A stretch of DNA of 64,000 nucleotides from Myxococcales bacterium (GTDB lineage Bacteria; Myxococcota_A; SURF-8): positions 1 through 64,000 of the forward strand of contig QZKR01000010.1 in assembly GCA_003598065.1 (NCBI GenBank), in the 5' to 3' direction. The position numbers and the translations under genes are program-made. Positions within the stretch are counted from its first letter, which is position 1; every line of letters begins with the position of its first letter. Positions 1-64,000 of the stretch are shown piece after piece. A model generated the notes under the pieces. It searched no databases, was not told the DNA's origin, and worked only from the letters and a program-made list of their open reading frames with translations.

Positions 1-1
1 T

Positions 2-571
2 CAAGGAGAGTTACAGCCGTTCGCAGGTAACAAGATGAATGAAATGCACTTCCACGCCCTGCCTTGGCCCGTGCAGGTCCTAGAAGAACTTGGCCAAGCG
101 GATGTCATTCTAAAAGCGACGTTATCTTATTTCATCGAACCCAGCCCCGGCAGACGCGGGTGGTCGTACCGCCACCGGTATTCCTCGTACAGTCTACGAT
201 TTGATGTGAAAACTCCCGAAGAGAGCCCTTCGCAATTTATGAAACGGGTAAACAGGGCTATTGAAGAAGAGGAGGAGGATCAAACCCGTAGCCGTAGTGA
301 TTCAGGGGCGTGGTATTTAGGAAGTAACCTTCAGAAAAAAGGTTCCATCCATTCGGATTGGTGGAAAGGATCAGCCGCCCAATTAGCACAGCGAAATCAG
401 GTTGCGGTATACCCGGTGATCGGCTGGTGGCGTGAGCGCCACCAACTCGGTCGATCAGAGAAAAAGGCCCGATACACGTTGTTAGTGTCTATCAAGACAC
501 CAGCCATTGATGTAGACATTTACACGCCAATCTTGAATCAGATTGCCGCAGAGGTGCCAGTCTTGATCTGA
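2..571 (+). CDS. C-terminal part of an IetS-like S8 serine protease (5' truncated by window)
   Basis: The frame is open to the left edge, so only about the last 190 residues are present. The segment carries HFHALPWPVQVLEELG, SYFIEP, RRGW, LRFDVKTPEES, GSIHSDWWKG, AVYPVIGWWRER and KTPAIDVDIYTP in that order. This matches my memory of the conserved module that follows the subtilisin domain in S8 proteases of the two-gene IetAS anti-phage type (AAA+ ATPase plus protease). The Asp/His/Ser triad would lie upstream, outside the window, so protease activity is inferred. An internal ATG at position 35 could be mistaken for a start, but in-frame codons continue upstream without a stop. The gene ends about 200 bp before a tRNA-derived attachment core, so it is the last gene of a genomic island, a usual place for defence genes. 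Confidence 0.62.
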   Translation, partial: QGELQPFAGNKMNEMHFHALPWPVQVLEELGQADVILKATLSYFIEPSPGRRGWSYRHRYSSYSLRFDVKTPEESPSQFMKRVNRAIEEEEEDQTRSRSDSGAWYLGSNLQKKGSIHSDWWKGSAAQLAQRNQVAVYPVIGWWRERHQLGRSEKKARYTLLVSIKTPAIDVDIYTPILNQIAAEVPVLI

Positions 572-619
572 AAAAGACAACTTACGTAAGGGGCTATTAG
601 TTGAGGGTCGATTGGACCC

Positions 620-691
620 CGTGCGATATACGTGCGATGACACCGCACCGCGAGACGGAAATAGATGGAACGTAACGGAACAGGACGGAAC
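620..691. repeat. Helically phased direct repeats next to the attachment core
   Basis: CGTGCGAT occurs at 620-627 and 631-638 (11-bp step), and GGAAC at 667, 677 and 687 (10-bp step). Short direct repeats at one-turn spacing near an attachment core are what arm-type sites of tyrosine recombinases look like. No integrase gene is visible in the window, so the link to recombination is inferred from position. Confidence 0.45.
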
Positions 692-769
692 GAAAAATTT
701 CAGTGGTTTTAAGCGAGTACAAGCCAAGGTCGCTCAACCACAGGGGTTTTAGGTTTCCTTTTCGGCGGT

Positions 770-792
770 TTCGAATCCCTCCTCCTCCGCCA
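770..792 (+). other. tRNA-Ser 3'-end attachment-core remnant (island boundary)
   Basis: The 23 bases read as T-loop TTCGAAT, T-stem 3' strand CCCTC, acceptor 3' strand CTCCTCC, discriminator G and CCA, which fits a serine tRNA. The matching 5' halves (GAGGG before the loop, GGAGGAG at the start) are absent upstream, so this is not a complete tRNA. It is the piece duplicated when an element integrates into a tRNA gene, with the intact tRNA expected at the far end of the island, left of the window. Apart from the arm-type repeats and the 40-bp repeat at 836, I see no gene between 572 and 1038. Confidence 0.65.
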
Positions 793-835
793 AATTCTTC
801 TTATAATTACAGGCGTTTGTAAACCACCGCACCCG

Positions 836-875
836 CCTGGACAATATACGGACGATGCCGATGCAAAAAACTGGC
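836..875 (+). repeat. 40-bp direct repeat, copy 1 (left flank of electron-transfer block)
   Basis: This 40-bp sequence matches 20996-21035 at 36 of 40 positions in the same orientation. The four differences are at repeat positions 8, 19, 35 and 37. The minus strand contains GTCC-N7-GTCC, an 11-bp-phased half-site pair. It lies between the island attachment core and the 3' end of the multicopper-oxidase gene train. Flanking bases do not align with those of copy 2. Confidence 0.75.
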
Positions 876-994
876 ATTCGCGGGGGCCGAAACTATTCCC
901 TTTCCCCGGCGCGCCAGAGCTATTCTTGCTGCGTCCGTGCGCCAGAACAAACACGATCGATTCCGTTCTAGACTGTCGGAGGGGTTTCATGTCG

Positions 995-1023
995 AAACGC
1001 CGTATACCCACGATGACGGCGTT
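995..1023 (-). terminator. Candidate terminator of the electron-transfer gene train
   Basis: On the minus strand, AACGCCGT and ACGGCGTT form an 8-bp stem with a 12-base loop, followed only by a short T run. It starts about 15 bp after the last gene. The weak U tract makes this tentative. Confidence 0.35.
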
Positions 1024-1038
1024 GGCGCAGATTCGGGT

Positions 1039-1524
1039 TCAGCGCACCTGCAACTCGCCCGTGGTGAAGTCTCCAATGGAAACTCTCACGGTCTGTCCGC
1101 GCTTGACCCTCCCGCTGGGGTTGGCGAACAGCATGAACTGGTGTTTCCCATCGCGTTTCGGCCCCATCCGGGTCTGGCGCAGAGCCCCGACCTTCGGCGT
1201 GTTGGGCACCAGGAAGCGCGCACCGCTCTCCACGTCCGTGAGGACGGGCGCAACTTGGCGGTTGATGATCGCTGCGGCCTTTTCGGCATCGAGGACACGG
1301 TAACGGAAATCCAGGATGTAACCGCCGGCCGACAGGAATACGCCGTCGGGCTGCAGGCCGTAGCGCAGCTCCTCCTCGCTCGGCTCCCTGGCGGGGGAAA
1401 ATCCCGCCGGGGTGGCCGGCGAAGAAGCTGCGTGAACGGCGAGCAGGAGGAGGGCCGCCGCCAACGCGGCGGCCACTCCCCCGACGAGAATGCGCTTATT
1501 CGGCTTTCTCGCGTCTCGCGTCAT
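1039..1524 (-). CDS. Small exported or membrane-anchored protein at the end of the multicopper-oxidase genes
   Basis: I do not recognise a named family. The 161-residue protein has a basic N-terminus, one hydrophobic segment (GGVAAALAAALLLLAVHAA) and a small globular part containing GGYILDFRYRVLD, LVPNTPKVG and FMLFANP, then GQTVRVSIGDF near the end. The second half looks like a short beta-sandwich, but no copper-ligand motif is visible. The ATG at 1524 has a GGAG seven bases upstream and sits just past the TAA of the preceding gene, which supports it over an ATG at 1539. It is the last gene of the train, so an accessory role in export, assembly or anchoring of the oxidases is the best guess. 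Confidence 0.7.
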   Translation of the reverse strand: MTRDARKPNKRILVGGVAAALAAALLLLAVHAASSPATPAGFSPAREPSEEELRYGLQPDGVFLSAGGYILDFRYRVLDAEKAAAIINRQVAPVLTDVESGARFLVPNTPKVGALRQTRMGPKRDGKHQFMLFANPSGRVKRGQTVRVSIGDFTTGELQVR

Positions 1525-1528
1525 GTTT

Positions 1529-2704
1529 TTACTCCACAACCGTCAGGTAGCGCAGCATTCCGCCCGGGCTGCCGGGACCGTTGGCCAGGAAGAGGCGGCG
1601 GTCGTAAATCGGATAGCGGCCCGCCTGCGACGGCGTAACGATGAAGTCAACCGTCTTCATGGGAGGCAGATCTATCGTCTGGCGGTTCGGACGATAGGGA
1701 ACCGTATTGCCGTCCTCGGCGATCTGAGTCATGTGCAGGTTCAGCCAGGCGGGTTGGTATGCCTTGAAACCCGTGTTGACGAGGCGCAGCAGCTTGGGCT
1801 GGCCGGTCTGACCCAGCGCGATTTCCGGATCGAAGCCGACTTCGCTGGAATAGGGCTTGCCGTTGATGAGGAAGTACTTCGGGCTGTACTCGATCGTGCT
1901 GGTGACCGTCTCTTCGGGACCGTAGTTTCCCGTCGCCACGGCGTCATGCAGGTCGGGGTCGATTTCGCTGAAGACCAGCGTGGCTTCGTCGGTATAGGCT
2001 GGAGTCTCCGGATAGGCCAGTGTGGGGGAGTGTTTCCGGGCGACCACGCCGTACAGACCCATCTGCACCTGCACCTGGGGATGCGAGCCGCTGTGATAGA
2101 CGTAGGTTCCTTTCCTGAGATTCCAGACGTAATCGACGGCTTCCTCGTTGCCCGGAGGGGTCTCGTGGGTGAAGGCGCGAACGCGGTTCTCCTCGTACAC
2201 CGGCTCCATGCCACCCGTCTCAACGTGTCCGGTGATGACCAGCGACACCGGGACCGGCAGGTTGTTGTCCAAATGGATAGTTAGGCTGGCGTTGTCCGTC
2301 TCCACGACGAGCGGCGGCCCGGGGATGGTGACCTCTCCGTCCTCGGCCCCGAAAGCAGAGTCCTGGGCGAAACCCCACATGACAACTTCATTGCCATCCG
2401 GCATGGTGACGGTCGTCGTGTCGGCGCGCAGGAAGATTTCCGTCGGATCCGTCGGGAGGAGCGCGACCGTGAACGAGGGTCTCCCTTCCGTCGCGGAGGT
2501 GAGGCCCGAAACGGGCTTCGCCAGTTGGAGAAGCCTGGAGGGCTCGGTGGTTGGGGCGGTCGCCCTGTCCACCAAGGCCGGCTCGGGCGAATCGTTCTCG
2601 ATAAACACTTGCGGCAGCCAGCCCATCGCCCACACCGGGTTCGCCGACAGAGGCGACAGCAGGAAGGCGACGAGCAGCGCCAGGAAGAAGCGTGTATTGA
2701 TCAT
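1529..2704 (-). CDS. Multicopper-oxidase-like cupredoxin protein lacking canonical copper ligands
   Basis: A 391-residue exported protein with a signal peptide ending near ANPVWA. It has two cupredoxin-like segments. The first contains IPGPPLVVETDNASLTIHLDNNLP and the family's Pro-Gly-Thr-like turn KGTYVYHSGSH (about 199-208). Where active oxidases have the HCH or HSH metal motif, this protein has only HSGSH, and no HPxHxHG motif is present in the second half. I see no type-1 copper cysteine. It is therefore a structural or regulatory paralogue rather than a self-sufficient oxidase. It follows its paralogue by 34 bp and precedes the small exported protein. Confidence 0.8.
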   Translation of the reverse strand: MINTRFFLALLVAFLLSPLSANPVWAMGWLPQVFIENDSPEPALVDRATAPTTEPSRLLQLAKPVSGLTSATEGRPSFTVALLPTDPTEIFLRADTTTVTMPDGNEVVMWGFAQDSAFGAEDGEVTIPGPPLVVETDNASLTIHLDNNLPVPVSLVITGHVETGGMEPVYEENRVRAFTHETPPGNEEAVDYVWNLRKGTYVYHSGSHPQVQVQMGLYGVVARKHSPTLAYPETPAYTDEATLVFSEIDPDLHDAVATGNYGPEETVTSTIEYSPKYFLINGKPYSSEVGFDPEIALGQTGQPKLLRLVNTGFKAYQPAWLNLHMTQIAEDGNTVPYRPNRQTIDLPPMKTVDFIVTPSQAGRYPIYDRRLFLANGPGSPGGMLRYLTVVE

Positions 2705-2738
2705 GGGTTTCTCCTTTTTATTTTCTCGGCGACGACCA

Positions 2739-3977
2739 TTACGGATGCATCATGGCGTCTGGATGAATGATCACGACCATGGTCATCATGCCGCCGGGGA
2801 AAATGTCGTTGTTCACCATTTCCTTCTCCGCATGCGAATGCCACATGAAAAAGTAGCCCCCGTCCATACCCATGGGCCCGGTTCCAGGCGGCAGGTCCTC
2901 GGAGACGCCCAGGAAGGGCGAGCCGCTGTAGAAGTCGCCAACGGTCTGGTCGAGCTGTTCGGGCGGCAGGACCGGGATGGGTTTCCCGTGGTCGGGCATG
3001 TACTCGCCGGCGACCGGCGGATCACCCGGGGCGTGGCCGTAAATGTCCCAGCCGAGCGCCTCCCCCGTCCAGGTGAACAGGGTGTCGATGGTCTGCCCGG
3101 GGGAAACGGTATGGGTGAAGTCCGTATGTCCCATCTCGGCGTCGCCGCCCAGCACCCGGCCGTCCATGGCAATGGAGGTCGTATGGTTGCCGTGGTGGTG
3201 GAAGGGGTGGGAATCGCGTCCGCCGCCGATCAGGCGCATCAGGATCACCTCGCCCGGACGCATCATGGGCATGCAGCTATAGGGCTGGGTGGGCAGCCAG
3301 GGAACGCCCGGTTCCAGCATGGTGTCGGGTGCGTTGCGGCCGTTGATGAACCAGTAGACCGGCTTGAAATCCGAGGTGTCCACGGGTAGACCCCATTCAA
3401 CGGCCTGGTTGTATCGCAGGTCCATCTCCGTGAGCAGGAATAGATACTCATGGTCGAAGGCCGTGGAAGCCTGAGCGTACGCCTGGCCGGCAGCCGGCGG
3501 GTAGACAATCAGCGCACCCACCAGGCCCAGGGGCACTTGGAGGTCGGCGTGCGTGCCGCTATGGTAGAGGTAGGTGCCAGGCTGGCTGGCGAGGAAGCGG
3601 TACTGCGCCGTTCCGCCGGAAGGCGCGGCTTCGTAGGCGATCAAGCCCGGGACGCCGGATAAGGACTCTACGTTTTCCTGTCCGGGGAAGACGATGGAAA
3701 CCGGCTCCGGCAGATTATTGGTCAGATTGACGGTGACTAGTTCTCCCTGCTGGACTTTCAGGGTCGGGCCAGTGTACTGGGCGCTCCCTGTGCCGTCGGC
3801 GTCGCCGTAACCCCAGAAATAGAGGCTCAGGCCATCGCCTCCGCTGATGTAGCCGGCGTCGGCCACGAGGTTGAAGGTCGTCCCTTCAATGCCGTCGATG
3901 GCGGCTTGCGCGCGGCCCGAGGGGATCGCCAAGGCCAGGAAGAACAGCGCTGTCGGCAGCGTGATTCTCCGGTTCAT
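2739..3977 (-). CDS. Multicopper-oxidase-like protein with C-terminal HPFHHHG and HSH motifs
   Basis: A 412-residue exported protein with a signal peptide cleaved near GRAQA. Domain 1 has the fold signature PGTYLYHSGTH but no HxHG motif. Domain 2 has HPFHHHGNH (257-265) and MWHSHAEKEM (378-387), the two trinuclear-site motifs normally found in the last domain of multicopper oxidases. The cysteine of the usual HCH motif is Ser381, so a type-1 copper site is missing. Its ATG overlaps the stop of the upstream gene by four bases (ATGA), which implies coupled translation with the protein that carries the complementary motifs. A substrate cannot be read from the sequence. Confidence 0.85.
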   Translation of the reverse strand: MNRRITLPTALFFLALAIPSGRAQAAIDGIEGTTFNLVADAGYISGGDGLSLYFWGYGDADGTGSAQYTGPTLKVQQGELVTVNLTNNLPEPVSIVFPGQENVESLSGVPGLIAYEAAPSGGTAQYRFLASQPGTYLYHSGTHADLQVPLGLVGALIVYPPAAGQAYAQASTAFDHEYLFLLTEMDLRYNQAVEWGLPVDTSDFKPVYWFINGRNAPDTMLEPGVPWLPTQPYSCMPMMRPGEVILMRLIGGGRDSHPFHHHGNHTTSIAMDGRVLGGDAEMGHTDFTHTVSPGQTIDTLFTWTGEALGWDIYGHAPGDPPVAGEYMPDHGKPIPVLPPEQLDQTVGDFYSGSPFLGVSEDLPPGTGPMGMDGGYFFMWHSHAEKEMVNNDIFPGGMMTMVVIIHPDAMMHP

Positions 3978-5215
3978 TTCGCACCTCCCTTCTGAGCCTT
4001 GGCGGCGGACAAGACGCGGATCTCGGTCATCGCGCCGCCGAAGTCCTCCGTGTTGTTGCTCAGGAAATTCATGTTGGTGGTATACAGGAAGTAGGTCCCG
4101 ACCGGGACGTCCTCTGTGTCGATGATCACGTCGGCCGACTCACCGCCGCCCAACGTAACGGAGTTCGTGTAATAGTACAGATCCTGTCCCGTCCGGCTGC
4201 GCAGGATGCGCGCGCCCTTCCCCACCACCTGCATCGTCAGGCACTGGGCCGTGAGCGTCAGAAATTCGGTGGTGGACAAGCTGGAGAGACGCAGCAGGAT
4301 GCGTTCGCCCCGGCGGGCCTCGATCAGCGAGCTGACCTTCTGCGACAGCAGCGGTTCCGGGTCGCCCGTGACCTCGGAAGCGTCGGTGGCCAGGGGGTCG
4401 GGATCGACCGTCTCAGGATAACCACGGCCGTTCAGCAGGGCGTAGGTGTCGTGCATGTTGGCGAACGGCAGAGGCTGCACGTTCATGGAAGCGTCGTGGA
4501 ACTCCGGGTCGAAGGTGGTGATCTGGATGGGATAGCCCACGTCGTAGCCCGTCGATCCGTCCCCGTCGTTGTAGGCGAATTTCGTGTAGGTCCGGCCGGA
4601 TCCAGCCGGGTATTCGAAGGTCTGGCCGTCCTGAACGGGCGTGATGTAGAGGTTGCCGAGCATGCCCATCTGCATGTGCTCGCTGGCCTCCACGTGGCAG
4701 TGATACATGTAGGTGCCCGGTTCCACGAGGTCGTAGAAGTAGGTGAAGGTGGCGCCCATGTTGATCGAAATGGCGGCGTCCGGCATGCCGTCGAAGTACG
4801 GCGCGGCGTTGGGGAAGCCATGGAAGTGGACCGTGTGCGGGTCGAACAGGTCCGGGCGCGTTATCATGCCCACGTTGGTGAGGCTGATGAACAGTTTCCG
4901 GCCTTGACGGGCCGTGATGGTCGGCCCAGAGGCTTCGGCGCCGAGCATCTTTTCCATCATGACCATCGAATCCGGGATGCCGGTCGCATCGCCGAACCCG
5001 AACATATACTGAAGGCGGCCGTCAGCCATCGTGACGAATCCGTCTCCCGCGGAAAGGTGATAACAGACATGGTCGTTGTCCGGATCGCCGTCGAGATCCG
5101 TGTCGATTCCGTCCGTGTCCGACGGACACTGGGAAACCACTTCCGCCAGAGCGCTCCCTCCGGCGAATACGCCTAGGAGCAGCCCGGCCAGGGACATTAA
5201 GATGAGGCGTTTCAT
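3974..5215 (-). CDS. Multicopper-oxidase-like protein with HFHG and type-1 HCH motif in domain 1
   Basis: A 413-residue exported protein; the signal peptide ends near GSALA. Domain 1 contains HTVHFHG (127-133) and YHCHVEASEHMQMGM (171-185), giving a plausible type-1 copper site of Cys173, His180 and Met185 plus two His-X-His pairs. Domain 2 keeps the cupredoxin beta pattern but has no His-X-His motif. This is the layout of two-domain oxidases with type-1 copper in domain 1, except that the second-domain copper ligands are missing here and present in the next gene. A calcium-site-like DTDLDGDPDND segment follows the signal peptide. It overlaps the upstream 1640-residue gene by four bases (ATGA). 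Confidence 0.87.
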   Translation of the reverse strand: MKRLILMSLAGLLLGVFAGGSALAEVVSQCPSDTDGIDTDLDGDPDNDHVCYHLSAGDGFVTMADGRLQYMFGFGDATGIPDSMVMMEKMLGAEASGPTITARQGRKLFISLTNVGMITRPDLFDPHTVHFHGFPNAAPYFDGMPDAAISINMGATFTYFYDLVEPGTYMYHCHVEASEHMQMGMLGNLYITPVQDGQTFEYPAGSGRTYTKFAYNDGDGSTGYDVGYPIQITTFDPEFHDASMNVQPLPFANMHDTYALLNGRGYPETVDPDPLATDASEVTGDPEPLLSQKVSSLIEARRGERILLRLSSLSTTEFLTLTAQCLTMQVVGKGARILRSRTGQDLYYYTNSVTLGGGESADVIIDTEDVPVGTYFLYTTNMNFLSNNTEDFGGAMTEIRVLSAAKAQKGGAK

Positions 5216-8200
5216 GGATTTGCTCCTTCCGCTGACTCGATCGTGAAGAATCGAAGGATTCTGTCGAAAAATCCCGTCGATTCGTCGTTTTCGGACAAAG
5301 TCGTTTCCTTGCCGCGTCTGGCGTCCAGCGGCGCGTTCTCATCCGCTCCGGCGTCCACCGGAGCCCTGCGCCGTTGGTTGTCGAAATCGTTTTGCAGCCG
5401 CGAAGACACCGAGAGGGCCGAGAAGCTGCCGATACCCACCGCCGAAGACCCCGATCCGATATGATAGTCACCGGTCGGCGTGATCGGCAGGAACGTGGTC
5501 GTGACCATGTTGCCGAACGCGGCGCCCTTGCTGGTCGCCTCGTAGGTGTTGAAATAGTCGCTCACGAAGTCCGGATCACCCGTCTCGTTGGCGCCGTCGT
5601 AACCGGATGGGTCGGTCAGGACGCAATACATCGGGTTGAGAAACTCCGTGCTCAGGGTTCCGTATACGGCCAGGTCCCAGTACAGCGGATCCTCGCCGCC
5701 CTCAATGTCCGGTCGGAGTCCGCCGATGTCGCCGTTATACGTTGCGTCCCAGTAGAAAGTGCGGTTTTGCCAGATGATGTTGTTGACCAGGTAAGGATCC
5801 GAGAACTCCTGGTAGGTGGACGGCTGGAAAGCCCCAAGCAGGTCCTTGCTGTGACGCCGGGAGGCAATGCCGGCCACCTGCGGAACGGAGGTAGTCAACC
5901 CGCCTTGGCCCTCGACCTCCGGCGGACAGATATTGCCGGGAGGCAGGCCGGGCGTGCAGGGACCGCCGAAGGCGTCCACGCCCGTCGAGGTGCTGTCGTT
6001 GTGGGCGATGGTGTTGTTGACGATGGAAATAGAGGCCGTGTCGTCCAGCGAGATGCCGCCGCCCACGTCCGCGGAACTGTTGTTCACGATGATGTTGTTG
6101 ACGACCAGCAGGTTGTACCAGCGGTTCGGGTTGCCGGGCCGACGCTGGACATCCTGGCCGTTGTAAAGCAGGGTGCGGATGCCGCCGCCGTCGTCGCCCG
6201 CCAGGTTGCCCTGGATCAGGTTCCCGTCGATGGTGACGGACCCCGCCCCTTCGGTGAGCGTGTTCGCCGGAGCCCCGGCAGGCACGAGTTCGCCGCTCAC
6301 GATGATGCCGCCGCCCTCGTCGAAGGATTGGTTGAACAGGATTTTGTTGTCCTGGATCACTCCGCCGTGGCTCAAACCGACGTGCGCAATGCCGCCGCCG
6401 TAGGACAGCGTGAAGTTGCCGCAAATGTAGTTCTCGGCCACGTTGTAGTTGCCGGAACCGCTAAACAGGGCGATGCCGCCACCACCGTCCACCGCACCGT
6501 TGGTGGCAATGTGGTTGTAGCGGATCATCAGTCTCTCGTTCTTGGAGGGGTTGTATCCGGTTCCGGCATCATTAACCAGGGCCGGGGTTCCGACGCGAAT
6601 GCCGCCGCCGAAGTTGCCCTGATTGCCGGTGATGCGGTTGTTCGTGATTTCGAGGTAGCGCGCCCAGCCGTTGACCAGGATGCCGCCGCCCTTGACCGCG
6701 CCGATAAAGGTAAAGCCGTCGATGCGCGCGGGGTTGCCGCGCCCGAAGAGCCCCTCACGCGTGGCGACGGTGACGCCAGCCGCCGTCTCCAGGTAAAAAT
6801 CGGGCCGTTCTCCGGGGATCAGATCGATGTCGCCGGAGTCGATGAGTTCCTGCATCCTTGTTTCCCAGGCCGTCTGTTCCGAAGGCGTGAGCGGCCCGGC
6901 AAGAATGAAGGTCGAGAAGGCGCCGGAACCCTGCAGCTTGACCTTTTTGTACAGGATCAGATTCTCGCGGTACACGCCCGGCTCGACCAGGATGAGATCG
7001 TTGGCGTCGGCCGCGTCGATCGCATCCTGGATGGACTCGCCCTCCCTTACGCGCAGGGGGCTGTCGCCGCCGATGTGCAGGGTGACGCCCACCACGGTGG
7101 TAGCGCCGTTGTCGCCGCGCCTGACCATAAGCTGACCGCTGCGCCTGCTGCGCGGCACGGTCGCTCTAATGGTCAGGCCATCCGCCGACCAGGACACGAT
7201 CCTCAGCGTTTCCCCATTCAGCGTGACCGAACCTCGAATGGCGCCGAAACCGAAATTACGCGTGACGAGCGGGTCGCCCACGGGATTCAGCCGGTCGTAG
7301 TCAGGGTTGGGCAGCTTAACGTCGCCCACGGCCTGGATCGTGATAATTCCGCCCCGACTGGAGACCCATGGCCCGAAGTCGCTCGGTCCGTTAACCGAGT
7401 GGATAATCGGCGTCATGTCGGGATACTCGCAGTCCAGCCGCTTCTGGCTGCCCGCGAAGGCCGCGATGGGCAGGATCGGCGTGTCCAGTCTGGTGGTGCG
7501 GCCCGGCCAGAATTCCCAGCTGGTGCAGATCTGGGAGTAGCGCGGATCATACCAGGGATCCAGGATGCTGCGGCTCGGATTGTTGGGATCCGTAATCGGG
7601 CCGGGGTGGTTCAGGCAGGCCTCCAGTATATTGGGCGAAACGCCCGAGGGAGAAGGCACATTGACCGTGTAGGTCGAGGGAACCAAAGCATTGTATTTGC
7701 CCCACTCGTCCGTGTACACGCGCGCCACCTCGACGCCGGTCCAATCCCGGATCGCGACCGGCAGCCAGGACGGCGCGAAGTTCGTGCCTTTATTCGGGCT
7801 GTTCGGGTCGAACTCGAACAGGACGTCGTTGAGCACCGTGCCCCAAATCCGTCCCGCCTTGGGCACGGGTGTGAACAAGAAGAAGTCGGCCGCCGCGTTC
7901 CTGCCGCTGTTCAGAAACACTTGCTTGCGGTCGCAGAGGCGTTTCATCTGACCGGCGGAAGGCGCTTCGATGTCGTTGAACAGCGATAGGGTCGGCGGGA
8001 CCTCATGGTCGTCGCCCGCGCAGAGGACAGGCAGGGTCTTGTTGGAGGGAACGAACTCGTCGCCGTAATCGACATTTTTGTCCTCCTCCTTGACGATGAC
8101 GTAGCCGGTCGGGGGGATGACCTCGACGATGTAGGCGCCGCTCGGCAGTCCCTCCACCTCCTCATTTCCGGAGCCCAGGCCGCCGGGCACGAAGGACGTA

Positions 8201-10134
8201 AAGGCGTAGCCGCCGTCGAAGACGGCCGGCCGGACCTGGTTCCAGGTGGCGATCGTCTCGGCGCAATCCATGACCGGATCGCCGTAAACGACCTGCGGAT
8301 CCCCAACGCAGCCGGTCGGAAGCGAATTATCCCAGCTATCTGTGAAGACGGTCTGAATGGCGTCGTCCAGGTCGATGATGGTGTCGCCGTTCAGATCGTC
8401 CCGCTCCAAGTTGCGATCGGCATCGAGGTACAGGTTGACCTGCACGCCGGGGATGCCCGGTTCCCACTCCTCACCCACGCCGTAGGCGGGGTTGTTCTCG
8501 GCGCGCGTCGTCGAATAGAAAACGACGCCGGAAATGCCGCCGTTCTCGCCCGGCGCGTAGGCGTTCTTGCCGAAGTCGATGCGGTTGTTCGAATCGCTGT
8601 ACAGCAGCATGCCCTCCAGCAGCACCTCGCCGGTCTCGGTGCGCCAGCCCAAGTCGCCGTTTTCGGGCTGGGGCTGGGGGTTGCGCTTCTCGCCTGGAGG
8701 CAGCGGCCCGCCGTCGTCCACGAAGACCGTGGCGCCGGTGGCCTTGAAACGCAGAAAGTCTACTTCCACGACCATCCAGTGGAAGAAGGGGAAATACTCG
8801 TCGAAGGAGTATTCGCCGTCGCCGTTGGTGGCCGTGGCGGAATAAATGGAACCGTCCGGCCAGCGGATGTTGATGTTCTGCCCCGAGATGCCAGGCTCGC
8901 CGGGATCCATCCTCCCGTTCAGGTCACTGTCGAAGAACACGTTGCCTTCCAGCGTCCCGAACCAGCCATAGATCGCCTGCGGTCCGAGTTCCACCGTTTC
9001 ACTCGGTTGAACGACAACCGTACGGAAGTCGATGATGCCATCGAGGTACTTGTCGAACATGGTCAGCAAATACTGCCCCGGCGGGACGTCCGTAATCGTG
9101 AAGGTGCTATCCTCCTCGCACGGTTGCAGATAGACCATTTCGTCAGCTGCATCCAGGTCGTTTAGGGCCACATAACAGTTCGGCGCCGGCAGTCCCGGAT
9201 TCAAGCCGGGGCTAAGCGGCGGTCTGTTCATATGGACATAGACGACCTGGCCGGTGATCGTTCCCGGCGGGCCGTCCGCAGGCGTTATGTCCGGAAAGAC
9301 CGTTTCTTTGGCAAAACCGGTGAATACGTGCTGCTCAAAAAAGCCCCATTCCGCGAAAAACGGCGGCTCGTCGGCCTTGACCCAGGCATCGACGGTAGGG
9401 GTGCCTTCTATCGTCGAGGTCTGAATCCAGCCCTCGCCGAGCGGCGGCGCCACAAGGACGCCGTATTTGCCAGGGGCCAGATTCTTGACGAGCGCTTCAC
9501 CGTCGGGACCGGTGATGATGACGCCGTCGCCCATCATGGTCACCTCGCCGTCGGAGTCGTACTCGGTGCCGAGCGGGTTGCCGAAAGCGTCCACCGAGAC
9601 CTGCCCGGCAAAATCCTTCAGAATGACACTGAAACCTTCAAGTCCCTCCTCCGCCGGAACGTCGGGGGCGGAGTTGAGGCTCTGATGGTCGTGAAAGGCC
9701 AGCACCCGGATCTGAGCCGTGGGGATGGGGTTGGCGTGAACCACGACCGTCACGTCGGTTTGGCCGGCATTCACCTGCGCGCCGCCCAAGGTATAGCCGC
9801 CGTTCGGGAGCACCGAAACGTAGTAGCGACCGCTTGTGGAAACGGGAACCTCTACCGAGGAATTGCCCGTTTGCCCGCTTTCCAGCACCGGAGCGTAGGT
9901 GCGGTGAATATTCAGCGCCAGGCTGCTTGTGTCTTTGGTTCCCGGCGAGACCGGAAGCGTCGTGTCCTCCTCAACTAGCCACCGGAAACCACTGACAGGA
10001 TTCTGATTGTCGTCCACCACACGCACCGTAAAGGCCCAGGCGTTTGCGTGGACTGCCAGCGTCAGGCCGAGGAAAGCCAGGATCGCTGTTGGTCCGCGCA
10101 ACTGTAGGGCATGCCTGCCGTGTCTGCTTGCCAT
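5212..10134 (-). CDS. Giant secreted SdrD_B / parallel beta-helix protein
   Basis: A 1640-residue exported protein with a signal peptide ending near ANAWA. The first third has repeated prealbumin-like beta domains (GPDGEALVKNLAPGKYGV). Around 390-470 and 530-740 are SdrD_B-like modules (GNVFFDSDLNGRMDPGEPG; LDADRNLERDDLNGDTIIDLDDA) with calcium-binding Asp/Asn loops. Around 930-1045 is an IPT/TIG-like region. From about 1045 to 1560 it is a right-handed parallel beta-helix, with the family start GESIQDAIDAADANDLILVEPGVYREN and many GGGI turns. No sortase motif or barrel is seen. The four-base overlap with the first oxidase gene and the large repetitive surface suggest a cell-surface scaffold for the oxidases. 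AGGAGG lies upstream of the ATG. Confidence 0.85.
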   Translation of the reverse strand: MASRHGRHALQLRGPTAILAFLGLTLAVHANAWAFTVRVVDDNQNPVSGFRWLVEEDTTLPVSPGTKDTSSLALNIHRTYAPVLESGQTGNSSVEVPVSTSGRYYVSVLPNGGYTLGGAQVNAGQTDVTVVVHANPIPTAQIRVLAFHDHQSLNSAPDVPAEEGLEGFSVILKDFAGQVSVDAFGNPLGTEYDSDGEVTMMGDGVIITGPDGEALVKNLAPGKYGVLVAPPLGEGWIQTSTIEGTPTVDAWVKADEPPFFAEWGFFEQHVFTGFAKETVFPDITPADGPPGTITGQVVYVHMNRPPLSPGLNPGLPAPNCYVALNDLDAADEMVYLQPCEEDSTFTITDVPPGQYLLTMFDKYLDGIIDFRTVVVQPSETVELGPQAIYGWFGTLEGNVFFDSDLNGRMDPGEPGISGQNINIRWPDGSIYSATATNGDGEYSFDEYFPFFHWMVVEVDFLRFKATGATVFVDDGGPLPPGEKRNPQPQPENGDLGWRTETGEVLLEGMLLYSDSNNRIDFGKNAYAPGENGGISGVVFYSTTRAENNPAYGVGEEWEPGIPGVQVNLYLDADRNLERDDLNGDTIIDLDDAIQTVFTDSWDNSLPTGCVGDPQVVYGDPVMDCAETIATWNQVRPAVFDGGYAFTSFVPGGLGSGNEEVEGLPSGAYIVEVIPPTGYVIVKEEDKNVDYGDEFVPSNKTLPVLCAGDDHEVPPTLSLFNDIEAPSAGQMKRLCDRKQVFLNSGRNAAADFFLFTPVPKAGRIWGTVLNDVLFEFDPNSPNKGTNFAPSWLPVAIRDWTGVEVARVYTDEWGKYNALVPSTYTVNVPSPSGVSPNILEACLNHPGPITDPNNPSRSILDPWYDPRYSQICTSWEFWPGRTTRLDTPILPIAAFAGSQKRLDCEYPDMTPIIHSVNGPSDFGPWVSSRGGIITIQAVGDVKLPNPDYDRLNPVGDPLVTRNFGFGAIRGSVTLNGETLRIVSWSADGLTIRATVPRSRRSGQLMVRRGDNGATTVVGVTLHIGGDSPLRVREGESIQDAIDAADANDLILVEPGVYRENLILYKKVKLQGSGAFSTFILAGPLTPSEQTAWETRMQELIDSGDIDLIPGERPDFYLETAAGVTVATREGLFGRGNPARIDGFTFIGAVKGGGILVNGWARYLEITNNRITGNQGNFGGGIRVGTPALVNDAGTGYNPSKNERLMIRYNHIATNGAVDGGGGIALFSGSGNYNVAENYICGNFTLSYGGGIAHVGLSHGGVIQDNKILFNQSFDEGGGIIVSGELVPAGAPANTLTEGAGSVTIDGNLIQGNLAGDDGGGIRTLLYNGQDVQRRPGNPNRWYNLLVVNNIIVNNSSADVGGGISLDDTASISIVNNTIAHNDSTSTGVDAFGGPCTPGLPPGNICPPEVEGQGGLTTSVPQVAGIASRRHSKDLLGAFQPSTYQEFSDPYLVNNIIWQNRTFYWDATYNGDIGGLRPDIEGGEDPLYWDLAVYGTLSTEFLNPMYCVLTDPSGYDGANETGDPDFVSDYFNTYEATSKGAAFGNMVTTTFLPITPTGDYHIGSGSSAVGIGSFSALSVSSRLQNDFDNQRRRAPVDAGADENAPLDARRGKETTLSENDESTGFFDRILRFFTIESAEGANP

Positions 10135-10227
10135 TTGATGACCCTCCTTATTTATTCTGATGATCCCTTTTTAACTCCCCTACCGTCAGGCTTCGTTGTG
10201 TTGCGGCCGCGGTGGACATACCTCCAG

Positions 10228-10310
10228 CCTCGCGGAGGTTAACCCTCCCCGCAAACGCCCTTCCCGATGCCTTTCGGTGACCCCTTAATTCGGCGAGAGT
10301 CTTTCGCCCC
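10228..10310 (-). ncRNA. Tandem structured-RNA-like motif, copy 3 (closest to the gene)
   Basis: Read on the minus strand this is the last of three copies, ending about 94 bases before the ATG of the 1640-residue protein. It keeps the blocks GGCGAAAG...CTCGCCGAA, GGGTC.CCGAAA, CGGGAAG, GTTTGC and the hairpin GGAGG-GTTAA-CCTCC. I cannot assign it to a known riboswitch class. Confidence 0.55.
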
Positions 10311-10343
10311 TATTTAGCGTGGGCCCGATGACCATGCCTCAAT

Positions 10344-10424
10344 CCTCGGAAGTCAAACCTCCTAGCAAACATCTTTCCCCGTGTTTTCGGCGACCCTTTA
10401 CTTCGGCGAGATTCTCTCGCCCCC
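10344..10424 (-). ncRNA. Tandem structured-RNA-like motif, copy 2
   Basis: The middle copy is the most regular. On the minus strand it has a 7-bp hairpin GGCGAGA-GAA-TCTCGCC, then GGGTCGCCGAAAACA, GGGGAAAG, GTTTGC and the hairpin GGAGGT-TTG-ACTTCC. A separate 7-bp hairpin (CCCGCAT/ATGCGGG, 10422-10442) lies at its 5' edge in the linker. Confidence 0.6.
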
Positions 10425-10462
10425 GCATACATGTAATGCGGGATCGATGAATGCGTATCGAG

Positions 10463-10543
10463 CCTCGGAGGTCAAACTTCCCAGCAAGTACTCTTCCCCA
10501 TGCCTTAGAGGAACTCTCACAGTGGTGAGAATCTCTCGCCCCC
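10463..10543 (-). ncRNA. Tandem structured-RNA-like motif, copy 1 (first transcribed)
   Basis: The first copy on the minus strand keeps GGGGGCGAGAGA, GGGGAAG, TTGCTGGGA and GTTTGACCTCCGAGG. It differs in the middle, where GATTCTCAC and GTGAGAGTT can form a 9-bp hairpin that excludes the first hairpin of the other copies. Upstream, 10544-10856 holds an AT-rich stretch around 10600-10645 that may contain the leader promoter, but I see no convincing -35/-10 pair and no gene. Confidence 0.55.
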
Positions 10544-10856
10544 ATTTTGTCCAGCCGCAAAAGTAGATGCGAACCGGGCGCGTGGATATTTCGCATTTTT
10601 TCTAATTTTTTGTCGGGCTCAATTCTTCCATTAATACTTATACGCGCGCCGTTTGGCCGTCCGCTCGCACTGCCCATTCCGAAGACTGTCCGACGGATTT
10701 CGCATCCGCACTCATCCGCACTCCCATTCAGGCGACCGCCCCGCCAATCGCTTTCGAGCGGATCCCGGTCTGCGTGGAAAGAGTATATAGGTATTGGGCA
10801 AGGGTTCAGAGACAGGGCAATTTACTAACGGGATCAATCGGGGTCGTACAGAAGGA

Positions 10857-12578
10857 TCACCAACTGTATCGCAGACCGGCGCGCAGTATGTACCAGCCGC
10901 GGCTGAAAGAGGGGGCTACAAGAGTATGGTCGTAGGCGGCTTGGCCGAGCAACCAGAGTGTGAAAGCGTCGAACGGTTCGCCGGACAGGCTGAGCGTGCC
11001 GAGGTGCTCCATCTCGCTGAAGTCGCGCCCATCGGGGGAAAGCCAGAGGACATGGTAGCCGGCGCCGGCCCAAATACGCTCGCGCAGCAATTCGCCGGTC
11101 ACATCGAGCGCGGCCTGGGCCCGGCGCGCATCGCCTTCGCCGTAATCGCCGCTCACCTCGATTTCGAGCGGCGCGCCGCCGGGCTCCCGCTCGAGGTAAG
11201 CCAGGCCGCCGGCAGCCGCCCATGTCGAGCCCGTCGCGTCCGATTCCCGCAGGTAGTAGCCATAGGGCCGCAGTCTCCGGCGCTTCTCGGTCACCCAGAA
11301 TCCGATCGCCCCGTCGGCCCGCAACGAATCGCTGTCCTTGAGCGCGGCCAGCCATTCGGCGGGAAGGTCGGCCGTCTCTTCCACGAGCGGTTCGGCGCCC
11401 ACGTACCGCACATTGGCTTCGAGATCCAGCCAATCCAGGGGATGGCTTGCCGCCAGAAGCGCCGCGTCCGCCAGGTTCGGCCCCGAATTCCCGTAGGCCG
11501 ATTCGTCGGCCGTGAACAGTTCCAGGGTCGCCGTCTGGATGAGCAGCAGCGCGTCCTCCAGGCCAAGCCGGTTGTCCAGATAAACGGCGTGCCGCTGGCC
11601 CTGGCCGAACTCCCCGTGATAGCCGCCGGTGACACGCCAGTCCGCCGTCTTGGAGACGGGATGAACCGAGACGCCCGCCCCGCCCGCCGGCCGCTCGGCG
11701 CTGGGAATCAGGTCGAGGGAGGTTGGGCGAAGGCCGCCATAGGCGAAAAAGGATAAACTCGGATTCGACCAGCCCAGTTCGCCGCCGTCAAGCAGGCCCG
11801 CTGGGCGCGCCGAGGGGACCACGCGGCCCGCCGCCACGACGATCCCCGTGGGTTCATTTTCGTACTTCAATTCAAGTTGCCGGATCAGGGGCAGCGCCCG
11901 CTGGCCAGTCAGGTAGCGATCTTCCTCGGCGTCGTAGCGCAGCCCTACCTCGCCGCGCACGCGCAGGCCGAGGCCGCGCACGCCGAGGTCCCGGCCGCGC
12001 GCCCACAGCGCGACAATCTGTTCGTGGCGCGACTCGCCCGCCGGACTGAATTGCGAGCCGCCCTCGTACCAGCTTTCGACAACGCCATCGGCGCTCGGCG
12101 AAACATCGCCTTCCTCAGATCCGCCTTTGTAGACCACCCGTTGTGGAGGATTCTCCGTCAAGGCCCCCGGCCAGGCCCCGCCCATCTCCGCCTCCGACCA
12201 AAGCGGTGTCGGCGTCCGCTTCGTTCCGGTTGCGGGCGCCGCTTCTTCGACGGGTTTCCCGCCACAGGCGAAGCTGTCGCCCGGCTGCGGCTTCTGAGTG
12301 GGATTCTCCACGATTCCCGCCGCCCGATGTTCCGACGCTTCCGTGATGCGCAGGTTGGCGATCTCCCGCCCGCGGCGCGAGAGAGTCAGTGTGTCGCCGG
12401 CGGCGCAGCCATCGGCCAGGCCGCGATCCAGGTACACCATCTCCCCGGCGACATACACCACCCTTCCTTCGGCGGCCGCATAAGCGGAAGAAACCAAAAA
12501 GCCGAAAAGCAGCCCGGCGGCGGCACAGCCTCCGACCACGCAGGCAAGAAAAGAAAAATGGCTCCTCAGGTTAGCCAT
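10857..12578 (-). CDS. Outer-membrane beta-barrel protein, candidate porin of the cytochrome conduit
   Basis: About 573 residues from the ATG at 12578, which overlaps the TAA of the cytochrome gene (ATGGCTAA). A signal peptide (cleavage near SSAYAAA) is followed by a small domain, EGRVVYVAGEMVYLDRG...GDTLTLSRRGREIANLRITEA, which looks like a beta module. The remainder has alternating amphipathic strands and ends in the aromatic signature LRAGLRYSW typical of barrel insertion. An upstream ATG at 12629 would overlap the cytochrome gene by 59 bases and is less likely. In porin-cytochrome complexes a barrel sheathes a multiheme cytochrome across the outer membrane, and this gene directly follows the 42-heme lipoprotein. 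The pairing is inferred from gene order. Confidence 0.75.
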   Translation of the reverse strand: MANLRSHFSFLACVVGGCAAAGLLFGFLVSSAYAAAEGRVVYVAGEMVYLDRGLADGCAAGDTLTLSRRGREIANLRITEASEHRAAGIVENPTQKPQPGDSFACGGKPVEEAAPATGTKRTPTPLWSEAEMGGAWPGALTENPPQRVVYKGGSEEGDVSPSADGVVESWYEGGSQFSPAGESRHEQIVALWARGRDLGVRGLGLRVRGEVGLRYDAEEDRYLTGQRALPLIRQLELKYENEPTGIVVAAGRVVPSARPAGLLDGGELGWSNPSLSFFAYGGLRPTSLDLIPSAERPAGGAGVSVHPVSKTADWRVTGGYHGEFGQGQRHAVYLDNRLGLEDALLLIQTATLELFTADESAYGNSGPNLADAALLAASHPLDWLDLEANVRYVGAEPLVEETADLPAEWLAALKDSDSLRADGAIGFWVTEKRRRLRPYGYYLRESDATGSTWAAAGGLAYLEREPGGAPLEIEVSGDYGEGDARRAQAALDVTGELLRERIWAGAGYHVLWLSPDGRDFSEMEHLGTLSLSGEPFDAFTLWLLGQAAYDHTLVAPSFSRGWYILRAGLRYSW

Positions 12579-15500
12579 CGCTTCTGCCGTTCGGATGGCA
12601 CGCCAGGCACCTGGCGTTCTCGCATGCATAGTCCGGCCGCTCCTTGTGCTTTTCGTTCATGCGAATACAGCTATGCTCGTTGTCGTCATGACACTCGGTG
12701 CAAGAGAAGCTCTGGTAGGTTCCCGCGGCCTGATGGCAGTCGCTACACGAATAGCGGCTGTGATGACCGCTAACAATCGGAAACATCGTGTGCCGCTCGC
12801 GTGTCATGACGAGGCCATCCAGATGGCAGGCGAGGCATTCGGACGAGGTCCAGGCGTAGCCATTCACCCCGGTGTGTTCCGTCGCCATCGTCGGCTGGTC
12901 GTGGTCATGGCAGGCGGTGCAGGTGAAATCGTCGTAACCGTTCGGATGGCAAGCGGCGCAGGCTGTCGTCCCGTGCGGAGTTCCCGTAGCGACGGGGAAG
13001 TTGGCGGCGTGTTCCGTTCGGCTCATGGCCTCGCCGGTCGGATGGCACTGGCGGCACTGCGCCGAGACCCAGGAGTAATCTGCCACGGTGGCATGCTTGT
13101 CCGCCATCGTCGGCTGATCGTGATCGTGGCAGGCGGTGCAGGTGAAATCGTCCGTGCCGCTCGGGTGGCAGCCGACACAACTGGTTTCGCCGTGCGCGGT
13201 TTCGGCGCTGACCGGGAAGTGGACCAGGTGCTCGGTGCGGTCCATGGCCTCTCCGCTCGGATGGCAGATGCGGCACTGAGCGGTCTCCCAAACATAATCC
13301 GGGACATTGGGATGCTTGTCCGCCATCGTCGGCTGCTCGTGGTCGTGGCAGGATGTGCAGGTGAAGTCGTTCATGCCGTCCGGATGGCAAGCCGTGCAGG
13401 CTGTCTCGCCGTGCGGGGTTTCCATGTCGATGGGGAATTTAACAAGGTGTTCGGCGCGGCTCATCGCCTCGCCCGTCGGATGGCACTGGCGGCATTGCGG
13501 CGAGATCCAATCATAGTCTTCCATGTTGGGATGCTTGTCCGCCATCGTCGGCTGGTCGTGGTCATGGCAGGCGGTGCAGGTGAAATCGTCATACCCGTTC
13601 GTGTGGCAGCCGTCGCACGTCGTTTCGCCGTGCGCGGTTTCGGCGCTGACCGGGAAGTAGACCAGATGCTCGGTGCGGTCCATGGCCTCTCCGCGCGGGT
13701 GGCAAGTGCGGCACTGGGTGGTCTCCCAACCGTAATCCGGCACATCGGGATGCTTGACCGCCATCACCGCCTGCTCGTGGTCATGACAGGCAGTGCAGGT
13801 GAAGGTGATCTGCCCGTTCGGATGGCAGCCGGTGCAGGGAGTCTCCGCATGCGCCGTTTCCGGACCGATGGGAAAATTGTCTTCGTGATCGAGCCGATCC
13901 AGGGTCCGACCGTCGGGGTGGCAGGCCAGGCATTGTGGGGATTCGTATACATAGCCGGCCACCTCGTTGTGCTGTTCGTCGGTCTCTCCCTCCGCGTGCT
14001 TATGGCACTGGGTGCAGGTAAACGAATCGAAGCCGTCCGGATGGCACTCCGCGCAAGTCTGTTCCTTGTGCACCGCCTCGCTGTCGATGGGGAAGAAGGT
14101 TTCATGCCGCAGACCTTCAGGATCGCTGTCCGGATGGCAGGCCAGACACCAGGGCGAATCGTATCGGTAGCCGGCGACCTCCTGATGCTCGGCATCCGCC
14201 GTCACGCGGGCGTGGTCGTGACAGTCCGTGCAGGTAAACTCGCTCACGGTGCTCGGATGACAGTTGTTGCAGGCCGCCTCCCCGTGCGCCTCGCCCTCGG
14301 TGATGGGGAAGTACGGATGATTCTCGCGTCCCACCACTTCGCCGTCCGGATGGCAGGTCAGGCACTTCGGCGAGTTGTAGGCATAACCCGGCAAACCTTG
14401 ATGGTGGCTGTCCGTCTCGGTCCGGCCATGCTCGTGGCAATCGGTGCAGGTAAAAGTATCCTGCCCGTCCGGATGGCATTCTCGGCAGCTTTGATCCTGG
14501 TGCGTGGATTCCGGACCGATGGGGAAAAACGTGTGGCGCAGTCCTTCTTCTTCGCTTTGCGGATGGCAGGCCAGGCAGGCGGGCGAGTCCCAGCGGTACC
14601 CATCGACGCCCTGGTGCGCGCCCTCCATCTCATCTTGTCGGTGCTCGTGGCAGTTCGTGCAGGCGAAGCTCTCCGATCCGTCCGGATGGCACTCCAAGCA
14701 GCGTACATCGCCGTGGCTTGATCCCGCTCGGATCGGGAAATCGAGATGATCCTCGCGCCCTTGCACCTCGCCGTCCGGGTGGCATTCCAGGCACAGCAGC
14801 GAGTCGTATTGATAGTCCGGGACGGCGATGTGATCGGGGTCCGTTTCCTCCCGAGCATGATTGTGGCAGGTCAGACAACTGAACGAGTCCGATCCATCCG
14901 GGTGGCAGCTCTGACAGGCGATCTCGCCGTGGTTGGACCCCGACCCGATGGGGAAGCGGTCATGCGACTCGCGGTCGAGTCCCTCTCCGTTCGGATGGCA
15001 TTCCAGGCATTTCGAGGAAACATACGCATACCCCGGCACCCCTTGGTGGGCGTCGCTCATGCCCGGCTGGCCGTGGGCGTGGCAGGCGACGCAGGTAAAG
15101 GCGCCCGGACCCTCCGGGTGACACTCGGTGCAGGTCTGTTGGTTGTGGGTAGCCTCCGGCCCGATAGGGAAAAAGGTGTGACGGAGGCCATCGTCGCCCG
15201 AACCGTTTGGGTGGCAGGCCAGGCACCAGTTCGAATCCCACATGTAGCCGTCCACCGATTCGTGTTCCCCTCCCATCTCCTCGCGTGCATGGGCGTGACA
15301 GTCGATGCAGGTGAAATCTCCGTAGGTCTCGCCGTTGTGGCAGTCCTTGCAGGAAAGGTCTCCGTGCTCGCTACCGTCATCGATCGGGAAGTGGCGGCTA
15401 TGGTCGATGTCGCCCAGCCTCCCCATGGGATGGCATTCCAGGCAGGTCGGGGAATCGTAGACGAACTCCGGTACGCCGTCATGGGTTTCCCGGGTCAGCG

Positions 15501-15747
15501 CTTCCTCGTGCCGGTGGCAGTTGAAGCAGGTGAATTCGCTGAAGCTGTCGAACCCTCCATGGCATTTGTTGCAGTCCATCGGCGTGTTTTCCGCCGCGCC
15601 GTGGTCGGTGGGAAACTTCGTCGTATCATGCTCCTCAACGCTGAGGCTGGAAGGAGGGGATTCGGGCCTGGGTTGACAGGCGGCGATCATGAACGCCAGG
15701 ACCGCCAGCCCAAGGACAAGCAGCCCATCCTTGGCGATGCTGCGCAT
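12571..15747 (-). CDS. 42-heme c-type cytochrome lipoprotein built from 73-residue three-heme repeats
   Basis: A 1058-residue protein with the lipobox IAAC (Cys24). I count 42 CxxCH motifs, matching 14 repeats of about 73 residues with three hemes each. The repeat reads roughly HGE-CxxCHPxG, FTCTxCHxHxxxxM, then YxW-CxxCHPxGE and RxxHxxxFPI. Each unit has enough further histidines for bis-His ligation. The protein is expected on the outer membrane as an electron wire. The DNA of the C-terminal half shows recent duplication (see the repeat at 12883-13760). Its start codon shares one base with the stop of the 30-heme gene (TAATG), and its stop overlaps the barrel gene, so the three should be made together. 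Confidence 0.93.
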   Translation of the reverse strand: MRSIAKDGLLVLGLAVLAFMIAACQPRPESPPSSLSVEEHDTTKFPTDHGAAENTPMDCNKCHGGFDSFSEFTCFNCHRHEEALTRETHDGVPEFVYDSPTCLECHPMGRLGDIDHSRHFPIDDGSEHGDLSCKDCHNGETYGDFTCIDCHAHAREEMGGEHESVDGYMWDSNWCLACHPNGSGDDGLRHTFFPIGPEATHNQQTCTECHPEGPGAFTCVACHAHGQPGMSDAHQGVPGYAYVSSKCLECHPNGEGLDRESHDRFPIGSGSNHGEIACQSCHPDGSDSFSCLTCHNHAREETDPDHIAVPDYQYDSLLCLECHPDGEVQGREDHLDFPIRAGSSHGDVRCLECHPDGSESFACTNCHEHRQDEMEGAHQGVDGYRWDSPACLACHPQSEEEGLRHTFFPIGPESTHQDQSCRECHPDGQDTFTCTDCHEHGRTETDSHHQGLPGYAYNSPKCLTCHPDGEVVGRENHPYFPITEGEAHGEAACNNCHPSTVSEFTCTDCHDHARVTADAEHQEVAGYRYDSPWCLACHPDSDPEGLRHETFFPIDSEAVHKEQTCAECHPDGFDSFTCTQCHKHAEGETDEQHNEVAGYVYESPQCLACHPDGRTLDRLDHEDNFPIGPETAHAETPCTGCHPNGQITFTCTACHDHEQAVMAVKHPDVPDYGWETTQCRTCHPRGEAMDRTEHLVYFPVSAETAHGETTCDGCHTNGYDDFTCTACHDHDQPTMADKHPNMEDYDWISPQCRQCHPTGEAMSRAEHLVKFPIDMETPHGETACTACHPDGMNDFTCTSCHDHEQPTMADKHPNVPDYVWETAQCRICHPSGEAMDRTEHLVHFPVSAETAHGETSCVGCHPSGTDDFTCTACHDHDQPTMADKHATVADYSWVSAQCRQCHPTGEAMSRTEHAANFPVATGTPHGTTACAACHPNGYDDFTCTACHDHDQPTMATEHTGVNGYAWTSSECLACHLDGLVMTRERHTMFPIVSGHHSRYSCSDCHQAAGTYQSFSCTECHDDNEHSCIRMNEKHKERPDYACENARCLACHPNGRSDG
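12883..13760. repeat. 219-bp tandem repeat units inside the 42-heme cytochrome gene
   Basis: The string GCCATCG recurs at 12883, 13102, about 13322 and 13541, a period of 219 bp (73 codons, three hemes). A longer stretch at 13184-13264 reappears almost unchanged at 13622-13702, 438 bp away. This indicates duplication of a two-unit, six-heme block. Confidence 0.85.
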
Positions 15748-18356
15748 TACTCACTTCCTCCGGGATGGCACTGATAACACTTCCGGTCCTTGCACTCATA
15801 ACCCCTGACCCCCCGGTGTTCGCCCGTCTCGCATCCGTGACAGGCTACGCATGAAAATGTGGCGTTCCGGCAAGTCCCCGTCGGCTGCGGGATCGTTCCG
15901 ACGTGGCAGGACTTGCACGAGAAGCCGGAGTGATTGCTCCCCGCCGAGATCGGGAAGCAACGGTCGTGCGACGAGTAGGATGCCGTGCCCCAATTGAGCG
16001 GCGTATGGCATTGTTCGCAGGTCGTCGGCAGATTGGTGTGATCCGGGACGGCGCTTGCGCCCAGCGGCCGATCGTCGGCGTGGCAGGCCGCGCAGCGGCG
16101 TGGCGTGCGGTCGAAACCGAGGTCGCTCACGTCCCGGTGGCACTCCCGGCATTCGACCATGGCATGCGCCCCTATAAGCGGGAAGCTGGTGTGCTGATGG
16201 CGGCCGGCGGCGGTGAGCGGCCGGTTGAAGCCGTCCGGCGTATGGCAGCTCTTGCAGTCCTGGCCCAGGCGGCCCCGATGCACGTCCTGGTGGCAACCCG
16301 CGCAGTCCTTCGGCAGCTTGCGCTCGCCGTTCTTGTGGCAACTACTACAGGCGGTGCGCCGGTGCAGTCCGAGCAGCGGAAAGCCGGTGCGCTCGTGGCG
16401 GAAACGCAGATCGTCCCAGCCGCCTGCCCGGTGGCAGGTCTCGCAGGGCGTATCCGATTTCTGGCCCTGCCAGCTCTCGGGGGCGCTCCAGGCGCCGCCT
16501 GCCTTTTCCGGCGGCGACGGGGCGGCCGAGCCGTCCATCGCCAGGCTCGCCGCCTCGCGGTACGCGCCCCGGTGCGGATCTTCATGGCAAACGGCGCAGG
16601 TCTTCGGCGTAGGCCGGTAGCGGACCGTCTCCCGCTCCTCGGCCAGCTTGATTTTCGGATGGCAGCCTGAACAGGCGACACGGCCATGCCGCCCCTCCAG
16701 AGGGAAATCGCTGAATTCTTGCCGCTGATGGTCGAAGGCCAAGGTTTTGAAACCCTCGGTTTTGTGGCATGTCGCGCAGGGCGCTACGGGTTCGAGCAGA
16801 CGGAACTGCCCGAAGTGCACGTCAGCATGGCAGGGCAGGCAATCCGCCTTGGGCAGGGGCGCATAGCGCGCGAAGCTTCCCTGAGCATCGCGCTCTTGCG
16901 CATGGCAGGCCGCGCAGGCGACTTTCTCGTGTTTGCCGGTCAGGGCGTAACTGGTCTTGGAGTGGTCGAATTTGCCGATCTTCCATGTGTTTTCGACGTG
17001 GCAATCCAGGCAGGCGCGCTTTTCGAACTGGTTGCGGTGCGGCGAGGCATGACAGCCTTCGCAGCGTGCGAATTTTTCAGGCTCGACCTTCAGACGCCAG
17101 GGCGAAACAACCTCATTGGCTAGGCGGCCCGGCGCGGCCTTGGCCTTCTGGACCGCGCGCGGCGTCCCCATCGCCTCCAGGTGGCAGGCCGGGCAGGCTA
17201 CCGCGCGGTGAGAGCCGGCTAGCGGGTAACGGCTCTTTTCGTGCTGCGCGAGCCTGTAGCGGACCGGGGTGAAACCGGCGGTGGTGTGGCAATCCTCGCA
17301 GGCCTGCGGCTCAGGTCTGGAGGAATCCATGTCGGGATGGGCCCCGGGGTGGCAGTCCGTGCAATGCTTATGGGGGATGCCCTTGTGCTTCGGTTTGCCA
17401 TCCGCGCCGACGCGATGACAGTGCGCACAAGGGACGGTGGCGTGGCGCCCGGTCAGGGGAAAGGCGGTCTTGTCGTGGAAGGAACGGTCCGCCCCGGCGA
17501 GAATGTCCCTCCAACTGGACATCTGATGGCATTCGAGGCAGCGTTTTCCGAAGCGGCCGCTATGCGGATCTTTATGGCAGTCGGTGCAGGCGGCATGCGG
17601 GGTCGGCTTGTACGCCGCCGCGTCCTGGGATTTGGTCGGCAGTTTGCCGGTCACGGCGGCGGCAGGTTTCTTCGGATGACAGAGCGTGCAGGCCACGCGT
17701 GCGTGCGCGCCTTCGAGCTTGTAGGTCTGGGCGTGATCGAAACCCGGCGCGGGGGACCATTTCTCCTCGTTGTGGCAGCGCTCGCAGCCGCCTTTCAGCT
17801 GGCCCCGGTGTTCGTCCGAATGGCAGGCCTCGCAGCCTTTGGACAAGCCGAGATAAATGTCGGCCTGCGGATGGCTCCCCCAGTAGGTTTTCACCACGGG
17901 CTCCGCGACCAGGCCGGGGTTGTGGCAGGCGTCGCATTTCTGCCGCGCATGAGCCCCGGAGAGAACGAAGCCGGTCGCCTTGTGCGGGAAATCCTTTTTC
18001 GAACCGTCCGGCCACTGGATCAGGGCGTCGTCGCGGCCCTTGTGTTCGGTATGGCATTGTTCGCAGGGCGCGTTTCCGCGTTCGTCCCGGCCGTGCCAGC
18101 CTCGGCCCTTTTCGATCGCCGTACGAATGGGCTGGTGGCAGGAGAGACAGGCGCTGCGGTCGATGCCCCTTTCCGTGGAATGGCAGCGGTCGCAGGCTGT
18201 CATCGAGCTGAGATCGGCATGCGGGGCGGAAAGCTCTCCCGGTGAAAAGATCTGCGCCTCGGCCCGCGCTCCAAACAATCCGATGGCCAGCCCGAGAAAG
18301 GCTACCCCCACCCGCGGAATGCGACTCAACCATGCAGTTTTAATTAGAAAACCCAT
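15747..18356 (-). CDS. 30-heme periplasmic c-type cytochrome
   Basis: About 869 residues with 30 CxxCH motifs by my count. A signal peptide (MGFLIKTAWL...GLFGARAEA) has no lipobox, so it is probably soluble in the periplasm or peripherally bound. Spacing is less regular than in the 42-heme protein; recurrent elements are FPLxGRHxxVxCxxCH, CxxCHxDxHxGxxG and CxxCHxxxxW, the style of cytochrome c7/c3-like multiheme proteins. The ATG at 18356 overlaps the preceding gene by 13 bases; an ATG at 18374 is an alternative. Its position between the inner-membrane reductase and the outer-membrane lipoprotein suggests it bridges the periplasm. One cysteine-rich C-terminal stretch (CVACHGCETGEHRG) has an extra cysteine. 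Confidence 0.92.
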   Translation of the reverse strand: MGFLIKTAWLSRIPRVGVAFLGLAIGLFGARAEAQIFSPGELSAPHADLSSMTACDRCHSTERGIDRSACLSCHQPIRTAIEKGRGWHGRDERGNAPCEQCHTEHKGRDDALIQWPDGSKKDFPHKATGFVLSGAHARQKCDACHNPGLVAEPVVKTYWGSHPQADIYLGLSKGCEACHSDEHRGQLKGGCERCHNEEKWSPAPGFDHAQTYKLEGAHARVACTLCHPKKPAAAVTGKLPTKSQDAAAYKPTPHAACTDCHKDPHSGRFGKRCLECHQMSSWRDILAGADRSFHDKTAFPLTGRHATVPCAHCHRVGADGKPKHKGIPHKHCTDCHPGAHPDMDSSRPEPQACEDCHTTAGFTPVRYRLAQHEKSRYPLAGSHRAVACPACHLEAMGTPRAVQKAKAAPGRLANEVVSPWRLKVEPEKFARCEGCHASPHRNQFEKRACLDCHVENTWKIGKFDHSKTSYALTGKHEKVACAACHAQERDAQGSFARYAPLPKADCLPCHADVHFGQFRLLEPVAPCATCHKTEGFKTLAFDHQRQEFSDFPLEGRHGRVACSGCHPKIKLAEERETVRYRPTPKTCAVCHEDPHRGAYREAASLAMDGSAAPSPPEKAGGAWSAPESWQGQKSDTPCETCHRAGGWDDLRFRHERTGFPLLGLHRRTACSSCHKNGERKLPKDCAGCHQDVHRGRLGQDCKSCHTPDGFNRPLTAAGRHQHTSFPLIGAHAMVECRECHRDVSDLGFDRTPRRCAACHADDRPLGASAVPDHTNLPTTCEQCHTPLNWGTASYSSHDRCFPISAGSNHSGFSCKSCHVGTIPQPTGTCRNATFSCVACHGCETGEHRGVRGYECKDRKCYQCHPGGSE

Positions 18357-20620
18357 CTGTACCCCAGCCACCATTCAATCGCAGTATGAGCCAGGACCAG
18401 GAAAAACAGCAGGAACGCCAGCACGGCGTGTACGGAACGCCAAACGCCAAGCAGGCGCTTAAGCTTGGGCAGAAACTCCTGTTGAAAATGGAGTTGCACG
18501 ATTTCTCGGGTGTAGTGTCTGAACGTCTCGACAGTTTCTTCGTCCCCCAAATTCCCATTAATTTGGGATAAAAGGCGTCTGAGTTCGAACCAGCGCAATG
18601 GCCACCAGACCAGCAGCCGGTATACAAGTTCCGGCCAGCGGTGTTCCGTGATCTGCGGTTCCGCAAGCAGCGGCCGCAGCTTGGGGCTGATCGGCAGTCG
18701 AGCTAAAAGCGGCGCGTTTTCCAAGAGCATGCGCTCGCTGAGGCTCCGCAGAGCCTGGCGTGTCAGCGGCCGGCCCAGGGGATCGAGCGGCACGAAGGCA
18801 TACAGGTACCGGCCCAACAGCCCGGTGAACACCACCAGCCCGAAGGAGAGATAGAGGGTCAGGGCGAAAATGTTCTTCAAATACAAGGAACTATGGACTA
18901 GCAAGATGCACAGGGCCAGGATGCCGGAAACAACATGGGTCGCCATCCAGGCGCGGATGTCGCCGACGCCGCGCAGCGGTTTGAATTCCTTTCGCGCGAA
19001 ATAGCTGAAGTTGATGGCCATGAAGGCCAGCGCCGCCACCCCCAGCGAATGTCCGATGATGCCGGTGGGCTTGAAAAGTTCGACCCAGGGCTTGCCAGGG
19101 AGGCCGAAGTAGTAGGCCCGGCCAAGAACAAACAAAGCGGTCAGGCCGAGCACTCCCAGGGCGCCCAAGGCCGCCGGGACGGCGAACACGCGGCGGATGC
19201 TCGCCCGGGCGTCGGCCAGCCCCTTGGAGCGTCGTTGCTCGCGGATGTGCTCGAAGATGTGCTCCTTTTCAGCCGTGCGGTGGTGCTCGGTCTCCTCGCC
19301 GTAGTGGCGCTCCATGCGGACTCCCGCGCGGCGCAAAAACTCGCTGGGCGGCGAGCCTCCGGCGAAGACGAGCACGTCGTCGTTGGCGATCGTGCGCTGA
19401 CCTCCGGGAACAGCGAGGATCACGGATTTTTCTTCGATGGCCGTCACTTGGCTGTCGAAAATCGCCGCCACGCGGCCCTGCTCGATCAGCCGTCCGATGC
19501 GTTCGCGGTTCTCCGGCTTGGTCCGGGAGATGGCCGGTCCGCGATAGCTGAGCGCGACCTCGGCGTCCGTTTCCTCGGCGATCATGGCGGCCGCTTCGAT
19601 GGCCGAATCCCCGCCGCCCACGACCAGCACGCGCTTCCCGGCGTACATTCCCGGGTCGCGCAGCAGGTAGACCACCTTCTCCCGCTCCTCGCCGGGCACG
19701 CCCAGCTTGCGCGGTTCGCCCCGGCGGCCGATGGTCAACAGCACCCGCCGCGTGCGCACGGGCCCGGCCGACGTATCGAGGACAAAAACGCCGTTCTCCT
19801 TGCGCACGTCGGTCACCGACACCCCGTACTCGATCTTGACGGCGTGTTTCCTCGTGGCCTTGTCCCACAGCGCCAGCAGCTCTTCCTTGCTCATCGTGCG
19901 CGAGTAGACGTGTCCGAGCAGCGGCATCTCCACCGGGGAGGTCATGACCAGCTTGCGGCGCGGATAATGCATCACCGAACCGCCGATGGCGGGTTCGCGC
20001 TCGAACAGACGGTAGGAAAGACCCATTTCAATGGAGGCTAAAGCGGCCGTCAGTCCCGCCGGCCCGGCTCCCACGATGGCGACCTGCTCGGCCGAATCGT
20101 CGCCGCCCTCGCCCTTCAGAGACTGGGCCAGATTGTGCATGGCGCTTTTCGCCTGGCGCACGGCGTTCACGATAAGGCCCATGCCTCCGAGTTCGCCCGC
20201 GACGTAAAGGCCGGCGACGTTGGTTTCGAAGGTCGGCTTGACGTGCGGGATGTCCACGCCGCGCTCGCTGGTGCCGAAAACCAGCCGAATGGCCCCCACC
20301 GGGCACTCGGCGGCGCAACGCCCGTGGCCGATGCAGGCGGAGGGATCCACCAGCGTGCCGCGATTTTCGATCAAGCCGATCACGTTGTTGCCCTGCGGGC
20401 AGACCAGGGTGCAGTTACCCGAGGAGATGCACAGATTGGAGTCGATCACCGGATGCAGGGACGGGGGCACCGAGACGCCGGCCTGTCGGAGCGCCTCCAT
20501 GCGGTCCATGGCGCGCTGCTCGCGGCGCACCCGACGCCAGTGCAAGAGAACGGAAGCGACAACCACGACAAAAAAACAGGCGAATAGAAACAGCAACGCC
20601 TCAAGATTCCAACTGGCCAC
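18344..20620 (-). CDS. Inner-membrane FAD/NAD(P) oxidoreductase fused to ferredoxin-like and cytochrome-b-like domains
   Basis: About 758 residues in this order: one N-terminal transmembrane helix; a ferredoxin-like domain; a thioredoxin-reductase-like FAD/NAD(P) domain with VAIVGAGPAGL and VLVVGGGDSAIE; and a C-terminal domain of about five helices with paired histidines (GHSLG, THVVSG, LVHSSL, VHAVLAF, LAHTAIEWW) suggesting b hemes. The two cluster motifs are CxxSxxCxxxCP and CxxHxxCxxxCP, each lacking the second cysteine of a [4Fe-4S] motif. No redox CxxC of true thioredoxin reductase is seen. It plausibly passes electrons between NAD(P)H or quinone and the 30-heme cytochrome. The GTG at 20620 has GGACGGAG six bases upstream; a GTG at 20674 has poor spacing. 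Confidence 0.85.
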   Translation of the reverse strand: MASWNLEALLFLFACFFVVVVASVLLHWRRVRREQRAMDRMEALRQAGVSVPPSLHPVIDSNLCISSGNCTLVCPQGNNVIGLIENRGTLVDPSACIGHGRCAAECPVGAIRLVFGTSERGVDIPHVKPTFETNVAGLYVAGELGGMGLIVNAVRQAKSAMHNLAQSLKGEGGDDSAEQVAIVGAGPAGLTAALASIEMGLSYRLFEREPAIGGSVMHYPRRKLVMTSPVEMPLLGHVYSRTMSKEELLALWDKATRKHAVKIEYGVSVTDVRKENGVFVLDTSAGPVRTRRVLLTIGRRGEPRKLGVPGEEREKVVYLLRDPGMYAGKRVLVVGGGDSAIEAAAMIAEETDAEVALSYRGPAISRTKPENRERIGRLIEQGRVAAIFDSQVTAIEEKSVILAVPGGQRTIANDDVLVFAGGSPPSEFLRRAGVRMERHYGEETEHHRTAEKEHIFEHIREQRRSKGLADARASIRRVFAVPAALGALGVLGLTALFVLGRAYYFGLPGKPWVELFKPTGIIGHSLGVAALAFMAINFSYFARKEFKPLRGVGDIRAWMATHVVSGILALCILLVHSSLYLKNIFALTLYLSFGLVVFTGLLGRYLYAFVPLDPLGRPLTRQALRSLSERMLLENAPLLARLPISPKLRPLLAEPQITEHRWPELVYRLLVWWPLRWFELRRLLSQINGNLGDEETVETFRHYTREIVQLHFQQEFLPKLKRLLGVWRSVHAVLAFLLFFLVLAHTAIEWWLGYRWVF

Positions 20621-20995
20621 TGCAATCTCCGTCCGTAGGATGTCTGGCGAAAGAAACGATACTATTTTTACCACGACTCCGGCAATGAGACCAATCAGTC
20701 CGCTCTTCTCAATACGCTAAGTAGTCGTTTTCAGAACGCCGTCTGGTCAAAGTAGTCAAACGGGATTTTTACCATGAAATATTAAATGGTTGATCTCATT
20801 TTAGCCGTGATTCCCCGTCCGTCGCCTTTAAACGGCTTCCCGGCAGTAGCGTCCCCCGCCTCAAGATCCCGCCATGTGCTTCGCCCCGTCGCGTCCGGGG
20901 CGTCGGCCGGGAGCTTCGTCTTCGAGTCTTCCGGCAGCTTCAGTGGAAAAGATCCATATCGCGCGCCCCAGCCAATTTGAATGGAGGTCTGAGTC

Positions 20996-21035
20996 CCTGG
21001 ACGATATACGGACAATGCCGATGCAAAAATCCGGC
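20996..21035 (+). repeat. 40-bp direct repeat, copy 2 (right flank of electron-transfer block)
   Basis: Same orientation as 836-875, 36 of 40 bases identical. It lies in the roughly 540-bp gap 20621-21162, about 375 bp upstream of the first gene of the electron-transfer train. That gap holds no gene I can support. TTTGACTACTTTGACC on the minus strand near 20743-20758 is a possible operator or -35 region, without a clear -10 partner. Confidence 0.75.
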
Positions 21036-21162
21036 GGCCTTGCGAGCAGCCTTCCTCCCGTTTCCTTTTCCGAAATCGAAAACGGAAATGCTCTCCTTCT
21101 CGCCAATCGCTTCGCGGCCCGGTTCGCCTCGACGGCGGAACGGCTCGGCCGAGGCGCACTAT

Positions 21163-22878
21163 TCAGCGGTAGGCGATGAAATAAACGAAGATGCCGCGGC
21201 GAGGGTTTCGAGGATCGTCCGCCTTTCGAACGCCAAGCGCCAGATAATCCAGATCGGCCTCGACAAGGGGACGGGCGGCGCTATTTGTCGCCAACTGCGA
21301 AAGATCGTAAAGGGTGAACACGCCGAAGCGGGAGCTTTCCTTGACGACTCCCAGCCGCTCCACCTCGATCAGCGTTTCTTCATGGATGTCGCTTACGGCG
21401 TCGGGCCGATCGACCATCCGGGCGATGGTTCGATCCGACACTTCGTTCAGAAGCGGCGCCGCGGCGAAGGGCTCGCGGCCGGCCTTCCGCCGCAGTCGAT
21501 TGATCCGGTCGAAAATCGCTTGTCGCAAATCTTCCTCGCTGCGCGGATCGAGCCGTGTGGCGACCAGGCAGGAGACGGAGAAGTAGCATCCTTCGCCGTG
21601 CGGCCGCGTGGCGATGCCACAGCCGATGTGCGTCAGGTTCGCGTCCTTCACGAAATTCTGCAAACTGGGGCTTTGCCGGAGCTTGTCGCGGATGGCGGCG
21701 AAATCGTATCCGCCTTCGACGATCTCCCCCGCTTGCAGCGGTTGGAGGGAAGGCGAACTGTCGGCCAGCCGCGCCATCGGGTCCCGGCCTTCGCGGTCGA
21801 GGATCGAACTGTAATTGTGGACCAGCATGTCGGCGGCGTGAGCGCGGGCCGAACCGACCAGCGCTTCCGATACGGAAAGCGGGCTGTTCTTGTCTTCCAG
21901 CCGCAAGCCGTTGATCGTCTCGTGCAATCGGGCTTCGCCGGTTTCGGGGGCCATGCAATCCGCCTCATCGGACTCGTATGAAAAGCCATCGGGTTCCGCA
22001 CGCCGATAATAGAGCGGCGCGGAAACGAGCACGCGTCGCCCCTTGCCGGTCTCGGCGACGATCTCCAGCGTGAATACCGCCGGAACGGTCGGCGTCTGGA
22101 TTGGCAGGTCGAAACGGCCGTCGGCTACAGACAGCGGCGCGTCGAGGATGTGGCCGCCGGGGTAGTCCAGATACGCCCGCAACGACGGGTTGCTTTGCCG
22201 CACCCGACCGCTCAACCGAAAGCGGCCATCGTCGGGAAGATTTTTGTCCAAAGGATCGACTTCGATGGAGCGCTCGACGCCCAGCGCCACGAGGTAATCG
22301 ACTTCGCCGTTTGGCGCGGCATGGGTGTAAACGCCCAGGCCGAGCCGGTCGATGGGGCGTCGTTCCAGGGCCTTTTGAGCCCAGCGAGTCAGGAACGCTT
22401 TCAATTCGTCGGTGGGTCCGTTTCTCGGCTGGCCGAAATAGGCCAGTTCGGGGTTGACGTCGCCCGATCCGGCGCGCCACAACGCGCGTGCGACCAGGCC
22501 GTCCGGAGGCGCGCCTTGCCGCATAGCCACGTAGCGCGCCAACTCGGCGGCCGCCTGCGCGAGCGCGCCGTCCGGCGCCGGGAATCCAGGCGGACTCGCC
22601 GGCCAGGCATCGCGAAGCACGGTGAGATAAGACCGTCCGGTCTCTCTTTCGCCGGCCCATTCGGGCAAGGGCTGAAAATAGGTTGGATTTGGCGCGGTAT
22701 GGAACGCGTAGGGAGCGACGGCTTCGGCGGATTCGTTTTTTTTGTCTTCCGCTTCCGGCGGCGATGCCGGGGGTTGGTCGGACGGCGTGGGCGCGACCGA
22801 AGTCCGAGGGGCGCAGCCGGATCCCAGCGCGAGCACGAGAAGGAGAAAGCGGAGTCTGCGCGCCAATCCGGCCGGCAT
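21163..22878 (-). CDS. CAP/SCP-domain lipoprotein
   Basis: A 571-residue lipoprotein with lipobox GSGC (Cys22), a low-complexity Pro/Glu linker and an N-terminal region of unknown fold. A CAP (SCP/TAPS) domain starts near residue 325, with HETINGLRLEDKNSPLSVSEALVGSARAHAADMLVHNYSS and later THIGCGIA. The acidic/histidine pocket of CAP proteins appears partly kept (His in AHAADML). A second, weaker CAP-like copy follows (INRLRRKAGREPFAAAPLLNEVSDRTIARMV). The gene starts six bases after the stop of a sensor kinase and is the third gene of a signalling operon, so an envelope-related role is likely. Bacterial CAP functions are poorly known. Confidence 0.8.
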   Translation of the reverse strand: MPAGLARRLRFLLLVLALGSGCAPRTSVAPTPSDQPPASPPEAEDKKNESAEAVAPYAFHTAPNPTYFQPLPEWAGERETGRSYLTVLRDAWPASPPGFPAPDGALAQAAAELARYVAMRQGAPPDGLVARALWRAGSGDVNPELAYFGQPRNGPTDELKAFLTRWAQKALERRPIDRLGLGVYTHAAPNGEVDYLVALGVERSIEVDPLDKNLPDDGRFRLSGRVRQSNPSLRAYLDYPGGHILDAPLSVADGRFDLPIQTPTVPAVFTLEIVAETGKGRRVLVSAPLYYRRAEPDGFSYESDEADCMAPETGEARLHETINGLRLEDKNSPLSVSEALVGSARAHAADMLVHNYSSILDREGRDPMARLADSSPSLQPLQAGEIVEGGYDFAAIRDKLRQSPSLQNFVKDANLTHIGCGIATRPHGEGCYFSVSCLVATRLDPRSEEDLRQAIFDRINRLRRKAGREPFAAAPLLNEVSDRTIARMVDRPDAVSDIHEETLIEVERLGVVKESSRFGVFTLYDLSQLATNSAARPLVEADLDYLALGVRKADDPRNPRRGIFVYFIAYR

Positions 22879-22884
22879 GAAAAA

Positions 22885-25047
22885 TCAGATGCTTATCGGC
22901 AGGCGGATGGTGAATTTGGTGAACGATTCCTCGTCGCTCTCGACGAGAATGATGCCGCCGTAACGCTGGATGATTTTGTAGCAGATCGACAGGCCGAGCC
23001 CCGTGCCCTTGCCCTGCTCCTTGGTGGAGAAGAACGGATCGAAAATCGATTTGAGATTCTTGGTCGGGATGCCGGTGCCGCTGTCCTCCACCGTCACCTG
23101 GATCATTTTCCCATCGTAGAGGCTCGTGGTGAGCGTGATTCGCTTCAGATAGTCCGGGCCGCGTTTCGCGGCGGCGTCCTCCAGGGCGTCGATGGCGTTG
23201 GTGAGCAGATTGATGAACACCTGTTCCATCTCGACCACGTTGAGCTTGATGCCGGGCAGGTCATGGGAGAAATTCTTGATCAGGTCCACGTCTTTCATTT
23301 TTCGCGAGTGATGCACCATCGCCGCGGCGTTCTCGATGACGGCGTGGATGTCCGTGGTGACGGCGTCGGTCACTTTCGTCGAGCGGGAGTAGCGCGACAG
23401 CTCCTTGACGATCTCGGCCACGCGCTTCACGTATTGGAGAATCTGTTGCGCGTCGGTGCGCAGTTCCTCGTCGGGGCTCTTGGCCTGGATGATCTGCGCC
23501 ATGCCGCTGATGGCGTTGAGAGGATTGTTGATCTCATGGGCGATGCCCGACATCAGTGTGCCCAAACCGGCCATTTTCTCCGCCTGGATAAGCTGACGCT
23601 CCAGGACCTTGCGGTCGGTGATGTCGTCGATGACCACGAGCAGGCGGTCGCGCTTGCCCAGCAGATGCAGGACGTTGACCAGGAGCACTTTTTCGCCCTG
23701 GCCTTCTATCTGCCGGCGCATTTCCAGGTCGATCACCGGCTCCTTGGTGCGCAGGCTGCGTTGCAGACGCTCTCGAAACGACTCGGTGAAGACTTCGCCG
23801 ATGTTGCGGCCGGTGATGTTCACCATCCGCGTGGAAAAGATCGAATAAAAGCTCAGGTTGACCAGCAGGATGTTCAGGTTGCGGTCGAGGACGATCAGCG
23901 CCGAAGGGATCGAGTCGATAAGGTCCTTGATCGTGCGCGTGACGAAATTGAGCTCCAGGGTGCGCGCCTCGACCATTTTTTCCAGTTCGCGCGAGATGCC
24001 GCTGCGGGCTGCGGCTTCGATCTCGGAGGCTTTCAAACGCTGCCACACCTGGCCTAAGGCGAGCACGAGCACGAACAGCACCAGCAACGCAATGGAGGCG
24101 GCGCGCATGGACAGCGAGAGATGCCTGACGAGCGGCCGCTGCGGCGTCGAAAGGACGGCGACGACTTTCCGCCCCCCCAGCGTCATTTTTCGCGATACGG
24201 CGTATTCGTCCTCCTGCGCCGCCGCCCCGAAAATGTTCGGGCTGAATACGCCCTGGTGCGCTTCCGTTTCGACGGCTTTTTGCAGGAAAGCGACCAGCCG
24301 CGGGTCGGCGTCGTTCAGATGATTGATGTTGACGTCGGAAAGACTGGGGCTGGGGTGGTAGACGAGATTGCCTTCCGGATCGAGAAACCAAAGGAAATCC
24401 CCTCCTTCCAGAGCCCACTGGGCCAGTTCGCCCACCAGGCGAACCATGAAGAGGTGCGCCAGCAGAAAGGAAACGCCCGGGTCGGGGGCCGGCGTCGCGG
24501 CGTCCGCCGGCGAAACGGCCGTTGTCCTGGCCAGGGGCACGACGATTTCCACAAACCAGCGTTTGTCGCGCGAGGCCCGGCCGATCGCCGAGAGTTGAGT
24601 CTTGCCGGTGAGCGTCGCCCGGCGGAGCAATTCGCCGAAGGCCGCCGCATCCGGGCGTTGTTCGGGCGGCGGCAGGTCTTCGCCTCCGCCCGGAGCCGGC
24701 GTGCTGGCCAAGGTGCGGGCCGAGGCGTCAAGGTAGGCAAGCCGGGTCGGCGTCAGGTCGCCGATCGCTCGCGTCAATTCCTTCAATCGATAATCAAGCG
24801 TCTGTTCCTGCTCGATGCGGACGACCCAGCGCTCCGCGTCGATAAGGCGCTGGCCCAACGCATCCAGGCGGCCGCGAAGGTGCGTTTCCGTCAATTCGAG
24901 CTGCTGGGCGTTTTCGGCGAACGCCTGTTCCCGCACCTGCTCTTCGCCGTAACCGAAGGCCCAGCGCAAAAGCACGAAGCCGAGCACAAGCAGGAAGGTG
25001 ATGCCTGCGGCAAGCGCCGCCACGGAGTATAGCCGCTTGATGGACAT
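22885..25047 (-). CDS. Membrane sensor histidine kinase (periplasmic sensor, PAS, HisKA, HATPase)
   Basis: A 720-residue kinase. Helix 1 is near residues 8-30, a periplasmic region of about 270 residues follows (dCache-like in size), and helix 2 is [19 protein letters not shown]. Then come a PAS domain ([19 protein letters not shown]), HisKA with the phospho-acceptor in [13 protein letters not shown], and HATPase with [16 protein letters not shown] and GTGLGLS. It follows the REC-HD-GYP gene by about 50 bp and precedes the CAP lipoprotein by six. HisKA kinases with no DNA-binding partner next door often act through such effector regulators, so the HD-GYP protein is the likely phospho-target. 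Confidence 0.92.
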
Positions 25048-25096
25048 GCCGCCCTATTGATTTCTTCTCATGCGCAAACGGTTGCCGAAGGGCGTC

Positions 25097-26200
25097 TCAG
25101 GCGATGCGTTCCTCCGTTCGGGGGAGCTTGTCGACCATGCGCTTCACCAGTTCGAGGAAGGGATCGACCAACTGCGGATCGAAGAGCACGCCCTTGTTGC
25201 GGAGGATGTCTTCCATGGCGCGGCCGACCTCGATCGCCTGGCGGTTGGCGCGCGCCGTCGTCAGCACGTCGAAATAGTCCACAAGTCGGATAATGCGCGA
25301 CAAAAGGGGAATCTGGTCGCTGGCCTGTCCGGCCGGATAGCCGCTGCCGTCCCAGTTCTCATGGTGGTGGCGAAGGACGGGCAGGACGTGGCGGAGGAAT
25401 CCCACGGGTTCGATGATATTCACGCCGCGCGCGACGTGCGTCTGCATGGTCTCCGCTTCCTCGGCCGTCAGCGGCTCCGCTTTGCGCAGGATCGCGTCCG
25501 GGATGCCGATCTTGCCGATGTCGTGCAGGATGGCGGCGGTATGCAAGGTCCGAAGCTGATCTTTCTCCAGACCGAGGGCTCGCGCCAGCATGTTGCCGTA
25601 CTGCGCGACGCGCTTGGAGTGGCCGATCAGGTACCGGTCGCGTTCTTCGACCGCATTGGCCAGGCTGACGACCATGTCCAGCATGTTCTGTTGCAGCGCC
25701 AGCGCCTTTTCCTCGATCTTCTTTTCCAGGTCCCGCTGGTATTCGAGGTTTTCCCGTTCGAGCCGCAGCTTCTCTTCGACCAGTTTACGGTGGGCGATCG
25801 CTTTTTCCACCGAGATGATGAGTTCGCCGGCGTCGATGGGTTTGGTGAGGTAGTTGCTGGCCCCCTGCCGCATGACGCTGACGGCTGTGTTTATATCGAT
25901 AAAACCCGTGAGCATGATAACGGGGACGATCGGCCGATGCTGCTGGACGAAATTGAGCACGTCGATTCCGGAAATTTTCGGCATGCGGATGTCGCAGATG
26001 CAGGCGGTGATGTCCTCCGATTTCAATAGATTGATGGCTTCCTCGCCGTTAAGGGCGCTGATGACCTCGTAGCCCTTGTCTTCGAGGTAAATACGCAGAA
26101 TTTTAAGGTTTATTTCCTCATCATCGACGATGAGGATGCGAAACCGCCTCTCGGGCGGAACGCGTCCGTCTTCTGAACCTTGTGCTCGGATGTCACTCAT
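25097..26200 (-). CDS. Response regulator with HD-GYP cyclic-di-GMP phosphodiesterase domain
   Basis: A 367-residue protein. The REC domain (about 20-140) has the acidic pair DDEE, phospho-acceptor Asp in CICDIRMPKISG, the Thr in MLTGF and Lys in LTKP. A coiled-coil linker with a Glu/Lys-rich stretch (150-185) leads to an HD-GYP domain with HSKRVAQYG, HDIGKIGIPD and HHENWDGSGYP, all metal ligands and the GYP triad intact. It should hydrolyse cyclic di-GMP under control of the adjacent kinase. It is the first gene of the three-gene operon. Confidence 0.93.
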   Translation of the reverse strand: MSDIRAQGSEDGRVPPERRFRILIVDDEEINLKILRIYLEDKGYEVISALNGEEAINLLKSEDITACICDIRMPKISGIDVLNFVQQHRPIVPVIMLTGFIDINTAVSVMRQGASNYLTKPIDAGELIISVEKAIAHRKLVEEKLRLERENLEYQRDLEKKIEEKALALQQNMLDMVVSLANAVEERDRYLIGHSKRVAQYGNMLARALGLEKDQLRTLHTAAILHDIGKIGIPDAILRKAEPLTAEEAETMQTHVARGVNIIEPVGFLRHVLPVLRHHHENWDGSGYPAGQASDQIPLLSRIIRLVDYFDVLTTARANRQAIEVGRAMEDILRNKGVLFDPQLVDPFLELVKRMVDKLPRTEERIA

Positions 26201-26312
26201 CGATCGTCACCCATTCCGTGCGCGCGGAACACGACAGGCAGGGACGACTGGGCCTGCCTTTAGTCGAGTATGCATCATAGCAAAATCGTCAAGAGTTGCC
26301 AATAAAACAGTT

Positions 26313-26318
26313 TATAAT
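26313..26318 (+). promoter_or_regulatory. -10 element of the RNase P RNA promoter
   Basis: A perfect TATAAT lies about 22 bases before the predicted 5' end of the RNA. No good -35 hexamer is at the ideal distance; TTGCCA at 26296 is too close. Confidence 0.45.
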
Positions 26319-26334
26319 TTAGACTATAGTCGAA

Positions 26335-26705
26335 GGCCGAGGAGGGGCGGCGGCCGCCGGATGATTTCATCCGGAGGAAAGTCCGGGCTCCATAGGGCAG
26401 GGTGCTGGCTAATGGCCAGCGGGGGCGACCCCAGGGAAAGTGCCACAGAAACGATAGCGCCCGGCAGGTCCGGGCAAGCGTGAAATGGTGCGGCAAGAGC
26501 GCACCGGGACCGCGGCGACGCGGACCGCAGGGTAAACCCCACCCGGAGCAAGACCGAATAGGGATGCGTCTCCCCCATGGGGAGTAAGGACGGCCCGTCC
26601 GAGCATTCGGGTTACGGTCGCTGGAGACCGTCGGCAACGACGGCCCTAGAAGAATGGTCGCCCGCGCTTCGCGCGAACAGAACCCGGCTTACGACCTCCT
26701 CGGCC
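26335..26705 (+). ncRNA. rnpB: RNase P RNA (bacterial class A)
   Basis: The RNA component that cleaves tRNA 5' leaders. GGCCGAGGAGG at the start pairs with CCTCCTCGGCC at the end to form P1. In between are the conserved elements GAGGAAAGTCCGGGCTCC, ACAGAAACGATA, CGGCAAGAGCGCACCGGG, GGGTAAACCCCACC, GAGCAAGACCGAATAGGG, CGAGCATTCGGGTTACGGTCG and AGAAGAATGGTCG, all in the correct order. The length of about 371 bases is normal. It stands alone between two minus-strand genes. Confidence 0.97.
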
Positions 26706-26714
26706 TTCCTTTGT

Positions 26715-29312
26715 TCAGGTTTCCCCGTCGGGCGGCGCCGATCCCACGGGGATTCGCACGGTCACCTGCGTTCCATCGCTTGGCGACGCCTCGATGGTCA
26801 GTTCCCCCCCGACGTGCTTGAGACGTTCCCGGATGGCGAAAAGCCCGAAGCCGCCCGAGTGTTCCATCGCCAGCGGTTGAAGCGGGTCGAACCCCTTGCC
26901 GTTGTCGCCGATCGTGATTCGCAGATATTGGTCTTCGGCGGCCAGAGAGCCGAAGACGCGCGTGGCCTCGGCGTGTTTGCCGATGTTGATCAGCAGTTCG
27001 CGAAGGATGTGGAACAGCAGCACCTTCACGTCCTCTCCGATCGGAAGTTCGGCCGACTGGACGTGGAAATCCGAATCCAGACGCAGGTCCCGGGACATTT
27101 TTTCCACCAGCCAGCGGACCGCGTCGGCGAAGCCCAGCGAATCCAGTTCGGGCGGACTCAACTCGAAGGTCATGGCTCGGACCTCCTCCGCCGCGCGGCT
27201 GATTTGCGCCGCCGCCTCTTCCAGCCGTCGGTGCAGCGCGGGGAGATCCGTCTCCCCGGTCAGCTTCTTCAGACTGACGGCGAGCAGAGCCAGATTCTGG
27301 TTGACGCCGTCGTGCAGCAGCCTGGCGATTCGCCGCCGCTCGTGCTCTTCGGCGAGAGTCAGTTTGGACGCCAAAAGGCGAAGTTGTTCCTGGTAGCGGT
27401 TGCGTTCCGCCTCGGCCCGGACTTGCGACGTGACGTCGCGGGCGAAGACGGCCAGACCGGCGATGCGGTCTCCGCCGTCGAAGACGGGATAGACGTTGTT
27501 GTCGTAATAACGGCCCTCGCGCTGGTCGCGGAAATGAATCGGAGTTTTTTCGGTCAGCACCTTCTCGATTTGCGCCCGCCGGCTCTTCGCGGCTTCCGGG
27601 GAAATCAACGAGTAGGCGTGGGCGTTTTGCAGTTCCTTGGGCGAACGCCCGAAGCCGGCCGCAAAGCGATTGTTGAAGGCCAGCAAAGTACCTTTCAGAT
27701 CCATCAGGAACGCCACGTCGTGGGTGGCGTCCAGCAGTACGCGAAGCAGGTTTTCTTTGCGGGCGACTTCCTCCTCGGCGCGTTTTTTTTCGGTGGTGTC
27801 GCGGACGAAGACGGCGAGCGCCTCCACCTCCTCTCGGGGTCCGAGCACGGGATAAGCGAAAACGTCATAATGGCGTCCTCCGTTCTCGTAAAGGAGTTGC
27901 GCCGGTTTTTTGGAAGCGATCACCTGCTTTGCGAGCTGTCGTCGCCGCTGGGAAGTTTCGGGAGACCGCAGATCGAAAAAATTTGCATTGTCGAGCGACT
28001 CGGAGGAGAGGCCCAGACTTTCGGCCAGCCACCGGTTGGCGATCAGCAGCGTTCCATCGGGTTTCATGAGGAAGGCGATGTCGGAGGTGGTGTTCATCAA
28101 CAGCCTCAGCAAGCTCTCTTTGCGCGCAATCTCCGCCTCCGCCCGCTTGCGATCGGTTACGTCGCGGATCGTGACCAACTCCGCCGGCTTGCCTTCGAAA
28201 ACAATGATGCTGCCGTTGATCTCGACGTCGATAATCTGCCCATCGGCGCGGACCATTCGCGTCTCCTGGATGCCCAGTTCCCTTTCCCCGTTCTCCACAT
28301 GACGACGGTACAGTTCTTGAATCTTGGTGCGCTCCTCGGGGTGAATGAAAGGGACAAAGGTTCTGCTCAACATCCGTTCAGGACTCGTGCCCAGCATTTC
28401 GCCCAGTCTGGGATTGGCGTAGTGGATGAACATATCCTGCATGATGCAGATGCCGTCGGACGCCAGTTCGACGAGATTGCGGTATTTTCCCTCGCTTTCG
28501 GCCAGTTCTTTCTCGGCGCGGCTCTGCTCGGTGATGTCGCGGATCACGGTGAAACTGCCCTTGCACTGGCCTTCTTCGCCCATCCAGGGCGTCGCGGTGA
28601 TCTGGATCAGACGCTGGCTGCCATCGGCGCGCCGGGCGGTGAGGATGTAAGTACCGGGCTCGCCACGGCGGCGGCGCTCCATCTGGGCTTGAATAATGGG
28701 GATCTGGTCCTCGGAAAAAAAATCCGTAATCAATGCGCCTGGCATTTTTCCTATTGGAAATCCGAAAAACCACTCCATCATTGGGTTGGCGTACAAGACG
28801 GTTCCGTTTTCATCGACGATGCCAATTCCCTCGCCGGCGTTTTCAGTAACTTGCCGGTATCGTTCCTCGCTGGCCCGAAGCGCTTCTTCCGTCATTTGCA
28901 GCTTGTGGATGTCCGTGGCGATCACCAGCGCCCGCGGCGGCTGTTTTGGGGGCGACTTGAGAGGCTGAATGTTGGTCTGGTACCAGCGAGTTTCGCCGTG
29001 CAGAATGGCGGGCGCCTTCGCAACCAAAGCTTCGCCGGTTTCGATCGCCTGACGGATGGAATTCATTTGCCGCTCGGCGGTGGGCTGAGGAAAAAGGTCC
29101 CACATCGTCTTGCCGATGAACTGTTCGGCCTTGCCGCCCAACGCATCGGCGGCGCGCCGATTCATGAAATGGAAAATCCCCTCGGAATCGACGATGGCGA
29201 TGATGTCGTTGCTGCTCTCGACAATCAGACCATATATCTCTCCCCCGGCAAGATCCGTCAGACTGCCTCGGACGGGGGACTTTGGTGAAGTCTTGGTTGT
29301 GTTGCGCGCCAT
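26715..29312 (-). CDS. Cytoplasmic multi-PAS histidine kinase of the NarX/DegS type (HisKA_3)
   Basis: About 865 residues with no transmembrane segment. I count five PAS domains, each ending in a TDI/RDIT/RDVT-type linker (starting near IYGLIVESSNDIIAIVD, RQVTENAGEGIGIVD, RNLVELASDGICIM, RLLMNTTSDIAFLM and RVLLDATHDVAFLM). HisKA_3 follows (LAEEHERRRIARLLHDGVNQNLALL), then a HATPase with GKHAEAT, DNGKGFD and GFGLFAIRERL. The ATG at 29312 has GGAG ten bases upstream; a start at 29495 would add a non-PAS tail and is unlikely. No LuxR-type response regulator is adjacent, so it is an orphan here. It converges on rnpB. Confidence 0.92.
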   Translation of the reverse strand: MARNTTKTSPKSPVRGSLTDLAGGEIYGLIVESSNDIIAIVDSEGIFHFMNRRAADALGGKAEQFIGKTMWDLFPQPTAERQMNSIRQAIETGEALVAKAPAILHGETRWYQTNIQPLKSPPKQPPRALVIATDIHKLQMTEEALRASEERYRQVTENAGEGIGIVDENGTVLYANPMMEWFFGFPIGKMPGALITDFFSEDQIPIIQAQMERRRRGEPGTYILTARRADGSQRLIQITATPWMGEEGQCKGSFTVIRDITEQSRAEKELAESEGKYRNLVELASDGICIMQDMFIHYANPRLGEMLGTSPERMLSRTFVPFIHPEERTKIQELYRRHVENGERELGIQETRMVRADGQIIDVEINGSIIVFEGKPAELVTIRDVTDRKRAEAEIARKESLLRLLMNTTSDIAFLMKPDGTLLIANRWLAESLGLSSESLDNANFFDLRSPETSQRRRQLAKQVIASKKPAQLLYENGGRHYDVFAYPVLGPREEVEALAVFVRDTTEKKRAEEEVARKENLLRVLLDATHDVAFLMDLKGTLLAFNNRFAAGFGRSPKELQNAHAYSLISPEAAKSRRAQIEKVLTEKTPIHFRDQREGRYYDNNVYPVFDGGDRIAGLAVFARDVTSQVRAEAERNRYQEQLRLLASKLTLAEEHERRRIARLLHDGVNQNLALLAVSLKKLTGETDLPALHRRLEEAAAQISRAAEEVRAMTFELSPPELDSLGFADAVRWLVEKMSRDLRLDSDFHVQSAELPIGEDVKVLLFHILRELLINIGKHAEATRVFGSLAAEDQYLRITIGDNGKGFDPLQPLAMEHSGGFGLFAIRERLKHVGGELTIEASPSDGTQVTVRIPVGSAPPDGET

Positions 29313-29718
29313 CCTGTTGCTGCTCCATTCCCGGCAATGAGGTTCTGGAGGAGTCGGTTTGTTTGGCGACCGGTCGCCATAACGTTTTGCTAACCTATAG
29401 CATCGGCCTGGAAGCTCGCGCAACTTGGGATTGATCGGATGGCGACGATGAAGCGCAAGCCGGCTGGCGAGAAAAAGAGTCGGCCCATCGGTCATCGCGG
29501 GCTGAGAAGCGAGCGGATTTCTGCAACGAATCTTAATTTGGAACGAATTCTAAACAGCTGAAGGCCTGCCGCCTGCCGACGACGTCTGTGGCAGTTCTAA
29601 TAACTTGTAAGCATTACGGAAACAGTGATTTCTATTGCATAATAAGGATGGAAATGATAGGGTCCCAAACGGCGAGGACCGGAGACCATCGCCAACCGCG
29701 AGGCGGGAAGGAGCAGGT

Positions 29719-30696
29719 GTGCACACCATAGCCGAAGCCACCATACAGGAAATCCTCTCCCTGGATGACAATGAGGCGAGCCGCCTGCTTTTCGGTCAAC
29801 AGAACGAGAATCTCAAACTGCTGGAAAAACAACTGGGTATCTCAATTCACAATCGGGGCGGGGAGGTGATCCTGCGCGGCCGGCTGGACGACGTGAAGCT
29901 AGGGTTGGGCCTCCTGAACCAGCTTTACCGCCTTGCCGAAGCGAAGCATGACCTTCGCCCGGCCGACGTCTCCAGCGCCGTCCAGATCCTCAAACGCGAT
30001 CCGCAGGCCGACGTGGTGGCGCTTTTCTCCGACAAAGCCATTTTCGCCAACCATACGCGCCACGTTTCGCCGCGCAGCCTGGCGCAGAAGCAGTATGTCG
30101 AAGCCATTCGATCCAACGATCTTATTTTCGCGGTCGGTCCCGCCGGTACGGGGAAGACCTACCTTGCCGTGGCGATGGGCGTGGCGGCGTTGATGCGAAA
30201 AGAAGTGAAGCGGATCATCCTCACCCGTCCGGCGGTGGAGGCGGGCGAGAAACTCGGTTTTCTGCCCGGCGACATCATCGAAAAGGTGAACCCTTATCTC
30301 AGACCTTTATATGATGCCCTTTACGATATGGTGGACATGGAGAAGGCGCAGAACTGGATGCAGAGCGGGATCGTTGAAGTGGCGCCGATCGCCTTCATGC
30401 GCGGCCGGACGCTCAACGACAGCTTCATCATCCTTGACGAGGCGCAAAACACCACGCCCGAGCAAATGAAAATGTTTCTGACGCGCATGGGCTTCGGCTC
30501 CAAGGCGGTCGTGACCGGCGACATCACCCAGGTGGATCTGCCCAACGGCGTCACCTCCGGCCTCATCCATGCGGTGAAGCTGCTGGAGAACGTCGAGGGG
30601 ATCGCCGTCAGTCGTTTCACCCACGTCGATGTCGTGCGCCATCCGATCGTGCAGCTCATCATCCAGGCTTACGACGCCAGAGAGAGCGGGCGATGA
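29719..30696 (+). CDS. phoH: PhoH family ATPase
   Basis: A 325-residue PhoH-like protein. The N-terminal part has a KH-like segment (LFGQQNENLKLLEKQLGISI). The ATPase core contains Walker A VGPAGTGKTYLA, TRPAVEAGE, the Walker B region FIILDEAQNTTPEQMKMFLTRMG and TGDITQVDLP. The family is tied to RNA metabolism with YbeY, although the exact activity is unsettled. The GTG at 29719 has GGAAGGAG five bases upstream and gives the normal family N-terminus. It is the first gene of the conserved phoH-pgpH-ybeY-lnt operon. Confidence 0.93.
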   Translation: MHTIAEATIQEILSLDDNEASRLLFGQQNENLKLLEKQLGISIHNRGGEVILRGRLDDVKLGLGLLNQLYRLAEAKHDLRPADVSSAVQILKRDPQADVVALFSDKAIFANHTRHVSPRSLAQKQYVEAIRSNDLIFAVGPAGTGKTYLAVAMGVAALMRKEVKRIILTRPAVEAGEKLGFLPGDIIEKVNPYLRPLYDALYDMVDMEKAQNWMQSGIVEVAPIAFMRGRTLNDSFIILDEAQNTTPEQMKMFLTRMGFGSKAVVTGDITQVDLPNGVTSGLIHAVKLLENVEGIAVSRFTHVDVVRHPIVQLIIQAYDARESGR

Positions 30697-33344
30697 CCAA
30701 GGAACCGGTCCAGGGATCCCCGACGCCCACCCCCGCGCCGTCGCCGATGTCCGGCGGCCAGCCGCCGCCGCCTTTCTGGCGTGAGTGGCTGAAATCCGCG
30801 CGGAGTGTTTTTTCCTGGGACCGTCTGGATACGTGGCGATTCCGGATCATCCTTTTGATCGCGCTCGTGCTGGCCATCGGCTTTTTCCTCACGCCGGGTC
30901 TGACCTCCGAGACGGTGCTTTACGACGAAAGCTGGCTCGACCAGATCTCCACCGCCGACATCCGTTCGCCCGGCGATTTCGCCATCGAAGATCACGCCGC
31001 CACGGAGTCGAAACGCAGCGACGCCGAGCGGGCCATCATTCCCCTTTACGATTACCACTCCAATCTGGGCGAAGAGATCAACGTCCGCATCGATAAAGCG
31101 TTCCGCCAGGCGCAACAGATCCTGTATGATTTCATCGTCGTCAATCTCATCCTGCCGCGCGAAGAGGAAGCGGCGCGCAAGGCGGCTCGCAAGGGGGGCT
31201 TCAGGCCGCCGGAGGCGGGGGGAGAGGCCGACAAGATGGCCGACACCGCCGACGACCGTCAGGTGCAGCGCCTGCGACACGTCCAGGACAACATCGAATC
31301 TTATTTCGCCGAGATAGCCAAGAGCCCCGAACTTTCCGAACGGTTCAAAGCCGTCATCCTCGAAGCGCGGCTGGAGTTCAACAAGGCGATCCAGGCCGTC
31401 GTTCCCGAGGAGGATTACCTTCAACTCTTCCAGAGCTATTTTTCCAACGAATTGCTGGACGCCTTGCAGCGCACCGTCGCCGACGTCATGTCGCGCAAGA
31501 TCATCAGCGACAAGGAACTGATGGAGAAATCCGACGCCGGCGCCGTGACGATCCGCATGATCGGCGCCGGGGGCAATCCTCCGCCCGAGTTCATCCAGCG
31601 CGACACGAGCGGCGTTCTCGATTTCAAGGAAGTCAATCAGTCGCTCTGGCGGTTTACCAACATTCTCTCCAATCTCGGCAAGCGCCAGCGCGAACTCCTG
31701 CAACGGCTGGCGGGGAAACTCGTCCAGCCGAACCTCGTCTACAACCGCGCCTTGACCATGGAGCGGCGCTCGAAAGTGCGCGACCGCGTAAAGACGATGG
31801 TCATCCCGGTCAAGAAGGGCGAGATGATCATTCGCGACGGCGAACGCTTCGAGCAGCGTCACCTGACGATCCTCAACGGCATCCAGCGCGAACTGCTGTC
31901 CACCAACCCGCTGCTGGTGATGCTCGGCTACGCGAGTTTCTTCCTCGTGCTGATCTCCAGCCTCAGTTACTTCGCCTGGCGCAACGTGCGCAAGTTCGAC
32001 CCGGCCATCAAGGATTACGTGATGATGGCCTCGCTCCTGGTCGCCTTCATCCTCTTCGTCCGAGCGGTGGCCGTGGTGGCGGGCGCCCTGGACGCCGCGC
32101 TGCCGGACGTGAGCGCCGAGATTTACTATCTGGCCATTCCCGTTGCGGTCGGCGCGGCGCTGGTGCGCATCGTGCTCAACTCCGAGACGGCCTCCATCTT
32201 TTCCATCGTCGTGGCCGTGCTCTTCGGAATGCTGGCGTCGCAACCGTTCTTCATGTCCGCGTATGCGCTGATCTTGAGTTTTCTCGCCGCCGACGCCGTG
32301 GGTCAGTGCCGCTCGCGCGGCCTGCTGTTCATGGCCGGCATGCGCGTGTCGCTGGTCGGCATGCTGCTGGTGGTTTTCTACTACCTCTATACCAGCAGCC
32401 CGCTGAACATGAACTTCCTCTACGCCCTGTCGGCCGCCGGCGCGTCGGGCGTCGCCACGGGCATCATCCTTACGGGACTGACGCCGATCGCCGAGTTTCT
32501 TTTCGACTACACCACCGACATCAAACTTCTGGAACTCGCCAACCTGAACCATCCGCTGCTCAAACGACTGATCGTACAGGCCCCGGGCACCTATCATCAT
32601 TGCATCATCGTCGGTTCGCTGGTGGAATCGGCGGCGGAATACACCCACGCCAACCCGCTCTTGGCGCGCGTGGCGGCGTATTATCACGACATCGGCAAGA
32701 TCAAGACGCCGCAGTATTTCGGGGAGAACCAGCCCGAAGGACAGAATCCCCACGATTCCCTCAGCCCCAACATGAGCGGTTTGATTTTGCAGTCGCACGT
32801 CAAAGAGGGCGTGGAACTTTCGCGCCAATTCAAACTCGGCCCGAAGATCACGGCGATCATCGCCCAGCATCACGGCACGAGCCTGATGCGTTACTTCTAC
32901 CACAAGGCGAAGGAGCATCCCGACCCGGCCAAGGCGGCGGCGGAAGAGAAGGATTTCCGTTACGGCGGTCCCAAGCCCCAGACGCGCGAGGCCGGGCTGG
33001 TGATGCTCGCCGACTCCGTCGAGGCGGCGGCCCGCTCTCTGGACGATCCCACGCCGGAGCGCATTCAATGGCTCGTGCAGAGGATCATCAACGCCATTTT
33101 CAAGGACGAACAGCTCAACGAATGCGAGTTGACGCTCAAGGATTTGCACCATATCGCCCGCGCCTTTACGCAAACCCTTGTCGGCATCTATCACCACCGG
33201 CCCAAGTATCCCGGCAGCGAGCGCGCCCAGGAGAAAGCCGCCAATGGACGTGCAGGTGCTCAATCGACAAAGAAAACGGCCTATCCCTATACGGATCTGG
33301 AAGACGAAGACGACAAGGATCTTCGGCGTCTTGGCATGCACTGA
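30693..33344 (+). CDS. PgpH-like membrane HD-domain phosphohydrolase (7TMR-HD)
   Basis: An 883-residue membrane protein. One helix near residue 50 leads into a large extracytoplasmic 7TMR-HDED domain, then seven helices (about 400-610), then a cytoplasmic HD domain with YHHCIIVGSLVESAAE, YYHDIGKIKTPQYF, HDSLSPNMS, SHVKEGVELS and AQHHGTSLMRYFY. The family includes the cyclic-di-AMP phosphodiesterase PgpH; activity here is inferred. It begins with a four-base overlap (ATGA) with phoH, and its last 101 bases overlap ybeY in another frame. The N-terminus has a Pro-rich cytoplasmic tail. Confidence 0.92.
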   Translation: MTKEPVQGSPTPTPAPSPMSGGQPPPPFWREWLKSARSVFSWDRLDTWRFRIILLIALVLAIGFFLTPGLTSETVLYDESWLDQISTADIRSPGDFAIEDHAATESKRSDAERAIIPLYDYHSNLGEEINVRIDKAFRQAQQILYDFIVVNLILPREEEAARKAARKGGFRPPEAGGEADKMADTADDRQVQRLRHVQDNIESYFAEIAKSPELSERFKAVILEARLEFNKAIQAVVPEEDYLQLFQSYFSNELLDALQRTVADVMSRKIISDKELMEKSDAGAVTIRMIGAGGNPPPEFIQRDTSGVLDFKEVNQSLWRFTNILSNLGKRQRELLQRLAGKLVQPNLVYNRALTMERRSKVRDRVKTMVIPVKKGEMIIRDGERFEQRHLTILNGIQRELLSTNPLLVMLGYASFFLVLISSLSYFAWRNVRKFDPAIKDYVMMASLLVAFILFVRAVAVVAGALDAALPDVSAEIYYLAIPVAVGAALVRIVLNSETASIFSIVVAVLFGMLASQPFFMSAYALILSFLAADAVGQCRSRGLLFMAGMRVSLVGMLLVVFYYLYTSSPLNMNFLYALSAAGASGVATGIILTGLTPIAEFLFDYTTDIKLLELANLNHPLLKRLIVQAPGTYHHCIIVGSLVESAAEYTHANPLLARVAAYYHDIGKIKTPQYFGENQPEGQNPHDSLSPNMSGLILQSHVKEGVELSRQFKLGPKITAIIAQHHGTSLMRYFYHKAKEHPDPAKAAAEEKDFRYGGPKPQTREAGLVMLADSVEAAARSLDDPTPERIQWLVQRIINAIFKDEQLNECELTLKDLHHIARAFTQTLVGIYHHRPKYPGSERAQEKAANGRAGAQSTKKTAYPYTDLEDEDDKDLRRLGMH

Positions 33345-33681
33345 GAACGAGGTGGGGGTGGTGTTCGTCTCCGACCGGGCGATTCGCCGGCTGAACCGCG
33401 ACTGGCGCGGGATCGACAAGCCGACCGACGTCTTAAGCTTCGCCATGCGGGAAGGGGAGGGGCCGGCGGGCGGCTCGCCCAGCTTAGGCGACGTCGTGAT
33501 CTCCGTCGATACGGCGGCGCGCCAGGCGGCCGAGCTGGGGCATTCGTTCGATGAGGAAGTCGAACGGCTGCTGGTCCACGGCCTGCTGCACCTGTTCGGC
33601 TACGATCATCGGGAAGCGGCGGAGCGGCGGCGCATGCAGGCGATGGAGCGCAGGCTGCTGAGAGTCATTCGCCAGGAGTAA
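33244..33681 (+). CDS. ybeY: YbeY endoribonuclease
   Basis: A 145-residue metalloenzyme for rRNA maturation and 70S quality control. The zinc motif HGLLHLFGYDH is intact and the family signatures IRRLNRDWRGIDKPTDVLSF and GDVVIS are present. The ATG at 33244 gives the usual N-terminus (MDVQVLNRQRKRP) and has AGGAG ten bases upstream. The start is about 100 bases inside pgpH, a larger overlap than usual, but both frames carry their expected termini. Confidence 0.95.
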   Translation: MDVQVLNRQRKRPIPIRIWKTKTTRIFGVLACTENEVGVVFVSDRAIRRLNRDWRGIDKPTDVLSFAMREGEGPAGGSPSLGDVVISVDTAARQAAELGHSFDEEVERLLVHGLLHLFGYDHREAAERRRMQAMERRLLRVIRQE

Positions 33682-33684
33682 TCG

Positions 33685-35307
33685 TTGATCGGACGGTTTT
33701 TCACCACCCTCGGGCTGCTGACGCTCGCCGGCGTGCTCTTGTCCCTTGCCCATCCCTCGGCGCTGCCCGGCATCACCACCACGGACAACTACATCCTCAA
33801 TACCGGCTGGCAGGAGATTTTCGCCTGGGTCGGTCTCGTGCCGCTCTTCTTCGCCCTGCGGGATTCGCGCGGTTGGCGGCTCTTCTTGTGGGGATTTTAC
33901 TTCAGCACCGTCTATTTCGGCCTGTCGCTGGCCTGGCTCAACATCGCCATGGCCGTATACGGCCACCTGCCGATATGGCTGTCGCTGATCGTCTACGGTT
34001 TGCTGATGGGCTACATGGGCCTGATGTGGGGTTCGTGGATCTTCTGGTCGTTCTATATCCACCGCCGTCTGCGCGTCTCCTTGCCGTTCGCCTTCGCCGT
34101 CTGCTACGCGCCGATCGAATTGACGCGCAACTATCTTCTCTATTTCGGCTTTCCCTGGCAGAACCTGGCCTACAGCCAGTACCTCAACCTGCCCCTGTTG
34201 CAGACGGCGGCAATCTGGGGCATTCACGGCATCGCCTTCATGATCGTGCTCGCCAACGGCATTTTCTACGAACTCTGGCGCTGGCGGAAAAGCCGAGGCG
34301 CGCATCCTTTCCCGCGTGCGGCGGTGGTGACGCTCGTCGCCCTGCTGGGCTTTTCCTACGCCTACGGCGTTTACCGGCTGTCGGCCAACGAGCGGCTGGA
34401 AGCGGCCGCGCCTAAATTCAAGGCGGCGATGGTCCAGGGCAACATCGATCAGACGATGAAAAACCAGTCCGCCGCCTACGCGCCGCACATCCTTAAAGTG
34501 TACCAGGGCCTTTCCCTGCAAGCGCCGGAGGACGTGGAACTCGTCATCTGGCCGGAAGCATCGTTTCCCTACGGCATCCGGGACGACATCGCCTCCCTGG
34601 CGCGGGTGATGGGATCGGCCTGGCCGTCGCGCGCCCCCTGGCACATGCTGATCGGCATCTCCAGCTACCTCAACGTCGGCAGGCAGCGCCACTACTACAA
34701 CACCGGATTCCTTTTCGACCCGGAGATGAACGTTTTGGGCAAGTCCGCCAAAAGCCACCTTGTGCCCTTCGGCGAATTCGTGCCTTTCGGCGATTTCTTC
34801 GGCATCGACGAAATCACGCCCTTCGCCGGTTCGTTCAAACCGGGCCAGCTTGGCAAGGGACTGAGCTTCGACGGCTATCGCTTCGGCGTGCTGATCTGCT
34901 ACGAGGGGATCTTCCCGGAGATCACCCGCGAGTACGTCGAGATGGGAATGGAGTTCCTCGTCAACATCACCAACGACGCTTGGTACGGCGTCTCCGCCGC
35001 GCCATACCAGCACCTGGCGTTCTACGCCTTCCGCACGGTGGAGGCGCGCAAGGCGCTGCTGCGCACGGCCAACACGGGCTTCACGGGCGCCATCGATACT
35101 TCGGGGCGGATCGTTCAGAACTCGAAGCTCTTCACCCGGACCCTGTCGATCGCCAGCGTCCCCAGGTTGACGGAAAAGACGCTCTACGCGCGCACCGGCG
35201 ACGTCTTCGCCTGGGCCTGCCTCGCGGCGATGCTTTTCTGGATGGTCAAGGGAATCGTTCCGCAGCGCGCGCCTCTTCCCGCCGCGAAAAAACACCGCAA
35301 GCGCTGA
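33685..35307 (+). CDS. lnt: Apolipoprotein N-acyltransferase
   Basis: A 540-residue inner-membrane enzyme that adds the third acyl chain to lipoproteins. Six to seven N-terminal helices precede a periplasmic nitrilase-like domain with the triad: Glu near 291 in IWPEASFP, Lys in KSHLVPFGEFVP and Cys in LICYEGIFPE. It starts at a TTG with CCAGGAG just upstream, four bases after the ybeY stop. The many lipoproteins in this window (42-heme cytochrome, CAP protein, mosaic lipoprotein, phosphoesterase) would be its substrates. Confidence 0.95.
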   Translation: MIGRFFTTLGLLTLAGVLLSLAHPSALPGITTTDNYILNTGWQEIFAWVGLVPLFFALRDSRGWRLFLWGFYFSTVYFGLSLAWLNIAMAVYGHLPIWLSLIVYGLLMGYMGLMWGSWIFWSFYIHRRLRVSLPFAFAVCYAPIELTRNYLLYFGFPWQNLAYSQYLNLPLLQTAAIWGIHGIAFMIVLANGIFYELWRWRKSRGAHPFPRAAVVTLVALLGFSYAYGVYRLSANERLEAAAPKFKAAMVQGNIDQTMKNQSAAYAPHILKVYQGLSLQAPEDVELVIWPEASFPYGIRDDIASLARVMGSAWPSRAPWHMLIGISSYLNVGRQRHYYNTGFLFDPEMNVLGKSAKSHLVPFGEFVPFGDFFGIDEITPFAGSFKPGQLGKGLSFDGYRFGVLICYEGIFPEITREYVEMGMEFLVNITNDAWYGVSAAPYQHLAFYAFRTVEARKALLRTANTGFTGAIDTSGRIVQNSKLFTRTLSIASVPRLTEKTLYARTGDVFAWACLAAMLFWMVKGIVPQRAPLPAAKKHRKR

Positions 35308-35333
35308 ATCGCGATCAACGCACGGCATGGCTC

Positions 35334-37637
35334 TCAGCGCACGGGCGGTTTTTTCCCGAGCGAGGGCCGCACCCACAGCAGTTGGATCGGGTTGAGGAAC
35401 AGGTCCGCGATCAACGCCGCGACGATGCACACGCCGGCGAGCAGAGAGAAGACGCGATTGCTGACCAGTTCCGAAAAGACGAGCGGCACCATGAACCCGG
35501 AGAGAATGATGACCGTCGTCGTGATCATGGCGTGGCCGGCGCCGGCAAGGGAGCGCTCGACCGCCGCCTCGTAATTTCCGTCGCGGGGGAACTCTTTCAA
35601 AAAGCGCGTCAGGAAATGGATCGTGTCGTCAACGGCGATGCCGAAGGCGATGGCGAAGGTTACGGCGGAAGTGGGTTTGAGATAGATGCTTCCCCATCCC
35701 ATGACGCCCAGCGTAATGATGAGCGGGAAAACATTCGGCGACATGCTCAGCAAGGCGATGCGCAACGAGCCGAACTGCGCGCCCAAGGCGAAGAAGATCA
35801 CCACGAAGGCGATCATGAAGGTCCAGAAGATCTGATCGATGACGTAGAGGTTGATCTTGTGGGCGATGGGCCAGGTGCCGGTGATCTGGGCGGTGTACGG
35901 CGCGTGGACGCGCCGGTCCAGATAGTTCTGGATCGTGGCCTGGATTTCCCGGGCCCGCTCTGAATAGACGTCAGTGACGCGCGAGGAGACGCGGGCCTTG
36001 CGGGCGTCGGGCGTAAGGTATTTCTCGGTGGGGTCGTCCTCCGACATGCCGTACAGCAGCAGGTATTGCGCATTCAGCTCGGCCGAGTCCGGCAGAGCAT
36101 AGAATTCCGGTTTCCCTTCGTTCAACAGTTCGTTCATTTCCTTGAGGAAATCGGCGCTCGTGATCGCTTTGCGAATTTCCGGAATGGTGAGCAGGAAGCG
36201 CTTGATGTCGTCAACGAGCCGTTGCGCCTCGGGGGCTTTCATCGCGTCTTCGCCGCCGCCATCGACGACGATCTCGATCGGCAGCACGCCGCCCAGTTGT
36301 TTCTCGAAGAAATGCAGCGTGGCGATGATCGGATGGTCGTCGGGCAGATCCTCGAAGAGGCGCGTCGAGCGCTGCACCATCGCCGAACCCGCCAGGGAGA
36401 AAACGAGCACGACGGCGGCGCCGATCATCCAGGCCCGCTGATGGCGAAGCACCTGGCGGATCGTCCAGGCGACGACGCTTCCCGCACGGCCTTCAAAGTA
36501 ACGGTTGGTCACCGAGGACGGCGGCGCGGGGAGGATGGCGAGCATGGCGGGCAGGAAGGTCAGGCTGATGACATAGGTGATCATCACGCCCAAACCGACG
36601 AAGCCGCCGTATTCGCGCAGGATGTCGATGGAGGTGAAGAGCAGCACGCCGAAGCCCACGGCGGTGGTGAAGCTGGTGATGAAGCAGGCCAGGGCCAGAT
36701 GGCGCATGGCGATGCGCAACGCCTCCAGTTTCGGATGGCCGCGGCGCAACTCCTCATAGTATCGCGAATGAAGATGGATCGCGTCGGAGATGCCCGTGAT
36801 CATCAGCATCACGGGAAGGATGTTGCTCATGATCGTGATTTTGTAGCCGAGCGCGGCCATCAGGCCGAAGGTGTAGACCATCGCCAGAAACACGACCAGG
36901 AGTGAAAACACGACGCCCGCCCAGTGCCGGAAGCTTGCGATGAGCACGATGAGAATCACGAGCGTGGCGAGCGGAAGCTGCCCCATCGTGTTCTTGGCGA
37001 TGATTTCGCCGTACTGGCTGCGGACAATGGGGACGCCCGATTGCCGCACTTCCGAGAAATGGGGACGAATTTCGTCCAGGGCGGCCCAGAGCGCCAAGAC
37101 GATCGGTCGGCGAGCCGTTTCGCTGTCGTTCCGGCGGTAGTCCACTTCGGCGGCGACGACGGTCGTCGCGCCGTCCCCCGAGATGAAATTGCTCTTGGTG
37201 AATTCGTTGGCGAGCAGATAACGCTTGCCGGATTCCAGTTCTTCCGGCGAAGGCGGCAGGGTGGGGAAGATCCGCTCCATGTAGAAGCGGTCGTCCTTCC
37301 ATACGCCGCGCTTCAAGGTCGTAATCGACTCGACGCTCGTCACCCCGTCGATCTGCTTCAGCCGTTCGGTGAAGCGGTCGATGACGGCCAGCTTTTCCGG
37401 CGTCAGCAGGTCGGGGGAGGTGAGGGCGAACAGGGCGTAAGTGTCGTCGTAGCCGAATTCGGCGTTGAACGTGTTGTAACGCTGAACGTCGGGATCGGAA
37501 GGCGGGAAGAACTGCCGGAAGCTGAAGTTGACGCCGAGTTCGGGCAGCGCGGAAACCGCGAGCGCGACGAGGACGGCGTAAAAGGCGACGATGCCCCAGC
37601 GGGCGCGAATGATCCAGGTGATGATGCGGTCGCCCAT
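35334..37637 (-). CDS. RND/MMPL superfamily transporter
   Basis: A 767-residue protein with 12 predicted helices in two halves, each with one helix, a large periplasmic loop (about 30-210 and 410-590) and five further helices. It carries GISDAIHLHSRYYEELR and GIAVDDTIHFLTRFLKEF, the acidic helix-4 motif of both halves in MMPL-type exporters. Such proteins export lipids or hydrophobic compounds; the substrate is unknown. It converges with lnt and lies 65 bp downstream of ahcY with a strong hairpin between. Confidence 0.9.
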   Translation of the reverse strand: MGDRIITWIIRARWGIVAFYAVLVALAVSALPELGVNFSFRQFFPPSDPDVQRYNTFNAEFGYDDTYALFALTSPDLLTPEKLAVIDRFTERLKQIDGVTSVESITTLKRGVWKDDRFYMERIFPTLPPSPEELESGKRYLLANEFTKSNFISGDGATTVVAAEVDYRRNDSETARRPIVLALWAALDEIRPHFSEVRQSGVPIVRSQYGEIIAKNTMGQLPLATLVILIVLIASFRHWAGVVFSLLVVFLAMVYTFGLMAALGYKITIMSNILPVMLMITGISDAIHLHSRYYEELRRGHPKLEALRIAMRHLALACFITSFTTAVGFGVLLFTSIDILREYGGFVGLGVMITYVISLTFLPAMLAILPAPPSSVTNRYFEGRAGSVVAWTIRQVLRHQRAWMIGAAVVLVFSLAGSAMVQRSTRLFEDLPDDHPIIATLHFFEKQLGGVLPIEIVVDGGGEDAMKAPEAQRLVDDIKRFLLTIPEIRKAITSADFLKEMNELLNEGKPEFYALPDSAELNAQYLLLYGMSEDDPTEKYLTPDARKARVSSRVTDVYSERAREIQATIQNYLDRRVHAPYTAQITGTWPIAHKINLYVIDQIFWTFMIAFVVIFFALGAQFGSLRIALLSMSPNVFPLIITLGVMGWGSIYLKPTSAVTFAIAFGIAVDDTIHFLTRFLKEFPRDGNYEAAVERSLAGAGHAMITTTVIILSGFMVPLVFSELVSNRVFSLLAGVCIVAALIADLFLNPIQLLWVRPSLGKKPPVR

Positions 37638-37651
37638 GCTTCAGACCGAAA

Positions 37652-37671
37652 GGGCCGGGTCGCCCCGGCCC
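37652..37671 (-). terminator. Candidate terminator or attenuator between ahcY and the RND gene
   Basis: A perfect 8-bp GC stem (GGGCCGGG/CCCGGCCC) closes a four-base loop and is followed by TTT on the minus strand. It ends about 15 bases before the RND start codon, so it could end ahcY transcription or restrict entry to the next gene. Confidence 0.5.
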
Positions 37672-37702
37672 CCGTCGCACTGCCTGCGGAAAACGACGCC
37701 CG

Positions 37703-38965
37703 TCAGGTCCCCGCCGAGTAGTCGTCGCGATAAGCGAACTGTTCGGGCGTCAGTTTGTCGATGCCGATGCCCATGGTCGCGAGTTTCAAGGTCGCCACCT
37801 GCTGATCCTGGTCCCCCGGGATATCGTGCACGTCCTTCGCCAGTTTGCCGCCGTGCTTGGCGAGGTAAATCATGCTCAAGAGCTGGTTGGCGAAGGACAT
37901 GTCCATCACTTCCGAGGGGTGCCCTTCGGCGGCGGCGAGGTTCACGAGCCGGCCCTTGGCCAAAAGGTAGATGCGCCGCCCGTTCTTCATCGTGAATTCC
38001 TCGTTGTTGGCGCGGATCTCGCGGACCTTCTTCGCCAGCGCCGTCAATTGGGGGATGTTGACCTCGCAATCGTAATGGCCGGTGTTGCAGACCACCGCGC
38101 CGTCCTTCATCGCCTCGAAGTGCCGCTTGACGATCACGTCCTTCATGCCGGTGGCGGTGATGAAGATGTCGCCGATCTTCGCCGCCTGGTCCATCTTCAT
38201 GACGCGGAAGCCTTCCAGCGTGGCTTTCAGCGATTGGATCGGGTCTACTTCCGTGACGACGACGTTCGCCCCCATGCCTTTGGCGCGCATGGCGCAGCCG
38301 CGTCCGCAGTGGCCGTAGCCGGCGACGACGAAAGTCTTGCCGCCCAACAGGATGTTCGTGGCGCGCACGATGCCGTCGATGCTCGACTGGCCCGTGCCGT
38401 AAACGTTGTCGAAGTCCCATTTCGTCTCGGCGTCGTTGACGGCGACGACCGGATACAAAAGCTTTCCGGCCTTGCCCATGGCGCGCAGGCGATGGACGCC
38501 GGTGGTCGTCTCCTCCGTGCCTCCCAGCACCCCTGCGGCCAATTTCGGAAAGCGGTTGTGGATGGTGAAAATCAGGTCCGCGCCGTCGTCGAGCGTCAAG
38601 GTCGGCTTGAAGGCCAGGGTCTGCTCGATCGACCAGTAGAAATCCTTCACGCTCTGGCCGTGCCAGGCGTAAACGGAGAAGCCGTCCTTGGCCAGGGCGG
38701 CGGCGATGTCGTTTTGCGTCGAGAGCGGATTGCAGCCGGACCAGGAGATCTCCGCGCCGGCGGCGGCGAGGGTGCGGATCAGCACCGCCGTCTCTTTCGT
38801 TACGTGCAGGCAGCCGGCGATCCGCATGCCTTTCAAGGGCTGCGTTTTCGAATACTTCTTGCGAAACTCCATCATCACAGGCATGCGCGACTCGGCCCAG
38901 TCGATCTTCGACAATCCCATCGGCGCGAGCTTGAGATCCGCCACTTTAAACTTCGCCTTGGCCAT
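37703..38965 (-). CDS. ahcY: Adenosylhomocysteinase
   Basis: A 420-residue NAD-dependent enzyme that hydrolyses S-adenosylhomocysteine to adenosine and homocysteine, keeping methylation reactions running. Signatures include GCLHVTKETAVLIRTL, GCNPLSTQNDIAAAL, DDGADL, NDAETKWDFDNVYGTGQS, the Rossmann motif VAGYGHCGRGCAMRAKG and the C-terminal PEQFAYRDDYSAGT. The length fits the short form without the extra segment of many bacterial enzymes. GGAGGGAG lies upstream of the ATG. A 6S RNA gene and a hairpin occupy the leader side. Confidence 0.96.
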   Translation of the reverse strand: MAKAKFKVADLKLAPMGLSKIDWAESRMPVMMEFRKKYSKTQPLKGMRIAGCLHVTKETAVLIRTLAAAGAEISWSGCNPLSTQNDIAAALAKDGFSVYAWHGQSVKDFYWSIEQTLAFKPTLTLDDGADLIFTIHNRFPKLAAGVLGGTEETTTGVHRLRAMGKAGKLLYPVVAVNDAETKWDFDNVYGTGQSSIDGIVRATNILLGGKTFVVAGYGHCGRGCAMRAKGMGANVVVTEVDPIQSLKATLEGFRVMKMDQAAKIGDIFITATGMKDVIVKRHFEAMKDGAVVCNTGHYDCEVNIPQLTALAKKVREIRANNEEFTMKNGRRIYLLAKGRLVNLAAAEGHPSEVMDMSFANQLLSMIYLAKHGGKLAKDVHDIPGDQDQQVATLKLATMGIGIDKLTPEQFAYRDDYSAGT

Positions 38966-39017
38966 TTTCCGTTTCTCCCTCCTCGAAAATCGTAACTACA
39001 GGTTTCGGCATTGGCGC

Positions 39018-39037
39018 GCCGGGGACATTACCCCGGC
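39018..39037 (-). promoter_or_regulatory. GC-rich hairpin in the ahcY leader
   Basis: GCCGGGG and CCCCGGC form a 7-bp stem with a six-base loop, between the 6S RNA terminator and ahcY. There is no T run, so it is not a standard terminator. The leader does not match the SAH or SAM riboswitch consensus as I know it. Confidence 0.4.
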
Positions 39038-39054
39038 AGGATTCGACGGCGCAT

Positions 39055-39236
39055 AAAAAGACCCGCCTTGGTCGTGTGAACGGTTGGCTTTAGCCCATGT
39101 ATATCTAGATACTGGGTCCAACTGTTGCGCTTCAGGCTTCCCATCGAAGGGCTTGCTCACCGCGCATGGAAGCTGGTCCCGGGCTAAATGATATAGAGCT
39201 TGAAGCGTTCCGCCCATCACGCGCCAGGCAGGACGA
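39055..39236 (-). ncRNA. ssrS: 6S RNA
   Basis: The minus strand holds a roughly 180-base RNA that aligns by eye with E. coli 6S RNA. GCGCGGTGAGCAAGCCC corresponds to the conserved GGTTGGTGAGCATGCTCGG region, GGGAAGCCTGAAGCGC to GAGAAGCCTTAAAACTGC, and a hairpin (CCCAGTATC...GGGCTAAAGCC) to the GAACCAAGG...ACAGCC segment. CCTGCCTGG near the 5' end pairs with CCAAGGCGGG at the 3' end to form the closing stem, and GTGAGC pairs with GTTCAC. The RNA ends in GGGTC followed by five T. 6S RNA binds the housekeeping RNA polymerase in stationary phase. The 5' end is approximate. Confidence 0.8.
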
Positions 39237-39340
39237 TTTCATCCTAGCGTCCCCCGCCGCGCCCGTCAAGAGGCATCGCCCGGGTTTTCTCCCCGCAGGG
39301 GAACGAGAATTCGTTGTCAGCGAAAAGTTGGACGGCGGCG

Positions 39341-39934
39341 TCAACTCATGCTTCCCGCTTGCTCCAATTCCCAGCGGCAAAGCGGCGTATAGATCGCGCC
39401 GGAAGGCTGCAGGTCGGAGCGGAAGAGAACGACCTCCGTCACCGGCAGCGCTCCGAATTCTTCCTTCAAATGCGGAGCCATAACCCGCGCCAGCGTCCCC
39501 GGGCGGCTGCGCTTGACGCGCGCCAAGGTCAAATGGGGCTTGAAGGGTTTTTTGTCCAGCTTCAGCGGCAGACCGTGCAGGCCGGCGAGGACGCGCCAGT
39601 GCAGGTCGGTCAATTCGTCGGTGATGTGGACGCCCGCCCAGAGGACGCGCGGCCGTTCGAGGTTGGGGAAGCCGCCCGCGCCGCGCGACTGCGTCGCAAA
39701 GGCCTCCCGGCCGGCCAGAGCGGCGCGGAATTTTTCGTCGATTGCCGGCGCGAGTTCGGCGGGGGTGTCGCCCAGAAATTGCAGCGTCAGGTGGATGCCG
39801 GCGGGGCGGGGGATGAACAGTTGCGCTTCCCTCCCTTGGGCCAGCCGGCGCAGCTCGTCCTGTACGGCGGCAAGCCGCGCCAGAAGCGCCTCGGGCAGGG
39901 GAACGGCGACGAAGGTCCGCAGGATTTCGGTCAT
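39341..39934 (-). CDS. thpR: RNA 2',3'-cyclic phosphodiesterase (2H/LigT family)
   Basis: A 197-residue 2H phosphoesterase with both catalytic motifs, HLTLQFLG (about 49-56) and HLTLARVKRS (about 133-142), and the family start RTFVAVPLPEALLARL. Enzymes of this family open 2',3'-cyclic phosphates on RNA ends. It starts nine bases after the DMT transporter gene and is followed by the 6S RNA gene. Confidence 0.92.
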   Translation of the reverse strand: MTEILRTFVAVPLPEALLARLAAVQDELRRLAQGREAQLFIPRPAGIHLTLQFLGDTPAELAPAIDEKFRAALAGREAFATQSRGAGGFPNLERPRVLWAGVHITDELTDLHWRVLAGLHGLPLKLDKKPFKPHLTLARVKRSRPGTLARVMAPHLKEEFGALPVTEVVLFRSDLQPSGAIYTPLCRWELEQAGSMS

Positions 39935-39943
39935 GCGCTTTCC

Positions 39944-40843
39944 TTACTTCGGCCAGAACAGGAGCGCCACGCCGGCGACGGCGACGGCGGCCCCGAAGGC
40001 GGCGCGCGGCGAAACGCGCTCTTTGAAGATCCATACCGACGGCGGAATGATGAGCACGGGGACGATCGACATGATCGTCGCCGCGACGCCGGCCTGGGTG
40101 CGCTGCACGGCCAAAAGCGAGAACGACACGCCCAGGAACGGCCCGAAGATGGAGCCCAGCGTCACCAGCCGCATCGCCCGCGCTTCCTTAAGGCCGGCGA
40201 TCACCTTGGGCCACCAGCCGATGAAAGCGAACAGCAGGGAGAAACCGACGACGCCCGTGAGCACCCGGATCTGCGTGGCGGCGAACGGCGAATAGCTTCC
40301 CATGCCCACCTTGCTGAAAACCAGCCCCACGGCCTGGCCGAGCGCGCCGACGAAACCCAGGGCGATGCCGCCCCAGGGCCGGCGGGTCGGGCCGTTCGCG
40401 CCGTTCGGGGCCCGTTCCGCCACCACCCAGCATACGCCGGCGAGGGTCAGCGTCATGCCGAGCAGGTCGAACGCGCCAAGTCCTTCGCCCAAGAAAAACC
40501 AGCCGATCAGCGCCGTCATCGGCGGGACCAGCGCCATCAACAGCATCGACAGGCGCGAGCCGATCAGCACGAAGGCGCGGAACAGCGCCAGGTCGCCGAT
40601 CAGAAATCCCACGACGCCCGACGCCGCCAGCCACAGCCAGGCATGGCCGCTGGCGTCCGTCGGCAACGGCAGATCGCGCGCAATGGCGTTGTAAAGCGTC
40701 AACCAGACGAAGGCCAGAAGGAGACGGAGAAGATTGACGGCCAGCGAGCCGATGCGCCGGCCGGCCGCCTCGAACGACAAGGCGGTCACCGTCCAGCAGA
40801 AAGCTGTAATCAGAGCGGCCAGTTCGCCGACGTGGGAGAGCAT
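39944..40843 (-). CDS. DMT-superfamily (EamA) transporter
   Basis: About 299 residues, almost entirely ten hydrophobic helices in two EamA halves. It has the half-ending pattern ALVPPMTALIGWFFLGEGLGAFDLLGMTLTLAGV in the first and MSIVPVLIIPPSVWIFKERVSPRAAFGAAVAVAGVALL in the second. The ATG near 40843 starts directly at the first helix; a start at 40888 would add 15 polar residues. Substrate unknown, usually small metabolites or amino acids. Confidence 0.88.
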   Translation of the reverse strand: MLSHVGELAALITAFCWTVTALSFEAAGRRIGSLAVNLLRLLLAFVWLTLYNAIARDLPLPTDASGHAWLWLAASGVVGFLIGDLALFRAFVLIGSRLSMLLMALVPPMTALIGWFFLGEGLGAFDLLGMTLTLAGVCWVVAERAPNGANGPTRRPWGGIALGFVGALGQAVGLVFSKVGMGSYSPFAATQIRVLTGVVGFSLLFAFIGWWPKVIAGLKEARAMRLVTLGSIFGPFLGVSFSLLAVQRTQAGVAATIMSIVPVLIIPPSVWIFKERVSPRAAFGAAVAVAGVALLFWPK

Positions 40844-41043
40844 CGTTCTTACGACTCGTGAATCATTTTTTGCCCGCCGGAGCCCCATGCCGAGCCGGAG
40901 AGCGGGCCCACTATCGCCGAAAGCGGGTAAAATGGCAAGGTTGGCGCGGTGAAAACAAACGTAATTATTTGCTCAAGTTTTTAGCCATTGCGCCGATCCT
41001 ATGGATGAAACCAGGGACGGTGTCATCGACCAGGGAGGTCGTC

Positions 41044-41583
41044 ATGAAGATCGAACCTACTCAGTCCATCCAGAATGCCTACGGGGTTTGGGAAGCCAAG
41101 CGCGTCGAAAAAACGCGCGAGGTCTCCGCCACGGCGGGCGTAACCATCGGCCAGGACACGGTGACGCTGAGCCGGGGGATCTCCGCCGAGGAGATCCAGA
41201 AAGCGCTGCTCACGGAGATCGGCCAGAAGGTGAGCCTGGCGATGGAGGCCGCCGGCATCGACATCACGGCCTACGCCGGCATGGATATGTCGCCGGACGC
41301 CGTGGCCACCCGCATCTTCAATTTCACGACCAGCTTCTTCGATCTCTACAAACAGAAGCACGCGGACCAGAGCGCCGAACAGCAGGTCGATGGTTTCGAA
41401 AAACTCGTGCGCGACGCGGTGCAGGAGGGCTACGAGGAGGCGATGAGAATTCTCGCCGCTTTCGACATCGACGAGCAGGCGCGATCCACCGCCGAGGCGA
41501 CGATGACGCGGCTGGACGAGAAGTACGGCGAATATTTCACCCGTCTGCGCGAGGCGCAAACGCAGCCCGTTGACGCCACCTAG
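41044..41583 (+). CDS. DUF5610-like alpha-helical protein
   Basis: A 179-residue protein with no signal peptide. It has DTVTLSRGISAEEIQKALL near residue 37, then GIDITAYAGMDMSPDAVATRIFNFTTSFFDLYKQKH and DGFEKLVRDAVQEGYEEAMRIL. The order fits the DUF5610 family: a DxVxLS start, DxSPEAxAxRI, then FxxxIxxGIxxGFxEAxxIL. The function of that family is not established. GGGAGG lies upstream of the ATG at 41044. It stands alone between a divergent transporter and the TlpA-like gene. Confidence 0.75.
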   Translation: MKIEPTQSIQNAYGVWEAKRVEKTREVSATAGVTIGQDTVTLSRGISAEEIQKALLTEIGQKVSLAMEAAGIDITAYAGMDMSPDAVATRIFNFTTSFFDLYKQKHADQSAEQQVDGFEKLVRDAVQEGYEEAMRILAAFDIDEQARSTAEATMTRLDEKYGEYFTRLREAQTQPVDAT

Positions 41584-41741
41584 TCGGCCTGAATGCGCAA
41601 GTCGGACTTGCCCGATCGTGAATCGTTCCAAGGCCTCCGCCGGCCGCTGTTTTTCTCCCAGCTTCCATTCTTGACGAGAGAGGACCGCGCAGCTACCTTC
41701 GGGGGTGAAAAGCTCGGGGAAGAGCGGCGGGAACACGCCCG

Positions 41742-42371
41742 ATGATGAACATTGGGAGCGGAGCGGAACGACGAATGGGAAGGATACGCCGATGCATCGG
41801 CATTGCGGCCATTTGGGGGGGCGTTGTTTCGGCATTGTTTTGGGCCGCCGCCGAAACAGCCTGGAGCCTCGAACCGCCGAACAGTCCCACCCCGGCCCTC
41901 AGACTCAAGATGGGAGATTCGATCGGGGTTTTCGGCCTCAAGCCGCTGGTGGAAAAAAAAGGCGACCGGACTCTGTTCATTGACGAAATGCTCGGACCCA
42001 AGGCGGAGAAACCGCCGAAGGCGCTGCTGCTCGGATTTTTCGCTTCCTGGTGCCCGCCCTGTTTGAAAGAATTCCCCGAAATCAAGAAACTCGCCGAGAA
42101 GCACAAAAGCGCCGGGCTGGAAATCGTGCTGATCGCCATCGATCAGGAAAACCAGGGCATCAAAAAGGCCCGCGATTTCGTAGTCCGGCAAAAACCGTCG
42201 TTCCCCGTGCTGCTCGATCGCTACAACATCGTCGTGCGGCGCTTTTTCGAGGACGACGCCAGTCTGCCGTCCCTGTTCCTCATCGATGGCCGGGGAAAAC
42301 TGTTGGAGGCGTTCGTCGGCGAGACGCCGCTCCCGAAGGTGGAGACGGCCATCCTGCCGCATCTGAAATAG
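41742..42371 (+). CDS. TlpA/ResA-like thioredoxin-fold protein
   Basis: A 209-residue protein with one N-terminal hydrophobic segment (IGIAAIWGGVVSALFWAAAETAWS) as membrane anchor or signal peptide. The periplasmic thioredoxin domain has the redox motif FFASWCPPCLKEFPEIKKLA and a cis-Pro region SLPSLFLIDGRG. TlpA/ResA proteins reduce apocytochrome or copper-site cysteines, so maturation of the c-type cytochromes or copper proteins of this window is possible, though they are 20 kb away. The start could also be the ATG at 41775; neither has a strong ribosome-binding site. Confidence 0.88.
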   Translation: MMNIGSGAERRMGRIRRCIGIAAIWGGVVSALFWAAAETAWSLEPPNSPTPALRLKMGDSIGVFGLKPLVEKKGDRTLFIDEMLGPKAEKPPKALLLGFFASWCPPCLKEFPEIKKLAEKHKSAGLEIVLIAIDQENQGIKKARDFVVRQKPSFPVLLDRYNIVVRRFFEDDASLPSLFLIDGRGKLLEAFVGETPLPKVETAILPHLK

Positions 42372-42397
42372 GCCCCCCGCAGGGCTTTTTCATTTTC
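42372..42397 (+). terminator. Rho-independent terminator after the TlpA-like gene
   Basis: GCCC-CCCGCA-GGGC followed by TTTTTC, immediately after the stop codon. Confidence 0.6.
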
Positions 42398-42460
42398 CAA
42401 GCGCCGTAAACTCTGCTATACACGAGCAAATACCCGGGCGCGAAAAGGGGGAGAAGGCGC

Positions 42461-43804
42461 ATGCGCGTTCATCCGACCGCGAAAAGGCTTGTTCAATCGC
42501 TCGCGATTCTCGCCGTCCTGGGCGTCGGCGCGGCCGCTTTCGCCGCCGGCGCGGAGGGGATCATCGTCTGGAAACTCGACGCCAAGCGCGGCGTGACCAA
42601 GGACGACGTCGATTCCATTTCCGGGCTGTTGTCGTCGGAGGTGGAGCACGTCTCCGGCGTCCGCGTCATCACGGAAGCCGACATCGCCACGATTCTCAAG
42701 GGCGAGGAAAAGAAGCAGCGCTGCGGCGTGGACGACACGTCCTGTCTCGCCGAGATCGGCAACGCCCTGGGCGTTCCCGAGGCGGTCAGCGGCGATTTGG
42801 GCAAAGTGGGCAATGTCTGGATCCTGAATCTGCGGCGCATCGCCGTGCGCGAGGTGCGCGTCCTCAAGCGCGCCAGCCGCAAGGTGTCGGGGCCGATCGA
42901 CGATCTGATCGACGCCCTGCCCGGGGCGGTGGAAGAGCTTTTCGGCGACGGCGCGCCTCCGCCGGTTTATGTCGGACCGCTCGTCGAAGCATCCGAAGCG
43001 GAAAAAGCGCCGGAGAAGCCTGCGGAAGCGCCGCCTCCCGATCCGACCCGTTTTTCGCTGGCCAACTATCCCGAGCCGTTCTCCGGTCCGCGGCTGTTCG
43101 CCTACCATTCCGTGGCGCTGTTCTTCGAATTCCAGAAACAGGAATGGTCAGACGGCGACAACGTTTACGCCATGGCCCTCACGCCTGGTTTTTCTGTAGC
43201 GGTTGTGAAGGACATGGCGTCGATTTACGTTTTGGCGGAATTCGATTTTTATGCGGGGGCGACCAAGAAAACGGTGCGGGACGATGACGGAAACACGAGA
43301 GATGTGGAACTTAAGCCTTTTCTTCTCTCGGGCGTCGGCGCGGGTTTCAACGTCAATGTCATCAATAAGCGGCCTTTTGTCCTCACCGCCGATTTCAGTT
43401 TCAGCCTCCTCAATGCCGATCCGGAGGCGATGGCCGGCGTGGACGGCCTGGTGCTTTCTCCAAAGGTGGTGGCGGGCTTCGGCTTTTTCGAACGCTTATA
43501 TTTTTCTCCTTATTTGGCTCTCCCCATCGGCATCGCCATCGATGGCCAGTTCGATCATTCCTTCGCCATCGAATGGGGCGTGCCGATCGGCGTCCGCCTC
43601 GTCGATCGACTCCATCTGCTCGCCGAGACGGTCGGCCAGTTCGTTCTCGCCCCAGACCAGGGAACGGTGGTGGAGTTCGTCCCGGCGGTGGGCTATCTTT
43701 CCGAAAGCTTCCAGGTCAAGCTCGGCGTCCCCTTGCACCTGCATCCGGACGCGCCAAATGTAGATTTATGGCGACTCTCACTTTATCTGGCTGCTTCGTT
43801 CTAA
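42461..43804 (+). CDS. Exported protein with N-terminal TolB/FlgO-like domain and C-terminal beta-barrel
   Basis: A 447-residue protein. The signal peptide ends near AAFAA. Residues 30-145 contain VSGVRVITEADIATILKGEEKKQRCGVDDTSCLAEIGNALGVPEAVSGDLGKVG, a pattern shared with exported FlgO/TolB-N-like domains in which a cysteine pair precedes a regular alpha/beta repeat. After a Pro/Glu-rich linker, residues 210-447 alternate hydrophobic strands with short turns and end in LSLYLAASF, consistent with an outer-membrane barrel. GGGGGAGA lies seven bases upstream of the ATG. I do not recognise a named function. Confidence 0.75.
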   Translation: MRVHPTAKRLVQSLAILAVLGVGAAAFAAGAEGIIVWKLDAKRGVTKDDVDSISGLLSSEVEHVSGVRVITEADIATILKGEEKKQRCGVDDTSCLAEIGNALGVPEAVSGDLGKVGNVWILNLRRIAVREVRVLKRASRKVSGPIDDLIDALPGAVEELFGDGAPPPVYVGPLVEASEAEKAPEKPAEAPPPDPTRFSLANYPEPFSGPRLFAYHSVALFFEFQKQEWSDGDNVYAMALTPGFSVAVVKDMASIYVLAEFDFYAGATKKTVRDDDGNTRDVELKPFLLSGVGAGFNVNVINKRPFVLTADFSFSLLNADPEAMAGVDGLVLSPKVVAGFGFFERLYFSPYLALPIGIAIDGQFDHSFAIEWGVPIGVRLVDRLHLLAETVGQFVLAPDQGTVVEFVPAVGYLSESFQVKLGVPLHLHPDAPNVDLWRLSLYLAASF

Positions 43805-43813
43805 TCCCTAAAA

Positions 43814-43850
43814 TAAGCCTATAGCCTTATGAAGTAGGCCTATAGACCTG
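43814..43850. promoter_or_regulatory. Pair of palindromic operator-like sites
   Basis: AAGCCTATAGCCTT (43815-43828) and AGGCCTATAGACCT (43836-43849) share GCCTATAG, are near-perfect palindromes around CTATAG, and are 21 bp apart (two helical turns). They lie about 30 bp upstream of the -35 box of the regulator gene. Confidence 0.5.
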
Positions 43851-43876
43851 CCCTCCCTTAGTTTGCCCAAACTATC

Positions 43877-43905
43877 TTGACGGAACCTGTCTAATCTGTT
43901 AACAA
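43877..43905 (+). promoter_or_regulatory. Sigma-70-type promoter of the sigma-54 activator gene
   Basis: TTGACG at 43877, a 17-base spacer, then TAACAA at 43900. The first hexamer has one mismatch to consensus and the spacer is ideal. Transcription would start about 30 bp upstream of the first usable ATG. Confidence 0.55.
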
Positions 43906-43948
43906 TCTTTACAGGGCAATGTAAACTTTTCGGATGGGAAACCGCGCC

Positions 43949-45262
43949 ATGTCGTCTACTTCTGCCTGGGAGATCAAACTCGGCGATTCGAGTCCGCTCT
44001 ACCATCAGATGCGTTCGCCCCTGCGATTGCACCTGTTGTCCACCTTCGCCGCCGACCCGGCGCGCGCCTTCGACGCGGCGGAATTGTCGAAGAAGGCCGG
44101 CATCCTGGTGCGCGATATCATGGCCTGTCTGGCCCCGATGGTCTCCGAGGACATCATCGAGGAAGTGCCGATTCGCAGCGGGCGCGGTTATCGGCTCAGG
44201 AACGCCGGCGATGGCGGCCTGTTGCCCGCCGTGCAGCGGATCCTCAAGGACAACAGCCAGACGGTCGAGCGTTACACCATTGTGCGCGAGAAGTATTTCG
44301 CCGGCATGATCGGCGTGGATGCGAAGATGAAACTCGTCTTCGAGATGATCCACACCATCGCCCGTTCGGACGCGACGGTGATGATCGTCGGCGAGACGGG
44401 CACGGGCAAGGAACTGGTCGCCTCGGCGATCCACGAACTGTCGCCGCGCGCGACAAAGGCGTTTTTCGCCGTCAACTGCGGCACGGTGCCGGAGACGCTC
44501 TTCGAGTCGGAAATGTTCGGTCACGAGAAGGGCGCGTTCACCGGAGCCGTGTCCCGCAAGCTCGGGCGCTTCGAGCTGGCCAACGAAGGCACGCTGTTTC
44601 TGGACGAAGTCGGCGAGCTGTCGCTGGGCAATCAGGTGAAGCTCTTGCGCGTGCTGCAGGAGCACAACTTCGAGCGCTTGGGCGGCGCGCAATCGATCAA
44701 GGTGGACGTGCGGCTGATCGCCGCCACCAACCGCCCGCTGGACGAAATGATCCGCACCGGCCAGTTTCGCGAAGATCTTTACTACCGCATCAACGTCTTC
44801 CCCATCCACCTGCCGTCGTTGCGCGAGCGCAAGGACGACATCCCGATCCTCGCCACGGACTTTCTGCAAAAACACTGTCACGACAACCAGGGCGATCCCT
44901 GGGCCAAAACCTTCACGGAAAGCGCGCTCGTGCGTTTGCAGGGCCACCGCTGGCCGGGCAACGTGCGCGAATTGGAGAACGCCGTCACGCGTCTGGCCTT
45001 CACCGTGACCGGCGAGAAAATCGGCGTCGCCGACGTGGAGCGGCTGCTTAACGCGAACGAATCCGAAGACGCCCATGCCGACGAGAAAGCGCTCAAACTG
45101 GAAGAAGTGGAACGACAGCATATCCAGGCGGTGCTGCGTCACTCCCGCTGGAACATCAAGCGCGCCGCGGAACTGCTGGGCATCTCGCGCGTCACGTTGT
45201 ATAAAAAAATACGCGCCTATGAACTCCAGCGCCCCGAGGACGTCGCGACGGAAGAGGGGTAG
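43949..45262 (+). CDS. Sigma-54-dependent transcriptional activator (bEBP)
   Basis: About 437 residues. The N-terminal 100 residues lack the receiver Asp and look like a winged-helix-type domain (SPLRLHLLSTFAADPARAFDAAELSKKAGI...RGYRLRNAG). The AAA+ core has Walker A GETGTGKE, the sigma-54 contact loop GAFTGA, Walker B LFLDEVGEL and the arginine-rich LPSLRERKDDIPIL. The C-terminal helix-turn-helix is NIKRAAELLGISRVTLYKKIRAY. It is therefore an orphan activator with an unusual input domain. A sigma-54-type promoter sits 250 bp downstream, before the mosaic lipoprotein. A start at 43934 adds five residues. Confidence 0.93.
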   Translation: MSSTSAWEIKLGDSSPLYHQMRSPLRLHLLSTFAADPARAFDAAELSKKAGILVRDIMACLAPMVSEDIIEEVPIRSGRGYRLRNAGDGGLLPAVQRILKDNSQTVERYTIVREKYFAGMIGVDAKMKLVFEMIHTIARSDATVMIVGETGTGKELVASAIHELSPRATKAFFAVNCGTVPETLFESEMFGHEKGAFTGAVSRKLGRFELANEGTLFLDEVGELSLGNQVKLLRVLQEHNFERLGGAQSIKVDVRLIAATNRPLDEMIRTGQFREDLYYRINVFPIHLPSLRERKDDIPILATDFLQKHCHDNQGDPWAKTFTESALVRLQGHRWPGNVRELENAVTRLAFTVTGEKIGVADVERLLNANESEDAHADEKALKLEEVERQHIQAVLRHSRWNIKRAAELLGISRVTLYKKIRAYELQRPEDVATEEG

Positions 45263-45505
45263 GAGTTTTTGTCTTTGGTAAACGTCGTCCGGCGGGCCCG
45301 AAAAAAGAGGGTAGGCGGGTGTGTTTTTTTAGTGCTCTGAAAGTTTAGAATTGGCGATAGTGTCGAAAAGAGAATTTTCATAAAATGAACACAGTTAATA
45401 AATAATGTAAAATTACTAAACACTGGTTAGAAGTCGGCTTCTGCCAGCATCTTTGCAAGTGGCTGAAATTACTGTTTACATGCAAGTATAAAGCTTGATT
45501 CAAGA

Positions 45506-45521
45506 TGGCATTGGATTTGCT
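45506..45521 (+). promoter_or_regulatory. Sigma-54 (-24/-12) promoter of the mosaic lipoprotein gene
   Basis: TGGCATTGGATTTGCT fits TGGCAC-N5-TTGCW with the invariant GG (45507) and GC (45519) exactly ten bases apart. Transcription would start near 45532, about 60 bases before the ATG. Upstream, AGAAG-TCGG-CTTCT near 45431 is a possible activator site. A weaker look-alike (TGCCAGCATCTTTGCA) lies near 45440. The rest of 45263-45560 holds no gene. Confidence 0.72.
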
Positions 45522-45593
45522 TCCTCATAGAAGCGGCAAAAGGGCGGCAAATGTCGTCCGATGACAGGCGAAATAAAAGGAAGGAGTCCGGTC

Positions 45594-48500
45594 ATGACTA
45601 CCAACACGTTGCCCCGAAGCTGGATCTGGCTGGCGTCGGTCTTTGTCGCCGCCATGCTTCTGGTCGGCCTCCCGGGTTGTGGAGGGGGGAGCGAAGCGGA
45701 AGGGCCCATGCGGCTGGACGTAGATAGTCTCTTGGACATCCCTGAAATCACGGAGAATTCTCCCCGACTGCGCGTCCTGCTGATGGACAAGCCGATCGAT
45801 GGGATCGAGAGCGTCTGGCTGACCATCAGCGCGGTCTCGGTTCACTCCGTGACCGGCGAGTGGATCGATATCTCGGTTGACAACCAGACGATCGACCTGC
45901 TCAACCTGCGCTATGGCGTGACCCATACGCTCGGCATCGGCACCATCCCCGCCGGCTCCTACGATCAACTTCGCCTGATCGTGACCGACTCTTCCGTGGT
46001 GGTCGATGGCCAGACCCACGATTTGTTCATTCCTTCCGGGGCCACTTCCGGCGTGAAGCTGCATTTCGAATTCACGGTTTCCGACGACCAGCTCTCGACG
46101 ATGCTGATCGACTGGGACGCTTCGGAGTCGATTCACTACAGCCCCGGCGCGGGCTACATCATGACTCCCGCGATCCACGTTTACACTTACCGTTCGGAGC
46201 CGGCCGATGACGCGGCTCCCGGCGCTCCGACGGTGGACTCGCCGACCCATCCCAACCAGAACATCTGGTCCGCGGTCGATACGGCCACCTTCCATTGGAC
46301 CGCCACCGACGACATCGGCATCGACGGTTTCTCTTTCAGTTTCGATCAGGTTCCCGACAGCGTTCCCGATGCGGTGAAGGACAAAACCATCGAAGACATG
46401 CAGCCCGCCCAGTGCGAGCCGTCGATGTATCCGCTCGATCCGGTATGCACGAGCTTCGAACCCTCGGTCGCGTTGCAGGGTTCGCTCGTGACCATTTACG
46501 GCGCCAACTTCGGCCGCTGGTCGTCGGTCATTTCGGTGTTGATTGGCGACCAGGCGGCGCAAATTGTCTCGGTCGAACCGACCAAGGTCGTCGCCCGCGT
46601 GCCCGATGGGATCGGCTCCAAAGCCGTTCAGGTCGTCACTCCCAAGGGCGCCGTCACCTGCGGGCAAAATCTGGAAGTCGTCACCGACTCTTCCTTCTGT
46701 CCGGACGGCGAGTATGAGGTTGGCAAGGGTTTGTTGGGGCAGGTTTTCCCGGTGTGCCCGACCAACCACGATTGGTCTTGCCGGCTGCCCGACTTCAGCA
46801 CCATGGGCGACCCGCAAAGCACGATCGTCGCCTGCAAGCTGGACGTTCCCAACCACTACTTCAGCGAGGGTTTCCCCGGCGTCGATTCGACGCTCGTCGA
46901 GTGGTTCGGCATCCACTTCGAGGCCACGCTGATCGCCCCCGTCAGCGGCGCCTACTACTTTAAAGTTACCTCCGACGATGGTTCCAACCTTTATGTGGAT
47001 GGCACAAAGGTCGTGGATAACGACGGCGTCCACGCCGTTTCCAGCGTGACCGGCAGTATCTACCTCACCGCCGGCAACCATGACTTTGTCGTCGATTACT
47101 TCCAGGGCCCCCGTTGGTACATCGCCTTGCAACTCTACTGGAAGAAGCCGGGCGACAGCGCCTACTCGCTGATTCCCAAGGACAATTTCCTTCTGCCCGA
47201 ACGGCAGGTGACGGAAACGGCCGTGGAGCCGCAGTGCGCCTGCGACGGCCACGGCCCCGGCGCGTTCCCTTACAGGGCCTACTACGTCAAAGACGGCGAC
47301 GGCATGATGTACCGCCTCGACATGTACGACCAGTCGCCGGCCCCGGTGGCGATCGGCGTGCTTAAAGGCCCCGGCGACCGCGTACTGACCGATTTCGAAT
47401 CGCTGGCCATCGTCGATGGGGTGTTCTACGGCGTCAACAACGACGGGCACAGCGAGATCGCCAACCGGCTCTATAAAATCAAAGTGGATCAGGCGGCGGG
47501 CGGGATCGTGCCGACCGAAGTCGTCGGACAGCTTTTGGAAGGCACGACCGTCATTCAGGATGTGGACTGCCTCGCCGCCGCGCCCGACGGCACGCTTTAC
47601 GGCATCTCGACTCACTCGAACGCTCTTTACACGATCGATAAAGAGACCGCCGCGCTCACCGAGGTAATGAGTGTCACCGGAGAGATCGAGGGCTGCGCTT
47701 TCGGTCTCACGGGCTACCTGTACGGACTGGACAACAGCGGCAATTCGTCCGACCTGGTGGCGATCGATCTGCAGGCGGAAACGATTGAAAAGGTCGCCGA
47801 CCTGCCCTACGACACCGACGTCGAGGCGTTGGGCTGGCATCCGGACGGCTTCCTCTATATCGGCATCGACAACAGCAGCAACAGCTACCCGGCCGTCGCC
47901 AAGATCCGCCCGACCGACGGCGTGATCGTCGAGGTTCTCAATCCCACCATTAAGATCGCCGCCATCGAGGGTCTGGATTTCAATTACGTGGCGGAGGAGC
48001 AGGCCTGCACCTGCGTCGTCGATGTGGACGAGCGCTACTCGCTGGCCGCCTCCGGCTCTTTCACCATCACCGACGCCAACAGCGACGGCTTCTCTGAAAC
48101 GCTCTCCTTCGACGCCGCCCAGGCGCTTCTGGCGGTGGTTCCGAGCGGCGATCCCCTGGCCGCCTATGTCGGTACGGATGCGACCTGCATGCTGCCCAAG
48201 GCCCGCGCCGTGCTCTCCGGCATCGAGTTGAACAAGAACGACGTCGTCGGCGGCCGCCTCGGCTTCAACACGACGACGCTGCCCGACGGTTTCGGTCTGG
48301 AAATCCTGAACGGCGAGTGCGAATACGATCAACTCTTCGAAGCCGACATGGAAGTGGACGGCGAATATCTTTTCACCGAAGAGAAAACCGGCTCGCTGCG
48401 CGTGCGGCTGAGCCACCCCACCCTGAGCAACACCATTCTTTCTACGTTCGTCGAGTCGATCGCCGCGGCCGACGAGCCGAGCCTGATCGAGATCGGCCTG

Positions 48501-51296
48501 TCCATCGCCAGCGGTTCGATCAAGACCAAGGTTCTGACCGGTCTGGCCGTTTCCGGCGCGTCGGCCCTGGTGCTCAGCCCCGGCTTGAATCTCGTGGGCG
48601 AGAGCGGTTCCGGTCTGCCTCCCTGCCCCGATCCGTCGATTCACACTCCGACCAAGGAAGGTACGATCACCTACCACAACGTGAACGACGGCGTGTGGTA
48701 CTTCCACGTCCGCGCCGTGGACGACGCGGGCAACTGGGGTCCGGTGTCTCACTATCGCGTGAAGATCGACGCCACGCCGCCCGATCCTCCGGCGATCAGT
48801 TCGCCGACCCACGTCTCGCAGGAGATAACCTACGACAACCCGGACGCCGTGCTGCAGTGGCTGGAGAACGATCTGTCCGGCATCGTCGGCTACAGCATCG
48901 CCTTCGATGACGAGCCGATCACGGAACCCGACGAAACGATCGACACCGACGAGGCGACGCGCAGCTACAACGACCTCGCTTCGCAGACCCACTGGATGCA
49001 CGTGCGCGGCCGCAACGGCAGCGGCCTGTGGAGCCGGACGGGTCACTTCCGGCTGAACGTGGACGAGAACAAGCAGGAACTGCCGCCTCCGCCGCCGGGA
49101 TTCATGGGCAAGGATCACGTCGTTTATCAGATGGGCAGCCCGTCCGGCCACACCGACCGGTTCTCCGACGAAAAGCAGCACTGGGTGGAGCTTAACGCCT
49201 TCCTGATCCAGCAGAAGGAAATCACCAACCAGCAGTACAAAGCCTGCGTCGATAAATACAGCGATACGGTGCAAACCTGCGGCGCCGACGGCGAATGTCC
49301 CGAAAACCACTACTGCAACAGCGAGGGCCGTTGCGCCACCGGCTGCGAGTTCGCGCCCAAAACGGGAGCCAACTATTACAAACCGAGCTTCAAGGATCAC
49401 CCGGTGACCATGGTCGATTGGCGCGACGCGCAGAAGTACTGCGTCGCCAACGGCATGCGTCTGCCGACCGAGGCGGAATGGGAGTACGCGGCGCGCGGCG
49501 ACGACGCCGACCGTTACCCGTGGGGCGATCAGTACAGCGCGACGCGCGCCAACGGCGTGGACATGCGGCTCTCGACCACCACGCCGGTCGGCTCCTTCGA
49601 CGGCAACACCCAGGGTTATGAGGACGGCTCCGCCTGCGATCAGTTCACCTGCATCCACGACATGGCGGGCAACGTCGAGGAGTGGATGAACGACTACTAT
49701 CACACCTACCCCGACGCGGAGAGCGCGGACGACGCCGTTCAGTTCCCCGACATCGATGAAACGGCGGAGTGCAACGCCACCTGTCAGGGCGACGCGACCT
49801 GCCTCACTTACTGCGGCATGAAAACGACGCGCGGCGGCTCCTTCCTCTCCGAGGACGGCGAACTGCGCGTCTATTTCCGCAACAAGCTGCCGCCGGCGAT
49901 GAAGGCCGACAACGTGGGTTTCCGCTGCGCGTTGGATTGGAACTGGGAGGACCAGGCCGGCCTGGTCGAAATCTGCGACGGCGTGGACAACAACGACAAC
50001 GGCCAGATCGACGAGCAGTATGCGAACCACGACCTCGACCTGCTCGCCGACTGCGTTGACACCGACGACGACAACGACGGCGTTCTGGACGACGCCGACA
50101 ACTGCCCCGAACTGGCCAACGCCGATCAGTACGACCCGGACATGGATGGTTACGGCGAAGTGTGCGACCCGAACGGCGAGGATCTCCCCGCCCTCTACGA
50201 CGGCCTTGTGCGGCCCTGGGACCTCGTGATCGACGAAGACGGCTCGGTCTACGTGGCCGGTTCGATGGACGGCTTCGATCTCTCCTCCTCGGACAACAAC
50301 GAAAAAGGCGTGGTCGTTTCCATCAGCTCCATGGGATACCGCACCGGCCAGGTGACGCTCGCGGAGGCGACCTACGCCAACACGGCGTGGGAGGATTTCC
50401 GGCCGAACAAGATCTCCCTCTCGCCGACCGGTTACCTCTACGTCACCGACTCCAAGGGCTCCTACGACGACGGCATCTGGAAGATCGCGCGCCGCGAGAA
50501 CGACAATCAGCTCGGCCAGTCCGTCGCTCCGGACGGCCGCGACGGCGAGACGGGCGGCACGCAACGGTTCTGGTGCGGCGACGACGACCATCGCGGCATT
50601 GACAACACCTCGGGAAGCGTCGTCGATCCGGACGGCGAATGGCTCTACGTCACGCGCGGCGCGGCGAAGGAAGTGCGGAGGTTCCGGCTGTTGGAGAACG
50701 GCGACGTCTCCAGCGAGCAGGGTCCGCTCGGCGAAGAGGTGGCCGTGCTCAGCTCCGCCGTCTCGGCTCCGGCGGTCAGTCCGGAAGGCGACCTCTTCTA
50801 TCTGCGCGAAGGCAAGCTGATGCGCCAGACGCGGTGGGCCGACGGCCTGCGGGAGCCCGAAGCGCTCTCCGACGCCCTGGCCTTCGTCAACGGCGTCGCT
50901 CTGGAATTCGACGCCCTGGGCAACCTTTACGTCCTCTCCGATCGCGGCACGAGCAACGTCTGGCCGTTCGTCGGTTCGGCCGAGGATCAAGTCGTGCCGG
51001 CGGACAGCGGCTACATCTCGAAAGTCCCGAAGGCCGTGCTCGACACGCTGAACGTCTCCAACATCGTCACTCACGGCGACGAAAGCCGGCAGATGATCGT
51101 TTACGGCGGCCCGGCGTCGCACGAGATCCGCTTCTCGAACAAGCGGCTGGCCTCGCCGATGGGCTTCGACATCGACCGTCAGACGGGCGAGATTCTCGTG
51201 GCCAACACGGACCGGGACGAGGTGGTGATTCTCAACTTCTCGCGGGGCCAGGCCGAAGCGATCGAGATGGCCGGCTCCTACCAGGGCCTCGAGTAG
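45594..51296 (+). CDS. Mosaic lipoprotein with DUF4382, IPT/TIG, PA14, FGE-sulfatase and thrombospondin-3 domains
   Basis: A 1900-residue surface lipoprotein; the ATG at 45594 has GGAAGGAG seven bases upstream and the lipobox is LPGC. Domains in order: DUF4382-like (about 45-195), an Ig-like and IPT/TIG region (205-370), PA14-like (400-540, [17 protein letters not shown]), a beta-propeller-like region (560-820), Ig-like repeats (1010-1150), a formylglycine-generating-enzyme fold (1170-1450, [42 protein letters not shown]), a MopE-like [14 protein letters not shown], calcium-binding type-3 repeats ([17 protein letters not shown]) and a C-terminal NHL-like propeller. I cannot confirm the FGE catalytic cysteines, so this part may be structural. 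Regulation is probably by the adjacent sigma-54 activator. Confidence 0.88.
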
Positions 51297-51315
51297 GCTC
51301 TTTGACTCGGCGAGG

Positions 51316-51340
51316 ACCCGGCTTTGCCCGGCCGGGTTTT
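51316..51340 (+). terminator. Rho-independent terminator of the mosaic lipoprotein gene
   Basis: ACCCGGC and GCCGGGT form a 7-bp stem with an eight-base loop, followed by TTT, 20 bp after the stop codon. Confidence 0.75.
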
Positions 51341-51379
51341 CGTCCGGCGTCGTAAGACGTCGGGTTTCCCCCATCCCCA

Positions 51380-51417
51380 GTGGCCGGAGTTTGCGCGGAC
51401 TCCGGCCACGCCCTTTT
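51380..51417. terminator. Strong hairpin between convergent genes
   Basis: GTGGCCGGAGT and ACTCCGGCCAC form an 11-bp stem (51380-51409) with an eight-base loop. On the plus strand TTTT follows within six bases. On the minus strand there is no T run directly after it, so it serves mainly as a plus-strand back-up or a barrier between the converging genes. Confidence 0.55.
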
Positions 51418-51437
51418 ATGGGCGTTCCTAAGCCGGG

Positions 51438-52448
51438 TTAGTCGCCTTCGGCAAGACACTCCGCGATCTGGACGGCGTTGGTCGCCGCGCCCTTGCGCAG
51501 GTTGTCGGAGACGCACCAGAAGTTGAGCGCCTTGGGGTTGGCCAGATCGGCGCGCAGCCGGCCGACGTAAGTCGCGTCGGCGCCCGCCGCGTGGATCGCC
51601 AGCGGATAGAGCTTCTGCGCGGGATCGTCGATCACCTTGACGCCCGGGGCCTTGGCCCAGAGCGTGCGCGCCTCCTCCACGGAAAGGGCGCGCTCGAACT
51701 CGGCGTAGATCGCTTCGCTGTGGCCGTAGCGCACGGGCACGCGCACGCAGGTGGCGGTGACGCCGATCTCCGGGGCTTCCATGATCTTGTGCGTCTCCCA
51801 GACCATCTTCATCTCTTCCTTGGTGAAGCCGTTGTCCAGGAAGACGTCGATCTGCGGGATGACGTTGAAGGCGATCGGATGGGCGAAGATCTCGTTGGCG
51901 AACGGTTTGCCGTCGAGCGCGGCCCGCGTGCTGTCCAGCATCTCACGGATGGCGCGGTTGCCCGCGCCGCTCACCGACTGGTAGGTGGAAACGATGATGC
52001 GCGTCAGGCGCGCCGCGTCGTGAAGCGGCTTTAAGGCCACGAGCATCTGGATCGTCGAGCAGTTGGGATTGGCGATCAGCCCCTGGTGTTTCTTGATCGC
52101 GTGGCGGTTGACCTCCGGCACGACGAGCGGGATGTCCGGCTCGTAGCGGAAGGCGGCGGTGTTGTCGATGACGATCGCCCCCTCGCGCACGGCCTGCGGC
52201 GCGACTTCCTTGGACACCGCGCCGCCGGCGGAGAAGAGGGCGTAATCGACGCCCTTGAAGCAGCCGGGCGAAATGGGCCGCACGGGGATTTCGTTCCCCT
52301 TGAAGCGCACGGTCTTGCCCTGCGATCGTTCGGAGGCGAAGGGGCGCAGCTCGCCCACGGGGAAATTGCGCTCTTCGAGCACGGCCAGCATCGTCTGGCC
52401 CACGGCGCCGGTCGCGCCGACGACGGCGACGGTCTTCAGCTTCGGCAT
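51438..52448 (-). CDS. asd: Aspartate-semialdehyde dehydrogenase
   Basis: A 336-residue NADPH-dependent enzyme that reduces aspartyl phosphate to the semialdehyde for lysine, threonine and methionine synthesis. It has [56 protein letters not shown], the catalytic cysteine in [10 protein letters not shown], and [10 protein letters not shown]. The ATG at 52448 has AAAGGA nine bases upstream and starts directly before the Rossmann fold; an ATG at 52466 is less likely. Confidence 0.96.
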
Positions 52449-52751
52449 GCGTCGATCCTTTCCCATAAAATATCTGCGTCCAAGTTGTGTTAGCGGTCCC
52501 CGTGAAAGTCAGGCTTGGATCTATGTAACAGAAATCCGATAGGCCTTCAAGGGTCCGCAAAGGGCAGGGGATGATTCTTTTTTCTTATGCTGCGGCGGAT
52601 GGGGCGGCCATTGTTTTCCCCAGGAGACTTCATTCAGAGGCAATTTCTAACGAAAAATAAACATCCGCTCGGGCCGGGAGGATGTATCATGCGCCGGTTT
52701 TGGGTGAAGGCCTTTAGAAACAACGGTGCGCTAGGCGTCGGGGAGGAAATC

Positions 52752-53822
52752 ATGGAGCGAAAGCGGTTATCCTGGCTATGGCTGATGGCTGTCCTTCTGG
52801 CGCTGGCGTTTCCGGCTTGCGCGGGCAGTGAGGACGAGTCCGCCGCCGACGGCGACGCGGAACAGGAAGCGAGCGAAGACGGCGACGCGGACGCCGAGGA
52901 CGAGACCGAAGCGCCGGGCGAGCCGTTCCGCTTCGTCATCTTTTCGGATACTCACGTCCGCCTGCCCGGCAATCCGGACGACGCCGATTATGACAACCAG
53001 CTGAACCTCGACAACCTCGACGGGGCGATCGCGCGCGTCAACGCCGAGTTCGCCGACGCCGCCTTCGTGGCGGTGACGGGCGACATGGTGGGCGCGCTCT
53101 TCTCCGAAAATCCGGACGACTACGGCACGGACGAGCCCAACCCGGCGGAGACGTTCAAGGCGATGATGGACGGGCTCTCCGTCCCCTACCACGCCATCAT
53201 GGGCAACCACGACTATCAGAAAAGCTACGACCCCGAACTCGGCGAGGGCGTCGCCACCGACGACATCGACGCCGTCGAGGCGGTGTGGAAGAAAGTGCTC
53301 GGCATCGATCCTTATTATTCGACGGTTTATGAGGGCGTGCGGTTCGTCTTCCTCAACGCCAACCGGGGCGAGGCGCGCACGGTGGTCTGCGCCGGCGAGA
53401 CGGAGGAAGCCTTCTGCACCGGCTCCTTCGACGAGGAGCAGATGGGCTGGTTCGAGTCCGAACTGGCGCAGGGCGAGCCGGTCGTCGTTTTCCTCCACCA
53501 CCCGCCCGTCACCGACAGCAAAAACTCGATGTTCGCGGTCTTCGATTCCTTCCTCATCGAGCCGGAGGATAGTTTCTACGACATCGCGGAGACCCACAAA
53601 GACCGCATCCTGGGGATCTTCGTCGGCCACGGCCACATCTGGGAGCGGGACGCCATGTTCGAAACCATCCCCGTCTACGAGACGGGTTCCATCGGCGACC
53701 TGGGCGGCCACCCGGACAACATCCACATCGTGGACGTGGACCCGGCGACGCCGTCGATCACGGTCACGATCGGCCGGGAGGAGGCGGAGTACTTCAGCGA
53801 TCAGTACGGCGCGGCGGAGTAG
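52752..53822 (+). CDS. Metallophosphoesterase lipoprotein
   Basis: A 356-residue lipoprotein with lipobox FPAC and an acidic low-complexity linker (EDESAADGDAEQEASEDGDADAEDE). The phosphoesterase domain carries the metal-binding motifs FSDTHVRLP, VTGDMVGAL, IMGNHDYQ, FLHHPPV and GHGHIWERD in order, so the two-metal active site is complete. The substrate is unknown. GGGAGGAAA lies upstream of the ATG; an ATG at 52689 would add 21 residues before the signal peptide. It diverges from asd; the 300-bp gap between them has no other gene. Confidence 0.9.
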   Translation: MERKRLSWLWLMAVLLALAFPACAGSEDESAADGDAEQEASEDGDADAEDETEAPGEPFRFVIFSDTHVRLPGNPDDADYDNQLNLDNLDGAIARVNAEFADAAFVAVTGDMVGALFSENPDDYGTDEPNPAETFKAMMDGLSVPYHAIMGNHDYQKSYDPELGEGVATDDIDAVEAVWKKVLGIDPYYSTVYEGVRFVFLNANRGEARTVVCAGETEEAFCTGSFDEEQMGWFESELAQGEPVVVFLHHPPVTDSKNSMFAVFDSFLIEPEDSFYDIAETHKDRILGIFVGHGHIWERDAMFETIPVYETGSIGDLGGHPDNIHIVDVDPATPSITVTIGREEAEYFSDQYGAAE

Positions 53823-53861
53823 CTCGGCATAGCGAGACGGCCGCTTTCGGATAAGCCGTTT

Positions 53862-55337
53862 TCAGGCAGACCGGGAAGCCGCAGGGACTTGTCCCTCCTG
53901 CAGCGCGGCGAGGAAGCCGTTTACCCACTCGTACACGTTCTTCTGGCGCAGGTGGTTGCGCAGGTGGTTCATCCTCCGCAGCTGCTCTTCCATCGGCATG
54001 TGGAATGCCCCGTAAATGGCGTCGGCCACGCCGTCCAGGTCGAACGGGTTGACGAGGATGGCGCCCTCCCTGAGCTGTTCCGCCGCTCCCGCGAACTCAC
54101 TCAGAATCAACACCCCCCCGTCCGGCGAGGAGGCGCAGTACTCCTTGCTAACCAGGTTCATGCCGTCCCGGATCGGCGTGACCAGGGCGATGTCGGCCGC
54201 CCGATACATGGCCGCCAATTCCAGGCGGGAGAGGGAGCGGAAAAAATAATGGATGGGAACCCAGCCGGGGCGCGTGAACTCGCCGTTGATCTGCGCCAGA
54301 AGCTGTTCCAGCTCCCGCTTCATCGCCTGATATTCCGGCACTTCGATGCGGCTGGGGACGACGACCTGGACCAGGACCACCTTTCCACGAAGGTCGGGGT
54401 ATTTCTTGAGACAGGTCTGGAAGGCGCGGAAACGCGGCACCACGCCCTTGGTGTAATCGAGCCGGTCGAGGCCGAGGATGATTTTTTGATCGGGGTATTT
54501 GTCCTGGAAAATCGCCGCCGCCTCTTGGGTCGATGGGAATTTGGCCAGCCTGTTGAATTCCTGAAAATCGATGCTGATCGGGAAGTGTTGAACGAGAATC
54601 CGCCGTCCCCGGAGCAAGATCGTATAATGCGAGGAGCCTGGAAAAATCTGGACGTCCGGCAGCATTTCGCGCACGCAGTGGATGAAGTTGGCGAAGTCCC
54701 GCCGTGTCTGGAAGCCGACCAGGTCGTAGGCCAGGAAAAATTCGATCAGTTGCCGCCGCCAGGGCAGGCGGCGGAAAAGGTCGCTCGTCGGAAAGGGGAT
54801 ATGGAGAAAGAAGCCGATCCGGCCGATATGCCCGCCTTCGCGAAGCCGGCCGCCCAGCGGTATCAGATGATAGTCGTGGACCCAGATCGGCGAGGCCGAA
54901 TCGATCGCTCCCGAGAGGGTGGAGGCATAACGCTGATTGGCTTTCAGATAGGATTCCCAGTAAGTCTTCTCAAAGTGGGTCCGCCCGAGGAGGTCATGGA
55001 AGAGGGGCCACAGGGTCTCGTTGGAAAAACCGAGATAAAAAAGCTCCACTTCCTCCTTGCTGAGCGTGACGGGCAGAAGCCTGAAGCCGGCCTGCTTTTC
55101 GGCTTCGCCGAACAATCCCTCCAGCGGCGCTTCTTCTTCCTCTGTCGTCCCGCTCCAACCGCACCAGAGACCGTTGCGATTGCGCAGCACCGGCGCCAGC
55201 GCCGTGACCAGGCCCCCGGAACCGGGGCGGACGGTCCACTCCTGCTCCTGTTTCGCCACCGTCACCGGCAGGCGGTTGGCCACCACCACCAGGCGGTCGG
55301 CCGCCGCCTTCAGTCTTTCCGCGCGATCTCGTCCCAT
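53862..55337 (-). CDS. otsA: Trehalose-6-phosphate synthase (GT20)
   Basis: A 491-residue GT20 glycosyltransferase joining glucose from UDP/ADP-glucose to glucose-6-phosphate. It has [90 protein letters not shown] and [15 protein letters not shown]. The last genes overlap: the ATG at 55337 lies 28 bases inside the phosphatase gene with GGAG ten bases before it. Some GT20 enzymes make glucosylglycerol phosphate instead, but the adjacent phosphatase and synthase genes favour trehalose. Confidence 0.93.
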
Positions 55338-56092
55338 CGTTTTAAAAACTCCAATAATCGATCCGTCGTGTTTATCCAATAGGAAGCAAAGGTGTCTCTT
55401 TGTTGCGCATTGACGAGTATTCCATATCCCTTGTTCCTCAACACTTGAAAAGCGTCCTCATCGGTCCGGTCGTCGCCCAGAAAAACGGCGAGGGTCTCCG
55501 GCGCGGACTCGGCGAGCAATTCTTCGACGGCCGTTCCCTTGGTTCGGGAAGGAACGCGAAGCTCGATCCCTCCGTCGAATTCGAGCAGTTCAAGCAGGCT
55601 AGGCGACGTCAACGGTCGCCAATGAGCATATCCCCAGTTCCGCATGCGTTCCACTTCGACGGCCGGTTTCCCTCTCCAGTGAAGAGCCAAACCGGCGGGT
55701 TTCGCTTCCAGGTTTTCCGACATTTCCTTCTCGGCCAACAGCTTCGCGCGATTCAACCGCTCCGGCGCCCCCGGCGGGAGCGGAGGCGCGACTTTCTCGC
55801 CGCCGGCCGTACGCCTTTCCCAGCCGTGGCTGCCCCACAACTCCAGGGGCGGACCGATGGGCAGCAGGCGCTCCACGTCGGCGAGCGGGCGTCCGCTGAC
55901 GATCGCCAGGCGCGTTTCGCCTTGCGCCAGAATGCCGCGAAGCAGACCTTCGACGCCGGGATGCGGCCGGGCCAGATCGCGTTCGACGCAAAACGGCGCG
56001 AGCGTGCCGTCGTAATCCAGCATCAGCAGCCGGCGCGGCGCGGCTTTCACGCGCGCGAAGAAAGCGTCGTCCGGAAAAGCGAGGGCCAGCAT
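55310..56092 (-). CDS. otsB: Trehalose-6-phosphate phosphatase (HAD family)
   Basis: A 260-residue HAD phosphatase. The nucleophile motif is LMLDYDGTLAPF, motif II is AIVSGRPLADVERLL, then GSHGWERRTAGG and KGTAVEELL, and motif IV is FLGDDRTDEDAFQVLR. It hydrolyses trehalose-6-phosphate made by the next gene. It starts six bases after the GT4 glycosyltransferase gene. Confidence 0.93.
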   Translation of the reverse strand: MLALAFPDDAFFARVKAAPRRLLMLDYDGTLAPFCVERDLARPHPGVEGLLRGILAQGETRLAIVSGRPLADVERLLPIGPPLELWGSHGWERRTAGGEKVAPPLPPGAPERLNRAKLLAEKEMSENLEAKPAGLALHWRGKPAVEVERMRNWGYAHWRPLTSPSLLELLEFDGGIELRVPSRTKGTAVEELLAESAPETLAVFLGDDRTDEDAFQVLRNKGYGILVNAQQRDTFASYWINTTDRLLEFLKRWDEIARKD

Positions 56093-56098
56093 AGCCTC

Positions 56099-57331
56099 CT
56101 ATCCCGCCATGAGCCGATCCGTCATTCCCAGCTTGAAACCCATCATCAGCGTCAGATACTCCCGCAAATGCCGGGAGAGCAGAAAATTCTCGCGGACAAA
56201 CTCGCGTCCCTTCCGCCCCATCGCCTCGCGGAGCGGGCGGTGCTGAAGCAGATAGCGGATCCAGTGCGCCGCCCCTTCCGGCGTATGAACGAGGTAGCCC
56301 GTGTGGTGGGGAATCACCTGCAGCTTGATGCCGCCCACGTCGCCGCCGATCACCGGCTTGCCTTTCCACAACCCCTCCGTGACCGTGAGGCCGAAGCCTT
56401 CCTTGAGGGATTTCTGGATGACGATGTCGCTGCCGCGCTGCAAGGCGTTGATGGTGCGATGGGCGTCGCCCGGCAAAAGCAGGATGTGGATGTCAGGGTC
56501 GTTTGCGGCGCTTTGGCGAACCTCGCTGAGCACCGCTTCGCCTTCCGGGTCGTCGCTGGCGCCGCCGCCGGCCAAGACGAGCTGGACCGGCATGAATTGC
56601 TTCACCAGCCGATAAGCCGCGATGACGCCGAGCGGGTCTTTAAAGCGATCGAAGCGGGAGATCTGGGTAAGGATCGGCCGCGCGGGATCGAGAGAAAAGG
56701 ATTCCAGCGCAAGGCCGATTTCTTCCTGGGGCAGATCGCAGTTTTTCTCGCTCAAGGGATCGATGCTCGGCGCGATCAAGAACTGCGGGTGATTTACCGG
56801 CTGGGCGAACTGGACCATCGAGAAAACGCTGGCGTCGTAGCGCTGAACGACCGGCGCCAGATATTTCCAGATCGGCCGATGCGGCCGGCTGGCGTCGATG
56901 TGGCAGCGCCAGAACCAGCGGCCCTTGCGGTTGGGGCAATGCAGAATCAGGCGCGCCGGCTGAGGATCGTGGATGAAGACGAAATCGGCCTCCTCCAGCA
57001 GCGGCCGAAGCCGCGCGGCGTTGCTTTCGCTCGTCTCCTCGTAAGCGCGAAGCGCCGCGGGCGACGCATCGATCGGATTGCCTTGAAGCGCATTGTGGAA
57101 AATCTTGGTCAGGGCGAAGAACGGTTCGTCGCCCTCGATCACCTCCCAGGAGGCGTCGATCCCCAGGTCGCGCTTGAGCGGGATCAGCCAGGAGAGGATT
57201 TCGGCGACCCCTCCGCCCTGCCGGGTCGAGTTGACGTGCACGACCTTCGCGCCTTTCAGATGCTTCGCCAACTGGCGGAGCATCCGCAGCGTTACGATTC
57301 CCGTCACTTTTTTGTAGGCGTCAAGCTTCAT
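56099..57331 (-). CDS. TreT-like trehalose-synthesising glycosyltransferase (GT4)
   Basis: A 410-residue GT4 enzyme. Signatures are VVHVNSTRQGGGVAEILSWLIPL, FIHDPQPARLI, WRCHIDASRP, the nucleotide-sugar region ISRFDRFKDPLGVIAAYRL, QKSLKEGFGLTVTEGLWKGKPVIGGDVGGIKLQ, and GRKGREFVRENFLLSRHLREYL. These fit trehalose glycosyltransferring synthase (TreT) or trehalose phosphorylase families, which the sequence alone cannot separate. It would give a second route to trehalose next to OtsA/OtsB. The ATG at 57331 overlaps the previous gene by 11 bases. Confidence 0.85.
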   Translation of the reverse strand: MKLDAYKKVTGIVTLRMLRQLAKHLKGAKVVHVNSTRQGGGVAEILSWLIPLKRDLGIDASWEVIEGDEPFFALTKIFHNALQGNPIDASPAALRAYEETSESNAARLRPLLEEADFVFIHDPQPARLILHCPNRKGRWFWRCHIDASRPHRPIWKYLAPVVQRYDASVFSMVQFAQPVNHPQFLIAPSIDPLSEKNCDLPQEEIGLALESFSLDPARPILTQISRFDRFKDPLGVIAAYRLVKQFMPVQLVLAGGGASDDPEGEAVLSEVRQSAANDPDIHILLLPGDAHRTINALQRGSDIVIQKSLKEGFGLTVTEGLWKGKPVIGGDVGGIKLQVIPHHTGYLVHTPEGAAHWIRYLLQHRPLREAMGRKGREFVRENFLLSRHLREYLTLMMGFKLGMTDRLMAG

Positions 57332-57995
57332 GTGTTTTCGCCCCGCCGTCATTGTTGCGGAGGCTATCCTCCATATTGACCAGGCGCTCCTTCAACTCCG
57401 CAAGCGAAACCAACGAGCGATGCAGTTCCTTCAACGGGGCGAGATACATCTCTCCCTTTTCCCCCTCGCCCTCCAGCCAGACGGTGAAGTCGTCGGTGCG
57501 TCGTTTGTGGCGCCGGCGCGCTTCGATGAAGTGGTAGAAGATGCTGCCCAAGGACAGATCGCGAATGCCATCCAGGAATTTCTCCGGCCCATGTATGACC
57601 TTGCCGGCGTCGAACACGACCGTCACGGCCTTGGTGAAATAGAATTGATGCTCGGGCCGCGCCCAGGGAATGAAATGAACCTCGCTGAGCCGGTCGTCCA
57701 GGATGTCGAGAAGGTAGGCGCGCAGCGATTCGATGTCCTCGAAGGCGTAAGGATCGATGATGCTCAGGCGTTCCGCCAGTACGGGGTCATGAAGCTCGCG
57801 GGCCGACCAGATCGCGAAATCGCTCTGGTAGACGGGATCGTCGAAGGAGGGGCGCAGCAGCGTTTCGTAGAAATGATGGTAAATCGAGGCGGCTTCGCAG
57901 CGCGAAATCCCCTCCCGAAGCTCCCGCAGGTTGATCGCCTGAATCTTCGTGGTTTGCACGATCAACGTGCAATCCTTGACGTGAAAGTGGCTCAT
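57321..57995 (-). CDS. DUF5752 family protein of the trehalose operon
   Basis: A 224-residue cytoplasmic protein. Recognisable stretches are FHVKDCTLIVQTTKIQAINLRELREGI, SIYHHFYETLLRPSF, DFAIWSARELHDPVLAERLSIIDPY and GSIFYHFIEARRRHKRRTDDFTVWL. The family is often found next to trehalose glycosyltransferases, as here, but its activity is not known to me. The start is coupled to the ClC stop (TGATG), with AGGAG seven bases upstream. Confidence 0.8.
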   Translation of the reverse strand: MSHFHVKDCTLIVQTTKIQAINLRELREGISRCEAASIYHHFYETLLRPSFDDPVYQSDFAIWSARELHDPVLAERLSIIDPYAFEDIESLRAYLLDILDDRLSEVHFIPWARPEHQFYFTKAVTVVFDAGKVIHGPEKFLDGIRDLSLGSIFYHFIEARRRHKRRTDDFTVWLEGEGEKGEMYLAPLKELHRSLVSLAELKERLVNMEDSLRNNDGGAKTHEA

Positions 57996-59854
57996 CACCG
58001 TACTCCTAGCGATGCGTCAGTCTCCTCCGTCCCGGGGATTCCCCCATGTTTGATGCGGGAATACTGCCGCGAGTAATGAAGCATGATATCGGCCCCGGTT
58101 ACAATGCCGCACACCGTCCGGGGATCGTCGTCGGTCGTCACCAGAAGCTCGTCCACGTTGAGATTGGCCATGACGTTCAGCGCTTTTTGCACCGGGTCGT
58201 TCAGGCGGACGGTCGCTCGATCCGGGACGATGATGTCCTTGGCCAGCGTCTGGCTCGCCTCCTCCGGCGGGAGGTGCAGCGCGGTCGTCAGGTCGTTGAG
58301 CCTGAAGAATCCCAAAAGCTTCCCCGTCGGGCTCACGACGGGAAAGATGCGCTGGCTGGAGCGTGTCGCCTGATCGAATACCTGCGAGATCGGCAGCGCT
58401 TCCGGAATGGCCATGAATTTTCTCGATGCTTTAAACACCTCCGAGACCAGCGAGGAGGAGAGGATTTCGGGGGCGTATTCGCCGAAGTGCGCGGGCGAAG
58501 CCAGGCGGCTCGATACCTGACTTTTGTAAAGCGTCCATGGCCTGCCGACCAGGAAGGCCACGGCGCAGACCCACATCGAGGGGATCAACAGTTCATAGTT
58601 TCCCGTCAGCTCGCTCACCATGATCAACGTGGAAAGCGGCGCGTTGGCGGCGGCGGCGAAAAAGCCAGCCATGCCGACAATCATGAACGCCGCCGGATGC
58701 GGCGCAAGAACCGGCGAAAGCGCATGCATGGCCAATCCCACCGCCGCGCCCAGCGTGCCGCCGATGACCATGGAAGGACCGAAAACGCCGGCGCTGCCGC
58801 CGGAGCCGATGGTCAGGGAGGTGGTCAGGATCTTCCCCAGGGCCACCAGCAACAAAAACCCGATCCCCAGCGCGAGACCGTCGCCCGTAAGAATTTTCTG
58901 GAGAATGCCGTAACCGGTGGAGAGGACCGCCAGGGATTCCTGGTTTTGCGTCAAGGTCCAGAGCCCCAAACCGATCAGACCCGTCAGAAGCCCGCCGACA
59001 GCGGGCTTCAAATACGGCGAGACAGGCAGTTTGTCGAAAAAGCGGGTAAGACCGTAAAAGGTGTTCACGTAGAGAAGAGCGCCGACGCCCACCACCAATG
59101 CCAAAGCCAGGTAGCCGATCAGCTCGACGGGGCTGGAGAAACCCCATTCCGGGACCACTCCGAAAATCGGCCCGAACCCGAACCAGCTGCAATAGATGGA
59201 GTAGCTCAGAATGCTGGCGATGATTCCGGGAAGAATTACCTCCGATTCCAATTCCATGCCGGAGTAAAGCACCTCCGCCGCAAACAACGCCGACGCGAGC
59301 GGAGCTCTGAAGATGGCGCCTATGCCGGCCGCCATGCCCACGGCCACCAGCATGCGTTGCGTTTTTGCGCCCAGGCCGAAACGCTGCGCGATGAAGCTGC
59401 CGACGCCGGCGCCGATTTGGGCGATGGGGCCTTCGCGGCCGCCCGATCCGCCCGCGCTCAAGGTCACGACCGATGCGAACAGTTTGACGATCGGCACCCG
59501 CTGCCGGATCTGCCCCTGCTTGCGATGGTAGGCGTCGATGGCCGCATCCGTGCCGTGTCCCTTCGCCTCCGGCGCAAAGCGATTCACCAGATAGCCGGCG
59601 ATCAGGCCGCCGGCGGCGGGAAGAAGCAGGATAAGCCACGGGAGAACCTGTTCGCGCCGAGGCAGCTTGAGAAGCGGATGCTCGCCGGCCGGGTGGCCGG
59701 CGGAAACGCCGGCGAGAGATTCCAGCAAAAACATGCTTGTCGTTTGAAGCAGGAATTGGAAAACCACGGCCGGCATGCCGACCGTCACGCCCACCGCCCC
59801 GCCGACCAACAGCCATTTCCACAAACTCGGAAAGTTGAAATGGCGATTGAACAT
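57995..59854 (-). CDS. ClC family chloride channel/transporter with two CBS domains
   Basis: A 619-residue membrane protein. The anion-pore motifs GSGGREGPIAQIG (with the gating glutamate) and GSGGSAGVFGPSM are present, with the usual helix pattern through residue 430. Two CBS domains follow (about 485-610, IFPVVSPTGKLLGFFRLNDL and ELLVTTDDDPRTVCGIVTGADI), which often sense ATP or ionic strength. The ATG at 59854 has GAGGAG nine bases upstream. It lies 30 bp after the TetR/KamA-like gene and is coupled to DUF5752, so it probably shares the promoter at 62420. Confidence 0.93.
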   Translation of the reverse strand: MFNRHFNFPSLWKWLLVGGAVGVTVGMPAVVFQFLLQTTSMFLLESLAGVSAGHPAGEHPLLKLPRREQVLPWLILLLPAAGGLIAGYLVNRFAPEAKGHGTDAAIDAYHRKQGQIRQRVPIVKLFASVVTLSAGGSGGREGPIAQIGAGVGSFIAQRFGLGAKTQRMLVAVGMAAGIGAIFRAPLASALFAAEVLYSGMELESEVILPGIIASILSYSIYCSWFGFGPIFGVVPEWGFSSPVELIGYLALALVVGVGALLYVNTFYGLTRFFDKLPVSPYLKPAVGGLLTGLIGLGLWTLTQNQESLAVLSTGYGILQKILTGDGLALGIGFLLLVALGKILTTSLTIGSGGSAGVFGPSMVIGGTLGAAVGLAMHALSPVLAPHPAAFMIVGMAGFFAAAANAPLSTLIMVSELTGNYELLIPSMWVCAVAFLVGRPWTLYKSQVSSRLASPAHFGEYAPEILSSSLVSEVFKASRKFMAIPEALPISQVFDQATRSSQRIFPVVSPTGKLLGFFRLNDLTTALHLPPEEASQTLAKDIIVPDRATVRLNDPVQKALNVMANLNVDELLVTTDDDPRTVCGIVTGADIMLHYSRQYSRIKHGGIPGTEETDASLGVR

Positions 59855-59887
59855 CACCAGCAGCTCCTCGCGTCGTCTCGGTTCGCT

Positions 59888-62356
59888 TCAGAAATAGTAC
59901 CAGATGCTCTCGTACTCTTCGGGTTTCTCGCCGATGGATTGCAGCCGCATCAAGTAATCCAGAATCGGCGCGTCGTCGCCGACGTAAGTGTCCTGGGGCG
60001 TGATTTTCTTCTCCCAGGGGTGAAACTCGTACACCCGCGCGCCGTTGGGACGCAATGAAATAAGGTCGCGATGCTGCCAGGAGTTCAAGTAGTTTTTCCC
60101 GAGCCGCGGCACGTTGTAAACGGCTTCGTCCGTCCTGGCCAGTCCCGGCAGGAGGCGGGCTTCCTCCTTCTGCTCCTGGAGCATGCGCGCCAGCGGAACG
60201 CGGTAATCGGCGGTTTCTTCTTTCCCCTTGGGGTAAAAGGTGTAATAGGGGTCGATGCCGCAGCGCCGCAGAAGCCTCCTCAAAGCCGCCGCCTCGAAAC
60301 GGCGCGACACGTAAAACGTGTAAACAAGCTGGTTGTAAACCGGGACGCCGTGCGTTCGCAGCAGGCTGACGGCGCGAACCATTTCAGGAGTCGCTTCGTA
60401 AGGATGTTCGACGTGCGTGACCAGGCAAATCTCGCGCCGTCCGGGAATCCGGTAAGACCCGAGCAGCCGCGCCAGAGCGGGCGTGATCCGCATCGGCAAG
60501 GTCACCGGCGTGCGCGTTCCGACTCGGATGCGTTCCACGTGCGGCAGGGACGCCACCTGATCGAGGATGGATTTCAGCCGTCCGTCGGACAGGATCAGCG
60601 GATCGCCGCCGGTGACGAGAACCTCGTGGATGGCGGGGTGCTCCGAAAGCCAATCGATGGCCTCTTTGATTTTTCCCTTGGCGGCCAGCGAACCTTTCTC
60701 CAGCGGTTCGTTGATCTCCCAATTGCGCTGGCAGTAAACGCAGATCTGCGGGCAGGTGTTGAACGGTTTAAGGATGGCGATGGCGACATAGCGCCGAGTG
60801 ATCAGATCCACGGGAGAAGTGTCCATTTCTCCCATGAAATCCTCAACGCCCCGCCGACGCTTGAAGCTGTCCAGGTAGTATTGAGGAGGGACGACCTGAG
60901 CCCGAATGGCATGGTCTCGTCCGGCGCCGGGGTCTTCGTCGAACAGCGAGGCGTAATAAGGAGTGACGCCGAATGGGATGCCTCGTTGGCGCGCAGTATC
61001 GATCCGCTTCCGTTCATCTTGCGTGAGGCAGGCCATGCCTCCAAGCCCCTCCGCGTCGCGGGCGATGTGGCGGAGCTGCCAGCGCCAGTCCCGCCATTCC
61101 TCCTCTTCCCCCGCCAGCCTCGATAGAATGGCATGTCGTCTTGCGGCTCGGCGATTGGCGGCTTCAGCGCTCAATCCATCCTCGTAACGCGCCATCCAGT
61201 CGCTCATGACCGCCCCGAGCCGATCCAACTCCGCCGAACGGACCAAAGCCGCCTCGCGGCCGGCGAGCGATGCCGAAAGAGCCAGGCTGTCCCCACCGTG
61301 CAGCCGCACGCGCCCTTCGATCCCATACACGAGGTGGCCGAGTTCCGCCCAGAAGGCAGGGGACAGGTTGGAGCGGCGCACGCCTTGAGCGGCATCGACC
61401 ATCGTCGTCAGCACGCTGAATCCGGAAAGCCTCTCGCTGCGCGAGTGCAGCAATCCGCGCCAGGCGCGCGCGCAATCGCGGACGATGACGCGGTCCGACT
61501 CGTGCGTCTCGTTTCCGTCGCTGTACGTTTCGAAGTGGCGCTGGTTCACCCGATTCAGCAGTTGCTGGCGAGCGTCCTCGATGCTTGACGCCGCGCTCAG
61601 AAGCGACCGCCATTCTTCCGCGATCGCTACAAAGCGTTCCTGATTCCAATCGCTCAAATCGGAGATGGCGTAAAAGCTGGATTCGACGACTTCTGGCGCG
61701 GCGTCGCGCTTTGCCGGTACGGCCGGCTGTTGTTCGTCGAGCCGGTTGGAAACGGGAGACAGCCGCTGAAAGAGGTTCTCGAATTCGATGGCGTCGGGAA
61801 AGAGGGGGCCGCTATTCTCCCCGAGAATGAAGTCGTAAGACAACGCTCCGGCGATAGCCCCCGCCAAAAACCGGGCCAAGGTCTGCCTCGGCGGCTCGCG
61901 TCCGAAACCGCCCTCCGTCGAAACAGGAAGAAACTCGGCGATGGCGTCCACGTAGCGTTTGAATTCTTGTCGGATGGGGTTTCCATCCGGCTTGGCCATC
62001 TTCAGCCAGCCGCGGGCTTGGTGGAAAACAAGCAGGTTTTCCGGATGCTCCCGGAAAAATTGCAGGTGCCGCTGAAACAGGATACGGCTGGAAGCGGCCG
62101 GCGAAGCGGAATCGTCCGGCGACTCCTTGCCAAAGGAAGTGATGAGCTTGTCCAAGCCTTCCTGAAGCACCGCTGCAATCAGCTCCTCGCGCGATTTGAA
62201 GTGGTTGTAAAAAGTCCCTTTGCCGAGATCGGCCTCCGAAGTGATGTCTTCGATGCTGACTCCATACAGCCCATGCTGAGCGTAGAGTCGCTTTGCCGCC
62301 CGGAGCAGTGCATTCCGAGTAGTTTCTTTTTTTCGCTCCAAACGATCTCCCATCAT
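59888..62356 (-). CDS. Fusion of a TetR-type regulator with a KamA-like radical SAM protein
   Basis: An 822-residue protein. Residues 5-60 are a TetR DNA-binding domain (ALLRAAKRLYAQHGLYGVSIEDITSEADLGKGTFYNHFKSREELI), followed by a TetR ligand-type helical region to about 200 and a helical linker. From about 390 it resembles lysine 2,3-aminomutase (KamA): the iron-sulfur motif CPQICVYC (535, 539, 542), VLVTGGDPLIL, RVGTRTPVTLPMRIT and CLVTHVEHPYEATPEM. In place of the PLP-lysine motif PGGGGK it has VPRLGKNYL (Lys near 754), so the reaction is uncertain. A palindrome overlaps its promoter, suggesting autoregulation. It heads the trehalose train. Confidence 0.88.
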   Translation of the reverse strand: MMGDRLERKKETTRNALLRAAKRLYAQHGLYGVSIEDITSEADLGKGTFYNHFKSREELIAAVLQEGLDKLITSFGKESPDDSASPAASSRILFQRHLQFFREHPENLLVFHQARGWLKMAKPDGNPIRQEFKRYVDAIAEFLPVSTEGGFGREPPRQTLARFLAGAIAGALSYDFILGENSGPLFPDAIEFENLFQRLSPVSNRLDEQQPAVPAKRDAAPEVVESSFYAISDLSDWNQERFVAIAEEWRSLLSAASSIEDARQQLLNRVNQRHFETYSDGNETHESDRVIVRDCARAWRGLLHSRSERLSGFSVLTTMVDAAQGVRRSNLSPAFWAELGHLVYGIEGRVRLHGGDSLALSASLAGREAALVRSAELDRLGAVMSDWMARYEDGLSAEAANRRAARRHAILSRLAGEEEEWRDWRWQLRHIARDAEGLGGMACLTQDERKRIDTARQRGIPFGVTPYYASLFDEDPGAGRDHAIRAQVVPPQYYLDSFKRRRGVEDFMGEMDTSPVDLITRRYVAIAILKPFNTCPQICVYCQRNWEINEPLEKGSLAAKGKIKEAIDWLSEHPAIHEVLVTGGDPLILSDGRLKSILDQVASLPHVERIRVGTRTPVTLPMRITPALARLLGSYRIPGRREICLVTHVEHPYEATPEMVRAVSLLRTHGVPVYNQLVYTFYVSRRFEAAALRRLLRRCGIDPYYTFYPKGKEETADYRVPLARMLQEQKEEARLLPGLARTDEAVYNVPRLGKNYLNSWQHRDLISLRPNGARVYEFHPWEKKITPQDTYVGDDAPILDYLMRLQSIGEKPEEYESIWYYF

Positions 62357-62389
62357 TTTTCCCCGACAAAGGCAACGCAGATGACCGTA

Positions 62390-62405
62390 TGGTCAAAGTT
62401 GACCA
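62390..62405. promoter_or_regulatory. TetR-type operator
   Basis: TGGTCAAAGTTGACCA is a perfect 7-2-7 palindrome, embedded in a larger GACC-rich inverted repeat (62383-62412). It lies 34-49 bp upstream of the start codon and covers the -10 region of the promoter at 62420. Confidence 0.75.
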
Positions 62406-62425
62406 AACGACCATATCATTGTCAA
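62396..62425 (-). promoter_or_regulatory. Promoter of the TetR/KamA-like gene
   Basis: On the minus strand a perfect TTGACA (62420-62425) is followed after 17 bases by TCAACT, a weak -10 lying inside the operator palindrome. A bound TetR dimer would block polymerase. Confidence 0.55.
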
Positions 62426-62742
62426 TCCGACGCGTCAATAGGAAGCAATTATTATGCTTGTAATCACTTGAGATTTTTTTGTTTAGGCGTTTTTGGCAAT
62501 CATGGCCAACAAGAAAAGCCAGACGATTTTCTGCTTTATTTTTACCATTTAAGTTTGAATTGAAGAAACAAACCGCGTCTCATCGGTGAAGCAATGCCCC
62601 CTGGAAGCGGGCGAGGACGCTCGACTCCAAGCGCCTCCCGCCTATCTTGATAGAATAGAGGCCCAGGAATTGGGGTTTTGTTCGTTTTTTTATCGGTTTT
62701 TTCCCGGGGAACCGGCCATGAACGACACACCGTCAAGCTTCT

Positions 62743-62772
62743 TTGACTTTGCCACGCTCTTGTCGGTAGAAT
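62743..62772 (+). promoter_or_regulatory. Promoter of the PAS-GGDEF gene
   Basis: TTGACT at 62743, an 18-base spacer and TAGAAT at 62767. A start near 62779 would exclude an upstream ATG at 62718 and support translation from 62811. I see no gene in 62430-62740. Confidence 0.5.
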
Positions 62773-62810
62773 CCAAAACGAAACCGGCTATCGCGACAGG
62801 GGGTCCGACC

Positions 62811-63725
62811 ATGAACGCCACGACGGACCGCGAGACTCAACTGTATCGAAGCGTTCTGGACACGCTCCACGACGGCGTGTATTTCGTCGATGCCGAGCGC
62901 CGCATCACCTATTGGAACGAAGCGGCGCAACGCATCTCCGGCTACCACGCCGATGACGTGATGGGACGCTGCTGCGCCGACCACATTCTTGTCCATGTCA
63001 ACCGCGAGGGTGAAGCGTTGTGCGAAACCCGCTGCCCGTTTACCGCGGCGATGCGCGACAGGGCCGTGCGCGAGGAGACGGTTTACCTGCACCACAAGCA
63101 CGGCCACCGCGTCGCCGTCGCCGTCCGCGTCTCGCCGCTCTACGACAACTCGGGCCGAGTCATCGGCGCGGCGCAGGTGTTCACGGAAAACACCGCCGAA
63201 CAGTCCCTGGCGGAGGAGAATCAGCGTCTCCGGGCGTTGGCGCTGATCGATCCCCTCACGGAAATCGGCAACCGCCGCTATCTGTTCAAAGCCGTAGCCG
63301 ACGTGCTCAACGAGTCCAGCCGCCTCAACTGGCCCTTCGGCGTGATCTTCGCCGACATCGATTCCTTTAAAGGCATCAACGATCGTTTCGGCCATCCGGC
63401 GGGCGACCGCGTTCTGAAGATGGTCGCCGGCACGCTGGCCGGCGGCGTGCGTTCCTACGACCTGGCCGGTCGCTGGGGCGGCGAGGAGTTTGTCGTACTC
63501 GTCAAACGCGTGGCGCGGGATCAGGTCCGCGCCATCGCCGAAAAACTGCGCGTCCTGGTGGAGCGCTCCCATTTGGACCTCGATCGGACGACGTTGCGCG
63601 TTACGGCTTCCTTTGGCGCGACCGCCGCACTGCCGGGCGACTCACCGGATTCTATCGTCGCCCGCGCCGACCAGCTTATGTATCGAGCCAAACAAGAGGG
63701 TCGCAACCGGGTCGCCATCGACTGA
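62811..63725 (+). CDS. PAS-GGDEF diguanylate cyclase
   Basis: A 304-residue cytoplasmic protein. A PAS domain (about 10-125, SVLDTLHDGVYFVDAERRITYWNEAAQRISGY) contains a cysteine-rich insert (CCADHILVHV, LCETRCPF), then HHKHGHRVAVAVRVSPLYD. A short coiled coil leads to a GGDEF domain with DPLTEIGNRRYL, DIDSFKGINDRFGHPAGDRVL and the active-site GGEEF in RWGGEEFVVL, all intact, so it should make cyclic di-GMP. No RxxD inhibitory site is evident. The ATG at 62811 follows GGGGG; an ATG at 62718 would add 31 residues. It counterbalances the HD-GYP protein at 25097. Confidence 0.92.
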   Translation: MNATTDRETQLYRSVLDTLHDGVYFVDAERRITYWNEAAQRISGYHADDVMGRCCADHILVHVNREGEALCETRCPFTAAMRDRAVREETVYLHHKHGHRVAVAVRVSPLYDNSGRVIGAAQVFTENTAEQSLAEENQRLRALALIDPLTEIGNRRYLFKAVADVLNESSRLNWPFGVIFADIDSFKGINDRFGHPAGDRVLKMVAGTLAGGVRSYDLAGRWGGEEFVVLVKRVARDQVRAIAEKLRVLVERSHLDLDRTTLRVTASFGATAALPGDSPDSIVARADQLMYRAKQEGRNRVAID

Positions 63726-63769
63726 TCCGATCGTCTCTTGACCTCCGCCGACGAGAGCTTCACGCGTCC

Positions 63770-63798
63770 TTGACGGCTTCGCCGGCTGTGGCTATCGT
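63770..63798 (+). promoter_or_regulatory. Promoter of the last, truncated gene
   Basis: TTGACG at 63770, a 17-base spacer and TATCGT at 63793, about 70 bp upstream of the ATG. Confidence 0.45.
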
Positions 63799-63868
63799 GG
63801 CGTCCGCTTGGTTTCCAAACCAACCGGAAACGGTGTCGAAGAACCAATCGGTTCGGAAAGGACGCGTT

Positions 63869-64000
63869 ATGGCCGACGAGCGGAGCCGCAAAGGGACGCG
63901 TTACGACAGCCCGAAGATCCAGGCCTTCGTGGAAAGGCTTTACAGCGCCCATGACGCGGCGTTGAAGGATGCCTTGAAAACGGCTCGCCGACACGGCATC
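63869..64000 (+). CDS. Start of a probable O-methyltransferase (3' truncated by window)
   Basis: Only 44 residues are visible: MADERSRKGTRYDSPKIQAF and VERLYSAHDAALKDALKTAR, then RHGI. GGAAAGG lies eight bases before the ATG. The pattern of a basic start, YDSPxIxAFVxRLYxxHDAAL and a helix ending HG(I/L) recalls the N-termini of SAM-dependent O-methyltransferases of the caffeoyl-CoA type. The SAM-binding motif would lie past the window edge, so this assignment is tentative. Confidence 0.45.
   Translation, partial: MADERSRKGTRYDSPKIQAFVERLYSAHDAALKDALKTARRHGI

What the first reader, a model, noticed from the sequence alone, without database searches (positions are those of the whole stretch)
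2739..5215. Copper ligands of one multicopper oxidase appear split between two overlapping genes
The protein at 3974-5215 has HxHG (130-133) and the type-1 HCH...HM..GM motif but no second-domain His motifs. The protein at 2739-3977 has HPFHHHG and HSH but lacks HxHG and the type-1 cysteine. Together they hold exactly the four His-X-His motifs of a trinuclear site. In two-domain laccases that site lies at subunit interfaces, so a heteromer could rebuild it. The ATGA overlap favours equal synthesis.
Basis: partly seen in the sequence, partly recalled or inferred. Interest (0 to 1): 0.62.

Follow-up and report, generated by a model that had tools for sequence, protein, structure and literature searches.

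The report
Copper oxidase site split between genes
Two neighbouring bacterial genes each carry one half of the copper-binding site that oxidases use to reduce oxygen, and a third neighbouring gene carries none of it; this arrangement recurs in about seventy gene clusters from several bacterial phyla, so the enzyme is probably assembled from different proteins rather than made by one.

Summary
Protein A (3974-5215) keeps all domain-1 copper ligands of a type-C two-domain multicopper oxidase (T1 set plus four TNC His); protein B (2739-3977) keeps only the four domain-2 TNC His; a third paralogue, C (1529-2704), keeps none. Over 70 loci all eight A ligands are 70/70 and B's TNC His 68/68, 68/68, 67/67, 67/67, while matching sites in A-D2, B-D1 and C are almost all lost. 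A, B, C are monophyletic and ordered A-B-C in 61 of 65 loci plus 5 of 5 added later. A surface protein, S, lies nearby or is fused to A or C. Best reading: an obligate heteromer, probably an A:B:C trimer with one trinuclear site at the A-D1/B-D2 contact. The contact is not shown: two AlphaFold2 runs left ligand loops mostly below pLDDT 50; coevolution gave no support. The cluster type is in print for Sideroxydans, without the split-site idea in the passages read. Function (extracellular oxygen-linked oxidation) is inferred.

The parts
3974..5215 (-). Protein A (413 aa): two-domain cupredoxin; D1 holds a complete T1 site (H127, C173, H180, M185) and four TNC His (H130, H132, H172, H174); D2 ligand-free
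2739..3977 (-). Protein B (412 aa): two-domain cupredoxin; D1 ligand-free; D2 holds the other four TNC His (H260, H262, H380, H382), no T1 Cys; T1-type H257 retained but not invariant
   Evidence: B part of the AB model (from relative L009) resembles two-domain MCOs 2zwn/3g5w, Z 24.7/24.5
1529..2704 (-). Protein C (391 aa): third two-domain paralogue, no intact copper motif in either domain
   Evidence: C part of the ABC model (from relative L009) resembles 2zwn/3g5w, Z 25.9/25.8
5212..10134 (-). Protein S (1640 aa): SdrD_B-like and weak right-handed beta-helix matches, likely surface/anchor protein; overlaps A by ATGA; homologues fused to A (L010, L090) or to C (8 loci)
1039..1539 (-). 166-aa ORF overlapping the end of C; homologues in 7 of the 12 first loci; no Pfam match
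10857..12629 (-). 590-aa protein, guessed to be an outer-membrane barrel (by eye; no Pfam or NCBIfam match); neighbour, membership in the system not shown
12571..15747 (-). 1058-aa multiheme cytochrome with 42 CxxCH; neighbour, membership not shown
15747..18374 (-). 875-aa multiheme cytochrome with 30 CxxCH; neighbour, membership not shown
18344..20674 (-). 776-aa 4Fe-4S / pyridine nucleotide-disulphide oxidoreductase; likely entry of electrons to the cytochromes (inferred)

Best explanation
A, B and C are three paralogues of a type-C two-domain multicopper oxidase (ancestral kind: homotrimer, with a trinuclear copper cluster between domain 1 of one chain and domain 2 of the next). After triplication each paralogue lost different parts: A kept only the domain-1 half-site with the T1 copper, B only the domain-2 half-site, C neither. 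The three now have to assemble, most simply as one A:B:C ring with a single complete T1-TNC unit at the A-D1/B-D2 contact; the two other contacts (A-D2/C-D1 and B-D1/C-D2) are structural. Electrons enter at the T1 copper of A, pass through C173 and H172/H174 to the TNC and reduce O2 to water. The complex is held outside the cell by S. Its probable work is extracellular oxygen-linked oxidation, for instance of Fe(II), Mn(II) or minerals, or of electrons handed over by the neighbouring giant cytochromes. Shown: the ligand split, its conservation, the A-B-C order, monophyly, fusions of S to A or C. Inferred: the contact, the 1:1:1 stoichiometry, the location, the substrate. The confidence given is for the shared A-B site in a heteromer; for the exact 1:1:1 ring it is about 0.5.
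For: Eight A ligands 70/70; B TNC His 68/68, 68/68, 67/67, 67/67, while the unneeded T1-type His H257 of B drifts to Y/Q in 5 of 68. PDB sequence searches: 3g5w, a two-domain oxidase, matches A over its D1 half-site (top hit, 9.9e-13) and B with its D2 HxHG opposite B's HPFHHHG (second hit, 1e-11). ABC in 61 of 65 loci, all 61 same strand and order, and in 5 of 5 more; three of the four exceptions end at contig edges (L010, L015, L133) and the fourth genome has C elsewhere on the same contig (L140). Monophyletic A (61), B (61), C (55), support 1.0/0.91/0.98. Pairwise distances correlate A-B r 0.88, A-C 0.76, B-C 0.78 over 65 triads. S is separate in 51, fused to A in 2, fused to C in 8, not in the stretch in 7 of 68 loci. 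Own genome: the only three Cu-oxidase_3 matches are A, B and C. Two-domain MCOs are described as trimers whose TNC takes residues from two protomers, type C having T1 in the N-terminal domain (PMC13151041, passages). A cluster of the same description rises on magnetite in Sideroxydans (PMC12016527, passages).
Against: No direct evidence of contact. AlphaFold2 of A-B-C (1200 aa, pLDDT 65.4, pTM 0.47) and of A-B (863 aa, pLDDT 65.0, pTM 0.45) left the ligand loops mostly below 50 and matched solved structures mainly one subunit at a time. Mutual-information test: a crude version had A-D1/B-D2 at twice expectation but A-D2/B-D2 still higher; with per-column normalisation the enrichment vanished (A1-B2 170 against 186 expected; near-ligand P about 0.8). 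In Sideroxydans the three proteins reach different abundance percentiles in the same magnetite culture (C 79, B 75, A 30 at most, if my assignment is right). Substrate and cell location rest on neighbours and on signal-like N-termini read by eye. The profile used for searching was built from A sequences with the motif, which favours finding intact ligands in A (less so in B, which was taken as whatever lay next to A).
Confidence: 0.72

Rival explanations
1. A and B form the shared site without C (for example several A-B pairs); C is only an adaptor to the surface protein.
For: C is the least conserved (mean majority frequency 0.57/0.53 against 0.62-0.66 for A and B), keeps no ligands and is fused to S in 8 of 68 loci. 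In L130 C is not next to B although it is on the same contig.
Against: C keeps the full two-domain fold (Z about 26 to 2zwn/3g5w) and accompanies A-B in nearly all loci; a closed ring of three two-domain chains needs a third chain that is neither A nor B if only one contact is to be active. S is also fused to A in 2 loci.
Confidence: 0.18
2. A and B work separately: A as a blue-copper electron carrier, B as a copper-binding or structural protein; no trinuclear site exists.
For: No contact was demonstrated. A has a complete T1 set by itself.
Against: A pure T1 carrier would not need H130, H132, H172 and H174, all 70/70; B would not need H260, H262, H380, H382, all invariant while its T1-type His drifts. 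Exactly the missing half lies next door each time.
Confidence: 0.07
3. A's half-site is completed by a domain 2 from some other oxidase, and B's by some other domain 1.
For: Several relatives' genomes carry further multicopper oxidases. A partner that has only a domain-2-type module was not searched for in the own genome.
Against: In the window's genome the only three Cu-oxidase_3 proteins are A, B, C. Adjacency and correlated distances bind A to B.
Confidence: 0.03

Closest known systems
Type-C two-domain multicopper oxidases (Nitrosomonas europaea blue copper oxidase 3g5w; metagenome laccase 2zwn; their assignment to type C is recalled)
   Same: Two cupredoxin domains; T1 in domain 1; same domain-1 motifs in A and same domain-2 motifs in B; leading PDB matches by sequence and by fold
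   Different: There one gene encodes both half-sites and the trimer is made of identical chains (general statement on two-domain oxidases from PMC13151041 passages); here no chain carries both half-sites
Three-cupredoxin cluster Slit_1816-1818 of Sideroxydans lithotrophicus ES-1 (PMC12016527, PMC5566968) and its relatives in Burkholderiales
   Same: Three tandem cupredoxin genes, two with MCO motifs, the third without and, there, larger with adhesin-like domains; homologous A-B-C triads found here in Cupriavidus metallidurans CH34 and Paraburkholderia caribensis
   Different: Published as two MCO-motif proteins plus one without; in the passages read there is no statement that the motifs are complementary or that the proteins share one site. 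In the window S is a separate gene and giant cytochromes stand next to it
Ceruloplasmin (six cupredoxin domains, one trinuclear site; recalled, not from a call)
   Same: Works like it: six domains in a pseudo-threefold ring with one trinuclear site
   Different: One polypeptide with several T1 sites; here three genes and one T1
MnxEFG manganese oxidase of Bacillus (PMC5622069)
   Same: Multi-subunit copper oxidase encoded by adjacent genes
   Different: Only MnxG is an MCO there; [quoted passage not shown]

Membership tests
Two-domain multicopper oxidase, type C | two cupredoxin domains per chain | tested here: met
   Pfam domains; B and C parts of the models align with 2zwn/3g5w; A by profile alignment to B and C
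Two-domain multicopper oxidase, type C | T1 copper ligands in domain 1 | tested here: met
   A: H127, C173, H180, M185 70/70; but B and C lack them
Two-domain multicopper oxidase, type C | each chain carries both halves of the trinuclear site | tested here: not met
   A lacks the domain-2 half, B the domain-1 half, C both
Two-domain multicopper oxidase, type C | trinuclear site between domain 1 and domain 2 of neighbouring chains | tested here: inconclusive
   AlphaFold2 read-through models low-confidence at the loops
Two-domain multicopper oxidase, type C | homotrimer | not testable with these tools
   no complex prediction or experiment available
Copper-resistance oxidase CopA (three-domain type) | passes the family model TIGR01480 | tested here: not met
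   57.0, 39.3 and 18.2 bits against a cut-off of 478.95 for B, A, C
Copper nitrite reductase | passes TIGR02376 | tested here: not met
   34.6 (B) and 26.0 (A) bits against 296.3; the Asp of the NirK T2 site (recalled) is His in A (H130, 70/70)
Slit_1816-1818-type three-cupredoxin cluster | three tandem cupredoxin genes, two with motifs and one without | tested here: met
   window and 61 of 65 loci, Cupriavidus and Paraburkholderia; sequence comparison with the Slit proteins themselves was not possible (not held)

The most novel reading that the evidence does not exclude
An obligate A:B:C heterotrimer of paralogous two-domain cupredoxins, a ceruloplasmin-like ring dispersed over three genes, with exactly one active T1-TNC unit made by two different gene products and two dead contacts, fixed to a surface protein and serving as the oxygen-facing end of an extracellular electron-transfer system.
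Probability: 0.5. Interest if true: 0.8.

Novelty: new variant of a known kind. Interest (0 to 1): 0.68.

Why it matters
I found no described multicopper oxidase whose trinuclear site is built from two different gene products. If true, annotation and single-gene expression of these proteins would miss the enzyme; the pattern is also a clear case of complementary loss in a duplicated homo-oligomer, leaving an obligate hetero-oligomer. Because the triad is present in Cupriavidus metallidurans CH34, a cultured model organism, and a cluster of the same description is more abundant on magnetite in Sideroxydans, the idea can be tested at once and bears on how bacteria oxidise solid iron or manganese outside the cell.

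Tried and rejected
Structure. A and B were never seen fused, so two chains were made by reading through stops in L009, where the genes share a frame: A-B-C, 1200 aa, with the N-terminal strand of A cut off by the length limit, and A-B, 863 aa. Both gave a well-folded B-D1 and, in the first, a well-folded C, but poor A-D1 and B-D2 loops; alignments had only 16 and 17 rows, because single A, B or C rows tend to be aligned to the wrong paralogue. Treated as inconclusive. Ceruloplasmin was not among the rows shown; that says nothing either way.

Coevolution. A first count looked favourable, a second less so, a normalised one not at all; rejected as evidence.

I first took A as fused to S in four loci (note); one search showed that in L082 and L100 S lies in another frame, leaving L010 and L090.

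The idea that only this MAG had broken or mis-assembled genes was rejected: the same split is in complete replicons. The Bacteroidales MAG contig L006 is 4.7 kb and may be mis-binned; I put no weight on that phylum.

Whether the two novel MCOs of Candidatus Manganitrophaceae (PMC9040806, passages) are A and B was not tested.

Full report
What is there. On the minus strand the window holds a gene string: S (10134-5212), A (5215-3974), B (3977-2739), C (2704-1529) and a 166-aa ORF (1539-1039), with ATGA overlaps at S/A and A/B. Upstream in the same direction lie a 590-aa protein without a family match, two giant multiheme cytochromes with 42 and 30 CxxCH and an Fe-S/pyridine-nucleotide oxidoreductase. 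A, B and C match multicopper-oxidase Pfam domains above the curated cut-offs, and no NCBIfam family above its cut-off. The window lies on contig C7 of a 5.4 Mb, 183-contig genome in the same phylum as the MAG 'Deltaproteobacteria bacterium NP36' (L016): searches return the same matching places for both. In that genome the only three Cu-oxidase_3 matches at E <= 0.001 are A, B and C.

The split. In the ligand scheme of multicopper oxidases (recalled), domain 1 of a type-C two-domain enzyme carries T1 (H, C, H, M) and four His of the trinuclear cluster, domain 2 the other four. A has the first set (H127, C173, H180, M185; H130, H132, H172, H174), B the second (H260, H262, H380, H382), C neither. 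The PDB sequence searches place A's D1 on D1 of 3g5w and B's HPFHHHG on the D2 HxHG of 3g5w.

Relatives. A genome-contig scan gave 12 loci, genome searches 52 more, fetched as L082-L133; later two named Burkholderiales replicons and three further loci were added. With the window that is 70 loci; a few genomes contribute two. The A family is sparse: 6 of 282 genomes of the window's own phylum, 9 of 251 in the order of L008, 10 of 369 in the class of L017, 13 of 297 in the phylum of L013, 13 of 198 in the phylum of L014, 5 of 187 in the phylum of L016, which repeats the own phylum, 3 of 30 in one family, 1 of 36, 7 of 180; these samples overlap in part. Record titles among the first 12 loci name methanotrophs, Gammaproteobacteria, Acidobacteria, Deltaproteobacteria, Nitrospirae and one Bacteroidales MAG.

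Conservation. Over 70 loci every one of the eight A ligands is 70/70. Over 68 B sequences H260 and H262 are 68/68, H380 and H382 67/67 (one gap), and the Cys position has 0 Cys of 67. B's extra T1-type His, which no longer has a T1 copper to bind, is His in 63 of 68 and Y or Q in the rest: a built-in control showing that the four TNC His are specifically kept. Equivalent columns are empty of ligands in A-D2 (0 to 1 His of 69, apart from the T1-type position, 5 of 61), B-D1 (0 His of 68 at H127, H130, H132 and H174; 27 of 68 at H172, 7 of 68 at H180) and C (0 to 2 of 64-65, but 11 of 65 at the H172 position); no Cys at the T1 position of B-D1 or C-D1 (all). An earlier count on 65 A rows and 63 B rows gave the same picture with some truncated rows.

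Unit. A, B and C occur together in 61 of 65 loci, all 61 in the order A-B-C on one strand within 4.5 kb, and in 5 of 5 later loci. Of the four exceptions, L010, L015 and L133 stop at a contig end; the fourth (L130) has a C elsewhere on the same contig (L140). The three form separate clades of 61, 61 and 55 members with support 1.0, 0.91 and 0.98 (sequences of 300 aa or less left out). Profile comparison gives B-C 3e-92, A-B 4.9e-60, A-C 1.3e-44, so B and C look the closer pair. Pairwise distances correlate at 0.88 (A-B), 0.76 (A-C), 0.78 (B-C) over 65 triads; genes that travel together would also do this without contact.

Anchor. A profile of S finds it as a separate ORF in 51 of 68 loci, fused to A in 2 (L010, L090), fused to C in 8, and not in the fetched stretch in 7, several of which are short or cut by contig ends. 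One protein joined to A in some lineages and to C in others suggests that all belong to one assembly at the cell surface. Cupriavidus C is 2708 aa with cadherin, SdrD_B and weak beta-helix matches.

Structure. AlphaFold2 could be used only on one chain. In L009, A, B and C share a frame, so A-B-C was read through the stops. Result: pLDDT 65.4, pTM 0.47, ligand loops mostly under 50; C aligns with two-domain oxidases 2zwn and 3g5w at Z 25.9 and 25.8, rmsd 2.5 and 2.4, 264 residues each. The A-B chain gave pLDDT 65.0, pTM 0.45, B aligning with 2zwn at Z 24.7, rmsd 3.2 over 269 residues and 3g5w at Z 24.5, rmsd 3.0 over 267. Neither model tests the contact. Mutual information over 65-68 sequences gave no usable signal.

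Mechanism. In two-domain oxidases the trinuclear cluster takes residues from two protomers (PMC13151041, passages). The only way to complete A's half-site within the triad is B's domain 2. In a ring of three two-domain chains this leaves two contacts, both lacking ligands, involving C. Hence the 1:1:1 proposal. Shown: ligand split, conservation, order, monophyly, fusions. Inferred: contact, stoichiometry, extracellular place, oxygen reduction, substrate.

What is known. He et al. 2017 (PMC5566968, passages) noted three tandem MCO genes in Sideroxydans lithotrophicus ES-1, predicted extracellular and not homologous to suggested metal oxidoreductases. PMC12016527 (passages) found them more abundant on magnetite, two with MCO motifs and a third, larger one without, with similar clusters in Paraburkholderia, Ralstonia, Anaeromyxobacter and Steroidobacteraceae. 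The A-B-C triads of Cupriavidus metallidurans CH34 and Paraburkholderia caribensis fit that description; I take Slit_1818, 1817 and 1816 to be A, B and C, without having compared their sequences. Searches of the held library for heteromeric or split multicopper oxidases and for the cluster listed no paper whose title or abstract start states a shared site; I read only passages of the papers cited, and most subscription papers are not held.

Verdict. The cluster type is in print; the complementary, strictly conserved division of one copper site over two genes with a ligand-free third paralogue was not found in print in those searches. New variant of a known kind, interest 0.68.

Noticed in passing
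12571-15747 (-) and 15747-18374 (-): Two adjacent cytochromes with 42 and 30 CxxCH motifs in 1058 and 875 aa, very heme-dense; the first has a regular repeat.
   Followed up: partly
18344-20674 (-): Protein with 4Fe-4S, pyridine nucleotide-disulphide oxidoreductase and a C-terminal membrane-like part; possible electron entry to the cytochromes.
   Followed up: partly
1039-1539 (-): 166-aa ORF without a family match whose homologues lie in 7 of the first 12 clusters; a possible further part of the system.
   Followed up: partly
L009 15696-19001; L013 14968-17103: Subtilase genes downstream of C, in L009 with five cadherin/Ig-type repeats, hinting at processing of the surface proteins.
   Followed up: partly
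L007 12708-15367: C is broken into two overlapping frames in this MAG, by frameshift or assembly error.
   Followed up: no
L014: The triad is in a contig titled Nitrospirae bacterium MnB_6 Mn-Nitrospirae; PMC9040806 mentions two novel MCOs in every Ca. Manganitrophaceae genome, which might be A and B.
   Followed up: no
L140 2-5548 (-): In genome G1230 C lies about 9 kb upstream of A-B on the same strand rather than directly downstream.
   Followed up: partly

Follow-up and report, generated by a model that had tools for sequence, protein, structure and literature searches.

A TetR regulator fused to a KamA-like radical-SAM aminomutase at the head of a putative osmoprotectant operon in a Myxococcales bacterium

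Within a window of 64,000 nucleotides (contig QZKR01000010.1 of a Myxococcales bacterium) we found a gene that joins a TetR-type regulator and a KamA-like radical-SAM enzyme, the latter full-length at ~590 aa, in a single polypeptide. Its open reading frame (59888–62356, minus strand, stop codon included) begins with ATG, encodes 822 amino acids and contains no internal stop. Judging from the sequence and its neighborhood, we consider it a little better than an even bet that the protein is an autoregulated osmolyte aminomutase-repressor heading an osmoprotectant operon. A literature search for TetR–KamA fusions returned none.

Profile searches placed TetR_N (PF00440, E 7e-14, above the cut-off) at aa 17–63, Radical_SAM (PF04055, E 8e-9) at aa 530–646 and the KamA family (TIGR00238, 318 bits, cut-off 199) at aa 417–753, so that the TetR and radical-SAM fusion described in the initial annotation is real and lies on one uninterrupted reading frame. 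The TetR module (aa 1–200; 61757–62356, minus strand) consists of the helix-turn-helix, at aa 17–63, and a full ligand-binding/dimerization domain. In the AlphaFold2 model (mean pLDDT 87) aa 1–199 form a complete, all-helical TetR protein, and Foldseek aligned this N-terminus with the complete structures of many TetR proteins (E 1e-4, target TM ≤0.73); model and fold matches together point to the C-terminal helical ligand/dimer domain typical of the family. The module is followed by a linker (aa 201–235; 61652–61756, minus strand) that is predicted to be disordered, with pLDDT <50 for aa 199–228, and by a helical extension (aa 236–415; 61112–61651, minus strand) that aligns in the ~600-aa relatives of the enzyme. 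The remainder, a confidently modeled radical-SAM/PLP aminomutase module (aa 416–822; 59891–61111, minus strand), has lysine 2,3-aminomutase (PDB 2a5h, E 5e-21) as its top Foldseek match; in a separate match to the 2a5h chain the similarity begins at aa 418, leaving the helical extension outside it. Structural prediction of the domain interface, as the initial annotation had suggested, gave 30 disordered residues between the halves and no rigid interface.

The same fusion occurs in a second genome, Deltaproteobacteria bacterium RIFOXYD12_FULL_57_12 (locus L028), where it encodes 823 aa and is 61% identical over aa 4–822. Identity between the two proteins is 48% in the TetR module, 44–46% in its ligand-binding domain and 67% in the enzyme. 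A lost stop codon or sequencing error is ruled out by this second full-length fusion, and separate TetR and radical-SAM genes in all relatives, the other outcome that would have undone the initial annotation, are likewise at odds with it. We give practically no credence to the idea that an assembly or sequencing error joined two genes: its rarity alone, in two genomes, speaks for such an artifact, but an independent assembly holds the same order at full length and 61% identity, both TetR and enzyme are conserved, and GC3 is of the coding type across the junction.

Among the best 80 of 345 confirmed relatives from a genome scan, L028 alone is fused and the rest encode the enzyme alone; the expectation that relatives would share the fusion therefore held for this one genome and failed for all others inspected. 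The enzyme was found in 10 of 379 sampled genomes of the window's phylum, fused solely in the window's own genome, and in 37 of 395 genomes of the phylum of L028, fused solely in L028. When all open reading frames of the relatives' loci were searched with the TetR module, just the two fusions matched, inside the enzyme gene, and no TetR partner gene was found among the neighbors searched around the unfused relatives. Three family members with other N-terminal fusions (L091, L094 and L105) gave no TetR match, and the extensions of L094 and L091 look like non-coding read-through. In the enzyme tree, the two fused proteins fall in a four-member clade (SH-aLRT 96) with two unfused Myxococcota proteins, L029 and L030. 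Since these unfused members share a clade with both fusions, the fusion arose late, either once with subsequent loss or twice, and the enzyme tree fits either course.

The region upstream of the fusion gene carries an exact palindrome with arms TGGTCAA and TTGACCA (TGGTCAAAGTTGACCA, 62390–62405), which lies 4 bp downstream of the −10 element of a predicted sigma-70-like promoter (62410–62438, minus strand; TTGACG-17-TATGGT, with TG before the −10). As the initial annotation had it, the palindrome is perfect and overlaps the predicted promoter; it forms the center of a longer, imperfect 16+16 palindrome (62381–62414, 81% complementary) and is our candidate operator. In about 5% of shuffles, 7-bp arms turn up in the 100 bp upstream, a modest signal (P about 0.05). 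At the same place, the L028 fusion has a different perfect palindrome with 9-bp arms (ATTTGTGAC/GTCACAAAT), seen in 0.3% of shuffles (P about 0.003), and upstream arms of at least 7 bp were present in 7/79 unfused relatives. Because operator-like palindromes sit at both fused genes, autoregulation of the fusion operon through the candidate operator is likely. The 5.4-Mb assembly contains one exact copy of the site and no copy with one mismatch, and matches with two mismatches are about twice as frequent as for a reversed-pattern control. A regulon of operator copies was discarded as an explanation, as beyond the site itself the genome has none with fewer than two mismatches.

The fusion gene heads a tight operon on the minus strand. 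Thirty bp downstream lies a gene for a ClC chloride channel/antiporter with a CBS domain (57995–59857; PF00654, E 1e-88), followed, with a 4-bp overlap, by one for a DUF5752 protein (57321–57998; PF19027, E 6e-68) and then by genes for a TreT-like trehalose synthase of glycosyltransferase type (56099–57352; PF21269, E 3e-54), the trehalose-6-phosphate phosphatase OtsB (55310–56092; PF02358, E 6e-21; TIGR00685 over cut-off) and the trehalose-6-phosphate synthase OtsA (53862–55379; PF00982, E 1e-138), for which a later start is likely. The gaps from the fusion to OtsA are, in order, 30, −4, −32, 6 and −70 bp. Together, the ClC, DUF5752 and trehalose genes, which the initial annotation overlooked, suggest a link to osmotic stress. 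Divergent from the operon is a gene for a PAS-GGDEF diguanylate cyclase (62586–63725, plus strand).

The osmotic surroundings recur elsewhere in the family. At the L028 fusion, ClC is divergent upstream, while DUF5752, TreT, a GH13-type protein and a GH57 protein are encoded downstream; in L031, L062 and L087 the unfused gene likewise has ClC, DUF5752 and TreT in its vicinity. Across the enzyme family, ClC was counted six times within 2.5 kb and once beyond 4 kb, and MscS four times and not at all, in 351 kb of near and 394 kb of far sequence; these counts, from a single-sequence search with a chosen family list, are indicative. Further direct neighbors include Na+/H+ antiporters, OtsAB and TrkA, and most members of the family stand without a trehalose/ClC neighborhood. 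A class I/II aminotransferase gene adjoins the enzyme gene in five Desulfobacterota (L054, L064, L067, L068 and L078), and its product may provide the amino acid or consume it. β-Glutamate is a known osmolyte and compatible solute, which glutamine synthetase turns into β-glutamine (PMC1224877), and a glutamine synthetase gene, whose product could make β-glutamine, is located beside or near the unfused enzyme gene in L029, L034 and L056. Counting against our reading, NMR is reported to have ruled out an aminomutase route to β-glutamate in methanogens (PMC1224877). Na+ riboswitches have been described upstream of eam, for β-glutamate, and of ablA (PMC9337991), and we rejected riboswitch control of the relatives after Rfam searches of about 50 loci found no match upstream of the enzyme gene. 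The only riboswitch-class RNA detected, an nhaA-I RNA in L042 (2752–2807), lies some way off, about 5 kb ahead of the enzyme gene.

The enzyme half has all the marks of the KamA family: a TIGR00238 score over the cut-off, the CxxxCxxC motif and the PLP lysine. The radical-SAM core named in the initial annotation is present as C535-C539-C542, with R544 two residues on (60731–60754, minus strand), and the PLP-lysine motif, VPRLGKNYL preceded by N748, holds K754 (60085–60117, minus strand). C535, C539, C542, R544, K710, N748 and K754 are found in 65/65 aligned rows. The initial annotation was right that VPRLGKNYL is there, but the motif counts as "modified" only when compared with lysine 2,3-aminomutase: N[VIL]PxLGKN is family-wide, with 64 intact copies among 84 anchors, and 13 of these copies share the R of the fusion. 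A degenerate or dead PLP site is ruled out, the motif being retained with its lysine throughout the family. Profile alignment to 2a5h (numbering from the chain) paired R544 with Arg134, K710 with Asp293 and R686 with Cys268, and stopped short of the PLP motif, where we used a lysine-2,3-aminomutase-like homologue from the same genome (L002) instead. L002 has VVDAPGGGGK where the family of the fusion has VYNVPxLGK, which places N748 at the position of Asp330 and makes K754 the PLP lysine. We take Arg134 of 2a5h to bind the carboxylate, Asp293 and Asp330 to bind lysine, and Lys337 to be the PLP lysine. Because the CxxxCxxC motif is invariant, as are the PLP lysine and the arginine for the carboxylate, the enzyme half looks catalytically active, although not as a lysine mutase. 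A 571-aa family member in L015 (1498–3213, minus strand), 30% identical over aa 255–822, is without the CxxxCxxC and PLP motifs; it adjoins a lysine-2,3-aminomutase-like gene (L015, 242–1294) with an intact motif and is a possible dead paralogue.

Lysine is disfavored as the substrate, and was the wrong test ligand to propose in the initial annotation, given that invariant Lys and Asn stand where lysine 2,3-aminomutase has its two lysine-binding aspartates. This exchange suggests that the substrate is acidic; the enzyme half is probably an acidic-substrate aminomutase, with glutamate to β-glutamate as our best guess. Lys and Asn presumably also occupy the two positions in characterized glutamate 2,3-aminomutase, in which case K710 and N748 would agree with Eam. 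The fusion scored higher with the glutamate 2,3-aminomutase profile (TIGR04368, 217 bits) than with the lysine profile (179 bits), but both scores are far under the respective cut-offs of 650 and 525 bits; the protein is accordingly filed neither as Eam nor, with K710 and N748 in place of Asp293 and Asp330, as AblA. It is possible, if somewhat doubtful, that the enzyme makes another β-amino acid, from aspartate or a further acidic substrate, or works on a non-osmolyte substrate altogether. A class I/II aminotransferase is indeed the commonest direct neighbor (6/101), and most family members lie in mixed neighborhoods; against this, osmotic neighbors recur across phyla.

What would control DNA binding can be read in more than one way. 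The TetR pocket might take an amino-acid or amine ligand of its own, e.g. glutamate, β-glutamate or a polyamine, with the enzyme half a passenger and the fusion coupling expression only, a reading we put forward tentatively. It would fit the setting of the nearest unfused TetR relative, which lies in a gabT/gabD-like and decarboxylase operon (L153, 957–8059), and of two others (L169, 4247–5352, and L170, 1728–2869) that by eye stand beside short S-adenosylmethionine decarboxylase (speD)-like genes, yet the latter genes gave no family match and the ligand domains are 19–32% identical to those of the three TetRs, too low for a ligand to be transferred. Alternatively, in line with the sensing design proposed in the initial annotation, the state of the enzyme half, whether cluster redox, SAM or substrate occupancy, could pass to the TetR half and set its DNA binding. 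The covalent linkage is retained in two lineages, the catalytic residues are all intact, and PutA and BirA provide precedent for a catalytic state governing DNA binding; nevertheless, the TetR half has a complete ligand-binding domain of its own, 30 disordered residues separate the halves, and the lack of a TetR partner among the neighbors searched means that no ancestral coupling was seen. We therefore regard such sensing, which is unsupported for turnover, SAM and cluster alike, as unlikely, and as slightly less likely still its more specific form, in which the aminomutase itself is the osmotic or redox sensor and occupancy of its active site or cluster switches, through the fused TetR, an operon for β-glutamate, trehalose and chloride. 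A conventional small-molecule ligand for the TetR half is equally possible, because that half is complete with its own ligand domain and is joined by a disordered linker.

Comparison with known systems sets the fusion apart from each of them. It shares with lysine 2,3-aminomutase (KamA/AblA) the radical-SAM barrel, the CxxxCxxC motif, the carboxylate arginine and the PLP lysine, but differs in K710, N748 and R686, in the ~180-aa helical N-terminal region and in the TetR module. Eam, the top-scoring substrate-specific profile, likewise has a different N-terminal region and no fused regulator. TetR/AcrR one-component repressors have the same helix-turn-helix, all-helical ligand domain and adjacent palindrome, whereas the fusion runs on through its linker into the enzyme. 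PutA, BirA and NadR are enzymes that double as repressors; they too carry a DNA-binding domain and an enzyme on one chain and control their own pathway, as we propose for the fusion, but they use other DNA-binding folds and enzymes, and in them catalysis has been proven to be linked to binding. The abl operon (ablA-ablB, N-ε-acetyl-β-lysine) and the Na+-riboswitch ablA/eam genes employ a radical-SAM aminomutase for salt-regulated β-amino-acid osmolytes (PMC1224877, PMC9337991). The fusion operon, by contrast, lacks an acetyltransferase gene, has linked trehalose and ClC genes, and would be controlled by the fused repressor instead of RNA.

Elsewhere in the window, RNase P class A RNA (26337–26707) and 6S RNA (39056–39237) were the only RNA families found with Rfam. 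A 1911-aa putative lipoprotein (45561–51296, plus strand) shows, by eye, repeats and a formylglycine-enzyme-like segment, and an antisense open reading frame of equal length is its coding-frame shadow. In L028 (276–3743), a nucleoside-phosphorylase-like gene precedes one for a large P-loop NTPase whose C-terminus is formylglycine-enzyme-like; by eye, the pair looks like a defense type.

In the aminomutase-repressor model that we favor, the N-terminal TetR module would repress the operon of fusion, ClC, DUF5752, TreT, OtsB and OtsA genes by binding the palindrome at its own promoter, and the C-terminal module would act as a radical-SAM/PLP 2,3-aminomutase on an acidic amino acid, most likely converting L-glutamate to β-glutamate. 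Salt or osmotic stress would lift repression, whereupon the cell would make β-glutamate and trehalose and handle chloride. By tying the level of repressor to that of enzyme, the fusion would place the pathway under negative autoregulation. With a radical-SAM enzyme and a repressor on one polypeptide, a single purified protein could serve to study how the genes of an enzyme that is oxygen-sensitive and consumes SAM are controlled. Were the enzyme half to govern DNA binding, this would be, to our knowledge, the first radical-SAM enzyme known as a transcription factor of such kind. The uncharacterized ~600-aa KamA family occurs in Myxococcota, Desulfobacterota, Spirochaetota, Planctomycetota, Zixibacteria and other groups; its members probably make β-amino-acid osmolytes from an acidic substrate, which offers a testable bacterial route to β-glutamate.
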